A stretch of DNA of 64,000 bases from Nymphaea colorata (taxonomy: Eukaryota; Streptophyta; Magnoliopsida; Nymphaeales; Nymphaeaceae). The stretch spans positions 11,700,183 through 11,764,182 of the forward strand of contig NC_045148.1 in the NCBI RefSeq assembly GCF_008831285.2. Direction: 5' to 3'. Under the pieces are notes generated by a model that searched no databases, was not told the DNA's origin, and was given only the letters and a program-made list of their open reading frames with translations. Shown here one piece after another: positions 1 through 64,000 of the stretch; within the stretch, counting starts at the first letter, position 1, and every line of letters starts with the position of its first letter. Both the position numbers and the translations under genes were made by a program.

Positions 1-932
1 AAGTAGAGTTAGAGCAATATCTAAAGCAATACAAGAATGTGTGTGGTTGATACGACTGTTGAAAAACATTACACAAGATGTGAATTGTGCAGTGAGACTC
101 TATTGCAACAATCAAAGTGCAATTAGACTTGTAGAAAATCTTGTCTTCCATGCTCAAACAAAACACATAGAGGTGGAACATCATTTTATCAGAAGGCACT
201 CAAAGGAGATATTCAATTGCATCCAATCGCTTCAGAAGATCAAGTCAGTGACATCTTTATCAATGGCTTGCCAATACAAATATTCACCAAGCTAAGAAGA
301 ATGTTAGAAGTTATGAGTAAAGAGTCGGTAATGAGGGGGAGTTTGTAAAGAGTCATCACCGACTATCTTGGAAGAGTCAAGAAGACTCAAGAGGCTATGA
401 ACCCCCCTTTTAAAGGTGGTGCTTATGTAATGATTAAAGAAAAACAAATAAAATAAATGAAGAATTCGGTGGATTCTTCCACCACTGACTAGTCCTCCAT
501 ATAAATAGGAGTGGCTAGCCATTTTGTAATGCATCAAAACATCAAGTGAGTGGTGAGTGTCTTGAGCAAGAGTTTTCACTTCATGAGCTCGAGTGTTAGA
601 GTTTCAAGTGTGTGCTCAAGTGCAAAGAGGTTGGGTGCTTGGGTGATAGCTCACTACATGAGTTTGTTGAGGCGAGTTCTTGTACCACACTTTTGTAAGT
701 TCTATCTTGACAAATAATGCAAGTATATTATTTAAGTATACTTGGTGCATTTACGTCATCGTTTGTCGAGATCACTTTGTGAACTTTGTTAATTTGGTGA
801 TTGAGCTTTTATTAAGTTTTGTCAAGTTTATAATTAAGAATAATTTTAGACGTCGCGACTCTACCGGTTTTTCTCCACACAAATTTGGGTTTGCATTTAA
901 GTTATATCTTGGGCCCACTTTTGTTTTCTACA
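1..932 (+). mobile_element. Ty1/copia retrotransposon, 3' end (RNase H tail plus 3' LTR)
   Basis: The first 348 bases encode the C-terminal end of a copia RNase H. Visible motifs are YCNNQSAIRLVEN, TKHIEVEHHFIRR and, after a one-base frame change near 212, QLHPIASEDQVSDIFINGLP. These match the copia pattern CDNQSAI / TKHIEIDxHFIR / DQVADxFTKGL. The reading frame starts in the frame of base 2 and resumes in another frame around base 214, so this copy carries a frameshift. The stop TAA (346-348) lies just inside the LTR, as in the intact copia elements elsewhere in the window. A purine run (332-341) precedes the LTR. The rest of the element lies left of the window. Confidence 0.85.
344..932 (+). 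repeat. 3' LTR of the copia element at the left edge
   Basis: The proposed LTR begins TGTAAAGAGTC directly after a polypurine tract and ends TTTTCTACA, giving the TG...CA termini of copia LTRs. The left partner LTR is outside the window, so the exact ends and the target-site duplication cannot be confirmed. The end at 932 is inferred from the TG...CA rule only. Confidence 0.55.
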
Positions 933-2636
933 CTCCTAACCCCATGTTGGCTGCCGCTAATGTCACTTTCGACCTGCAGCAGTCCAAAATGTGAACATAA
1001 TACAGTAGTCGTTCCACTATTCTTCCAAGTCCCAATTTACAGCAACCTATGCTGCCTCAACTCATCAGCTATTGCTGCTAATTATAACCAATAGATGCTC
1101 AAGTTGCCCCTTAATTCGTGGCCACTTGAACTAATCCTAACATCATGGTCAATGAGTTGCTCTTAATCTTCTACCGTTTGTGCCGCTCACAACCAACACC
1201 CGAATAGCAGTGCTTGCCTTGCTGCTTCTATCATGGCACTCCACCTACTGTGCCTAGTTTACAGCCATCGGAGTTGCTACTCCTAATCAGCTACAACCTA
1301 CTGCTGATTACTGCAACCTCAAGTTGTACATGTTTCAATCTGGACAACAACATTATCGTTCGCTCATGATAATAACCAAAGATATGAATGAACCATAAAA
1401 GCAGCACCCTGCTGCAATCAATTGGCAGCCTAGGTTCCAATGAATTAAACTATAGATCTCCATTTGAATCCGCTTAACCACACTTCGTTCGAATAAGCTA
1501 AATGTCTTGACTGGTCTCATCCAGTCACTAATATTAGAGGGAATCAGGGTTCTTGATCCAAGCCTGAATTTTTGAAAATCTAAGTTTAGACCCAGATCAG
1601 TCCAGCATACCGGATCTCCTCCTCTCCAAGAGGCTAAAATCAAGGTTGAACATATAACAGCCCCCTACTCATGAGGGTCCTCGTTAACCATCCCCCTCCT
1701 TGGATCTTATGGCATCTCAATCTTCTCTAACTAAAAGCCTCTTCGGCATCGTCTTCATGTATAATAGTGTTAATGTTCCCCCATCTTGAAGGTCAATAAG
1801 GCCGTCTTTGGGACTGGAAGTTAATGCTCGTCATAGAATATCAGGTAAATCGGGGAGTCTCTCAGCAAAATTTTGCGGAAGTCACGACAGGTCTTTCGGA
1901 ATTGAAAATTTGGGCTGCTCAATGAATTACTGGAATAACTTTTATTTATCAGCCAACTCTTTAAGGTTAGAAGTTTCACAACGGGTCTACAGGAATTGGC
2001 AATCTAGTGGAAAACCTTTGATGAGGATGGCTCATGTTTAAACCTGATATTACAATTTCTCATATCCTTTGTTCACCCATAAAAAATGTAGGTCTCAACA
2101 GTTATCAATGTAGTGTATATTTTAAAATTAAGAAAAATTGCTGGACCTTAAGTGAAAATTTCTTAATTCTTTATAACTCCACATTCCTGTTCTGTCCCTT
2201 GACTTTGTATTTCCACCATTCTTATTTATTACTAAATTCCTTGTTAAGGAGGAGAGAGAGTCTCTCCTCTCCATATCAAAAAGAAGGGAATGACCGAATG
2301 AGGTCTGTCTATGCTCATCGGATGGCCAGCATCTTTTGCTCTCATACATAGTCAGAGTCAACGTGTCGCGTCCTTTTTGGAATTTTACCAAACTTTTAGC
2401 ACCTTATTGGGTTGCAGCCTAGGAAAATGTACCACATGGCAAGGAAACATACCCCTTCTTATAGTGCCATGGGACAGAAATGTTCTCCACTAAAACCGAT
2501 ACATGAATAAATTTTTTGGAGTCCTTTAACATTGAAAGCACAAAACCATATATTGAAAGTTGGATTTCAAAACTGATTTGTTCATTGCACACATAATTTT
2601 AATCATAATTCAGTTTTGTCAAAAGTAGTGTGTTTC
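933..2636. other. Intergenic stretch with no recognised gene
   Basis: Short open frames here show no recognisable family. The sequence is AT-rich, non-repetitive by eye and without splice-linked coding segments that I can support. Confidence 0.6.
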
Positions 2637-5600
2637 AGAGAAGTGCTAATTAGTTCTTGAAAGATGGTTTTGGTTGACATATGGTGAAGAGAACGAACAA
2701 TGCACCACATATGAAGTACATAAAACACACATCAATATGAATACCGATTTGGATTTGATCTGCTTTAGCCTGCTTAGCTCATAATTCAACACAGTTCATG
2801 TCCTTCTGTACAGATTGACATCTGGTACAAAGTGAAAAATTAAGATGCATTAAATGAATGTAATACAGATAAGGGATTACATGTGGATCACAAATCTAGA
2901 TTGATACGAGGATTAAAATTAGGATATGGATTTGAGGAAGATTCTAAAAATGCAGATATGGATCGTGATCTGAGATCTAAAAAGTGAGATCTCAATCTAA
3001 AATATGTGTGGACCTAGGGTGGGTTTGGTTTGGACTAGGCTCAAACTAAGGCTGGGCATTGACTTGTCTAATATCAAATTGTGTTTAGTTTTAGAAAACT
3101 TGGTTCAAGTGAGTTTTGAAGTGGGCTCAAGCTATGTACAAGCCCACTTAGTTTATATTGAAAAAAACATTCATGTATTGGCAATAGATCAAAATTCCCT
3201 TGACATAGAAACTAATCTTAGTGGGTTGTTTAGGTGGCCTGACCACGCAGGAAGGAACACAAGGTAGCAAGAAGGAGACCAGAAAAAATTGACTAAAAAA
3301 TGACCTCGTGTGACCACCAAAATTTAATGTTTCCAAATGGACATGTATCAATATGACTCATTTTGGAGTGATGTCCAAGAGCAAAGAGAGAGCTTTTAAT
3401 TTAGGGGACATCAATCAAATTTGAAGTTAAAAATACTATGTCAAGGAATATCCAATTGCAACAGTATGAAGTCATGAGAAATTGATTCTTTGATTTATCA
3501 TAATTCATTTCAGAAGATTGAACTATAGTGAAGTGAAATGTCTAAAACTGGACAACCCTTAGTGAAGTTGTAGATTGAAAAATGAACTCAAATATGATTA
3601 GACTGAATAAATACTTAGGTTGAACACTAAAGAATATGATCTGGGCTTGAAGCAAGCTGACATGTTTAGGGTTGAGAGGTTTTTTACTTGGATAGCCAAA
3701 ATAGGTGAGACAATATTGTCAAGTTGAGGGAAACTGCTCCATAACTCATATTTAAGTTCTGGAACAAAACTCCAAAAATACTTTGTGGACACCTTGGAAA
3801 AGATCTAGGACAAAGGAAGGTGCCTATGTGGTGCTTAGTCTGGTCCAGTAGGGTTCTGATAATCTAGAAATGGTAGGTGAATAGCTTTAATAAGCTGATC
3901 AAGTTAGAGTGAGCATGTTTTGGTGAACATGGCAGCTGACTCCAATGACTCCCAAATACTTGAGTGGTGAGAATTATCCAAATTACTGAAGTGTTAGGTA
4001 ATTCTCATTGTTCTAGATGAAACTCCCAATTTTGAGGCTAAAATGGTGGGTAGCAAGGTAAAACTATATTTTTTTGATGAGCTAGGTAATCTTGGTCTAG
4101 GTCATAGCTCCTGAATGAGGTTTTGATTGAATGACCTCTATTTTTGAAAACTAAATTGAAGCTTTTTTGTAAAGGGTAAAATGATCATTTGAACTTATAA
4201 AAATTCAGAGTGTTTACATCACTGTTTGAGCCAAAGTTTCTTGCTTAGATCCTAAATGAAGTCCATTGGGCTTCGAGTGGTCTTGTGATGGATGGTAATG
4301 ATGTCGATCTAGGCTTGTATGCATGGATGAATGGTCATGCAGATGGAAGGTCATGTGATAAATAGTATCTACCACAACGATTGTGTTCTTGCCATGGTCC
4401 GTAAATAGGTCTTTAGAATCTCCCCTGTGTCTCCCTCTACAAGCAGCTCCTTGTCTATATAGACTTTCCAAACACCTAAATTTTTACAAACTCAAATGAC
4501 CATTTTACCATTACAATGAGGCTTCAAGTTGGCTTACAAAAATAAGAGTCAACAGTACATGGCATTTAAATCAAGTCAGAGCTCCCCATTTAGGCATCAA
4601 ACAACACCTAGACTATGATCACCTAGGTCACCCTACACTAGAATGACTAATTTGCCTCTACTATGCCATTCTAATCATGAGATAAGGGATTTCACTAGAA
4701 CTCTAAGAATTGTCTAATACTTGAGCAATTAGGGTAATTCTCACCTTCAGAAACCCTCAGGAGTCACTATAATCAACATGCCAGGTTTACCCTAGCTCTG
4801 AACCAGCTCACTCTAACTTGATCAGCTTTTTGAGTTCAATAACCTACAATTTCAGGATCATCAAGACCATGTTAGGCTCTCCTCAATGTCTACAAAGTAT
4901 TTTCTGCGTTACTTTTTGTTCTAAGATCCAAAATTAGAACAGAATGTTGGCATGCTGCAAGCTAAGATCATACTCTTCATTGCTCAATCTAAATGTTGAT
5001 GAGTTTAGTTTCAATTAAATTATTCTTGGTTGAGTTCATTTTTTGATCTACAAATTTACTGAGGGTTGTCTAGTTCCATACATCTCATTTCAATGTAGTT
5101 CAATCTTCTAAGTTGAATTATAATCAATATGAGAATATGTTTGTAAATTCTTTTTGTCATTGTGATTAGCTAATCCTCAGTAGAGTATTTCCAGCTTGAG
5201 ATTCAATTAACATTTTTTTGGATTTAAAGTTTCCATTTTGCCCTTGGACATCACTCTAAAATGAGTTAATTAAGTACCTCTGATTTTGGAAAATTGAATT
5301 TTTTTAAAGGGCAAATTAGGTCATTTTCTAGCCAAATTTCATAGGTCCACCTCCCTGCTACCATGTGCATCTTTGTGTGTGGTCAACCTACCAACACTAT
5401 CCACTTGGATACATTTCTGGGGCATTTTGATCTTTTGTCCATGCATGCATATTTCATTATAAACCTGGTTTAGGAGCCACATGAACCTAAGTTAGCATTT
5501 TATATAGGTCAACCTGAAACCAGTAGGCTCACGCACAACTTGAGCACTCTTTAGAATTCAACTAAACCTGGTTTTCTAAAATTGAGTCCAGCTAAGCTTG

Positions 5601-6133
5601 CACACAATTTTGGTTTGAAACCAGCCCAAGTCAAGTGTAGGTTGACTGGGTTTGAACTCACTTAGCCCAAATCAAGTCAGTCTAGGGGCACACCCAGTTC
5701 AAATCTTTTATCCAGATCTTTATCTGGATTTCAGATTCAGATCTCACTTTTCATATGTAGATCTCAATATCAAATCACGATCCAGATCTTCATATCATAT
5801 TCAAATCTGCATTCTAGAATCTTCCTCAGATTCACATCTAGATCCCAACATCAAATATGGATCTATGATATGCATGTGAGCATTCATGTACACTATATTC
5901 ACTTAACGTACCTTCAATTTTCCTGATGTTTGTCTATATAGAGTAGGCTGGTGGTAAATGAAATCTAAATCAATGTTCATGCAAAGCTATAACGAATATT
6001 TTTTTGTTGAACACTAGTTATAGTTTATGGTTCGGTGTGTGTTTTCTCTCTTTCATGTTCGTGTATTGTTTGTTCTCTATGCCACATGTCAACCAAAACC
6101 ATCTTTCATGAGCTGATCAACACTTCTCTAGGA
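2637..6133. repeat. Large foldback: ~1.6 kb inverted arms around a ~250-bp centre
   Basis: The left arm (about 2637-4216) reads as a diverged reverse complement of the right arm (about 4470-6133). Matching anchors include GATGGTTTTGGTTGACATATG (2662 area) against CACATGTCAACCAAAACCATC (6080 area), GAGTGATGTCCAAG (3367) against CTTGGACATCACTC (5242), CTGATCAAGTTAGAGTGAGC (3896) against GCTCACTCTAACTTGATCAG (4806), and GTAAAATGATCATTTGAAC (4177) against CTCAAATGACCATTTTACC (4492). Order and spacing are kept along the whole length. The arms have many small differences, so the structure is old. It may be a foldback-type or long-TIR DNA transposon. I saw no transposase in it. Outer limits are approximate and similarity may fade gradually past 2637 and 6133. 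Confidence 0.8.
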
Positions 6134-7954
6134 GTACATTGCTTTTCACATAACTACACTAAGATTAGAATTGAGTAAGACAAGAACATGTGAGATACAA
6201 ACAAATATGTGCGAAAATCTTCTTTTTAGCATAAATTTTTGTGTTTTCTAGCTCAAGCTCCCTTCAAAAATTAAGTCTTATATTAGTTTTGGGAGAGAAT
6301 TTTTCTCTCACCAAGCACTAGAAAAAGGGGATATCTTCCGCCTCTTCTCTCAACACCTTTGTTTATTCTGCTTGTTGAGTAGAGAAAATTTGGAGAAAAT
6401 CAAAGGACTACCCAAGATAAATAAAAGTTTGAGCAAAACCTTAGAGTCTAAGTGAGGTCTTGGATTAGAGTTGCATGAGCACTCAACCCAAGAACAAAAC
6501 TAGGCTCAAGCAAGGGTTGTAGTAGACTCGGCCAAGTCTTCAATGTTTTAGGCAATTTCTTTTTCCTTCTCTTTGAGTTTGGTTTTTTTGGGGGTGATAG
6601 TGGAGAAGTTGACTCTTTTCTTATTTGCAGTTTAGTTTTTTTTTTTCCCTAGTAGCTTTTTTTTTGCTTTTTTGCCTACCTATGTTAGTTTATTTTCCAC
6701 TTTAGCTCATGGGTTGGCTATATTTTCTTTTGTACTTTTTAATTTAGTTTATTTATATTCTTTAGTTTACTATTTTTCTGTTTCATATATTAGCATTTAA
6801 TTTGTTGTATGCAGGAAAGGCGTGAGGCCAGGTATGCTTCTCCATCCATGTCTTTTTTTTATTCATATTTCTTTTTTAAATTCTTAATTCACAATTTCAA
6901 ATATGCATCAAGCATATATATTCGATTTCAAGATATTGCTTAAATTAGGCATGCATAGCATAAATTATTTTAATTGGACATAAACCACATTTCACCCACA
7001 TGCTAGTCTATCTAGAAGTTGCATCAGGTTAGTCTAGTAAGATGTTTTTGGTAGTAGCCATAGCATATGAATATCCAAACCCAGCTTAGAGTCAACGCAA
7101 ACACATCTCCAAAATAATGTTTTCAAACCAAGATTTTCTTCAAATGATTATCCACAATCGTAGGTCATGAAGGCTCAAAGTCCAGCCTTAGGTTAACCTA
7201 ATGTCAGTCCTCCAAGGCCAAGTCTAGACCGGTCTTAGAGCCCATGGGCAAAATGATCGTTTAGCAAGGCCGTGGCAACTCTAGATGTCCTAGATTTAGT
7301 GGCCTACTTGAATGCTGGAGATTTCCTATAGCCGAGGAAATAAGGTTCACAATTTTCAATTGCATCCATGTTCCATCAGACAGGGGATGGAAAATATAAT
7401 TGTTAGATCCAATTCAAAAAAAAAAAAAAAAATCCAGAATTTTCGTCGAACAACTTGGGGTGGGACGAAAAAACCATGATAAAGAAGTTGTCCGTTAGGT
7501 GATGATACTACAATACGATCAAACAAATTTAAAAAGAAACCTAGCAAACTAGTTCCATTTCAACAAACAGTGGAATCTTCGTCCTGGAAGGAAAATTCCA
7601 TTCCATCACACTCACGGTTCCCATTCCATCAATTCCTGGAAACATATTTATCGAAACTTTATTTCAATTCCATGTTTCCAGGGGATTAAACTATACCTAG
7701 GTGTTAGGTGCCCAAATGAGATAGGTTTGACATTAGTTCAAATGATTTGGAAGGCAATTTTAAAAAAAATCACACTGTTTGGGGTAAAATGATAATTTGG
7801 CCATGGTTGAAAACTTGGGGTATTATAAAAGGGCAGATCGGGTATTATAAAAGGGCAGATCATGCCATGTGTCAACTACACATGCAAATTTTACATTGTG
7901 CTCGTAGGTGGAAAATTTTAACTTCCAAATCTTCACTTCCATTGCACATTAAAA
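6134..7954. other. Intergenic stretch with no recognised gene
   Basis: AT-rich sequence with T-rich runs (6590-6670) and a poly(A) run near 7414-7431. No coding family, LTR pair or terminal repeat was recognised. Confidence 0.55.
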
Positions 7955-8422
7955 TACACGATGTTCTGATATTTCTGGTGGCACCACACTTAATGATCTA
8001 GTGCTCATCAACTAAAATTTGAAGTTAAAACAAAGGTTTGACTGTTAATTTTTGTTCAAATATCGACATATTATAACATATTTATTATTGGAATTAGTTT
8101 TCTCTTTCAAATTTATAGACAAGCAATGTCAAGTAGAGGTGGAAGACAAAAGAATTACTTGGATCCAATTACACGAATCCCATTAAGATACACGATGTTC
8201 TGATATTTCTGGTGGCACCACACTTAATGATCTAGTGTTCATCAACTAAAATTTGAAGTTAAAACAAAGGTTTGACTGTTAATTTTTGTTCAAATATCGA
8301 CATATTATAACATATTTATTATTGGAATTAGTTTTCTCTTTCAAATTTATAGACAAGCATGTCAAGTAGAGGTGGAAGACAAAAGAATTACTTGGATCCA
8401 AATTACATGAATGCCATGAAAA
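7955..8422 (+). repeat. Tandem duplication, period 234 bp, two copies
   Basis: The segment starting TACACGATGTTCTGATATTT at 7955 recurs from 8189 almost base for base, including GGTGGCACCACACTTAATGA and ATAGACAAGCA-TGTCAAG. The few differences include one extra A in the first copy near 8134 and scattered substitutions near the ends (ACACGAATCCC versus ACATGAATGCC). Neither copy has a recognisable product. The near identity points to a recent duplication. Confidence 0.9.
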
Positions 8423-9540
8423 TAACAATGGATTGAGTTGTAGAAGAAGATGATTTGGTGATGCTTGATAAGCAGATCTAGTCGATGTTGGAGATGAAGT
8501 TCTGAGAGTGAATTATAAAGGCATACAACTTGATGATATGCTATTTTTGTGTTATATATCTCTTAAAATAAATCTATCTTTTTGTGATTTGATGCATATG
8601 CAGATGGTGGCCCATCGATAGGCACAAGTGCTTTTCAAGTCCTACAAGATACATACCAAGCCCAGATATTGAACATTATGAAGAGAATATGCTACTGGTT
8701 GGAAGATATATTGGTTGCACTTTGGCTTCAATGATTCATATGATTACAATCATGACCAAGCTCATGGCGACATAAACAAGTTTAATGGACATTTGTGATG
8801 TCTTAAATTTGTTACTTTGGATAATTGTTGGACTTATGGTATTCTAAGTTTTGGGAGTTTGGCTATCTTTAATTTTGATGTTCTTTCCTTTATCAAATTT
8901 TAAATGATAATGCATGTTTAATAATGTAAACAAGTTTTGATTATTCTAAGGATTACATTGAACTTCTTAATGTGGCTAACCAATAATCCAACATGGAAGT
9001 TTGGATAATAATTTGGATACGTGCATGATTTTCGTGATTCACAAAAGGTCAAATGCACATTCTATAGTTAAATCATAAAGGGTCTTAGAAGCTATTGTCA
9101 ACTGCTTGGATTGAATGTAAAACCATGAAATTACCCTCTACACATGTGATTTGCTTTGTTGAATATCTTATTTCATTTGCCATTATTGATCATAGTCATA
9201 TTTTTTTTATTGTTTTCTTTGTAAGTGGCAAAAATTTTACAATATTTTTTTCTTTTTTCCTGGTTGAATATTTTTTTTTAAATTTATTTATATTTTCAAA
9301 TTAAAGTACATGTTTTAGTTAATCTGATTTACAAACTGTTCCCATCCCCGTTATAACCCCCAACTCACTGATATTTCTTTTTTGGCGTTCCTGTTCAATT
9401 CAAAAACTGATTTTGACAACATTTATCAGATCGGCATGTTTGTGTATTTTGGGCTTCATTTTGAGGCGCTTCGCTGGAAATCGTTGACGCTGTTCATCAC
9501 AAGGTCCGGCCGTCTGACTCCTCTTCCATCCCAAGTAAAA
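8423..9540. other. Upstream flank of the gamma-SNAP gene, no recognised gene
   Basis: No coding family recognised. T-rich runs occur at 9200-9300. The region just upstream of the gamma-SNAP leader (9300-9540) should contain its promoter, but I see no TATA box placed well enough to call. Confidence 0.5.
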
Positions 9541-9586
9541 CTAGATCTTTCGTCGGTTCGGCAGTACTCTCCACCCACACACACGC

Positions 9587-9607
9587 AGAGAGAGAGAGAG
9601 AGAGAGA
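9587..9607 (+). repeat. (AG)n microsatellite in the gamma-SNAP 5' leader
   Basis: A run of AG dinucleotides ends 12 bases before the predicted start codon. GA-rich tracts are common in plant 5' leaders. Confidence 0.85.
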
Positions 9608-9619
9608 CAGAGGTCACCG

Positions 9620-12600
9620 ATGGCAAGTACGGACACCAACTTGCAGGATGCAGAAAAGATGATGGTCAAGGCCGACAAGATGTAATGTCACTGCCTTTCA
9701 ATCTGTTATTAACCTTACTTTTCATATTATGCTTCCGTCTTTCACTTTTTGCAAGTTACCGATCCATCGCTGTTCACGAGCGATCGTTGATAGTTTGTGT
9801 GACAGTGGTGTGATCCCTTGAACCCTTGTTTTTCTACATTCAACAAGTTGGTGCCAACTGCAATGCGTTGCAGTGATTGAAAACTGTTAGATGCAGATTA
9901 TAATCGATGCTACGTTTGTATGTTATTTGATGATCGGATGAGCGTATTAGCCAATGAAATTCGTGAAGGATGACAACAGTTATCGGGCGGTTAAAGTAGA
10001 CGACTGTCCTGTAAATTGTAATGTTTAAACAGATAATGGTATGGGACTTAATCCTTTTCTTGGTCAATTATTCCTGCCGTCCCTGGTCCAACATATACCA
10101 GATCAATTGGGAGGAACAAACAAAAAACTACAAAAATCATGGCACCAGTAGTCTAAGGCGGTGGGGGATGATATTGGTTCGGTACCATTGAGATGTCATA
10201 CATGAAATGCCGCTATGAGAAGAGACGCATAACTTAGAAAAGACACCTTTTGTTGGTCATCGGAAAGGTGCCTAGCATTTGTTACTGCAAGGTATAGAAG
10301 TTTGGTGGATGCAGGAGGAAACACTAGGATGACTTTGGGCTCTGAATTGGACTATCTTAATGTAGTTAGGTTCGTACAGATACATTGGTTAGGTGAATAC
10401 CAATGACATAGATTGTATCATATCAACAGGAATTTTCTTCTCTGCCTTGGAAGGGAATCCTTCTTCTGGTAGGGAAATGGGAAGATACCAGTTTGCATTT
10501 TATAAGACTGGATCCAGTTTGTAGAGTCAATTTCAGTTGAATGTTCGAAGTCAAGTTCATTGAAGTGAGAGATGTTGATTTGTCTTTCTTAGTTATAGTT
10601 CATAATTGGTACTTGCAGTTAATTGTTGTAAGCGAAGGATGTTGCTTTCATACTCTTTTTCAACTGGGGACAATGAATGCTGCAGGTTATTTTCTTCTCT
10701 GATTTTCTCTCACGGTCCATGTTATATGGCATGCCTAACGCTTGAACTTTTCAATTTATGATACTGGTAATCTTTGTTCATTTCACATCTTTACCAATCA
10801 TTGCTCCACTCAATGAAAGGCCAAATATAATGTACAGATATATTTCTATTTCCATTTTTACTGTTAATCCTTGTTTTTACACAAGGCACAATGCAGAACT
10901 GGTTTCTTGCTAGAAACACAAAGGTACAGCCAGTGACCTCTCAGCAGACAACCTACCTTCCACTCAGCAGATTTGCACTGCTTGTTGTCAACTCTATGGA
11001 AATCACAATCACATTATGTTCTCTTCTATTCCATGCCTATCTGTCATAGCAAGCACATTTATTGGTGGATTCAGATAACCTAAATAGCCTAGCAAACTCA
11101 TTGCTTCCTCTCCTCAGAAACTATGAACTGCCACAGTGTTATTGGAGGCATTTTAGATGCATATGATTATTGTTGCATTGGAATTTCCCCCATTAATCTT
11201 TTTTCCTAGTGGCCAAAATCATATTGTTTGCACTTTGCAGGACAAGACTCAGCCTTACTAGGTGGAAGGCAGATTGGAGAAATGCCACTTCGCTGTATGA
11301 GAAAGCTGGTTGGTGATGCTTAGGGTTACATGTCATTCGAATCTGAAAATATATCTCAACATTATAAGATTTTATGTTTATTCTGATCCATGTGTAATTT
11401 ATGACTTATTTGTTTATTTATTGCTGTTGAATAAAGCTCTTGCCTTTAGGCATGCCAGAGCTCCTGAGAAGGCAAAAGAAGCATTTGAGAAGGCTGCCAG
11501 AGGGCAGGAAATGCTTTCATCGTATCCTTATTTGTTTTAAATTGGCCGTGATTGTATTGGTCATAGTGTGTCTTACTTTTCAGAAATGACAAATCAGTGA
11601 TAACCTTAACAAGCTTACTAGACCTTGGGATGTTGCTAAGCACATGGAAGCAGCTGCTGCTTTAGCAAAGGAGGTTGGCAACTGGGGTGAAGTTTCTGAC
11701 TTTTATCGGAGGGCATCTGAGTGTTACACTGAGTGTGGAAGATCCCAGCCTGCATCAGATGCTCTTGCTAAGGGTGCACGGTTGTCATGCTAATTTAGCC
11801 ATGTCTGACTATTTCCAATTTGCTTGTTTAGAAACGTCAATATCTTCTGAACTACTTGATAATCAATATGTTATAGTGCTCTGGAGGAAGCTGTACCTCA
11901 GGATGCAATACAGATGTATGCTGATGCCTGTGCTATACTTGAAGATGATGGGAAACAGCAGATGGCATTTGATTTGTATCGTTCTGCTATGTCTTTATAC
12001 ATAAAACTTGAGAGGTAATATGACAGCCACGATACTCTTGCTCATCTGTGGGTTCACCTTTTTTCTGTTTCTATTTTGTGAACATGCAAAAAGGTCTGGC
12101 TCAAGCCTCTATTCACCTGCATGGACACTTTGCAAAATGGGGCACAACACTGTTCCTATTGGGATGTCATGCCCAACTTGAATTTTGTTCAGTCTGTCTG
12201 CACCTGCATGGACAAAGTGCAAAATGGGGCACAACATCATTGCTCTTATGAAGTGGGTTAATGATAAGATAGTGTAGGTAGAAGACATTTTCCATATCTA
12301 GGGGAAAAGAATTCACAAAAACAAATCTTTGAGGTGCCTTAGTGGCTCCGATGGGCCTTCTAAGAGATGAAGCGGTTTCTCCAAGATCTTGGTTAAAAGC
12401 ATTTCTTTCTCATCTACTATAGAGTTGGGTATGACGAGATATAATCAAATAATTTAAGTGAATCAAGATGAAAATTGTCTCCTTTTTAAAAAGCAATCAG
12501 TTCATCATTCTCACAATCATATTAATCCAAGGAACTGAATCAAATAGCAATGCAAATTTTATCATTGATTTCTGGAGTTACTGGTCTCCAAAGCCCTTCA

Positions 12601-15168
12601 TTTTCAACAAAGATGACATTTCTTGAAACATATAATTTGTAATTTTTGATGTCATAACATTTATATCCTTCTTGAGTTCCAAAATTGTCCTAAGGAAACA
12701 CATTAAATAGGCTTAGATGATAAGTTATCATTTTTATCTAATAACACAAAACATTTGCATAAAAAAACATCAACCTTCCGTGGTTGGTTCAACAATTAAT
12801 AATTTTTGGAGGCTAGAACTTTAACCCCAAAAACTTTTGGAATGTCTTTTGCAATAAGAAGAGTTGTCGTATTTTCCATTATGCGTCTATATTTTCTTTC
12901 TGCGAGCTCATCTTTTTGTTGTACTTTTGAACAATATCTTTGATGACAAATCCCATTATCTTCTAAATGCTTTTTAGAATTTTAGAGTTCTTACTTTTGA
13001 TTTAAATTGATTTTTAACCATATTGTGAAAAAATTTAAAATTGGGAAACATTTTGGATTTAAGTTTGAGAAAGTAAATCCAAGAAAATCAAGCAAAATCC
13101 TCAACAAGTATCACAGAATATGAGAATCGTCCTTTACATATTATAAAACAGGACCTTCAATATTGAAATGCAACTAAATTGTCTGTAAACAATTCTTTCA
13201 AGAAAGAAATACAAGGCAATTTTCCAATTCTAGAATGTCCTAGTCTTTGATGCCAAAGATCTAAAGCAATGCTTTTGGCCATGTTAAAAATGAAGTTTTG
13301 AAAGGTCCAAAACGTTCCATGTAATATAAATCTCATCTTCTAGAGCCTTCTGCAATCAACTTGTTGGCTTGATTATCTTGTAAACCAGAATGCGTTGATG
13401 TAGAAGGAAATATTACACGCAGAGTCAGCAATTTTAGTAACGACAAGAGATTTGAGATTCAATTTTGGAAGACACCCAGAAAATTTAATAGTTGTTGTAC
13501 TTTGGAGGTCTTCTCAAAGTTTTCAATACTTCTAAGTTTATGAGATGTGTCAGGCCATTGAAACAAAAGGAGGGCAGTCATGACATCTTGAAACCGATTC
13601 CTCGTTTGAAATCATATAAAAGAAATCTTCCGAATCTAAAAGCCAAGTAGACACACCCAGTGGAGGAGATGTAGAGATTGTGGCTCCCAATCTGGATAAG
13701 TTGCTCCCAATGAGACATTAAAAAGCCTCCATAAGCTGTGCTAGAGCATCATCTAACAGGATGCATTCTTCTTTAGACTCCACTTATGACAAATCAGGAC
13801 GACAACCTTCTTTTATTTGCAGTAGTCTTTTTTCTCATTTTGCACAATTGGCTTAATGTGCTGCACTTCATAATGATGACAAATAATCGTTCTGTAGGAC
13901 TCATGAATTTTGTTTGAAGTAGAATGGTCTATACACTTCAGTACTATCATCATTTGGTTTAGCACTAGATAATTTCTGTCACATGGGTACGTTGTCTGGT
14001 TGAGGTACCCGTGTCAACACGGTATAGGTACAGGTACGCCCTTGGACATGGCCCAGACAGGGTCAAACTAGTGTAGGGTGCGGTCAAAGCACCCATGGCC
14101 GTATCCATCCTTTTTTGTTGGAGTTTTCTTTTAAACCACCTTGTATATACAATGGAAATGAAGAGACCTTGATAGACATTAAAGAGTTGTTCATGTTCTC
14201 TCTGGTGTAACTCCACCTATTTAGCTTCCGGCGATCGGCAATTTTCTGGCTTCTTTTCTGGTGACTTAGTGTCCTTTAATAGGAACTTTCTATGTTTATT
14301 GAAAATCTTATCTTTGTTAATATATATATATATATCTGTGTGTGTACGGCTGTGCCTCCATACTCAAATTTGTTGAAAGCGCTCTTCACCTGCACCCGTA
14401 CCGGAACCTGTACTGGCACCCATACCTGTGCCTGTGGGAGATAGTACATAATCTATTCTTTTCTACGAGCTCAGCAAGAGCTTCTTGGACATAAGGGGCA
14501 TGCTCTCTATGGAGAAAAGCTGTGACTTGGCCCCTTTCTATTTGGGTCCAAGTCCAAGTAATAAATATGTAGAAAATTGTCTTCTTCTATTTGTTGATTT
14601 TGATGAGCAATATCAAGCGGATCAACCCATTTTGGATAAAAAAGGGTGTCATTCCAAAGATTTGAAAGCTCTCCAAGAAATTGCCTAATAAACTTATCCC
14701 TATGTTGTGTGTTCATAATTTTCTCTCCAATATTACATTTACACGCAATATTTTTCAAGGCATGTGTCTCCTTAAGGCAATTTTAAGCTCCATCAGTCAA
14801 GTTGAATTTAGCAATATGAGAACTAGTAAAAAGCATCATGACCACTCAAAAGCCAAGCAATAACTTTGTGATGCCTGGTCTTCCGAGCTTGCTATTTCTT
14901 TTCATAGTCAGTAATGATTTTATCCATTTTCATGTCTGGTAAGCTCAATGAATTTTCCAGTCACAAACTTTTTATGTATAAGTTTGGGTTCATTTTTAGT
15001 CCCATCTTTAAAACCCCAAAGGCCTTTCATATGCTAATCACACGGGCTCTTCAAAAAAGGGACAGTACCCTCATCAACTTGACATGAGCGCGGTGCGGTT
15101 CTGACACACAACCCAACCGCACCCTCTCTTATTCATATTCAAAATCTTTTATATACGTATATGCACAG

Positions 15169-15199
<31 letters not shown>

Positions 15200-16007
15200 T
15201 GCACTCCCGTACCCCAATTTTTTGGGATTTGCCACACCAGCACCGGCACCCCCATCCCCACCCTGCACTCATGTGAGATAGAATATATATTCCATGGTAG
15301 ATACCCAGAATATATATTCCATGGTAGATACCCATGAAACATGACTTGTGGAAGTTTTGGAAATCAAATGGTTCTAAGAATCTAAACTCATTACCTTCCT
15401 TCTAACCACAAAAAAGGAGAAGATAAAACCATCCTTAGGGACAGGCTAGAAGGCTTAACAACTTGATATCAATGATCATAGCAGCCACATGGTCGCAGCA
15501 GATCTTTGTTTCAAAAGCTTTCTTTGCCATGCTTCCTAAGCAATTAAAGCAGCACAACAGTCTTTAACACAGCACAGAAAAATCACAAACCACAAGATAG
15601 AATAACATGAGTATAGGAAAGTAGCAGCAGTATGAACTACATTTGCAGAATATATGAAAATAAAGGGTTTTCAAGAACCCAATACAACACAGAATCTCCA
15701 AACGCACAAGAAAATATCTCATGGGTAATAAATCTGAATATTATTGAAGGCCCTATATGTACTCAGCAAGAGAAACTAGCTGTTAAGCGAGTCCCAATGG
15801 TTTGAATTCTGGCTATTTCCATTGGAACCATATTCTGGCTGAAACAAAAAGAAAATTACAGAGTAATGATGCAAGGGAAAAAACATAAAAATACCTAACA
15901 TCGGAACTAATGCTACAAAAGAGAAACTACATGTGGACATGTACATATATATGCACAAATTGTTTATCATGCACATACAAATGTAGGTGCATAGGCATAA
16001 GAACTGT

Positions 16008-16041
<34 letters not shown>

Positions 16042-19000
16042 ATATACCCTTAGTTACATAATTTAACAATTATACCTGTAGTTGAAAATAAAATGATGGC
16101 AAGTGCCTCATCATATTTGTGGGTTCTTGTTACTTGAAGATAGGAAACAGGTACAATATGGCTTCTTCTTCTGTTTCTTCCTCAAGATACAAGTCCATCT
16201 CTTGTATATGACACATCTGATTTGTATATGTGCCTGCTGCTAACATCTCAGGTTCTGACTATTTCATTAATCAACATCTCCATTGCTAAAGCAGGTTTTC
16301 TGATGCTGCAACTTTCTTGCTGAGATGGGGCTTGGCTGCTGACAAATGCAAAGCTGTTAACAGTCAGTGTAAGGTTTGTCATCGTTCTCGTTTTTTTGTT
16401 GGTGAATGGTGAGATTTCTTGGGTATTGATCAGAAAGCTTGTTTTCTTGAGAAAATCTTGGGAATTGCAAAAATTTTAAAACAACAGAAATTTATGAAGT
16501 TATGAATTTCTTTACTAATTTTCTTACAAAAACATAGGCAGAAATCACAATAATTATTAAAATGTCAAAAGAAACTCCAAATGAGCTTAAAATATATCAT
16601 GAAATGCTTCTTCTGAAAATGCTTGCATAAACATTGGGATATATCTTTTGCTATATTTCAAACTACTGCAGCATTTTCAAGTTTTTTTTTTTTTTCATTT
16701 TTCTTCTTTTCTATCTATAATGTGACATGAAAAACACAGATATTAGTGACAAAGAATGGAACAAAGTTGCAACCAGGAATGACATGTTATAACATGTACT
16801 ACCCATGAAAGCTTTTCGATGTCGGTACTATCTTTTGATTCTAATTGTTTTCAGAGAACTTGCTATGTAATTACTTTTGAGTGGGCATTATTCATTTACG
16901 GAATAACATGATGGGCCATGACATAGGCATTTTCGATAGCTCTTATTTGCAGTGACATCAGGAAAAGACCGGCTACTTAATAGTGGTACCTCTATTTATA
17001 TAATTTACCCATATTATAATCCTCACACTCTGCAGCAAATGTTTGACTCTATTTTGTTTAAGTGAAATTTAATATAAAGTATTCATGTACTGCAACCCAT
17101 TTAACTTTACTATGCTCGATGGTGTTGGAATCTGTGCTTGAAGTCAGTCAAGAAAATTATGAAATTATCAACAAAACATAGATAAAAACTTTAAATAGTT
17201 ATTAAAATGTTAAATAAAATATTAAAACATATTAGCAAGATGTTTTTGAAAAACTTCATGATATTATTCCGATATATCATTTTTTGTGACCTCCCATTTT
17301 TTCATTTTCTGGCATTTTTGTCACTATAGTTTGCAACAGTGTCACAAAAAATGCATTTTTTTGAAAAAATGCGATAAATTAAATTGCCATTTAAAACTAA
17401 AAAAACGTGTTTTTTTTAAAGGAACATTAAAAAAAAGGGTTTTAACGTGTTTTTTCGCTTTTTTCACTTTTTTAATTTTTAATTTTTTTTTCATTTTTTA
17501 ATGACAAAGTTTTTTTTTCATTTTCTATTTTTTATTTGTTGCAATTCTACTTATCTTTTGATGTTTGTGTTATTAGTTTCTCACTTATTATATTTTCCCC
17601 CCATTTTTAGTTTTTTTAAATTTTTAAAAATTTACCGTAATTTTCGCTTTATTTCAAGTTTGCCGTATTATACTCGAGAAAAACCTCGCTGCTTAAAACT
17701 CCGAAACAATATTTGTGACTGTAGTTTGCAAATATCACTGATATTTTTTAGATGGGAGAGGCTTTTGACATATGGCCTTAAGTTGGATTTGCCTATGTTC
17801 ACAAGCAAAATTGATGCAGAGTCATTCTTTGACTGGACTTATGCGATGCAGTTACATTTGACTACCATGATGTTCCAGAGCACCGATGGGTTCCTTTAGC
17901 CTCTGCCATACTATGGGGACTTGTGCAGATGTGGTGGGTCAAAACGTAGAAGTGAGGACAAGAGAAGATTCGCACGTGGGTCGTGATGCAGCAGTTGATG
18001 CAGACGAAGTTTGTTCCTTCGGACTTTGATGAGACAGCATACCAGCTGTCACACCCCGACCTTTTGACACACAACCATTTTTTTTTTCTAAACATCAAAC
18101 ATCGAGGTGTGACTACACAACAGTTCAAAAGAAATGAGCCAAGCAATTCAAAACAATGGGGCGAACTTTCATTTATAGAACAACGTCATTTCATACAAAA
18201 TCACATCCCTATACATGACAAAAATGCCCCAAAATCCTAACATTGATGCCTAACAAAATAAGACATCAATACAAACGAAGCAAGACGCGTCGACACTATA
18301 CAAACAAAACCCAAAACCTCCCCAGTAGGACGTGAGTGAAGCCATCTGCTCAACCTGCTGCCCGGGGTCCGCCAAAACCTGAAAAAGAAAACAACTGAAG
18401 GCTCAGCCTTCGCAGTATGGCAACAAGCCAGGAAAATACCAAACCCATCCATGTAGGGCTCACATAAGAGAACAAATATCAAAATCATCTATCATCATAT
18501 CGTGTCAGAGTGTGACACGTAAAGGCCACTTAATGACCGCACTAACACAATTTCAATCTCATGCAAGGCCAGCTTAAACATAACACTTGCATTCATATCA
18601 TTCACATGCACATCAGTCATATACATTCAATCATATACATTACATTTTCATTAACTTTAGTGAATTAACAGTTCCTGTGGGTGCAACACAGGCACGTGCA
18701 CACCATGGGCAGCCTACAGCCGAGAGACAACCCCCGTGGTGGCCCATAACAGTATAGATCAATTTCATCCGTTGCAGCGGTAGAACACTCATCCATGGAT
18801 GTGTGAAGTCCAAGGAGAGATACTCAGCCTTCCCTAGGACACCCAGGTTGGGAAGGCGAGAGCCCAACGCTCCAAGCACAACACACAACAGTATCCTGGG
18901 GCCTTGCACCGCCTGCGCTCCGACATGCGAGACCAGTGGCGAAAACGGGACGTCTCCCAAACACATAGCCACATCCCACTGGCCTCTCATCTCTTAATCA

Positions 19001-22000
19001 TTTGTTATTATCATTAGAAAAATGCATTTACAAACTGGCTGGCTAGCTCATGAGGTTGGTACACTTCACGAGTGCACCCACACCTCCAATTGCCTCCACA
19101 CGAGGTTTACCCATAACACTAACAGTCATAGCTAGCCGTCATACAATATGGGTACAATTACCCTCCAATCCATTCATTTGCATTATTGCCCACAGCAATA
19201 AATATGCAACAAAATACAACATTCATATCAGTTATCACATCAATCATATCTTTGAAAAACTTAGCCAAACCACAGAGAGTAGTCTCAATTTGCGATTGAC
19301 TCGTAGCTGTCCTATGCAGTTATCATTCTATGATGCTTTCTAATGCATAATTGGGGTCGAGGAGACACTCGACTAGATACCCCGTCTCATCTGTCCTAAA
19401 CAGATATCAATTCTAGCATGCACATGCAAATGCGTAACCTTTTCAAAACAACTACTAATAACCTTTCAAACAATTCATATCGTATATCAAAGCATGGACA
19501 ACCATACATATACTCATTCACAAGACAATCAATCAAGTCACATCACATATGTTATAAACCGACTGCCATTGGCCTTGCTTGATGGAAAATCACCATTTTT
19601 TCTATTACATCAAGATCAACCAAGTTATGAGGAATTGCGTGTTTTTGGATGTGTGTGCTATGTGCATGTTGATGTTTTCTTGCGAAACAAATTTCAAGGT
19701 CGTGCTATTTTGTGCAGATTTATTGGGTATGCAGATAACTACAAGGGTTATAGGTGTTACAACCCTAAAACTGGGCGTGTACATATTTCACGGCGTGTTG
19801 TTCTTGATGAAAGCAGGTTACAGGATCCCAAGGCTCCTCTTGTGACACTCAAGGACAAAAATGAGGTTTATGATACTTGGCTACATGCTGAAATCTTAAG
19901 ACAAGGAGCGGAAATGTTAACTGAGCACAAGGTGCAAGATGTTAATGAGCCCGAGACAGTTGTAAGTAGTTCCTTGAACAACACTACTTCCTTGGACAAC
20001 ATGCCTTCATCTTCTCATCCTAGTGGTCCACCTATGCATAATCGGTTCTCAGGCCTGGTGTATTCTAGGCGATCAGTTCCTACTGTAGCTCCACGCAAAT
20101 CACAACGCGTGCGACATCCTATTGATAGATGGGTGAGTTATAACAACTTTTCTTTGGATTTTCAGCTATTCATGACAGAAGTCAGCAAAAAGGTGGAACC
20201 AAAATCTTATCTTCATGCAAGTAAGGAAAAATGTTGGGTCGAAGCTATGAATGAGGAAATGGCAGTCTTGCATGAATGTCAGACTTGGCAGATTGTCCCT
20301 TGTCCAGCTGATAAGAATGTTGTGGGATCCAAATGGGTTTATAAACTGAAATATAAGCCAGATGGTAGCATTGATCGGCATAAAGCACAACTTGTCGCGC
20401 GTGGTTTCACTCAACAATATGGGGAAGATTATGATGAAACATTTAGTCCAATCATCAAGATGGGAACAGTCCGTGTGATTATTTCTCTTGCAGTCTCTTA
20501 TCGATGGACTCTTTATTAGTTAGACGTCAAAAATGTCTTTCTTCATGGAATTCTTAAGGAAGAGGTATACATGGACCAACCTCCCGGCTATACTACTCAT
20601 GATCCTCAAAAATGGGTTTGCAAATTACACAAGTCTTTATATGGGTTGAAGCAAGCTTCTAGATCATGGTTTGATCGTTTTTCTCATCATATACAACAAG
20701 TTGGTTTTCTCCGAAGCTCTCTCGATCATTCTTTGTTTATCTATCATACTGGAGAAGCTACCACCTGGTTACTTATCTATGTTGATGATATTGTTATAAC
20801 TGGGAATTCTCCTTCACATATATCTTATGTTAAAGGTATGTTGAAGCAAGAATTCAAGATTAAGGATCTGGGTGAACTACGATATTTTTTGGGTGTTGAA
20901 CTTGATAGGACAAATGAAAATTTAACTCTTACCCAACACAAGTATACTCTTGATGTTTTGGACAGGGCAGGTATGACTAACTGCAAACCCATCACTACCC
21001 CCAGTGTTCTGAATACTAAATTGATTGCATCTGATGGAACTGCTGCATATTCCAATCCTACATTCTATCGCAACATTGTTGGTATGTTACAATACCTTAC
21101 TTTTACTCCCCCAGACATAGTATATGCTGTAAATCAAATCTCTCAGTTTATGCATGCACCCACTGAAGGACATATGGATGCCGCTAAGCGGATCCTACGG
21201 TATCTCAAAGCTACTCTTGGCGATGGACTAGTCTACACGAAATGTCCAAATGTTTCTCTTGGACACAACATATATACATATACTGATGCAGACTGGGCAA
21301 ACGATCCCGATGACCGACGATCAGTTTCAGGTTTCTGTCTCTTCCTTGATTCTAATCTCATTTGTTGGAGCAGTAAAAAGCAGCGTGCTGTTGCACGATC
21401 TAGCACTGAGGCAGAGTATAGAGCAATGGCTGCAGGGACAGCTGAAGCCTCATGGTTACGTCATTTACTTGGAGAGCTCAATCTCCCTATTGCTCGATCA
21501 TCATTACTATGTGACAATCAGAGTGCAATAAAAATTGCTTTCAATCCCATTTTGCATAATCGTACCAAGCATATAGAGGTTGATCAACACTTCATTCGTC
21601 AAAAAGGTGAAGAAGCCGAGATCTTGCCTACTTATATATCCACACATGAGCAGATAGCTGATCTTTTTACCAAAGGTCTCACAGGGCAGCATTTTTGGGA
21701 TTTGAAGAACAAGTTGTGCATGATCAAATCTAATGCACAACTGTTAGCGTATGGGGATCGGGTCTATTCAGACCCGATCCATTCTCTTTATATCCACACG
21801 CCTAAGGTCACTAAGCGGTGGCTTCCTTGTAATATTTTATATTTTTATTTACAAATCTGTTGTAACCTAATTAGGGTTACGTTTTAATGAAAGATTAAGG
21901 AACGCAGGGGCTGTGCTCGGCCGACTGTTCTTCCTTTCCTCCATCGTCCTCTCTTTCACTCTTTTACTCTTTCTTCTCTATTCTCAATCTATCAGATTTT

Positions 22001-25000
22001 CAGACGGAGAGACATGTTTATGTGAAGATTCTTTTACTCACAAGCTTGTCTAGGTCAAATCGATTGCTTTCTTCATACATTGTCCCAGCCACACTTGTTT
22101 TTTTATCAAATCTCCTCAATTTAGGACATCTAGGTTTAGTATGTCTTTCTTCTTGACAATGGAAACATATAATCTTCTTGTTGCCATTGTTGTTATTCTC
22201 ATAGTTTCGATTAAAGTGAGGAGGCCTATAAGTTCTCATATGAGCGCCGGGTCTTGAGGTAGGAAGAACACTTTCACTCTTTTTTTTGAAAAAATTGAGT
22301 CTATTCTCTTTCATTTGAAGCTTCGCTATGGCTTCATTCATAGATGACACTTTATGTCTATGGAGCAAGGAAGTTTTGACTCCATCATATTCCGGCCTAA
22401 GACCAAGAATGAATTTATAAAAACTTTCCCTTTGGATTTGTTTTTCCCTTACTCCAATGTCTCTTGGATCATACCATTTGGGTTCAAATAGAGCAACTTT
22501 GTCTCATAATTGCTCCATTTCTCCAACGTATTTCTTAATGGACTTATCCCCTTGTTGAAGACTTGCAATCTTCATTTGAAGATTGCACATGTAAGCCACA
22601 TCCTTCATAGTGTGGGTTTCCTTGAGGAATTCTCATGCTTCATGAGCAAAATTATGTTTTGCTATGTGGCCCATGGTTGTAGTATCAACACAACCAATAA
22701 TCCAAGTAATAATCTTGTGATGTCCTATCTTCCAATCTTTCCATTTTCTCTCATATTCATTCATAACCTTGTCTTTTTCAACTCCATCTAGTTCTCGGGC
22801 TTTACCATCTATGGTTTTGGTTAGGACTAATTGAGGTTCACTTTTAGACCCATCAACAAGTCCCCATAAGCCTTTACTTCTAATGAAATGTTAGAGGCCA
22901 GCGAAATAACAGCACCTTCTTGTGTCAAATTACAGCCAACAATAAATCGAACACTTGGAGTGCTTCACAGCTCCAAAGGAAGAATAATAGCTGAATCTTC
23001 AAGATTGAAAGACAGCAAGACAAAGAGCCAAAACGAGGCTCTGATACCATGTAAATCAGGCCCGATCTTGAGAATGCAAATGCTTCAAGAGATACAGTCT
23101 TGAAGATCCCAACAACTTCAATAGGTAATACAAAGCCAAACCTCAAACTTGAGGAGAAGATACCAAATATATTAATCTCAAGAAAAGAATACACAAGAGA
23201 GGCCTAAAAGCCTTAACCAAAACAAGGGACAGCAGTCCTTTATTTATAGAGCAAAGAAAGGAGGAAAGAAGGGAGGAGTTGGCTGTTGGGCCAGCTCCAA
23301 CGGCTAGAAATCTAGCCGTTGGAAGCTGGTCCAACAGCTATTTCCCCTTTAACAATTAAAAAAAAAGGTAAAAACAGAAAAAGAGAAAAAGAAATAAAAA
23401 AGGGTACATAAAAATAAAATGAACTACATAAACACCTATGCATACATAGATATGTTTATATATACAAATCATACATGAAACTAAATGTATGACAGTACAT
23501 ATGAAATATATATATGTATACTTACATGATGTCTAGTCCTTAATCTAGTCCTGAATTTCTAACATGGGTATCTTGAGATCTTGAAAAATTCAAAGGTCCT
23601 CAACATCCCAACCTTTAAAATTTGAAAATTCACAACTCATGTCCAACTTTTGACATGATCTTTGAAATCATCCCTATCAAATAGATCCTGTTGATTTCAC
23701 AGGATTACGGTAATGTAGGCTATATCTCTACTTTCTATAATTAGGAGTGAAGGGACTCTGGAAGCACAGTGTCATCTCTCTTTCTCTCTCCCTTCCTGTA
23801 ATTTAAAAATAAATAACTCTTAACAATTTATATTTGCTGGTTAGATCCAATATTCACCAGATTCAATTCAATTGAGTCTCGGTTGATCTGATTTGCTTTT
23901 TGATTCACATCTGGACTTGAGTTTTTGAAACTGAATCCATATCTGGCAGGGTACGATCCGACTTTGTGTATAACTTGGTCAAATCCTTATTAGGTTTCAG
24001 ATTCAAATATGTTAGCTGTATACCAATGTGAGTCCAACTAGATTCAAGTTCATTTTCACTTAGTGGATCTGACTACACAGTTCTAGTTTTAGGTTGATAA
24101 TCAAATCCTACTGATCTTTTGACATCCTAATGGCAGCTCAGATTTAATAGTAAGTGCTTTTTATGTCCCTAGAAAGATGCCATTTAGCTAAATCTGCTGT
24201 TAACTAGTAGTTTCTAGGACTATATATATCCTTTTGATATTTCTTCATGTAAAAATGATTCTCAATATGAAAACAAGGAAACAGAGGGCTGATCTTTGAA
24301 GTTGTAATGATCAATATGAAAACAAGGAGACAAAGGGCTGATGTTTGGAGTTGTTTTTGATTAATCAAACTTCAGAAATGCACATGGGATATGGAATCAT
24401 GAGATTCAAGAAAAATTCATGAAAGTTTGATATATAGCATGAAATTTACAAAATCAGTTTTTTGACAGTCTTATATTTGTTGGCTCATATTTTCACCACT
24501 TTTTTTTGAATCTTATGGTTTTGGATCATATGGGTTTGTGTAGTTGGTTTCATAAAAATAGATTCAAGTCATCAGAAAATAGGGCTGGGCATCGAGCCCC
24601 AAAAAACCGGCCCGGGCCGGCCCGATAATGTACCGGGTCGGACCGACAGTGCCCGATTCAGCCCGATTTATTTTTTAAATATTGTTGTTATTTAATAATA
24701 ATATATATTTTTTATTATTAAAAATATATTTTATATCAATATATATATATATTTTTATTTATTTATTTATTTTAACTGGGCCGGGGCCAGGCTCGGATTC
24801 CGGGTATCAAGCCAGGCCTAGGCTTGATTTTCGGCCGGCCTGATGCTTAGGCCCACAAGAAAAGGCATGATGTCCATCATAGTAAATGGATACATGTATT
24901 CCGCCAACTATATTTATTGGTTGTCTGCTGGTTCAGTCATGTTTTGGTATTCTTTTTGAAATCCAACCATATGGGTAGCTAAACGTCCAAATTTGTATGC

Positions 25001-27962
25001 ATGGAAAATTTGCTGAAAATAGATGTGCTGATCAGGTTTTACGAGGGTCCAAATTAATCGTGTAATATTGAAATGGGGGGACGAGTGTCATGAAATCACA
25101 TCTAAGCATCTGATTGTAGCAATTTTTCATATAATTTGGAGTTTCTAATCTCATCTATGAGACCAGGTTCTTGAAAAGTGGCCGCAGCATGTGCTTGATG
25201 GCCATGCAATATGGATAGCCCCACGGTTGGTGTATGTGTGTGTGACTTGGATTTGGTTATCCATATTGCCCATTTATGACCTTTTTGGCATTCCAGAAGT
25301 CGTTTTTGATGAGTCCAACTCCACATGAACTTTAGATGTCCAAAGGTGTGGAGTTAAAGGAAAATTGTTAAAAATCTGATGTGTTGATTAGATTTCATAA
25401 AATGAGCTTATTTATTGTCCTTATCTGTTGATTGATATTTTGAGCACTGTTTCTTAATCATATAATTTGGATGTTTCAAGTTCATTTACGTGTTGGATTC
25501 ATCAAAATAACTTCAAATCACTAGAAATTTGACAAACTCTTGATATTTTCAGATGTCATAATCAAATTGGCACATATAAGACTTATTCATAACAGTTGAC
25601 CCCATGGCTGATGTGTTTATCTCTCTTGTTAGATCTTCAACAATAAACTTTCCATGAGGGAAGAGGTAGACTATGTAGTCAAGGTTGTTAGGATTGGCCG
25701 ATTGCATAATATACTATGCAATGTTATCTGTATCGTACGATACAGATGCGTATCGTACGATACGTATTGTCCGTATCAACAAAAACGATACGATACATGT
25801 TCTGTACACGATACGCGTGCGTATCGCACGCGTATCGCCCGTATCGTGCGATACAGACACCATATCGTACGATACGGACGATACACCCCTGTATCGTACG
25901 ATACGGGGTTAAAATGAAAAAGGAGCCCGACGGCCCCTTTTTTGTGTCTTTTTTTAAAACCTACGCTCCTCTCTCTCTCTCTTCTATTGTTTCTAAACAC
26001 TGCAAGAGACGTGGGAGGGAGAGATTTTCTCCGTTGGCATCAAGATTTGCCGGTGAAGCTTTATTTCTTGTTGTGGGGAGTCTCGGGACGGTGGGAAGCT
26101 TGGAGAAAGAGGGTTTTTTGGTTTCTAACACCAAGAAGGTAAGAAATAACTCATTTTTGCCGTTGAATCGCTCATTTCTCTTATTTCCTACATTTATTTG
26201 TATGTTTTTACTTGTTTTGTGAAGATATAATGTCGGATCCTGCATGGCAGTGGTGTACAAGGGTGAATCCCAAAGATAGGTTAAGAGTTAAGTGCAATTA
26301 TTGTAAGCAAATCATATCATGAGGGATCTCTCGCTTTAAAAACCATATAGCTGGTACACACAGCGATGTGGCTGCTTGCAATGGCTCCCAAGAGAACCCA
26401 TTGCCAGCGTATGTAAAGCACTAGTGTATGGAGCTTCTTAATGCAGTGAAAGCAAATAGGATTGAAAAGGAAATGCAATATGCAGAGGAAGGATATGGGG
26501 ACCCACATGAACAGGAAGAAAGTGAAGGTGAAGATGTTGAGTTTGAAGAAGAACATGTTGGTGTCAGTTTGGGAACAACTAAAGGGGAAGACATTATGCA
26601 TATAGGTGGTTCTTCAACTGCAACCAAAAAAAGAAGAGGTGCAAGTGCAAGTACAAGTTTACGAGGATGTGGTAGGAGTGGGGGCCGTACTGGTGTTGGT
26701 AGAGTACCTACTATCAAGTCGAGTAATATGTTTGGTTCGATCAAGAATTTTTTTCCCAATTATACTGTTGTTGGTGCTCAGCCTGAGATTCGTACAGCCA
26801 TGTGTTCAAAAGATATTGTTGAAGCAACAGATGAAACCATAGGAAGGTGGTTCTATGACGCATCCATTCCCTTCAATGCAGCAAACTCTTTTCATTTTCA
26901 GGCTATAGCAGATGTGATTGCTACTGTAGGCCGAGGGTATAAAATGCCCTCTTTTAATAAATTGCGAGGTAAAATTCTCAACAATGTAGTTAAAGATGTC
27001 AAGGCATATTGTGATGAACTGAAATTGAGCTGGAAAGCTACAGGATGCAGTGTAATGGCAGATGGGTGGACAGACATCAAGAACAGAACATTGGTAAACT
27101 TTCTTGTATATTGCCCGCTTGGTACTATGTTCTTAAAATCTGTTGATTTGTTTGATACTCCTAAGACTGCTGATGTTTTGTTTGAGGTTTTTGATAAAGT
27201 TATACAAGAAGTTGGGTCTCAAAATGTCGTGCAATTTATCACTGATAATGCAGCAAATTATAAAGCTGCAGGTGAAATGTTAGCAACACGATATAGGACA
27301 TTTTATTGGAGTCGATGTGCTGCTCACTGTGTAAATCTTATGCTTCAGGATCTTGGTGAAAGAGATGATATGAAGTTGACAGTTCAAAGATGCCAAAAAA
27401 TCATGAAGTTTATTTATAATCATGCTTATGTCTTGAATTTGATGAGGAAATTCACAAATGGGGCTTAATTGATTCGACCTGCACAAACACGGTTTGCTAC
27501 AAATGTTTTGACTGTGCAGGGTATAGTCAAGCAAAGAACTCCTCTCAGGCAGATGTTTTCAAGTGATGATTGGGCTGCATATCCACATGCCTATAAAAGA
27601 AAGGCTACGACAGTTGTGGATACCATCTTCGATGCTGACTTTTGGGAATCATGTGCGCACTTATTGAAGATTTGTGTACCTCTAGTGAAAGTCCTCAGAT
27701 TAGTTGATAGTGAAGATAGACCTTCTATTGGATATTTATACGAATCTATGGACAGAGCCAAGGAGGCCATTAGAGATAATATGAAGGGAAGAAAGAAGTT
27801 GTACATGCCTATATGGAAGATTATAGATGAAAGGTGGTCTGGACAACTTCATCGTCCACTTCATGCAGCAGCCTACTATCTAAATCCTGCTATTAGATAT
27901 CTTCCCACCGATGTGATAGAAATGTAGCACCAATATCTGTAACCCGAAAACAGCACTCACGC

Positions 27963-28018
<56 letters not shown>

Positions 28019-31000
28019 ACAAGAAGAAACTGAGGAGAAGAAGCCGTAGCCAAAATGGTTTGCACGGCCTCTATTTATAATCTCATTTTCAGAATTCTAA
28101 GAGTCTCCAATCGTAGAATCCTAGGAGATTTCACAAGCTCCAAGGACATTAATTACATCATAGAAACCTAAGAGACTTCACATATTACAAGGATATTAAC
28201 TACAACATAGAATCCTAGGAGACTTCCCATATAACAAGGATATTAACTATAACATAGAATCCTAGGAGACTCTTCACATGTTACAAGGACATTAAATATT
28301 TTAACACATTCTACAAGGAGGTGGAATCCTAAGAGACTCCTCTTCAACGTGCTGGTGAAGGATTTATATTTTAACACCCTCCCTCAAGTTGTGCATGGTT
28401 TTGCACCATGTACAACTTGCCTTTTAGAAACCAGAATCGTTCCTTTGTTAATCCTTTTGTAAATAAGTCTGCAACTTGTTCATCTGTACGAACATAAATA
28501 GGCTGAATTTCCTTGTCTTCCACCTTTTGTCTAACAAAGTGTTGATCAATCTCAATGTGCTTTGTTCGACCATGTTGTACGGGATTAAAGGCAATGTTAA
28601 TAGCGCTTTGATTATCGCACATTAACATTGATGTTTTAATCTTTTCTCCAATGTCTTCTAGCAAATGTCTAACCCATGTAACTTCAGCAGTACCTGCAGC
28701 CATGCATCTGTATTCAGCTTCAGTGCTGGATCTTGCTACTGCCTTTTGCTTTCGACAACTCCAAGACACAAGATTACGTCCAATGAAAATACAAAAACCA
28801 GAAATGGACTTTCTTTGATCGGGATCTCCAGCCCAATCTGCATCTGTGAATGTCATAAGTTGATGTCCAGTAATTATATTTTCACTCTTACCATAAACTA
28901 AGCCATCTCCTGCTGTCCCTTTAAGATATCTTAATATTCTTTTGACAGCATCCATGTGAGTATCTCTAGGTGCATGCATAAATTGGGATACTTGATTCAC
29001 AGCATATATAATATCTGGTCTAGTAAATGTAAGATATTGAAGTGCCCCAACAATACTTCGATATTGCGTAGGATCTTCATATAACTCCCCATCTTGAGCA
29101 CTTAGTCTTTGATTTAGAACACTAGGAGTTCCAACAGGCTTACAATCAGACATACCTGACTTTTTCAACAAATCCAACGTGTATTTCTGTTGTGTCAATG
29201 TGAGGCGATTATTGTGCCTATCAATCTCCACTCCAAGAAAGAATCGTAAATCACCAAGCTCTTTCATTTTGAAGTTTTGCATCATCAAAACTTTAGCTTC
29301 TTCTATGTGTTTTTCTGAATTGCCTGTGATAACAATATCATCAACATATATAAGAAGTAAAGTAAATATGTTTTCCTTTCGATAAATGAAAAGAGAGTGA
29401 TCTAGAGGACATCTCCGAAAACCACATTCTTGAATCTTGCAAGAGAAACTGTCAAACCACGAACGTGAGGCCTGTTTAAGTCCATAAATAGATTTTCTTA
29501 GTTTGCAAACCCATGCATGAGAGTCTCCTTTCGTGTATCCTGGAGGTTGTTCCATATATACTTCCTCCCTTAAATCACCATGAAGAAAAGCATTCTTCAC
29601 GTCCATTTGATGTAGTCTCCATCCATATTCAACTGCCAATGATATAATCACGCGAATTGTTCCCATTTTGATCACAGGGCTGAATGTCTCATCATAATCT
29701 TCTCCATATTGTTGTGTAAACCCTTTTGCTACTAACCTTGCTTTGTGTCTTTCTATGCTGCCGTCAGGTTTGTATTTAATTTTGTATACCCATTTGGAGC
29801 CCACTACGTTCTTTTCGTGTGGCCTCGGAACGATCTCCCATGTTCCACATTCATGCAAGGCATCCATTTCTTCTTTCATAGCATTTCTCCAATGATGTGA
29901 TTTTGATGCTTGATCAAATGAAGTAGGTTCTTCCTCCTTGCCAATTTTTGCCATGAATAACTGAAAATCAAGTGATAAAGAATCATAGCTAACCCACCTG
30001 TGAATGGGATGACGAATGCGTTGGGATCTTCTAAGGTGGGACATGTTGTCTTCTTCACTGTGAGCATCTCTGTCCCTTAGTCGTCGACTGTAGATAAGAC
30101 CCGAATACTGATGTGCATCGTTGCTCTGTTCATTATTGTTTTCGTGATGACTTGATGACTGTGTTGGATCTTCTTGATTTTCACTTTGAGCCATATCCGA
30201 CGGTTGTATTGCTCTCTCTGAATCTTCACTTTGAGGCACATCATTTTCTATAACAGGATCTGCATTGAATAACTGTGTACTGGTCCAGGGATCATAAGAT
30301 TCAATGGTCATAGGCATTTCATTTGTATTATCAAAACTATGTTCATCAAAAATGACATTTCTTGAAGTTTTGATACGTTTAGTTGTTGGATCATAGCATC
30401 GAAAACCTTTATATTCATCAGCATATCCAACGAATCTACATTGAATAGCTTTGTCTTGAAACTTGTTCCTCAAGGCAGCATCAACGTGAACATAGCATAC
30501 ACAACCAAAAACCTTCAAGTTCTTGTAATCAGGTTGTTTGCCTAAGAGTGTAAAATATGGCGATTTAGACATCAAGAGTGTCATAGGCAAACAATTTATT
30601 ATGTATACAGCAGTATGGAAGGCAGTCCACAAGGAAATGGGCACATTAGTATCATGCATCATGCTCATGGCGCTTTCAACTATATGTCGATGTTTCCGCT
30701 CAACTACACCATTTTGTTGTGGTGTGTAAGGGCAGGAAATTTGTCTAGTTATCCCTTTTTCACGTAGAAATTCAATAAAATCAAGCGAGGAATATTCTCC
30801 CCCTCCATCACATTGAAAATGCACCACATTGGATGAAAATTTAGTTTGAATCATGGCATAGAAGTTTCGAAATATGTGAGGTACTTCTGATTTGTGTTTC
30901 ATGAAGTAAATCCAGGTGAAACGTGAGTAAGAGTCAATGAATAAGACATAATATCTTGACCCAGACATGGAATCAATAGGGGCTGGCCCCCATACATCAG

Positions 31001-32953
31001 AAAAAATAGTTTCAAAAGGTTTGGAAGCCCTTTGATTTATATTATGGAAAGGTAAAACATGACTCTTACAAAGTCCACAACTTGAACATTTTTTGACACT
31101 TGAAGTAAGAGGTAAACTTGATCTTGGAATGAGACTATCTGTGACAAGTTTTTCAATGAAATGTCGACCACAGTGTCCTAGCCGACTATGCCACAAATCA
31201 GACTCCAAAAATTGGTTAGGGCCCCTTACTTTTGATTGAAAATGACAAGAACTTGGCACTGATGACGCATTATGAGAAAGAGAAAATGTCTTCAATCCTA
31301 TATCAAAAGTGGATGAATCCTTGGGTAGACATTCCTTGAGGACGTACATATTCCCTTGACGCTCCCCTCTAGCGAACATTTTCTTCGTTTGGAGGTCCTT
31401 GACATAGACAGAAGAAGGTGTGAATTCAACAGAAGAGCTTGTATCATCAATGAGTTTAGAAATGGATATGATGTTCTTTTTGATATTGGGAGCAAGAACA
31501 ACATTAGACAGTGATAGAGACGAGGATGACAATGGAATATGTGCATTTCCAATATGTGTAATAGGATGAGATTTTCCATCACCTGTTATAATGCAACTTC
31601 TACCGTAATGAGGGGATAAGTTAGTCAATTTACCTGCATTTCCTGTCACATGGGTAGCTGCACCTGAATCCAAGAACCATTCTCCCTGCTCATTTTGCTT
31701 TATAGTCATCTTTGAGAATGCGGCCATCAATAGCTGTTGCATATCTTCAGCGGTGGATTTAGAACTTTGTCCTCCTTGTTTATAATCATGTCTTACCCCT
31801 TTGTTTTTATTTTGAGGATTAAACCAACATTGTGCCTTCATGTGTCCTTTCTTGTTGCACTGAAAACAAATTGGTATTTTTCTTGAAGTATCCAAAGGAG
31901 ACATACCTTGGTTATGTGGTGTTGGTAGAATGCCACGACCACCATGGTTGGAGTTCCCATGGCTCTTACCAAACTTTACATTCATAGCCAACACATTTTG
32001 GGAGTTCCCTTGATCAGTCCTTTCAATGACTCTTTTCATATTCATTTCATGTTGGAGAAGTTTACCTTGTAGTTCGTTGAAGGAAGGCAGAACAGGAAGG
32101 ACCTCAAGCGCTGTAATAAAAGCATGATAATCATGCCCAAGTCCATTCAAGGTTTGCTGCACCTTTTCCTTATCAGAAATGTTATTCCCTGAGGCAGCAA
32201 GTTGGTCTGCGACGGCTTTAATACGCCCCAAATAATCCATGATAGACGTTGAACCTTTGCTCAAATTCTGAAATTCTTTCTTTAAGTACATAATTCGAGC
32301 TTCTGATATTTGGGAAAATGTATTAGCAAGGGTTTCCCATAATTCTTCTGCAGTACAATCATCAGAAACTGAAAGCAACACTTGTTGAGATAAAGTGGAC
32401 AAAATATACGCAACCAGACTTTGATCACGTCTCATCCACATAGCATGTTCAGGATTGTTGTCTTCATGAACAGCAATAACTTCTCCTGCCTCATTTTTTA
32501 TTTCCTGTAAGACAGATATTGGTGGAGCCTTTGTTGAACCATCGAGATGTCCAAAGAGGCCTTGACTTCTTATGAAAGGCATGATTTGCCTTTTCCAGAT
32601 AAGATAATTCTCATGGTTGAGTTTTTCGGTAATAAGGTGAGGAAGAAAACTTGAGGACATGCCAGAATGCGAAAGGTTTTCCATGACAGCAGAAAGGAAT
32701 GGTATATAGGTAGAAGATGAGAGGGAAAGAAGACACGATATAACAAGATGTGTCCTTGGTAAGCAAGAAGAAAAAGGAACAAGAATTGCGCAAGAGAAAA
32801 GTAAATTCAAGATAGAGACAAGATGAGAAAAGAGTTCTAACCAGATCAGACCTGTTTGGGCATTTCGTTTGGTAGAGATAACGTAACCTGGCGCTCTGAT
32901 ACCATGATAGAAATGTAGCACCAATATCTGTAACCCGAAAACAGCACTCACGC

Positions 32954-32995
<42 letters not shown>

Positions 32996-35737
32996 ACAAG
33001 AAGAAACTGAGGAGAAGAAGCCGTAGCCAAAATGGTTTGCACGGCCTCTATTTATAATCTCATTTTCAGAATTCTAAGAGTCTCCAATCGTAGAATCCTA
33101 GGAGATTTCACAAGCTCCAAGGACATTAATTACATCATAGAAACCTAAGAGACTTCACATATTACAAGGATATTAACTACAACATAGAATCCTAGGAGAC
33201 TTCCCATATAACAAGGATATTAACTATAACATAGAATCCTAGGAGACTCTTCACATGTTACAAGGACATTAAATATTTTAACACATTCTACAAGGAGGTG
33301 GAATCCTAAGAGACTCCTCTTCAACGTGCTGGTGAAGGATTTATATTTTAACACGATGCAGGTCAACTATGCGTCCAGGTATTAGAAAAAGAGACTTTAT
33401 ACTTTTTGGTTTATTTTATTTGTTGTTTAGCTTCTACCTTCTCATATATTTATTCTATCTCATTTTTACTTTCCATCTATTATTAGATCTGTGGTGGGAA
33501 AGGTTTGAGCCTGATTGCCCAAAATTAAGGAAGCTTGCAATTAGAATCCTCAGCCAAACATGTAGTGCAACTGGATGTGAAAGAAATTGGAGTGTATTTC
33601 AGCACATCCACAGTAAGAAGAGGAATAGGTTGGAACATAAAAGGTTGAATGACCTTGTTTACGTCCGTTATAATATGAAGTTGAGACAAATGTAAACATT
33701 TGTTATGCAAAATAGCAAATTCTAATATATATTTTAATTTCTAACAATTTGTTAATTTGTTCTCTTTTTAGACAATTAGAAACAACATCTACGAGGAAGC
33801 ATCACACTCAATATGATTCTATCAACATTGACCATTTTGATATATTAGATTCTTGGGTTGAAGAAGAACAATCTGTAATACTTGATAACCTTGAGGACGA
33901 TCTTGATTTTTTGAACCTTGAAGGAGTAGCAGAGATTATTGAAGAAAGAGAGGCTCGAGAGCAATGGAATGTTGGTGACATTCCATTTCCAATAGAGGGG
34001 ATAGAAGCACTTAATGAAGACAATGAAGATGATCATGAAGATGATGATGGAAATGACGATTGACGAGGATTGTTGTTGAAACTTGAATGAATCATGATTG
34101 ATAACTATATGTTTTCACTTTTGAACTTATGAATTGTGATGTAATCGAATTCTCTTCAGCTACTTATTATGTTATTTTGAATGTCTGATTTCTTATTTTG
34201 GAATGTGTTGTTCATACTTCATAATCATATACATGAATGATGAATGTTCCTTTAAATACATTTTTCTTGATTTTTTCTGATTTTTACTTGTTTCTTCGGA
34301 TTTTTTTGGAATTTTTATGATTTTTTTGGATTTTTTTATGATTTTTTAATATTTTTTAAAAATTTAAAATTTAATTTTACGATACGTTACGATACGGCGT
34401 ATAGGTCGGCCCGACCGATACGCGATACACTACGCCAGTGATAACATTGATACTATGTATGAGAGAGAGAAAGAGTGTGTGGGGCTTTTCTGCCAGAAAA
34501 ACTTCTTCACATCCATGTTTTTACAAATTAATACCAGAATATAACATATGGATGCAAGTCGCAGTGTACCTGTCCAAGAACCTAGGGATTCAAAAGGTTT
34601 AGCAGTCAATTTATTTATGTAATTTCCTGATGCAAAGATCAATTTCACATGGTTGGTGGAAATATGCTTCTCAACTTGAGTTGGGTGCTTACGGCAGGAA
34701 CTCTGAGTTGGGCACTTTAAGCTCTCATTGGAACTCACACATGGATGGGGCATACAAACACACTTGCACATACACACACAGACATATTCTCTTTTTTCAC
34801 AAATCCTCTCACCTTGATAAATAAATATAATATGGTTGCTCTTGCTTGAAATCTCAGGCTTTATTTTTTCAATTTTATTTTGCTCTTTTAGGCTTCTGAT
34901 CTGTTAATTTCTTAATTTAGATTACTCTTTGGAACTGAAGATGCTCATTACAGTCTATGTTTCTACCTTTCCCCTCTACGGTTTCTGATCTTCTAAAGAA
35001 TTTTAGTAGATAACAGGGTATATTACTATATATTGATGTTATATGGTCTTCTTGGTATGAAATTTTGTTTTTGAGAAGAGATTTCTTTTTTGTTGTTATT
35101 GCATGAAGCAACCTCTCTTGATTTACTCTGTTTGCAACTGAATGATTGATTGTTCCAGGCATACTTGAGTGCAATCGTCGTTTATCTTTATGCACATGAC
35201 TTCAAGCAGGCTCAGAATTGCTATAATGACTGTGCACAGTAAGTTCCACGATGTGATTATTCTTCTTTATCTTCTCAGTGCTTTCAGGTTGAATGTCGTT
35301 TTCTCTATGTTTATTGCGTCATATATGCTTCCTCCAGTGAAATGGCTCCTTGACCTTGAACTTTTGGTTGAGCTTTGCAGAATTGATGCTTTTATCAGCA
35401 GTGACCAAAACCGCTGTGCTGAAAAATTGCTTTCAGCTTATGGAGAAGCTGATCAAGAAGAAATCAGGCGCATTGCTCTATCAAGCACTATCTCTAATCT
35501 TGATCATGTGGTAACTTCCGTTTATTCTACTTTGTAAAACTACCAGTATGAACCATAGAGATGTCTAGAGAACAAGAAATATGAAGCCCTCTTGTACCTC
35601 AGGCTGTGGAATGAGAAACATGAAGATGCATTGTGCCCTTTTTTGTTCATTTGATGGGAAAAAATCTAGAGCCAGGAAATGAAGGCTTTGGTAGAACCTG
35701 TCAGACGGGTGTCAGTTGTGGGTACAGTGAGTATATA

Positions 35738-35791
<54 letters not shown>

Positions 35792-36371
35792 TGTCTACAA
35801 ATAACAAATTAACTGCTAACAAGGTAGATTCTTCATTGATTGAATGAAAATGGAGGTAAATTGTCAGCAATTGTTTTCAACAGACCATGTGACTTAATAT
35901 ACAACCATTAGTCATTTCTAGTGAAGGTGCCAAGAAACCCAAAATGGGAAATGGAAACCAATTTTGCCACCTGTTTGGCTATATCAATCAATAATGGTGC
36001 ACATTCTTACATTATGCACAGAAGTTTATTGTCAACACTGTAGCACGTCATATGGATATTGGCAGGTTCATAGGCAGCCCTAGCCTTGTAGACAGGGAGA
36101 GGCATAGCAGAGTTAACTTCTAACAAATGCTCATGCTAGCTTCTACAAGATACTCCTGCTGAAGGATTGATCCTACAAAATGGACTGCTGGTGGTTTTGG
36201 TCATTCTTTTTTCTCTTTTTATCCCTTCAATAGCTTTCAGCTCGTTTACTTTCTAAGTTCTGGTGATTGCAGATCATTAGGCTTGCCAGGAAACTGCCAA
36301 CAGGTGATTTAAACTCTTTAAACATGGACTCAAAAGAAGATGAGACTCTTGACGAGAATGACCTCACATAG
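9620..36371 (+). CDS. Gamma-soluble NSF attachment protein (gamma-SNAP), nine exons
   Basis: Gamma-SNAP is a cytosolic adaptor of helical (TPR-like) repeats that works with the ATPase NSF in SNARE recycling. Exons: 9620-9681, 11241-11308, 11437-11521, 11622-11780, 11877-12014, 16295-16373, 35159-35238, 35381-35510, 36273-36371. Phases agree at every junction and sum to 900 nt (299 aa), close to known plant gamma-SNAPs. Recognised segments in order: TRLSLTRWKADWRNA, EKAKEAFEKAARGQEML, DVAKHMEAAAALAKE, DFYRRASECYTECGRSQPAS, DDGKQQMAFDLYRSA, FLLRWGLAADKC, AYLSAIVVYLYAHDF, SSDQNRCAEKLLSAY, STISNLDHV and the acidic tail ending ENDLT. The start ATG follows an AG-rich leader and gives the family N-terminus. 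No stops or frameshifts were found in the exons. Intron 6 is 18.8 kb and full of transposons. A possible poly(A) signal AATAAA lies at 36792. Exon limits are inferred by family comparison and splice rules. Confidence 0.93.
12114..12247 (+). repeat. Imperfect direct repeat in gamma-SNAP intron 5, period ~87 bp
   Basis: CACCTGCATGGACACTTTGC (12114) and CACCTGCATGGACAAAGTGC (12201) are each followed by AAAATGGGGCACAACA. Only about 45 bases of each copy are clearly alike. Confidence 0.7.
12300..13960 (-). mobile_element. Decayed copia pol remnant in gamma-SNAP intron 5
   Basis: Read on the minus strand in shifting frames, this stretch shows copia integrase pieces: a QRYC...YNKK / ELAERKYRRIMEN-like segment near 12880-12940 (normally TPQQNGVAERKNRHI) and GYKCYDIKNYKLYVSRNVIF near 12620-12690 (normally YKCYDPxTxKxYVSRDVVF). 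Many stops and frameshifts show that it is long dead. It is probably the same element as the gag remnant at 14480-15060, since gag lies upstream on the minus strand at the expected side. LTRs were not identified. Confidence 0.75.
13970..14450. mobile_element. GC-rich MITE-like insert between two copia fragments
   Basis: A GC-rich island with GTACCCGTGTCAACACGG and GTACCGGAACCTGTAC motifs interrupts the minus-strand copia remnant between its pol and gag parts. It contains a short (AT)n/(TG)n run (about 14321-14344). The ends show only weak inverted similarity, so the element type is uncertain. Confidence 0.35.
14480..15060 (-). mobile_element. Decayed copia gag remnant in gamma-SNAP intron 5
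   Basis: Minus-strand translation gives fragments such as FLGELSNLW and VDPLDIAHQNQQIEEDNFL that line up with the better preserved gag at 22043-22900 (GEMEQL / PRDIGVREKQIQRESFY). The order also matches: the segment near 15000 corresponds to the one near 22840-22880. This is a non-coding remnant with stops and frameshifts. Confidence 0.65.
15083..15274. repeat. Possible short MITE containing an (AC)14 microsatellite
   Basis: The ends ACATGAGCGCGGTG and CCACCCTGCACTCATGT form an imperfect inverted repeat. An (AC)n run occupies 15169-15196. No target duplication is evident, so this call is tentative. Confidence 0.35.
15281..15334 (+). repeat. 27-bp unit repeated twice
   Basis: The unit starting GAATATATATTCCATGGTAG occurs at 15281 and 15308 with no visible difference. 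Confidence 0.9.
16008..16037. repeat. (TA)n microsatellite in gamma-SNAP intron 5
   Basis: An uninterrupted TA run lies about 260 bases before exon 6. Confidence 0.9.
17337..17723. mobile_element. hAT-like MITE, copy 1, with 8-bp target duplication
   Basis: This 387-bp insert is flanked by GTTTGCAA at 17329-17336 and 17724-17731. It starts CAGTGTCACAAA and its other end reads TTTGTGACTGTA, giving short inverted ends with GTGTCAC/GTGAC cores. The interior is T-rich and non-coding. A second copy with the same interior order (AACTAAAAAAACGTG, then TACTTATCTTTTGATG, then TTTAAAACT) lies at 53074-53454. The common sequence flanking copy 1 is actually TAGTTTGCAA, so the exact duplication length could be 8 to 10. 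Confidence 0.8.
17755..18046 (+). pseudogene. Ty3/gypsy gag fragment (retrotransposon gag domain)
   Basis: Translation in two frames gives LDLPMFTSKIDAESFFDWT, then HDVPEHRWVPLASAILWG, then IRTWVVMQQLMQTKFVP. This follows the plant gypsy gag pattern (F-x-G-K-x-D-P-x-x-F-x-D-W ... V-x-L-V-A-x-x-L-x-G-x-A-x-x-W-W ... W-x-x-M-K-x-x-L-x-x-x-F-x-P). It carries a frameshift near 17870 and stops near 17950. The fragment ends abruptly where the next repeat begins. Confidence 0.7.
18047..19549. repeat. Unclassified insert, possibly gypsy LTR/UTR sequence
   Basis: The segment starts TGTCACACCCCGACC, a start common in plant gypsy LTRs, directly after the gypsy gag fragment. It ends where copia integrase sequence begins. 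It is richer in GC (18640-19000) than its surroundings and has no coding family. No second copy, LTR end or target duplication could be found in the window, so the nature is inferred only from the start motif and position. Confidence 0.35.
19552..21751 (+). pseudogene. Copia A polyprotein remnant (integrase C-end, RT, RNase H)
   Basis: The frame is open apart from TAG at 20517-20519, which replaces the Gln codon expected in LYQLDVKNAFLHG (a CAG to TAG change). Motifs: DRWVSYNNFSLDFQLFM linker, GSKWVYKLKYKPDGSIDRHK, LDVKNVFLHG, QPPGY, YGLKQASRSW, YVDDIVITGN (RT catalytic), YTDADWANDPDDRRS, ARSSTEAEYRAMA, LLCDNQSAIKIAFNP, TKHIEVDQHFIRQ and DLFTKGL. The frame then reads into the LTR and stops at 21885-21887, because the usual PPT and terminal codons before the LTR appear to be deleted. 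It is not functional without the lost gag, protease and most of integrase. Confidence 0.88.
21742..22042 (+). repeat. 3' LTR of copia A
   Basis: Begins TGTTAGCGTATGGGG and parallels the 5' LTR of element G (59876-60171) throughout: the GGATCGGGTCT...AGACCCGATCC palindrome (21755-21780), GTTGTAACCTAATTAGG, CGGCCGAC and GAAGATTC near the end. The exact right end (CTCACA, 22042) is uncertain by a few bases. Confidence 0.75.
22043..23564 (-). mobile_element. Copia element B, 5' part only (5' LTR, PBS, gag)
   Basis: On the minus strand this is LTR (23564 down to 23052), primer-binding site (23051 to 23040, complement TGGTATCAGAGC), and then gag to the junction with copia A. Gag shows GEMEQL, PRDIGVREKQIQRESFYKF, the end segment LLHRHKVSSMNEAIAKLQ and a CCHC knuckle CFHCQEERHTKPRC (CX2CX4HX4C, about 22130-22180). 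In-frame stops and frameshifts break the gag before 22368. Protease, integrase and RT are missing, because the element is cut off at the copia A LTR. Confidence 0.85.
23052..23564 (-). repeat. 5' LTR of copia B
   Basis: On the minus strand it starts TGTTAGAAATTCAGG and ends CTGATTTACA next to the primer-binding site. A stem-forming segment (CCAACGGCTAGAAATCTAGCCGTTGG in + orientation, about 23298-23323) is its clearest internal landmark. It is related to the solo LTR at 51973-52368. Confidence 0.8.
24263..24360 (+). repeat. 49-bp imperfect tandem repeat, two copies
   Basis: CAATATGAAAACAAGGAAAC (24263) and CAATATGAAAACAAGGAGAC (24312) head two similar units that both continue with AGGGCTGAT or the near variant. 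Confidence 0.8.
24581..24855. mobile_element. GC-ended MITE in gamma-SNAP intron 6
   Basis: The ends are an imperfect inverted repeat: AGGGCTGGGCATCGAGCC at the left and the reverse complement of TGGGCCTAAGCATCAGGCC at the right, both followed inward by GGCCGG-rich sequence. The middle is AT-rich. This layout is usual for short plant hAT MITEs. The target duplication is not clear. Confidence 0.6.
25729..25914. repeat. Subterminal palindromic repeats of hAT 1 (GTATCGTACGATAC family)
   Basis: The 14-bp perfect palindrome GTATCGTACGATAC occurs three times in exact form (about 25731, 25749, 25890). Variants such as GTATCGTGCGATAC and ATATCGTACGATAC fill most of the interval. The opposite end has related GATACGTTACGATAC and CGATACGCGATAC units (34379-34430). 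Clustered subterminal repeats of this kind are known transposase-binding regions in hAT elements. The binding role here is inferred. Confidence 0.85.
27914..28376 (-). repeat. 3' LTR of copia C (463 bp)
   Basis: Ends TGATAGAAATG...TTTTAACA in + orientation. It contains a (GA)n tract (27966-28012) and four to five copies of a ~47-bp unit built on AGAATCCTAGGAGACTTC (28110-28345). The polyprotein stop codon lies within its first bases (minus strand). Confidence 0.93.
28371..32684 (-). CDS. Copia C gag-pol polyprotein, 1437 aa
   Basis: One uninterrupted frame encodes all copia functions in the usual order. Gag: NHENYLIWKRQIMPFI, SLVAYILSTLSQQVL, and zinc knuckle CFQCNKKGHMKAQC (CX2CX4HX4C). Protease: WFLDSGAATHVTG. 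Integrase: zinc-binding HSRLGH...CSSCGLC, catalytic residues in FSDVWGP, FQCDGGGEY and QQNGVVERKHRH. Reverse transcriptase: GSKWVYKIKYKPDGSIERHK, QMDVKNAFLHG, YVDDIVITGN. RNase H: FTDADWAGDPDQRKS, STEAEYRCMA, MCDNQSAINIAFNP, DLFTKGL. The ATG at 32684 is chosen because it gives the gag N-terminus MENLSHSGMSS. The frame is open further upstream, but that part lies in the LTR and leader. The length is typical of plant copia polyproteins. Whether it is transcribed cannot be seen. Confidence 0.95.
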   Translation of the reverse strand: MENLSHSGMSSSFLPHLITEKLNHENYLIWKRQIMPFIRSQGLFGHLDGSTKAPPISVLQEIKNEAGEVIAVHEDNNPEHAMWMRRDQSLVAYILSTLSQQVLLSVSDDCTAEELWETLANTFSQISEARIMYLKKEFQNLSKGSTSIMDYLGRIKAVADQLAASGNNISDKEKVQQTLNGLGHDYHAFITALEVLPVLPSFNELQGKLLQHEMNMKRVIERTDQGNSQNVLAMNVKFGKSHGNSNHGGRGILPTPHNQGMSPLDTSRKIPICFQCNKKGHMKAQCWFNPQNKNKGVRHDYKQGGQSSKSTAEDMQQLLMAAFSKMTIKQNEQGEWFLDSGAATHVTGNAGKLTNLSPHYGRSCIITGDGKSHPITHIGNAHIPLSSSSLSLSNVVLAPNIKKNIISISKLIDDTSSSVEFTPSSVYVKDLQTKKMFARGERQGNMYVLKECLPKDSSTFDIGLKTFSLSHNASSVPSSCHFQSKVRGPNQFLESDLWHSRLGHCGRHFIEKLVTDSLIPRSSLPLTSSVKKCSSCGLCKSHVLPFHNINQRASKPFETIFSDVWGPAPIDSMSGSRYYVLFIDSYSRFTWIYFMKHKSEVPHIFRNFYAMIQTKFSSNVVHFQCDGGGEYSSLDFIEFLREKGITRQISCPYTPQQNGVVERKHRHIVESAMSMMHDTNVPISLWTAFHTAVYIINCLPMTLLMSKSPYFTLLGKQPDYKNLKVFGCVCYVHVDAALRNKFQDKAIQCRFVGYADEYKGFRCYDPTTKRIKTSRNVIFDEHSFDNTNEMPMTIESYDPWTSTQLFNADPVIENDVPQSEDSERAIQPSDMAQSENQEDPTQSSSHHENNNEQSNDAHQYSGLIYSRRLRDRDAHSEEDNMSHLRRSQRIRHPIHRWVSYDSLSLDFQLFMAKIGKEEEPTSFDQASKSHHWRNAMKEEMDALHECGTWEIVPRPHEKNVVGSKWVYKIKYKPDGSIERHKARLVAKGFTQQYGEDYDETFSPVIKMGTIRVIISLAVEYGWRLHQMDVKNAFLHGDLREEVYMEQPPGYTKGDSHAWVCKLRKSIYGLKQASRSWFDSFSCKIQECGFRRCPLDHSLFIYRKENIFTLLLIYVDDIVITGNSEKHIEEAKVLMMQNFKMKELGDLRFFLGVEIDRHNNRLTLTQQKYTLDLLKKSGMSDCKPVGTPSVLNQRLSAQDGELYEDPTQYRSIVGALQYLTFTRPDIIYAVNQVSQFMHAPRDTHMDAVKRILRYLKGTAGDGLVYGKSENIITGHQLMTFTDADWAGDPDQRKSISGFCIFIGRNLVSWSCRKQKAVARSSTEAEYRCMAAGTAEVTWVRHLLEDIGEKIKTSMLMCDNQSAINIAFNPVQHGRTKHIEIDQHFVRQKVEDKEIQPIYVRTDEQVADLFTKGLTKERFWFLKGKLYMVQNHAQLEGGC
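32893..32904 (-). other. Primer-binding site of copia C (initiator tRNA-Met)
   Basis: The + strand reads GCTCTGATACCA, so the element strand reads TGGTATCAGAGC, complementary to the 3' end of plant initiator tRNA-Met. It directly adjoins the 5' LTR. Confidence 0.95.
32905..33353 (-). repeat. 5' LTR of copia C (449 bp)
   Basis: Matches the other LTR base for base by eye except for a shorter (GA)n run (32957-32988). Confidence 0.93.
34458..35158 (+). other. End of gamma-SNAP intron 6
   Basis: Ordinary intron sequence between the hAT 1 target duplication and the acceptor TGTTCCAG at 35151-35158. A short GA run lies at 34460-34475. No other element recognised. Confidence 0.7.
35739..35791. repeat. 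Compound (TG)n(TA)n microsatellite in gamma-SNAP intron 8
   Basis: About 14 TG units run directly into about 12 TA units. Confidence 0.95.
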
Positions 36372-37690
36372 CTTGTTGCTGTGGTCCGCGCCACCTGTGG
36401 GAAGCATCATCTTAACTTTTTGGGAAAAAATGTAATTTTAAGTTATTGCAGTTTCTTTATTGATACTGTTGGTAAGCAAGAAGAATCACCTTTTTTATGG
36501 TGATGTATCAAGTTCACTGTGGTGTTTATCACCTCCTTTTTGGAGGAAACAAGTCTGGACAGTATATATGATTCTAAATGTAAATCTTTGGATATGAGAT
36601 AACTACAGCTTTTCTACTGGGAAACCGATGGCGGGTTTTAGTTCAGATACAAACGATCATGGCTCAGCAACCTCTTTATTTGGAAGTCTCCTACCAAGCG
36701 CACCTGCACATTCTTTTGCTTGCCTACGTTCTTTTCTCCTGGTCTAGGTATAACATTACCCTGTGCTATTAACTAGTTTAAAGCCACCTAAAATAAATCA
36801 ATGAAATGAATCACTTCTAGGTGAAATCGAACTTATACAATAAAGCGTGTTCAACACCTTGAAATTGAGCTACTTCAGCACTTAGGAAGCACTAAGGTGT
36901 GGGTTTCCTTCATTCTGCCCAACAGAGGCTGGATGTACCAACATGACGAAAGGTCGACAGTAGAACGTTATCCAGCAAAAAAGTGATGATCTAGGTCGGC
37001 ACGCTTTTTGGTTGACGCGTATGATGTAAAAGGTATTTTCTTACATGTGGGAGTTATATAACCTTTCCGGTCGGAACTGTCATGGAGGTGGCTATCTGTG
37101 AATTCCCTCAAATGCCTCCTTCAAGCCCTCACTAGGTTGAGGGCGTCCACAAAACATGGTTCGGATGTCATTTTTTCTTTTAATTTTTTTATTCTTTTAA
37201 TGGTTTACGAAGGATATTTTTGTATTTTAGGTTATTAATTTAATACTTTTATTAAAGAAGTGATCGTTTGAGAGTTTGATGAGAGTGTTTTTGATGAAGT
37301 TGAAAAGTTTGGTGCTTTATTATATTATTGGATCATTTCTGAGCGCTTATTTATAATTGTCATTGCAGCTTTTTGCTGTGCCTAGTTAAATGGTGTAAAT
37401 TTTCTGTACAACTTTTTGCTGTGCCTCGCGAGAATGCCATTAATGGGTAAGCTATGCCAATGGCTCTGTCTCGTCAACCCATTGGCTCAGTTTCCTTGCA
37501 TTCCCTCTCTGGTAGCTTGTATTATCATGATAAAAGTAAACTAAGTTGGTGAAAAATATTAGAGAACCAGATTCGTTTCCTTTGTAGCCGAAGGGTCCTC
37601 TCTTCCTCCCATGGTTCATCGGTTTATGGTCCAATCAGAAATAAGGTTTTTGGATGCTAATAATGAAATAAAAATAAAGAGACCGATTGG
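36372..37690 (+). other. Gamma-SNAP 3' UTR and downstream spacer
   Basis: The first few hundred bases should be 3' UTR, with AATAAA at 36792 as one possible poly(A) signal. Beyond that no gene is recognised. The left boundary of the following Harbinger element could not be placed. Confidence 0.5.
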
Positions 37691-37813
37691 TTGATTGTTG
37701 ATGTCGCTAGTTATATATTTAGCTTGCAACTTGTTACATATGAGCATCATCATAAAAAAAAAGTTGTCTTTCGCTTTGCAGCTTGTCGCAGATTAGAAGA
37801 TATATTAGAAGAC

Positions 37814-39146
37814 ATGAGACGACACCAACAACAACAAGTTGTTTTATGGTTATGTTATAGTTTTTATTATTTCATATGTCGTAGACAACGTCGACAACAA
37901 CTTATGCATCGATCAATTGGACTATCTTAAGAAGAAAGACAAAAAATTAGAGATCAAATTATATACAAATTAGATGACGATGTACAATGCCGCAACATAA
38001 CACGCATGGGAACATCAGTTTTCAAAGAGTTATGTGATATTCTTCGACAACAGGGTGGACTATGTAGTACAAAACATTGTAAAGTAGAAGAGCAAGTTTC
38101 TATCTTTCTCATGATGTTGTCGCACACATATAAACAACGCAGGGTTCAGTTTTGGTTCTATCGTTCAACAGAGACAATTTCTCGATATTTTCACAAAGTA
38201 CTGAGTTCAATTATTCTATTATAAGATAAATTCATTCAACAATCTGACGGATCAACTGTGCCAAATGAAATCTTATACAATAGTAGATTTTATCCATACT
38301 TTCAGGTAATAAATTAATTTATTTATTTTTATGATTTATAATATGTCAATATTGCATTAACATTGAATTGTATTCCAGAATTATGTTGGTGCAATTGATG
38401 GAAAGCACGTTCGTGTTAAAGTATCTTCAGAGGATGCACCGAAATACCATGGTAGAAAAGATTGGCTAACTCAAAATGTGTTGGCTGCATGTTCTTTTGA
38501 TATGAAATTTACATATGTATTAGTAGGTTGGGAAGAACTGCTTCTGATTCGAGAATCATAAAAAATGCATTAACGAGAGAAGACAAACTAAAAATTCCTG
38601 AAGGTAATTGTAATTAAAAGCATGTATAATTTAAACATTTTTTGAAAGATGAACTTAACATGTGATTGATTTTATTTTTTAGGTAAATATTATCTTGTAG
38701 ATGCTGGTTTCCCATTAAAGGGTGGACTTATCACACCCTTTAGGGGTGTGAGATATCACTTGAAAGAATACTCCAAGCGTGACCCACAAAATGAAAAAGA
38801 GTTGTTCAATCTTTGGCATGCTTCTTTGCGAAACATCATTGAAATCTCATTTGGTGTCTTGAAAAAAAGATTCCCAATTATAGCTAGTTCGACAGAACCA
38901 GCCTATTCGTGCAATACACAGTCAGACATCATTTTAGCATGTTGTATATTGCACAACTTTCTCATGGGTGTCGATCCAGATGCTAGCATTATTGAAGTTG
39001 TTGATGCAGAACTTAGGAATCAACCTAGTGAAAATCAATACGTTCAAGTTGATGTAGACGAAGAGTACAGGGTTGGAGAATTCACACGACAAATCATTTC
39101 AGAGACTATGTGGCAGAACTATCAACTTGAAACTTCAATAGATTGA
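37814..39146 (+). pseudogene. Harbinger DDE nuclease (HARBI1-like), broken
   Basis: Reconstructed exons are 37814-38305, 38379-38603 and 38683-39146. The N-terminal part carries RMGTSVFKELCDILRQQGGL and HTYKQRRVQFWFYRS. The catalytic triad of the family is recognisable: D in GAIDGKHVRV, D in TASDSRIIKNAL (only in a shifted frame), and E in [34 protein letters not shown] is another hallmark. Breaks: TAA at 37928-37930, TAA at 38222-38224, and a one-base loss near 38530-38536. Exon 2 is 225 nt, one short of the length needed to keep phase with [11 protein letters not shown], which supports the deletion. Not functional as it stands. Confidence 0.88.
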
Positions 39147-39287
39147 ATTTTAGTGTATATGAGACCTATTGAGTTTCTTTTCCTTATATGATTGTAATTA
39201 CTTGATCTTTATTATTACATGTGATTTGTTATTTTCATTATGAATGTCTTTCCTAAATTTGTTTTATTTTACATTTAACTAATAACA

Positions 39288-40242
39288 ATGAAGAAGAATC
39301 AATCTATGGATGCTGGAAAGACTGATAAGATACAATGGAGCCAATCTATGGATGATGCGCTTATTGATGCATTACTGCTTCAACAAGCAATAGGTAATCG
39401 AGTGAATGACACTTTTACTACAACTGCATATGATAATGTTGTGACAGAGCTGAACGATAAGTTGGGTAAAATGCTCACCAAGGATCACATAAAAAATCGA
39501 ATGAAAACGTTGAAGACTAATTTCAGTAGTTGTTATGATATCTTTAGAAATGGTTTGAGTGAATTTAGCATTGATTCAAGGACAAATATGTGGACAGTTG
39601 AACTCGAAGTATGGAAGCCACTTATAGAGGTATCTAATTTTCTTTTTAGCAATTTAATATTATTTTTTTATAATTTCATATTTATGTTAAATATGAGTTT
39701 CTTATAGTGGTTTGGTGTTTTTTATAGGCAAATCCAATGACAAAAAAGTGGATGATGGCACCTGTTCCGAATTATGATAAGCTGGTAAATTTATTTGGTA
39801 ATGATAGAGCAACAGGAGAAGGATCGATGACAGTGAAAGAGAGGCGCAACCGAATGACTTTAGCGTGTGAGGGTACTGGCAACACAATCCAGCTTATCGA
39901 TGAAATGGTTTCGCAAAATCAAGCAGTATTAGAACCATTTATCAACCTAGGAGACGACTGTGAAGTCCAAGTGGAGCCCCCGTAGGTTCAATGTCAAAGC
40001 GTAAAAGGAGAAGAAGTGCAAATGAAGATGATTTAAAAGAGATTGAAATAATGAAAGAAGCATTTGACAAAGTTGCTAATGCAATTGAAAAAAATAATGT
40101 CATACCAGAGCCGAGACAGAGATGCAAATATTCTAAAGAAGACATATTTTCAGCATTTAAAGATATTGGTCTTGAAAAACGAGTTACAAACTGTGGTGAT
40201 AAAGATAGGATAAAAACATTTTTTTGCTTGTTCTTCTTTTAA
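39288..40242 (+). pseudogene. Harbinger-associated Myb/SANT-like protein
   Basis: Exon 1 (39288-39629, phase 0) encodes a Myb/SANT-like domain: QWSQSMDDALIDALLLQQAIG, TKDHIKNRMKTLKTNFSSCYD and SRTNMWTVELEVWKPLIE. Exon 2 from 39728 encodes NPMTKKWMMAPVPNYDKLVN and runs to TAG at 39983-39985. A C-terminal part (SKRKRRRSANEDDLKE) follows in another frame to 40242, which suggests a frameshift, or less likely another splice. In PIF/Harbinger elements this protein assists nuclear import and DNA binding of the nuclease. Confidence 0.78.
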
Positions 40243-40542
40243 GCAAAAGAATGTTTTACTTAGGTTGCTTAGCATTGCTGGAATTATGTAAGACAAGAAT
40301 GTAATTTTTTATTTTGCTATGTGATTTTTTTTTGTCTTCACACAACTATTTTGTTTACCAACATTTTGTTTGATTGATCTAAAGTTATTACTTAAGAGGA
40401 TATTTTCTTTGTTGTTATGATGTTTTCACTCTTTTTTTATGTAAGTTTTTATGACTATTAGTGACTCTCCATTGAGAAACACGCGGGCAAGGTGGGATGG
40501 GTCTTTCATTCTTTATTAAACAATTTAACTATTAGGAAGTAC

Positions 40543-40548
40543 TATAAA
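40543..40548 (+). promoter_or_regulatory. Possible TATA box of the lipoyl synthase gene
   Basis: TATAAA lies 104 bases before the start codon, leaving room for a CT-rich leader of about 70 bases. It sits between the Harbinger remains and the gene. No transcription start evidence is available. Confidence 0.45.
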
Positions 40549-40651
40549 TTCCATCCTTGTCCAAACAAACATCCTTTCCCTTCCCTTCCCTCCTTTAAAA
40601 GTGTTGTGGGAGTTCCCGAGTTCTCTCTCTCTGTCGCTGCGACGGCCATTC

Positions 40652-41063
40652 ATGGCCATGGTCAATTCTTCCCTTTCTTCTTCATCATCTCTTCCTTCTG
40701 CTTATTTTCGCTCCAGAACTCCCAATTTCGGGATTCGTCCAAGACAGCTTTCATTCTCTGCTATCAATATCAGATCGGAGGCGGCAGACTTATCATCGTC
40801 GCAGGAAGTTGGTGGATCAACGTTGCTGTCACCGGCAGATTCGTCCAATCTCTTCGAATCGTCCGCTCTTCCGGTGAGTCGGTCGTACCCTGGAGGAGTG
40901 GGGCCTTACACGGGAAGGCACCTGGACGTGAAGAAGCCCGAATGGCTGAGGCAGAGGGCTCCAGAGGGGGAGAGGTACAAAGAGCTCAAAGGCTCGCTGG
41001 CCCAACTGAAGCTCCACACTGTCTGCGAGGAAGCCCAGTGCCCCAACATTGGAGAGGCTAGAT

Positions 41064-41134
<71 letters not shown>

Positions 41135-44100
41135 CTATAAGTTCTTTCCTTATAGAGCATTTGAATCCATTCGTTAATTTGGAATGAAACTGGAGCAATG
41201 GGTTATTTACTGTTCGTTGCAATTTGTTTTCCGTAGTGCTTCCAACAGTTTCAGTTTTTCTAGGAATTTGACTGTGTTATTGGGTGATTGGTGGTTTAGT
41301 ATGTCTATTGTTGATGTAGCTATCAAAACAATTTTTGTGATCATCTTTCCTTTCTGGAATTGTCAATATTGCTCGCTTGATGTTGAGGTTTCTCTAGCAT
41401 TTCATAGTCAATTTGTTTGTCTGAGCATTTTTCTTTTATTTATTTTGTTTTTTTTAAATAAACGCTGCAAAATCAACTTGTCCCTTTGGACCCTTTCTGT
41501 TGTTAGTAAACGGATTTTACTTTTGATGCACCAATGCCTTTCGAAGGCCATTGTTCTAGATGGTCATTTGCAGTTGGTTTTGCTGTTTGCAGTGTTGGAA
41601 TGGAAGGGGACGGGCTGGCGAAGAAGGAGATGGTGTTGGGACCGCAACGATCATGCTTTTAGGGGATACATGTACAAGGGGTTGTAGGTTCTGCGCTGTG
41701 AAAACTAGCAGGAATCCTTCACCAGCAGATCCTATGGAACCAGAGAACACTGCAAGAGCAATAGCTAGTTGGGGGTGAGTTTGTTGGTTGATTAAGCAGA
41801 TGAAAATCTTTTCGTTTTCCTGATACTTCGATTATAAGTATCTTTGAAATAGATTAATACCACTAAATGATATTTTAATATGTTAACATCGAAGTTTGTG
41901 AATTTTGCATCACTGATGTCTTTGGATAGGTTGACACAAGTATCACATCTGAGGGAATTGTGGCTTCATTTATGCTATTTCCTATCTGTATATGTGCTTT
42001 CATGGATAGAGGTTGACAAGTATCACAACATGAAGAGGTTGCAGGTTGAGATAATAACTTCAATGCAAGTTGTTGGAGATTTGGTGTCGATGCTCCAAAA
42101 CATAACCACCAATTAACAGGATCTTCTTCATCTCTTCCCATTGCAGCTTGTATTGAATCATTTCTTCCACCAGAGAAGGTCGCAAACTCATTATTTATTA
42201 TCTTCAACCGATGAGGATCAAAATATAGTCTTCCCAAACATATCTCCCTATTTTTTGATATTTCTGGATTTCGATTAGGAGAAACACGACCAGTACCTCC
42301 TGCCAACCATGTTTGTCCATAATATTTGGGATTTAAGGAGTGTGCCATACAATGCAAAGGGTTATTGCTTCTGTTCCATCTTCTTACTAAAATTGTATGC
42401 ACATGATCGAAAAACTCAGAATCATCAAGTGCAACATTCTTCTTCTCAAGTCTAAAAATGATGTTTTGAATTTTTTCAATCATGTTATCCCACATATCAT
42501 AAACTTTATGAAGCATGGGTCCTTCTTTATCTACTTCTCTCAGCATCTGCCAAATAGGCTTTGTAAACTGCAAAAAATATGTAACTTTATCCCACCATTC
42601 ATCATCTAAAATGCATTTTTTAATTTCTTGAGCCTTCACAATGTCATCATTGTGATAAAACTCCCAATCATTGTCAGTCACCATAAGTGTTAATGCATCT
42701 TTCACCTGCTTTATTCTTTTTATCATTACAATAATGGATGCAAAACGAGTCTCTGGTACCTTCAACAATTTCAAATCATAATGCCTATTAAATATAGCAA
42801 GAGCATTGTTGTAGTTTACAACAAAATTTTTGATGTTTTTGACATCATGCTCAAGCTCCTCAATGCATGAACACAAGAAACCGGCATTTGGATCATCTTT
42901 TGATGGGTTGTAAATAGTTTTAACTTTTAAGTGCTAGATTTATACTGTGTGCCACACAAGGAGTCAAAAATATGTGACTATACTTGGGATCACTTGCCAA
43001 ATTCATTCATGCTCGTTGGCAAACTGGAGCATTATTAGTAATAATTTGCACAACATTATCTTCACCCACTTCTTTGATGACTTCTATAAATAGCCCTTTT
43101 AAATACTCAACATCTTTATACTCCCTAGATGCATCAACACATTTCAAGAAGATTGGTCCATCAAGCGAATAAGCAATAAAATTTATCAGTGGCTGCCTTT
43201 GTATATCAGTCCACCCGTCAGAAACAATGGATACTCCATATTGTATCAATGAAATTTTCTTCTTCTTTAATAATTTTTCAATGTTTGCCTTCTCTTCCGC
43301 AAGAATTACTGAACTCGGGGGTACATAACCACTCAAACTGCAATTAGCCAAACCTGTAACAATATCTTTCCAATAAGGACTTCTGGCTACATTAAAAGGA
43401 AGTGAACTTGCAAAAAAGAACCTTCCGATCCTTCTATCCATCTCTGCCCTTCCCATATTATTGAATGCTTGTGTTAATGTTTTTCTTTTCTTTGAAACAT
43501 CTTCACCTTCTTCAATAGCATAAAGAGGAACATACACACTTGACTTGGATGAAGATTTCTTCGTCTCAGCTGCATCCTGTTCTTTTTTAAATATCTTAAT
43601 CTCCTCGTTGGTTACTTTATGGGATGGTCTAATTCCAACGCCTGAGATATGCAACAAATGTGCCTTGCAACATGTATAAGAGCCCGTGAACATTATATCA
43701 CAAAATTTGCAAGAAAACATTACATTCCCACCACCACCTGGTCCTTTTCCTAGTTTCTTCATGTTAAAATATGTTGCTGTGGGAACTGGGTCCATTCCTG
43801 GACCCGGTTCTATGGGGCGCGGGTACCGAGGCGGGCTCGGTACCCTAGTCGGCTTCTCCTCTCTCCCTCTTTATATTGTCACTTGTGTTTAGTGTTGAAT
43901 TAAGTGAATATAATTTTCTCTCTCCTAGGGTTGCGGTGAGCACCTAGGTCAGAGCCTCCCCGTGGTTTTTCACCTCTTTCTGAGGTTTTCCACGTAGATT
44001 GTGTGTTCGTTCACTCTCTCTCTCTTTGTGGTTCGTGTTTCTACATGGTATCAGAGCCTGCGGAGTTGGAGAAGCGTTTTTTTCGAGAATCGTCAAGTTT

Positions 44101-47100
44101 TTTCGTCGCCCGACGCCGTTGATGTTCCGGCGCCGCTGCTGCCCTTGTGACGTCGCCCTGCTCTGCCGCCGTCGTCCTTTGTTCCGCCGCCGCCGTCCTC
44201 TGTTCCGCCGCCGCCGTCCTCTGTTCCGCCGTCCTCTTTTGTGCCTCCGCGGTCCTCCGTTCGGCCCGTTCTTTGTTTCTGCCACCGTGGGTGGCCTCTG
44301 TGTTGCGCCGTCGCCTGCTTTCCGTTGCCGCTGCCTCTTTCCCGCCGCCGTCGCCGCTGCCTCCTTCCCGTCGCCGTTGCCTCATTCCCGCTGCTGTGCC
44401 TCTTGTTGTTGTGTGCTTATTTGTGATGGCAGAAGCGATGGGGACTCAAAAAGATGCCGTTCTTGACACGGGCAGTGCCTCCAAGACTGAGAACGTGCCG
44501 ATCCAGGTCACCTCCATCCGTCTGACCAAGGACAATTACCTATCTTGGTCTGCCGCTCTCGAGATTGGGATTACTAGCCGTGGGCGTCTCTCTTACATCA
44601 CTGGCGACAAACCTGCGCCCATCAAATCTGATCCTCAATGGGCGACGTGGGCGTTGGAGGACAGCCAAGTGAAGGTGTGGATTATCAGCTCCGTGTCATC
44701 CGATATCCAGCCCCTCATTCTGCGGAAGCCGACCTCTTTTGATATGTGGACTGTGCTTGCAAAGATGTATGGTCGCAAGAAGAGACATCTGCGCACTTAT
44801 CAGATTAAACGCAGTATTTACTCTCTGACACAGGGTGATTTGTCTGTTGCTGCCTTCTATGCTGCCCTGAAGACCAAATGGGAGGAGCTAGATTATCATG
44901 TGACTGATGAGTGGACGTGCGGTTCAGATCATTCCCTCTACTGGGAAAAGGAATGGATGGACCGTACGTTTCTGTTTCTGGGAGGCCTGCGGGATGAATT
45001 TGAGTCTATTCGTAGCCAGATTCTTAATGGTGATGAGATTCCGGGGATAGAGGAAGTATATGCTCGTGTTGAGTCTGAAGAACAACGTCGCCAGGTGATG
45101 CATCTTGACACCGGTCATGGCCCTTCTGCCTTTGTCAGCCGTGCCGCAGGGACTGGGCAGCGTCCTGCCCGACATTGCACTCATTGCCACAAGTTGGGGC
45201 ATTCGGTGGATTTCTGTTGGGATCTTCATCCCGAGAAGAGACTGGTCAGAGGTCGTCCTCCCTCTGGCAAGCGTAGCCCTTCTGTGTCTGATTCCAGTCA
45301 GAGCAATTCTTCTAGTGGTGCAAAGTCCAAGTTGTCCCCTGCTCAACTCAAGGAGCTACAGGCGTACATCAGCCGTCTATCTACTACCCCTGAGGAGTCC
45401 TCCACGTCTGAAGGGGCTCAGCTAGCCCAAGCCCTCGTTGCCTCGACTGATCAAGGTAATCCTTCTCTTGGTGATTGGATTGTTGATAGTGGAGCCACTC
45501 ACCACATGACAGGGGACTCTAAACTCTTTCAAGAATATCAACTTTCCTCTGGCAAGCAACGCGTGTCTATGGCAGATGGGTCTTCTATCTCTGTGGCTGG
45601 GAAAGAGAGCTTGTCCCTGTTGAACAAATACCGTCTCCACAATGCCCTGCATGTTCCAAATATTCCTGTGAACTTACTCTCTGTCAGCAGTATTACTAAA
45701 GAATTAAACTGTAATCTGATTTTCTCTGCTGATCATTGTTCCCTGCAGGACTTGGTGACGGGGAAGAAGATTGGGATTGGTTCGGTTACTGATGGGCTCT
45801 ACAGGCTGCCGGTACAAGTTGCTTCAGCATTGATTTCTGCCACGAGTGGTCACTTGTCTGGTGTGAACGATAGATCTACTGTTCTGCGATGGCACGAGCG
45901 ACTTGGACATCTCCCCTTCCAGTTAATAAAGAAGTTGTTTCCTCATTTGTTTGCTTCTGTCTCCATTGACTCCTTCGCTTGTGAAGTGTGTCAATTGGCT
46001 AAACATGTCAGGGCTTCGTACCCTATTTCTTTGAATAAAACCACTCATCCGTTTGCCTTAGTTCATTCCGATGTTTGGGGTCCTTCTGGAGTACCCACGT
46101 GTGGTGGTTGTCACTATTTTTTGACGCTTATTGATGATTACTCTAGATGTACGTTCGTGTACTTGTTGCGAGAACGTAGTGAGGTTCCAGCAGTTGTGAA
46201 AAACTTTGTTGCCTTTGTTGAGACTCAATTCCATACTACTGTTCAAGCTTTCCGTACGGATAATGCAAGGGAATATGTCTCCCAATCCCTTGATGAATTC
46301 TTGAAAGGCAAGGGTATTGTTCATGAAACCTCTTGTAGTTATACCCCTCCTCAAAATGGTATAGCTGAACGTAAAAATCGTCATCTATTGAATGTTACCC
46401 GGGCCATTATGTTCCAACGTCATGTCCCGAAGCGGTATTGGGGTGATGCACTTCTCACTAGTGCACATCTCATTAACCGTATGCCTACTAGGGTGTTGGA
46501 TGGTCAGTCTCCTTATTCTACCCTGTGGCCCACTCAGAATCCGTGGCCTCTTACTCCTCGTGTCTTTGGGTGCAGTTGTTTTGTGCATAATCATAGCCCT
46601 ACTCTCAAAAAACTTGATCCCCGGTCTATTAAAGGAGTTTTCTTGGGGTACTCTTCCACTCAGAAGGGGTATAAATGTGTGTATCCCACTACTTCCAAAG
46701 TGTATGTTTCGAGGGATGTCACATTTCATGAACATGAGTCGTATTTTTCGGTGAATCCTCTTCAGGGGGAGTGTCTTGGGAACAAAGGGGAAGAGTATTC
46801 CTCTAACCAGCTGATTCAGTTTATGGAGTTTTTGGATTACAAGGTTAGTCCCAGTGTGATTGACACGGTCACGGTCAGTAATGAGAAGGGCAGCCATATG
46901 GAAGGGGTCACGGTGGATGCTCAGCCCACTGTTGCCCGGGATCACTTGTTTGGCCAGGTTTATGTCAGAAAGGAGAAAGCTACAGTGGAAGATGTTGGTG
47001 ATGAGGATAGAACCAATCCCAATCCTGTGATCTCCCCGGATGACCCAAGTCCATCGAATGAAGAGCTCCCCATTGCTTTGCGCAAAGGCACCAGGTCATG

Positions 47101-50100
47101 TACTTCTCACCCTATTCAGAGATTTGTTTCTTATGCTAAGCTCAGTACAAATTACAAATGTTTTATCACAACCTTATCCAAAGTTGTTATTCCCAGGTCG
47201 GTGGATGATGCTAAGGATGATCCCAAGTGGTTACATGCTATGACAGAGGAGATGGGTGCGTTAGCTAAGAACAAAACATGGGAAGTTGTTGATATCCCTA
47301 AAGGGACACACTTAGTTGGCTCTAAGTGGGTTTACAACGTGAAGTACAAACCTGATGGCACTGTAGATCGATATAAAGCTCTTTTGGTTGCAAAGGGGTT
47401 CAGCCAGAAGTATGGGATCGACTATCTTGAGACCTTTGCCCCTGTTGCAAAGTTGAAGACCGTGAGGGTTATTCTTGCTCTTGCTGTGCACAGGAAGTGG
47501 CGCATGGACCAGTTTGATGTTAAAAATGCGTTCTTGAACGGCCATCTGGAGGAAGAAGTCTATATGAGCATGCCTCCCGGGTATGTTCAAGAGGGAAAAT
47601 GTTGTCACCTCAAGAAAGCTTTGTATGGCTTGAAGCAGTCGCCTAGAGCTTGGTTTGAGAGACTAAGGATCGTTATGAAGTCTACTGGGTACAAGCAAGG
47701 AAATGGAGATCATACCCTATTCATAAAGCAGAGAGATGGTCTGGTGAGTCTTCTCCTTGTCTACGTTGATGATATGATTGTCACTGGCAGTGATGAAGAA
47801 GAAAACAGAAAGATGAAGGAGAGATTAGCTAAAGAATTCGACCTCAAGGATCTGGGTAAGCTGAGATACTTTCTGGGAATAGAGATTGCTCGATCAGAGA
47901 CAGGGCTGGTTATGAATCAAAGGAAGTACACTCTTGACTTACTAAAGGAGACAGGTAAACTTGGTTGTAGGCCCTATCTTACTCCTATAGAGTCGGGAAC
48001 TAAGATAAGTATCAAGACGGGCACTATTCTGGATGAGGAAGGAAAAGGGCGATATCAGAGGCTAGTAGGTAAGCTTATCTATCTTACTCTAACTCGCCCT
48101 GATATCACGTATGCGGTAAATGTGCTAAGTCAATTTATGCATGCTCCCACGGATTGTCACTGGAAGAGTGCAGAAAGAGTGTTGGGATATCTAAAGAATG
48201 ACCCAGGAAAAGGACTGCTGTATACTCGACAAGACAAACTTACTATTGAGGGCTACTCAGATGCAGATTGGGCAGGTTGCACTGACACAAGGAGGTCTAC
48301 TACAGGGTATTGTATCTTTCTTGGAGGTAACCTAGTTGTTTGGAGAAGTAAGAGGCAAGAAGTATGTTCGAGGTCTAGTGCTGAGGCTGAGTACAGGGCT
48401 GTTGCAATGGGGGTTACAGAGATGCTGTGGCTGAAGATTCTTTTGACTGATATTGGTGTGGAACTGGGAGATAAAATGAAGATGTACTGTGACAACAAGT
48501 CTGCGATTAATCTTGCCAATAATCCAGTTCTACATGACAGGACCAAACATGTGGAGATTGACCGCCATTTTATCCGGGAACGCATTGACTCAAAGGAGCT
48601 GATTCTGCCATATATGAAGTCTGAAGATCAAGTTGCAGACGTCCTAACTAAAGGGCTTTGTACTTCTTCATTCGAAAAGAATGTTAGCAAGCTTGACATG
48701 TTTGACATGTATGCCAAGCTTGAGGGGGAGTGTTAAAATATGTTGCTGTGGGAACCGGGTCCATTCCTGGACCCGGTTCTATGGGGAGCGGGTACCGAGG
48801 CCGGCTCGGTACCCTAGGCGGCTTCTCCTCTCTCCCTCTTTATATTGTCACTTGTGTTTAGTGTTGAATTAAGTGAATATAATTTTCTCTCTCCTAGGGT
48901 TGCGGTGAGCACCTAGGTCAGAGCCTCCCCGTGGTTTTTCACCTCTTTCTGAGGTTTTCCACGTAGATTGTGTGTTCGTTCTCCACTCTCTCTCTCTTTG
49001 TGGTTCGTGTTTCTACACTTCACATAGCGCCAAAGAGGCTGAGATGGATTATCCTTCTCTACTGTAGCGGTATTAACACTACCACTGCTGCTTTCTACAT
49101 TTCTGCTTCCTATAGGCATCATTTGTTTTCCTTTATCAGCCATTACAACTTATGTTTGAAAAGCACCTAGCGAAAGAGCTGCAACACAGAACCAATAGAA
49201 ACAGGGATCATTCCAAATAGATGAATCCTCTCACGAAACTATATATCACAACAATAACTAGGGAAGACGCAAAGATGAAAAATCTGCAAGAGGAGACTCA
49301 AACATGTCTCATAGTTAAGTTATTTGACCTCTTAATCAGAAAACGACCATCAATTAGCCAAACAGGTTGCCGAACACATTTATCAAATTATCAACACATT
49401 GAATAATTCCAAAGCTAGAACCGAAAATGGAGAATAGGCACAAACACAAATATTAGAACCGAAAATAGAAAATAGAACACAAAAAACAGACACAAACAAA
49501 GGGAACAAAAACACAAACAAAGGGAACACAAAAAACAGACTCAAGATCGCCGACTGTCGTCGCCGGCGGCGAAGGCAGGGGTGGAGACGATGACAATGAA
49601 AAGAAAAATGAAATATATCGTGACAGTCGCCGCTGGATGTCGCTCGGTAAGAGGTGAGAAAACCCTTAAAACTTAAAATGAAAACATGTTTTAAGTTTTA
49701 AGGGTTTCGAACTTATGCTTTTTTTAACGTTAAAATAGTTTTAAAAGATAAAATCAAATAATCGTTAAAATTAAAAAACGGACATATTTGGACTCGGTCA
49801 ACTTTGACAGTGTCGAAAAAAGGATCGATACGGCCTCCGGTGCGTTGACCATACCTGGTACGGTCAACGCTGCACCAATGGCGTACTGAAGCCCGTACCG
49901 GTACTGGACGGTTGGAGGAGTACCCGTGTTACAGTGACAAGAACAGAAGAAAAAAAGGGCGAAACAGATTTGACATTAGAGATGGGAATGGTTTGGGTTC
50001 AGATTGGATTCAAATTTAGATGTTATTTCTTAAGCTGAACTCAAATCTAGCATAAGCCTCCCACTTACATGGGGTTGAACATCTTTATTAGACTTTTTGT

Positions 50101-51520
50101 GTCAGATATTGGATAAAAAGGACCTCACATTCCAATTGGATTTGATCATGAAACTGCATACTGGATTTGAATCGGATTAGTAATTGGATCCAAATTTCTT
50201 TATGACATGTGACTAAAGAGATTGAAGTTTGATTGGTAATTGGATATATCATATATCTGATCCATTTACACCCCTGATTACTATGTGATTCTTCTGCTAC
50301 TGGAATCGGTTCTACTGTAGGCAGCCTTTGAGTACATAAAGTTACCCGATTTAGGAAAGTCATAGTCTTACACTTTTGATCTTGTTATTGAGCTAATTTT
50401 TCTGCAGTTTCTAATTATTGTTTTTGTTGGGTACTAAATTCTATGTTATGCTGTAGGAAACTTGAATCCTTCAGCTCCTTTCAAGTAGGTAATATTTTTG
50501 AATTAGTGATATCATCTGGCAAGAAATTTTCTTCTCTCTTAGGTGTTTGTTTTGCCTTTTCTATGGCACGATGTTTCTAGCATTTGCTATTTTGAATGCC
50601 ATTCGTCTGAGTCCTGGATTCTGCATAACATGTTGTGAATCATTTAATTGCTAACCTACACCAAACAACCCATAAATCCATCCTCCGTATTAGGATATTT
50701 TCACTATCTCACGACCCTCATCAGTTTATGTAAGTCTCAAGGAATGAGGCCGCTTAGTTCTTTGGAATAAAGGAAAAAATTGTTAAGCTTCTGACTGGGT
50801 TACTTTTATCCTGATTCGTCTCCAGAAAGTTGTTAGACATATATATGCCTGGCTTTTCTTGCTTAGGAGCTTCCATTTAATAGTCTAGTGTAGCTATATT
50901 TACAACTAAGGGTACATGAAGGGACCCATTGTATTTCTCTTCTGATGTTACTGTTTTGTTGTTTGTCCTTTAAGAAGATTATCATTCCAAGCAAGAAAAC
51001 TTGTCTTGAACTTGTACTACTTTCCTTTAGAGGAAACCTAAAAAACATTAGTTAGTTGCATGTAACCTTTTTTATTATGCACACGTGGTGTTGGTTATAA
51101 ATACCAGATTGAGAAATATTGATAAATAAAGAAATCATGTTACATGCATTGTTTTTCTTAATTTGACCATGCACATGCAGTGTTGGCTACGTTGTCCTGA
51201 CAAGTGTAGATCGCGATGACCTACCTGATGGAGGAAGTGGCCATTTTGCTCATACTGTCATTGAGCTGAAGGTTTATTCCTGTTCAGTCGAATGCTTTGA
51301 ATTCCTGTCAGCCATATGTTATGTAACCATCTTTTTTGTGACTTCATGATTTACAAATGCAGAGACTAAAGCCAGAAATCCTGGTGGAATGTTTGACTTC
51401 TGACTTCCGAGGGGATCTAAATGCTGTTTCAACTGTTGTCCTTTCTGGACTTGATGTGTTTGCTCATAACATTGAGACTGTGAAGAGGCTTCAAAAAATT
51501 GTGAGGGATCCTCGAGCAGG
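40652..51520 (+). CDS. LIP1P: Plastid lipoyl synthase (radical SAM), first four exons, continues past window
   Basis: The enzyme inserts two sulfurs into the octanoyl group on the E2 subunit of plastid pyruvate dehydrogenase. Exons: 40652-41056, 41593-41774, 51181-51271, 51363-51520, phases consistent, 278 codons plus 2 nt. The Ser-rich N-terminus ([17 protein letters not shown]) looks like a plastid transit peptide. The auxiliary Fe-S motif CX4CX5C is Cys125, Cys130, Cys136. The radical SAM motif CTRGCRFC is Cys162, Cys166, Cys169. Further family segments are [44 protein letters not shown] and VRDPRAG. Exon 1 ends before GC, not GT. A Gly/Glu-rich insert (RGRAGEE, residues 140-146) follows CWNG. 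The C-terminal ~110 residues, including the RSSYxA motif, were not found in the window. The second ATG at 40658 is an alternative start. Plastid rather than mitochondrial type is judged from the N-terminus and CWNG region. Confidence 0.92.
41064..41130. repeat. (CT)n microsatellite at the start of lipoyl synthase intron 1
   Basis: A nearly pure CT tract begins only seven bases inside the intron. Confidence 0.95.
43762..44045 (+). repeat. 5' LTR of copia D (284 bp)
   Basis: Starts TGTTAAAATATG and ends TGTTTCTACA. It contains short inverted repeats: GGGTCC/GGACCC near its start and GGTACCGAG/CTCGGTACC just after. Confidence 0.95.
44046..44057 (+). other. Primer-binding site of copia D (initiator tRNA-Met)
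   Basis: TGGTATCAGAGC directly follows the LTR end and is complementary to the 3' end of initiator tRNA-Met. Confidence 0.95.
44180..44240 (+). repeat. 21-bp tandem repeat in copia D leader
   Basis: The unit starting TGTTCCGCCGCCGCCGTCC repeats at 44180, 44201 and, shortened, 44222. It keeps the frame upstream of the polyprotein open, encoding an Ala/Ser/Val-rich stretch. Confidence 0.85.
44426..48736 (+). CDS. Copia D gag-pol polyprotein, 1436 aa
   Basis: A single open frame. Gag: [32 protein letters not shown], knuckle [14 protein letters not shown] (CX2CX4HX4C). Protease: [14 protein letters not shown]. Integrase: HERLGHLP...[42 protein letters not shown]. Reverse transcriptase: [40 protein letters not shown]. 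RNase [49 protein letters not shown]. The start ATG at 44426 ([10 protein letters not shown]) is preferred. An in-frame ATG at 44147 would add 93 low-complexity residues from the leader repeats. The stop TAA lies in the first bases of the 3' LTR. No disabling lesion was seen. Confidence 0.95.
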   Translation: MAEAMGTQKDAVLDTGSASKTENVPIQVTSIRLTKDNYLSWSAALEIGITSRGRLSYITGDKPAPIKSDPQWATWALEDSQVKVWIISSVSSDIQPLILRKPTSFDMWTVLAKMYGRKKRHLRTYQIKRSIYSLTQGDLSVAAFYAALKTKWEELDYHVTDEWTCGSDHSLYWEKEWMDRTFLFLGGLRDEFESIRSQILNGDEIPGIEEVYARVESEEQRRQVMHLDTGHGPSAFVSRAAGTGQRPARHCTHCHKLGHSVDFCWDLHPEKRLVRGRPPSGKRSPSVSDSSQSNSSSGAKSKLSPAQLKELQAYISRLSTTPEESSTSEGAQLAQALVASTDQGNPSLGDWIVDSGATHHMTGDSKLFQEYQLSSGKQRVSMADGSSISVAGKESLSLLNKYRLHNALHVPNIPVNLLSVSSITKELNCNLIFSADHCSLQDLVTGKKIGIGSVTDGLYRLPVQVASALISATSGHLSGVNDRSTVLRWHERLGHLPFQLIKKLFPHLFASVSIDSFACEVCQLAKHVRASYPISLNKTTHPFALVHSDVWGPSGVPTCGGCHYFLTLIDDYSRCTFVYLLRERSEVPAVVKNFVAFVETQFHTTVQAFRTDNAREYVSQSLDEFLKGKGIVHETSCSYTPPQNGIAERKNRHLLNVTRAIMFQRHVPKRYWGDALLTSAHLINRMPTRVLDGQSPYSTLWPTQNPWPLTPRVFGCSCFVHNHSPTLKKLDPRSIKGVFLGYSSTQKGYKCVYPTTSKVYVSRDVTFHEHESYFSVNPLQGECLGNKGEEYSSNQLIQFMEFLDYKVSPSVIDTVTVSNEKGSHMEGVTVDAQPTVARDHLFGQVYVRKEKATVEDVGDEDRTNPNPVISPDDPSPSNEELPIALRKGTRSCTSHPIQRFVSYAKLSTNYKCFITTLSKVVIPRSVDDAKDDPKWLHAMTEEMGALAKNKTWEVVDIPKGTHLVGSKWVYNVKYKPDGTVDRYKALLVAKGFSQKYGIDYLETFAPVAKLKTVRVILALAVHRKWRMDQFDVKNAFLNGHLEEEVYMSMPPGYVQEGKCCHLKKALYGLKQSPRAWFERLRIVMKSTGYKQGNGDHTLFIKQRDGLVSLLLVYVDDMIVTGSDEEENRKMKERLAKEFDLKDLGKLRYFLGIEIARSETGLVMNQRKYTLDLLKETGKLGCRPYLTPIESGTKISIKTGTILDEEGKGRYQRLVGKLIYLTLTRPDITYAVNVLSQFMHAPTDCHWKSAERVLGYLKNDPGKGLLYTRQDKLTIEGYSDADWAGCTDTRRSTTGYCIFLGGNLVVWRSKRQEVCSRSSAEAEYRAVAMGVTEMLWLKILLTDIGVELGDKMKMYCDNKSAINLANNPVLHDRTKHVEIDRHFIRERIDSKELILPYMKSEDQVADVLTKGLCTSSFEKNVSKLDMFDMYAKLEGEC
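48731..49017 (+). repeat. 3' LTR of copia D (287 bp)
   Basis: Same termini as the 5' LTR, with a 3-bp insertion (TTCTCCACT versus TTCACT) and about four substitutions. Here GGGTACCGAG and CTCGGTACCC form a 10-bp perfect inverted repeat around GCCGG. Confidence 0.95.
49660..49707. repeat. Hairpin: 19-bp perfect inverted repeat
   Basis: AAACCCTTAAAACTTAAAA (49660-49678) is followed after 10 bases by its exact reverse complement (49689-49707). It lies in the leader region of hAT 2. Confidence 0.9.
49937..51180 (+). other. Rest of lipoyl synthase intron 2; possible MITE at 49980-50276
   Basis: Ordinary AT-rich intron up to the acceptor ATGCAG. The stretch 49980-50276 starts GATGGGAATGG and ends TCCATTTACACCCCTG, weakly inverted ends typical of hAT-like MITEs, but no target duplication is seen. 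Confidence 0.4.
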
Positions 51521-51972
51521 GTATGGGACAAATATTATTGTTTCTATCTGTGAATTTATCCCATTCTTGTTTGTATTGTTACAGGTTTTATTTAACTTAG
51601 TTCTCAAACTTTTTTGTGCAATTTGACTGCTAGACAGCATCAATCTTTGAATCTGCTGTGAGCTTGAACTGATCAAATTTAACCTGGAACTGATTGATTG
51701 GCTTCACCTGTCAGAGATGCTGAGTTCCTTTTAGGCCCAAGGGGGCTGTCAAACAAGCCGATTGGATTCCACAAGCATTCTTCTTATTGAATGATCTTAA
51801 AGATTGATTTTCTCGATAAATAGATAATAAAACTGCAGATGCTTAGGCCAAAATAATGATGCTATTCCAAATACAGGTTCCCCTCTTGTAGTGACTGTGG
51901 ACTTCTATGAGGCTATAAGTATATTGAATAGACAACTGATTGACCATAGCCTTGTTATTTTCTGGTTGTCCT

Positions 51973-52368
51973 TGTTAAAATACATATACACATTAATGAC
52001 ATATATATGTATATATTTCTGTATTTATCTTGTACATATTCCCATCTTTTATTCTTGTATTTTTTTTCTTTTTGTTTTTCTGCTGCTTAAAGCAGAATAG
52101 CTTGGTGTTGACCAGCTCCAACAGTTAGAATTCTAGCCATTGGAACAAGTCCAACAGTCACTTCCTTTGCTTCCTCCATAAATAGAGGACTCCCTATTCA
52201 TTTATTTTTTTACTTCTTTGTGCTGTGTTTTTATCCCATTTTGTGTTTTTTGTAATATTCTGATCATATTCAATAAAGATTTTCAATTGAAATTCTCTGG
52301 TTTGTACACCATGTGTTGGAGAGATTGTTCTTACCCTATTTTAGCACAGTACCTGGGATTTTGTTACA
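51973..52368 (+). repeat. Solo copia LTR with 5-bp target duplication
   Basis: The 396-bp sequence starts TGTTAAAATAC, ends TTTTGTTACA and is flanked by GTCCT at 51968-51972 and 52369-52373. Internal landmarks match the LTR of copia B read on its minus strand: ACCAGCTCCAAC...TTGGAAC, TCCATAAATAGAGGACT. There is no internal element sequence, so this is a recombination product (solo LTR) in lipoyl synthase intron 4. Confidence 0.8.
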
Positions 52369-52373
52369 GTCCT

Positions 52374-53065
52374 TGTTGTTCAGGATATGCTATACTTTTT
52401 CTTATCTACTAAAGAAAAGTCAAAATTGGAACTGGCAATTCACTCTTGTCATCATAATCTTCTAGCAAGCAAGCGAATGAGCAATAATCTCAAAGACAAG
52501 GAATGAACAATGACAGAAGCAGGAAATGATTTAGATTTTCAAAAAGGAAATGAAACCTTATAGGCAGGTGCATCTAAAGGTTCTGACATGGCATTTTGAA
52601 AAGGTATGGTGAAACATTTACTATTGAACATTAAAATGTAAGAATTTTCAAATAAAGGGTTTTAGATAAAATGGAAAAAGGAGTAGTGAAATATTGATAA
52701 ACATAGAAAGAATGAGTAACTGCAGGTTGGACTGGTAGACAAGCAAGATAGGTTGAGTTGAGTGTAGATTTACATTATCCAAGCAATTTTTTAGCTAGCC
52801 CAGATGCATCAGACCTTTTTCCTTTCCTTCTAGACAAGATTGGACAATGGAGTCTCATTTGACGGATCCATGCCAGAGTTGAGCTGGCTTTTTATTTATG
52901 AATCTCACTGCCCATTTTTGAGCATTTTGGCTTCTTCCGAATCTTTGATGAAGCCCCTATGTTAAAGCATATAAAATACTTCATGATTGTAGATATGAAG
53001 TTATATAAGATCCAATCATGTAATAAACGAAGCTTAGTGTTGGTATTAGAGAAATCCATGTATAT
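52374..53065 (+). other. Lipoyl synthase intron 4, no element recognised
   Basis: AT-rich sequence between the solo LTR and the MITE. No exon-like segment of lipoyl synthase was found. Confidence 0.5.
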
Positions 53066-53073
53066 GTTCAAAC

Positions 53074-53454
53074 ATAGTCACAGAAAATGCATTTTTTCCG
53101 AAAAAAACATGATAAATTAAATGACAGTTTAAAACTAAAAAAAAACGTTAAAAACAAAAAAACGTGTTTTTAAAGCGTTTTTTCGTGGGTTTTCACTTTG
53201 TTTTTCATTTTTTTCATTTTTGTTCAGTTTTTTTTAAGGCCAAACAGTTTTTTTTTTTTTTTTTTTATTTGTTGCAAATCTACTTATCTTTTGATGTTTG
53301 TGTTATTAGTTTCTCACTTTTTTTTTTTTTCCATTTTTAGTTTTTTAAAATTTTTAAAAATTTACCGTATTCTTCCATTTTTTTCCAAGTTCGCCATATT
53401 ATACCCAGGAAAAACCTCCTGTTTAAAACTTCGAGACATTTTTTTGTGACTATG
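53074..53454. mobile_element. hAT-like MITE, copy 2, with 8-bp target duplication
   Basis: Flanked by GTTCAAAC at 53066-53073 and 53455-53462. The ends ATAGTCACAGAAAATG and CATTTTTTTGTGACTATG are inverted repeats. The interior follows copy 1 (17337-17723), with a longer T run. The two copies share family but not insertion site. Confidence 0.85.
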
Positions 53455-53462
53455 GTTCAAAC

Positions 53463-55030
53463 TTCAAATCCAAAAACAGAAATGAATAAGATTCATGCTG
53501 CAAACTTAGTATTCTTTATTCTTCAAAGTTGCTGTCAATGAAGAGCAGCAACACTCCAATAAAAAAAACAGTCAACAAAGCAATAACCACTAGAAGCGGA
53601 CAAAACCCTAACTTAAAACACAACTTAAAACCGTAAGGACATATTTGCCCTCATTTACAAAGGTTACAATGGTAAGTAAGATTAAAACAAGGCATAATAA
53701 AGAGGACGACAATAGTCTTGGACTAACAAGACTGTAGATAAACTCCATGAGTTTCTACACTCCCCTTAAACCACATGATCAAGTGACATCACACCAAGTT
53801 TGCCTACAAAATTTATAAACTTTGATGGTGACAAACTCTTTGCAAATATATAAGTTATTTGGTCTTTAGTTATCGTATCCTCAAGTGATATCAATCCTTC
53901 TTCATCTGCCTTTCTGATAAAGTGACAGTCAATCTCAATATGTTTAGTTGTTTCATGCGATTCTGGATTTTTGGCAATGTGAATGACACTCATATTGTCA
54001 CAGTTCAATCTAATCTTATTAACAACTGGAGTTCCAATTTCATTTAACAACCATCTTATCTAAATTATTTCAACTGTCATTTTGGTCATAGCACTATACT
54101 TGTAGGGCTGTCCACGAGTGGAGTTCAAGCCGAGCTGAGTTGGCTTGAACTCGGCTCGACTGCCTTAGCTCGAACTTGACTCGGCTCGAGCTCTAAAAAT
54201 TCAAACTTGACTCAATTTGGCTCGAGCCAAGGATTGGTTTGAGCTGAGCCAAGCATTTGATTAAAAATTTGACTTTTGGAAGAAAGAGGTGTTATGAAAA
54301 TTTGAACACTGAACCTCCGACCTGTCAGTCACGTGCATACCCATTTGAACCATTTACCTTTTGTGATAACTTTATGAGACATTTTATATATTTTATTTTT
54401 TGAGGTTAACTGAGTTTAACCTAGTCGAGCCTGCTTAACTCGGGCTCGACTAGTTTATGTTCATTTATCAACTCAAACTTGTCTCATTAGTAAACGAGTT
54501 GTTTTCGAGTCAACTGTATCCAGCGAGTTCAAGTCGAGCTCGAGTTAGCTCGACTCATTGAACAGCCCTATATCCTCGGTCTCAACTGTAGATAAAGCCA
54601 TTCTTTGTTACTTCTTGTTCTTCTAAGTGATCATAGATTTGTCAAATAAAATATAAAACCCTGTTATAGATAGTCGATTACGAACTGATCCACGAAAGTC
54701 AACATCACAATATGCCACAAGTTCTTCAGAATTTGAAGAAGCGAAGAACACTCCATAGTTCATTGTGTCTCTTACACATCTGATGATTGTTAGAACAACA
54801 ACAAAATGTATTGATGTAGGTGTTTTCATGAATTGGCTCACCATGTGAACAGCATGTGTTATGTCAAGTCTAGAGATAGATAGATAAATGAAACTTCTAA
54901 CAAGTTTTCTATAGATTGTAGGATCTTCTAACTTCTTTCCTTCAAGAGGTCTTAGCTTAACATTTGCTTCTACAGGAGTCTCTAGACATGTTTGGTTATG
55001 AATAGTCCATTATAGTTTATTTCCTCAACC
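53463..55030 (-). mobile_element. Copia element E, 3' end fragment, degraded
   Basis: On the minus strand: RT end with RPLEGKKLEDPTIYRKLV (about 54960-54890), RNase H pieces MVSQFMKTPTSIHF, VAYCDVDFRGSVRNRLS and FYILFDKS (54844-54623), then after a MITE insertion GTPVVNKIRLNCDNMSVIHI, TKHIEIDCHFIRK and FAKSLSPSKF (54050-53766). A purine tract (GGGGAG) precedes a probable 3' LTR starting TGTAGAAACTC at 53759 and running left to about 53463. Frameshifts and stops make it non-functional. Confidence 0.82.
54103..54570. mobile_element. hAT-type MITE inserted in copia E
   Basis: The ends are inverted repeats: TAGGGCTGTCCACGAG at the left and TCATTGAACAGCCCTA at the right. The subterminal parts are dense in GAGCTCGA/CTCGAGC words. 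The flanking 8-mers TATACTTG (54095-54102) and TATCCTCG (54571-54578) agree at 6 of 8 positions, an aged target duplication. The MITE splits the copia RNase H between its two halves. Confidence 0.85.
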
Positions 55031-56088
55031 TTTTCATGTTTAAGCTTGCTACAACTTCTTGGCCTTTCTTTCCTTTTGTCGAGTACTGTTCCTGCATGTT
55101 ATTTCTTGCACATTTCTACTCAAAACTTTTTTCAAACATGATTTTCTTCGATTCCTTATGCTCTTTAATTATTTTATTTCCTTCAAAAAGGAAGTGATGT
55201 TTTGTCTATTCCCGAATATATCTTATTATACCTTTCCTGAAGAACGATTAACTGTCTTTACCTCATGCCTTTTAAGTTTTAAGCGAATGAACTTTAGTCT
55301 CTCAGTTTCCCTGCCATTGCTCTTTTGCAATTTTTAGCATAACCACAACATTCATAAAATTGGCTTTTTCCTTATTATTTGCATGCTAATGTTATTGTGG
55401 GAAAAGGAAAAGTGACAAAGGCATAGGGTAACATGATTGTAAAATCCATTGTTGCGAGGATTGACTGGTAATATATTGTTTCCAGGTTTATTTTTGGCTG
55501 GCTGTGTTGCTAGACATTTCTGGCAAACACAATATGATTATGACATTGTTCCTTCTTAATTAATATGGCTGCTCCTGTTTGTGCAAACCAGGTCTTGGAT
55601 GATGCTCAAAATTATTTGTTTAAAGCATTTCATTTTGAGGATATGATAAAATTTAGATTGATTAGTTGAATGTACCGCTTCTTAGATAGTAAAGAAAAGT
55701 TAAAAAAAAGTAGTTGTAAGGAGAAAATGCTGGTAAGGGAAACACAGTAGTTTGATAAACCATCATAGTTGTGCACTACTACACTGCTTCTGTTCCATAA
55801 ATTTACTGACATTTTCACTAAAAGGTTCATCACTTAATATAGGAATATCATTGTTGATCCATACTTTGGATGTGTACCTGTGCATATGTTCACATTGCAG
55901 AGCAACCATGCACATGAACCTTGCCTTCTGCCTAAAATTGCACATGTTGCTCTGATTTATTCTGTCTTTTCTTAAGCGGATGGCCATATATAGTTGCCAA
56001 AGTTCAAAGAGAGGCATCCAGCCTTACAAAGCCAGTAATATGAATTTAAAATAACATGATTTCTCGTAAGTGTTTCCAGTTTCAGCAT
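55031..56088 (+). other. Lipoyl synthase intron 4 continued, no element recognised
   Basis: No coding family, LTR pair or missing lipoyl synthase exon was recognised. Confidence 0.5.
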
Positions 56089-56282
56089 TGTTGAAATTAG
56101 AGGAGTTTATATTTCTAGGCGGCTCTTTGTAATATTAAAGAGTTATAAGACCTCTTTAACCTTTTCTTTATTTTAGATTGATGTAATCTGTAAATCTTTT
56201 TTCTACCTTAATCTCTTTATAATGGAGATTAGGGTTAGTGAATGGATTACGTTTTCTCTCTCCACATCTCAAGGCTGCAACA
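56089..56282 (+). repeat. 5' LTR of copia F (194 bp)
   Basis: Starts TGTTGAAATTAG, ends GGCTGCAACA, and is followed at once by TGGTATCAGAGC. Short LTRs of this size are common in some copia lineages. The partner LTR is not in the window. Confidence 0.8.
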
Positions 56283-56294
56283 TGGTATCAGAGC
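56283..56294 (+). other. Primer-binding site of copia F (initiator tRNA-Met)
   Basis: TGGTATCAGAGC directly after the LTR. Confidence 0.92.
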
Positions 56295-56976
56295 CATAAC
56301 GTGATTGGCGACGTGAAGCAAACAGCCGGCGACAAGCAGCGGACGTCCATGCATCTGGCGACGTGAAGCAAATAGCCGGCGACCCTTTTTCTCCTTCTCT
56401 TGTCGTCTCTTCTAGTTGACTGATTTCCAACAACGGAACCGTGTGGAGGAGTCTATTCACACTAGGAGATATGCATGAATAGGCTCCAGCCGTGGATTTA
56501 CACAAGTATATATATTATCGCAGCTGTGTGGGAGTCTGCGCTGATTAACCTCTTATGGACTGATGTGTTCTATGATCAAAGCAGCCAAGTGGAGGACTGC
56601 TCTCTATGATTTCTGTGGCAGTTTATGTTGAATGTTTTTATTTGCTGTCGCTATTCATGATTTGTGAAAAATAATCTGTGGTACAACAGCGTTAGATGCA
56701 TAAATAGACACGTTGTTGGTTGGAGTAGACAATACAAGCAGTGGGGATCCTTTTTCTGTTGTGGGTTTGCTGTTAGCAGGATTTTTTTTTGACGTCAGAT
56801 TGCTGTTTTTTTGTCATGGTGTTGCTGTCAACAGTTGGACAACAGTTTGGTTGTTGCTGCGCATCTAACGTTGCTGTGTGGGACGTTTGTTATTGCTGAT
56901 CAGTCTCTTTCTCAATAGATATATATATCTATATTCTCTTGCTGGTGGTGGTTGCTCTCTTGTGGACAGATTTGCG

Positions 56977-58145
56977 ATGGCTAAAAATCCCAAAACTGAT
57001 TTCTCTCATGATGTTAAAAGTGGAGGAAATCCATTCTCTTATGGTTCTATTGTAAAGTTAGATGGATCTAACTATGAGATTTGGTCTCATGTGTTTATGA
57101 TATATGTGATTGGACATCAGAAGGAGCATGTTATAGAAGAAAATGAGCCTCTTGAAAAAAATTGAAAAATATGGTTCATGGAAGGGAGATAATAATCTTG
57201 TCATGTTGTGGATCATGAATAGTGTGCAACCACATATTGTATCAACTATTGCATACTATACCTCTGCCAAACAAATGTGGGATGTCTTGACACAAACTTA
57301 CTCAAATGACAAGAATGTTAGCAGGATATTGTAGGTGGAGGAGGAATTACTTAATTTGCAATGAAATCTCCCCCGACCTCCTCCTGAGCCTCGACCTATG
57401 TCTCTCCCCTTGAATGAACTGCGTCCACAACCTCCTGAGGTTACCAAGGCAGAGGCATGGATATCACTAGAGGGCTGAGAAAGGGTCACAACAAGACGAC
57501 TGAGTCTGTTGTAGGCTTCAGCTAGGTTAGGGATGTCTGCTCCTGTCAACATCTGAGCCTTTGCTACTGCATATTCAGGGGAGAGCCCCTGTAAAAACTT
57601 CGCAACCATAGACTGTTTAGCATGAGTCTTATGACATGTTGGACATGGGGGACATAATGCTTTAACTCGTTCATAGATGGACTTGAGGGAAGCAAAGTAC
57701 TGAGCAAGATATTGCAGGTGGAGGAACAATTACTTAATTTGCAACAGGGTGACCAAAGTCTTGCTTAGTACTTTGCTTCTCAGTACTTTGCTTCCCTCAA
57801 GTCCATCTATGAACGAGTTAAAGCATTACGTACCCCATGTCCAACATGTCATAAGACTCATGGTGAACAGTTTATGGTTGCGAAGTTTCTAGAGGGGCTC
57901 TTCACTGAATATGCAGTAGCAAATGCTCAGATGTTGACAAGAGCAGAAATCTCGGACTTAGCTGAAGCTTACAACAGACTCAGTCGTCTTGCTGTGACCC
58001 TTTCTCAACCCTCTAGTGATATCCATGCCTCTGCCTTGGTAACCTCAAGAGGTCGTGGACGTAGTTCATTCAAGGGGAGAAGCATAGGTCGAGGCTCAGG
58101 AGGAGGTTGGGGGAGATTTAAGTGCACCTATTGTGGGAAGTAGAT
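56977..58145 (+). pseudogene. Copia F gag, frameshifted and rearranged
   Basis: ATG at 56977 gives MAKNPKTDFSHDVKSGGNPF and LDGSNYEIWSHVFMIY. A frame change near 57155 leads to SWKGDNNLVMLWIMNSVQP and QMWDVLTQTYS. Then the reading is broken by an inverted copy of the downstream gag segment. The direct copy resumes near 57870: MVAKFLEGLFTEYAVANAQM, LAEAYNRLSRLAVTLSQPSS, a Gly/Arg-rich linker, and the first half of a zinc knuckle (CTYCGK) before a stop. Confidence 0.82.
57364..58119. repeat. Inverted duplication of a ~345-bp gag segment
   Basis: The left arm (57364-57706) is the reverse complement of the right arm (57775-58119), separated by about 68 bases. Both ends match: AAATCTCCCCC at 57364 against GGGGGAGATTT at 58109, and AAGTACTGAG at 57695 against CTCAGTACTT near 57779. 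The left arm is bounded by direct repeats containing GGTGGAGGA and ATTACTTAATTTGCAA (57334 and 57718 areas). The arms have several substitutions. Confidence 0.9.
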
Positions 58146-58306
58146 GCTGCAAGATATTGGGATAAACATGGTCGTCCTTCCGTTGCGTCCCTAGGAAGAA
58201 ATGTTGCATCTAAGCAGGGCAAAAATTCTTTACAGTCTCCTTTGGATCTGTTCAGGCAGCTTCATCAGTTGTAGATGAGTCTTTATCTCCTTCTCACCCT
58301 GGGACA

Positions 58307-59875
58307 ATGACTGTGAGTATCAACAAGTTAGGGTATGAGGACTTCCTAGCACACAGATCTACCCAACCGTCGGCCTCTACAGTCATGATAGACAGTGCTA
58401 TGTCTGTTGATATTGTCCCACATGATACAGGTACTACTTGGATTATTGATTCAGGAGCATCGAGACACTTTTGTAGTAGACCTTCTATGTTTACTGTGCT
58501 ACACTCATTACTTCAGACACGTCATGTGAGACTTGCAGATGGTAGATTGTCACCGATTATGGGTTATGGAAATACCAAGATTTCTCAGTCTATGACTATT
58601 CCTAATGTGTTATATGCTCCTAAGTTTCCAACAAATCTGTTATCGGTTGAACAATTGATTAATGATTTACATTGTCGTGTTACATTTGACTATGGTTTAT
58701 GTTCATTTCAGGACTTGCAAACTGGGAAGATGATTGGTGGAGGCTATGAGAAATGGAGCATCTACTTCCTGTCAGATCCAGTTGGTATTGCAGCATCATC
58801 GATCACCTCACTGTCCTCCTCCTTCCAATGGCATCTCATACTTGGTCATCCATCTGTCTTCAAGTTCCGTCACCTTGTTCCTCATCTTTCAGTACCAGAG
58901 TCGTTCCAATGTGAAGCCTGTCAACTTGGCAAACACACCCGTATTAGTTATTCATCGAGTCTTAGTCCGTCCAGTTGTGGATTATTTGATCTTCTTCATG
59001 TTGATGTGTGGGGTCCTAGCAGAGTTGCTAGTAGGTCAAGATTTCGGTATTTCCTTGTCATTGTTGATGATCATTCTTGAGTCACTTGGGTCTTCCTTTT
59101 GAAGGAAAGGTCTGAAGTCGTATGTACTCTCAAAAACCGTATTATTGAAATAAAAACTCAGTTTGGTATTCTGGTTAAAAGCAGTCGCACTGATAACACC
59201 CTTGAGTTTAAGGCATCTACCTTAATGAAGTTTTACTCTGATAATGACATTTCTCTTCAGTTTACTTGTCCCCATACCTCCCAACAAAAAGGAGTAGCTG
59301 AACCAAAACATCGCCAACTTTTAAATGTGGCTCGTTCCCTAATGCTTCATACTAATTTACCTACATACTTTTGGGGAGATGCCATCATCACTGCCTGTTA
59401 TTTAACCAACCGTTTACCCTCATCCTCCACTGACTACAAGGTTCCCATTAAACTTGTGCACCCACAACGACCCTTATTTCCAGTGGCTCCCAAAGTATTT
59501 GGTTGCACATGCTTTGTTCACATACTTGGACCCACACATGATAAATTGGGTGCCCAAGCCATTAAGTGTATCTTTATAGACTACTCTAGAAACCATAAAT
59601 GCTACAAAATGTTTTGACCCCTTGACTCAAAAGGAGTATATCAGTGCCGATGTCACATTCTTTGATTCTCAGCGTTATTATAGCTCTTCTCTCATCCTTA
59701 CTGAGATGCCATCATCACCAGACCCACTACCTATTCCTTTGGAGTCATTCTCTTTTGAATCTCCTTCTAAAGACTCTCCGGCTGTAGTGACCAAATTTCG
59801 TGATCCTTTGCTGGTCTACATACGTCGACAAAACCCTTCTCATGATCCTTCGCCAATCGCTTATCAGGAGGTAAG
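58307..59875 (+). pseudogene. Copia F protease-integrase region, broken
   Basis: Protease: WIIDSGASRHFC. Integrase zinc region: WHLILGHPS...CEACQLGKH. Catalytic core: HVDVWGPSR, SRTDNTLEF, QQKGVAEPKHRQLLN (the catalytic Glu is kept, but the usual Asn-Gly is Lys-Gly and the Arg is Pro). Breaks: TGA at 59078-59080 after VIVDDHS, and TGA at 59615-59617 with a frame change, resuming as DPLTQKEYISADVTFFDS. The frame is cut at about YQEV by the copia G LTR. Confidence 0.85.
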
Positions 59876-60171
59876 TGTTAAGTCTGTACGTATAAGTGTA
59901 AGGGGATCGGGTCTGTTCAGACCCGATCCACTTTGTTTTTATGTCTTCACGCCTAAGTGGTGGCATCTCTTGTAATTACTTCATGTTCTATTCCTCTTTT
60001 TGTTGTAACCTAATTAGGTTTATGTTTTAATAATAGAGATCAAGCATCGTGTGGCTGCATTGGCCGACGGTTCTCTTCCCTTCATTGCTTTCTTCTATTC
60101 TCTATTCTCCATCCTCCTTATTTTCAGATGGAGAGACGTGATTCGGTGGTGTTTTAGTGAAGATTCTCACA
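59876..60171 (+). repeat. 5' LTR of copia G (296 bp)
   Basis: Starts TGTTAAGTCTG and ends GATTCTCACA next to the primer-binding site. It contains the palindrome GGATCGGGTCTG-TT-CAGACCCGATCC (59904-59929). The start is uncertain by a few bases because only one LTR of the element is visible. Confidence 0.8.
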
Positions 60172-60415
60172 TGGTATCAGAGCCAGGTTACATCGTCCTC
60201 CGGTGAGTGATTTCAGCTTGGAGTATTCTGCCCTAAATTTTATTTTTTGTCGTGGTTATCCCCAAACTCTGTTTCTGCCCTTAATCCCACGATTTGCCCT
60301 AATTTCTGTTGCCCTAAATTCTGTTTTTTGCCCTAAATCACACGGTTTGCCCTAATTTCTGTCGTGACCTTTAAAATTCTGCCCAAATCGTCTGCTCTAA
60401 TCCTCTCTTTCAATC

Positions 60416-63400
60416 ATGGACCAACCGGCTCCCTCTCTTCTATCTTCTAGTTTTCTCTCACAACTCATCTCTCAAAAACTGAACCATAGTAATTATTTGA
60501 CTTAGAAACGTCAAATTGTCCCATTTATTAAGAGCCATAGACTATATGGGCACATTGATGGGACTACTCCAGCACCTCCAAAGTTTGTTAACCGTGAAGT
60601 AAAGAAGACAGTCGTGGGAGATAAAGGTGCTGGGGCCTCGGCTGGAAGTGAAATCAGTTTTGAATATGAAACTCTTCCTGAGAGCAATGCCGAATATGAA
60701 GTTTGGCTGGCTCACGACCAGTCTCTTGTTGCTTATATCACTTCTACCTTGTCAGAGGAGGTATTGGGAGGTATTGATGATGATTTAACTGCCCTAGAGT
60801 TGTGGTCTACCCTTGCCACTACATATTCTCAAGTCTCGGAAGCACGTTTTCGACAATTAAGAAGGCAATTTCAGGATATCAAACGTGGGACGCGTACAAT
60901 TTTGGAGTATTTGAATGAAATCAAGAGTGTTAGTGATCAGCTTGCTGCAATTGGACATCCCGTCAGCGACAAGGACAAAGTCCAACAAGCCTTGAGTGGA
61001 CTGAGAACAGAATTTGATATTTTTTGCACAACCTTGGAAGTCTTACCTGTTCTCCCATCTTTTGAAGATCTAAAGGCCAAGCTTTTTCAACATGAAGCTA
61101 GTCGAGTTCAACGACATAATCTGGTTCCTTCCAACAGCTACAATGTACTGATCACAGGAACTCACGCACTGCAAGGAAATCGCACTCGTTCTTGGACTCC
61201 TCAGGCAGGCATGGGAAGAGGGATTCTCCCAACACCGCCAAACATGAATACTACCTCTGCCACATCTAGAAGAATTCTGACATGCTTCTATTGCAACAAG
61301 AAGGGGCATGTAAAATCAGAATGTGGGCACAATCCTCAGAACAAGAATAGTCAGGTCAGGCACGAGAACAGGACAGTAGCGGGGTCAGCTCCATCCTCAT
61401 CTGGATCAAATTCAACTTCAAAGGTTTCAGCAGACGTGCAGCAACTTCTAATGACAGCCTTATCCAAACTTAACTTGAAGCAAAATGAGCAAGGAGAGTG
61501 GTATGTGGACTCTGGAGTAGCAGCCCACGTTACTGGTGACACAGGTAATCTCTCTAGTGTTTCTCCCCTTATTTAGATCAAGGCTCAGTAGTCACGGGAG
61601 ATGGTTCCCCTCACACAATATCGCACATTGGAAATGCACAAATATCCATGGGTTCTTCTTCCATTCCATTAAAGAATGTCCTTGTTGTTCCAAGTGTCAA
61701 GAAAAATATTATCTCAGTGTCCAAACTTATTGATGATACTCACTCCTCTGTTGAATTCACACCATCTTCTGTTTATGTCAAGGATGCTCAAACCAAGAAG
61801 ACATTCGCTGAGGGCACTCGCAAAGGAGATATGTATGTCTTTGAAGAAGCTCCAAAGTTGTCCAAACCTCACCCTCCAGATTCATGTTCTTCAAGTTATA
61901 ATGAAGTCAATGTCGCAGAGTATAATAAGCCATCCATTTGGCATGGTCGGTTAGCTCATTGTAGTCAGTCTTTTGTTCGAAGTCTTGTTGCAGACGGGCT
62001 CTTAGATAAGTCCAGTCTGAGTTCAATCAGTGAGTCCAGCATGTGCTCGAGTTGTCATCTTTGTAAGAGCCATGCCCTTCCTTTTCAGTCAATTAATAAA
62101 AGAGAGCTTCAAGGATTTTTGACACCATATATTCTGATGTTTGGGGGCCTGCTTCAATTCCCTCTTCTTCTGGGAGTAGGTACTATGTCATTTTTATAGA
62201 TTCATATTCCCGACATACTTGGATACACTTCATGAAACACAAATCTGAAGTTTTCTGTTTGTTTACTCAATTTCATGTCTTGGTTCGAAATAAATACTCC
62301 AGTAATATTGTGCATTTTCAATGTGATGGTGGTGGTGAATTTATTTGTAATGAATTTACTGAGTATCTACTAGATAATGGGATCACTAGACAGATTTCAT
62401 GCCCACATACTCCTCAGCAAAATGGAATTGTTGAACGGAAACATAGACATATTGTTGAAAGCGTGCTCAGCATGATGCATGACACAGACTTACCCATGAC
62501 ATTGTGGACTGAGGCTTTTCATACGGCTGTCCATGTTATAAATCGACTGCCATTGGCTTTGCTTGATGGCAAATCCCCATATTTTTTATTACATCAAGAG
62601 CAGCCACGTTATGAGGAATTGCGTGTTTTTGAATTTCTTTGCTATGTGCATGTTGATGTTTCCTTACATAACAAGTTTCAAGATCGTGCTATTTTGTTCA
62701 GATTTATAGGGTATGCAGAAAACTACAAGGGTTATAGATGTTACAACCTTAAAACTGGGCGTGTTCATATTTCACGGCATGTTGTTTTTGATGAAAACAG
62801 GTTACAAGATCCCAAGGCTACTTGCATGACACTCAAGGATAAAAATGAGGTTTATGATACTTAGCTGCATGCTGAAATCCTAAGACAAGGGGCTGACCGT
62901 TTGATTGAGCACGAGGAGCAAGATGTTAATGAGCCTGAGACACTTGTGAGCGATTCCTTGGACAGCATGCCCTCATCCTCACAACCCCATGATTCACCTA
63001 TACATAGTTGGTTCTCAGGCCTTGTGTACTCTAGGCGATCAGCTCCTACTGTAGCCCCACGTCAGTCTCAACGTGTGCGACATCCCATTGATCGGTGGGT
63101 AAGTTATAACAACTTCTCTTTAGATTTTCAGTTGTTTATGACAGAAGTCCGCAAGATGGTCGAACCAAAATCCTATCACCATGCAAGTAAGGAAAAATGT
63201 TGGGTTGAAGCTATGAATGAGGAAATGACAACCTTTCATGAGTGTCAGACAGATTGTCCCTCGTCCAACTGATAAGAATGTTGTGGGCTCCAAATGGGTC
63301 TACAAACTGAAATATAAGCCAGATGGTAGCATTGATCGACATAAAGCACGTCTTGTGGTGCGCGATTTCACACAACAATATGGGGAAGATTATGATGAAA

Positions 63401-64000
63401 CATTCAGTCCGGTTATCAAGATGGGCACAATACGTGTGATTATTTCTCTTGCAGTCTCATATGGGTGGCCTCTTTATCAGTTAGATGTCAAAAATGCTTT
63501 TCTTCATGGGATTCTTAAGGAAGAGGTATACATGGAGCAACCTCCCTGCTACAATACTCATGATCCTCAAAAATGGGTTTGTAAGTTACACAAGTCTTTA
63601 TATGGGCTGAAGCAAGCTTCTAGATCATGGTTCGATCGGTTTTCTCATCATATACAACAAGTTGGTTTTCTACGAAGCTCTCTAGATCATTCCTTGTTTA
63701 TGTATCATACCGAAGAAGCTACTACTTGGTTATTTATCTATGTAGATGATATTGTTATAACTGGGAATTCTTCTTCTCATATATCTTATGTTAAGGATCT
63801 GTTGCAGCAAGAATTCAAGATGAAAGATCTCGGCGAAGTTCGATACTTCTTGGGTGTTGAACTTGATAGGGCAAATGATCGATTGACTCTTACGCAGCAT
63901 AAGTATACTCTTGATATTTTGGACAGGGCAGGTATGATTAATTGCAAACCCATAACTACTCCTAGTGTTCTAAACACTAAATTGGCTACCTCTGATGGAA
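60416..64000 (+). pseudogene. Copia G gag-pol, multiply broken, partial
   Basis: ATG at 60416 (MDQPAPSLLSSSFL). Lesions in order: TAG at 60503-60505 where the family has Trp (NYL-x-W-K-RQI), a frame change near 61560-61580 after the protease, a frame change near 62110 before the integrase core, TAG at 62862-62864 where copia A has Trp, and a frame change near 63250. Motifs kept: knuckle CFYCNKKGHVKSEC, protease WYVDSGVAAHVTGD (a Val insertion-like change after DSG), FQCDGGGEF, PQQNGIVERKHRH, LDVKNAFLHG, YVDDIVITGN. It ends at the window edge inside RT. Confidence 0.9.

Follow-up and report, generated by a model that had tools for sequence, protein, structure and literature searches.

In the part of PMC6911290 that we used, nested plant LTR retrotransposons are described as young elements lying within older ones and mostly bounded by 5-bp target duplications, and the locus described here is alike in both respects. 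The same source quotes, for Tos17 of rice, the target palindrome ANGTT-TSD-AACNT. For retroviruses, the portion of PMC2857682 on which we draw reports deletions as well as duplications after uncoordinated integration. We analysed a 64-kb window of the Nymphaea colorata genome (all coordinates below refer to this whole stretch) in which a copia element, here called copia C, lies inside a hAT element, which in turn lies inside an intron of a gamma-SNAP gene. The preliminary description had presented this nest as complete. We found that the nest is real and largely ordinary, being made of known kinds of elements, but that it is not lossless: after setting aside copia C and one copy of its duplication, the host hAT is not continuous and is 145 bp short of its relatives.

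The gamma-SNAP exons were located by tblastn, using an Arabidopsis gamma-SNAP as query. Those 5' of the long intron are on the plus strand at 11242-11307, 11436-11522, about 11614-12030 (with a small intron inside) and 16293-16373, the edges being approximate except at the long intron itself. Those 3' of it, also on the plus strand, are at 35159-35239, 35379-35513 and 36273-36368, as further delimited by exon edges and splice bases. The intron between the two groups, which holds the nest, spans 16374-35158 on the plus strand (18,785 bp, GT...AG). The joined exon peptides contain a SNAP domain (Pfam PF14938, 9.7e-21) and gave gamma-snap 2ifu as the sole PDB match at 0.001 (1.1e-25), and the earlier identification of the intron as belonging to gamma-SNAP was thereby borne out. 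The window also contains two related broken copia elements (19494-21887 and 60614-63770, with 300-bp stretches 85-90% identical), one of which is within the same intron as the nest, and a direct duplication at 7947-8359 (179 bp, 99% identity, 234 bp from start to start).

The copia-interrupted hAT element occupies 25719-34449 on the plus strand. Its 10-bp inverted ends match at 10 of 10 bp: CAATGTTATC at 25719 is mirrored by its reverse complement, the last base of which is 34449, and either one is found only once in the window. The 8-bp target duplication ATACTATG is exact between 25711-25718 and 34450-34457, precisely where it had been placed before; the same 8-mer is found four times on the plus strand of the window, both hAT flanks included. 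Two transposase pieces were recognised on the plus strand, one matching Pfam DUF659 (26428-27465, 4.6e-57) and a C-terminal one matching Dimer_Tnp_hAT PF05699 (33489-33692, 2.3e-14). We then searched the genome assembly (407,766,735 bases, 783 contigs) for relatives. With a query that included 118 bases outside the hAT, base 25719 being query base 119, 34 of the 39 other scored places start at query base 114-119 and the remaining five at query base 130-150; such shared starts make the hAT end more than a product of chance. A query internal to the hAT gave 373 candidates; 40 were scored, and apart from the window itself the other 39 are at 97-98%. Twenty relatives were fetched whole, and among the 14 with both ends readable the 8-bp flanks are identical in 13 and differ by one mismatch in one (the best-matching end pair was used; this made a difference for L039 and L040 alone, each of which had two candidate ends). 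Six further loci yielded one more such flank pair (L060). When a paralogous empty site was sought by genome search, the left flank proved to be single copy, its one candidate being itself. As seen from its ends, flanks and relatives, the hAT was put into the long gamma-SNAP intron by cut-and-paste. The window copy is interrupted by stops at 26320, 26422 and 27466, and the same stop is present in 0 (one relative being gapped there), 0 and 1 of 20 relatives, respectively. Its nearest relatives are L046, L048 and L056, at a difference of 4.1-4.3%. Elsewhere in the family, ten other copies are within 0.6% of L050, which indicates that this hAT subfamily was recently active.

Copia C extends over 27914-33353 (5,440 bp, minus strand) within the hAT and is flanked by CGATG at 27909-27913 and 33354-33358, in agreement with what had been reported. 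The 3' LTR (27914-28376, 463 bp) and the 5' LTR (32905-33353, 449 bp), both on the minus strand, are of the form TG...CA and are identical at 449 of 449 aligned bases, plus one 14-bp (GA)n length difference. Each LTR has a 47-bp unit repeated 3.8 times in addition to the (GA)n run. A polypurine tract, GAGGGAGGG, adjoins the 3' LTR, and the primer-binding-like TGGTATCAGAGC adjoins the 5' LTR, where we take it to match the initiator Met tRNA as primer-binding site. In the ORF listing there is a single open frame of 1542 aa (28371-32999, minus strand), a length that counts the read-in from the 5' LTR; parts of this frame match gag_2, rve and RVT_2. By Pfam, integrase is upstream of reverse transcriptase (rve 30420-31019, RVT_2 29121-29819, minus strand), and the piece at 28401-28799, looked at for RNase H, had no Pfam match at 0.01. 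The LTR query gave 495 candidates in the genome, and of the 40 scored two are the LTRs of the window, while the other 38 match over at least 345 bp, at 100% in 37 cases and at 99% in one; the internal query gave 464 candidates, and all 40 scored were at 99-100%. The copia C family is young.

A second nest-like arrangement is found at 41875-49018, where another element, copia D (43762-49018), with LTRs identical at 280 of 284 aligned bases plus a 3-bp gap and with CTTCA flanking it at either end, lies next to the 5' portion of a second hAT-like gene (DUF659, 43007-43759, minus strand, 1.1e-28). An inverted repeat at 57357-58126, with arms of 348 bp that are 92% complementary and 74 bp apart, is possibly a foldback element.

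The order of events given in the preliminary description, gene, then hAT, then copia, stands on the nesting and on both duplications, since copia nested in the hAT must have come after it. The nest had also been offered as useful for dating by LTR divergence; in this it provides bounds only. With 0 substitutions in 449 bp, the 95% upper limit for the age of copia C is about 0.26 My if the rate is 1.3e-8 per site per year, and about 1.1 My if it is 3e-9. For the terminal branch of the window hAT copy, 0.025, these two rates, which are uncalibrated for Nymphaea colorata, set maxima of about 1.9 My and 8.3 My.

The loss itself became apparent from the hAT relatives. All 39 other scored matches of the internal hAT query stop at query base 529, immediately left of CGATG; beyond this base the relatives have other sequence and reach CGATGCAGG later. 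At the junction CCCAC/CGATG (27904-27913), between CCCAC, which ends at 27908, and CGATG, 26 of 29 relatives (L010-L038) have 145 bp and one has 142 bp, the right part being absent in the other two. The missing stretch thus ends exactly at the left duplication of copia C. The three nearest relatives keep the 145 bp (L017, L019 and L028, the loci of L046, L048 and L056), and this is by far the largest loss of the window copy, the next being 21 columns. By eye and against the relatives, no microhomology was found at the junction, and a search for the 145 bp relocated within the window gave no match longer than 18 bp. The description of the nest as complete consequently fails, and so does the accompanying argument that removal of copia brings LPTD and the downstream codons back into one frame: 145 is not a multiple of 3, and the transposase frame stays broken when copia is taken out. 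As read by eye, the D of LPTD arises from the junction; in the relatives the reading is LPT-FKKDREVEYG, and CGATGCAGG is reached in a different frame.

Two other origins of the junction were considered and rejected. A chimera of two hAT copies around copia is contradicted by L048, which, compared in 200-bp steps, is 94-98% identical to the window hAT almost throughout on either side and falls lower only near the 5' end; the left/right contrast seen against other relatives is due to uneven conservation. Had two copia insertions in one hAT recombined, CGATG would not be present at both edges. An error of assembly at the copia-hAT junction is conceivable to the extent that the many near-identical copies of copia C can mislead assemblers; we regard it as very improbable, given that the CGATG copies match across 5.4 kb, that the outer hAT duplications match as well and that the window contains no N.

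We are then left with the time at which the 145 bp disappeared. The reading we prefer, to which we give a probability of roughly one half, is that they were lost in repair during the integration of copia C, as a single event at this site. The exact abutment of loss and duplication would, by a hand calculation, have a chance of about 2 in 3,286 if an earlier deletion had occurred independently, which makes such a deletion improbable. This weighs against the possibility that the hAT was already 145 bp short, for example through faulty repair after hAT activity, and that copia chose the adjoining five bases by chance. For an earlier loss it can be said that the hAT is the older of the two elements, as judged by its terminal branch against 0 of 449 LTR differences, and had more time, and that internal deletions are frequent in hAT elements. 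The genome nevertheless offers no other copy of the exact junction: its 15-mer occurs only at the window locus, so a hAT subfamily without the 145 bp was not found by this search. With one mismatch allowed, the 15-mer is found at 27 places, which were left uninspected, as compared to 16 for a reversed-pattern control allowing the same mismatch.

The target-site preference of copia C also bears on the state of the hAT at integration. Fifty pairs of presumed outer flanks were fetched, of which 38 were readable and 12 were set aside since only one of the two ends could be located; at least one insertion (C5 near 8.387 Mb) was taken twice, the first time unreadable. An exact 5-bp duplication is present at 37 of the 38 readable sites. 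The exception, L073/L074, belongs to two copia C elements in opposite orientation at C3 about 7.376-7.398 Mb (L073, L074, L121, L122), which have a common right flank TTATG..., one with matching duplications and the other without; this suggests an inverted duplication, recombination or an assembly fault. In the 74 flanks of the 37 sites, a set that excludes the window's own site, G is at -3 in 40 and T at -2 in 47. Scored by this preference at three positions, a choice made after the pattern had been seen, the shortened flank CCCAC obtains -0.22 bits against 2.1 bits for the undeleted flank, which is favoured by 2.3 bits (bootstrap 1.06-4.03). The same comparison gives 1.5 bits with six positions (bootstrap -0.29 to 3.43) and 1.9 bits with twelve (-0.9 to 4.8), both intervals including zero. 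The site preference thus mildly supports integration into an undeleted hAT, and it fits an earlier loss less well. Taking these results together, we hold the earlier loss to be possible and rather unlikely.

The site preference is also compatible with a later loss, in which a clean integration of copia was followed by a separate deletion of 145 bp that stopped by chance at the edge of the left duplication. Such a course agrees with the clean duplications at the readable sites of the family. It calls, however, for a coincidence of endpoints, and LTRs with 0 of 449 differences leave little time for a subsequent deletion; we consider it improbable.

The hAT decayed in the gamma-SNAP intron after its insertion, and a copia of the young family later integrated into it at CGATG with a 5-bp duplication. 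Under the preferred reading of loss during integration, the copia integrase would have cut an undeleted hAT, and the single-strand gap on the left of the intermediate would have turned into a break. Trimming of the host side of that break, followed by end joining to seal it, would leave the duplication in place with the neighbouring 145 bp gone. More generally, the chances seem to us about even that copia integration can cost the host some 100-200 bp on one side of the insertion and still yield a perfect 5-bp duplication, by breakage at the repair gap and end joining.

All four other nested copia C insertions that could be judged are clean, so the 145-bp loss is not a habit of the family and looks like a single accident. 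L081 and L153 were judged clean against the window's relatives. In L157 (C7 about 10.305 Mb), copia C is in the transposase frame of a different hAT family, with a gap-free alignment and apparently no loss, and in L101 it lies cleanly inside an open frame that is presumably a reverse transcriptase. Three nested controls with partial matches only (L069, L099 and L149) are left out of this count; the left flank of L069 matches the window's copia D over 188 bp, a match that ends 38 bp before the insertion, with no resumption on the right.

If copia integration can trim its host in this way, such losses would escape annotation that relies on duplications only, and seemingly clean nests would be unreliable for reconstructing ancestral sequence. 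Matching duplications are no proof of a lossless insertion, and it was the multicopy host element that gave the missing comparison here. The frequency with which integration shortens its target could be measured with copia C, given its many identical LTR stretches, and with the hAT family, for which there are hundreds of candidates. Searches of literature listings on flanking deletions and on Nymphaea or nested elements found no account of this locus.

As compared to known systems, the window hAT resembles the hAT superfamily of plants in its inverted ends, 8-bp duplication, DUF659 and hAT dimerisation domain, and differs in that this copy bears stops and is 145 bp short. Copia C is like Ty1/copia elements in having LTRs, a 5-bp duplication and gag followed by integrase upstream of reverse transcriptase, whereas its target lacks 145 bp on one flank. 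The nests treated in the part of PMC6911290 that we used are of LTR elements in LTR elements, and the host here is a hAT. Relative to the Tos17 palindrome quoted there, copia C likewise favours GT at -3/-2 to either side of the 5-bp duplication, but its preference is weaker and includes no A at -5 or T at -1 of note. Finally, the retroviral cases in the portion of PMC2857682 referred to above, which speak for a loss during integration, are uncoordinated joinings, whereas at this locus the loss lies beside an intact duplication.
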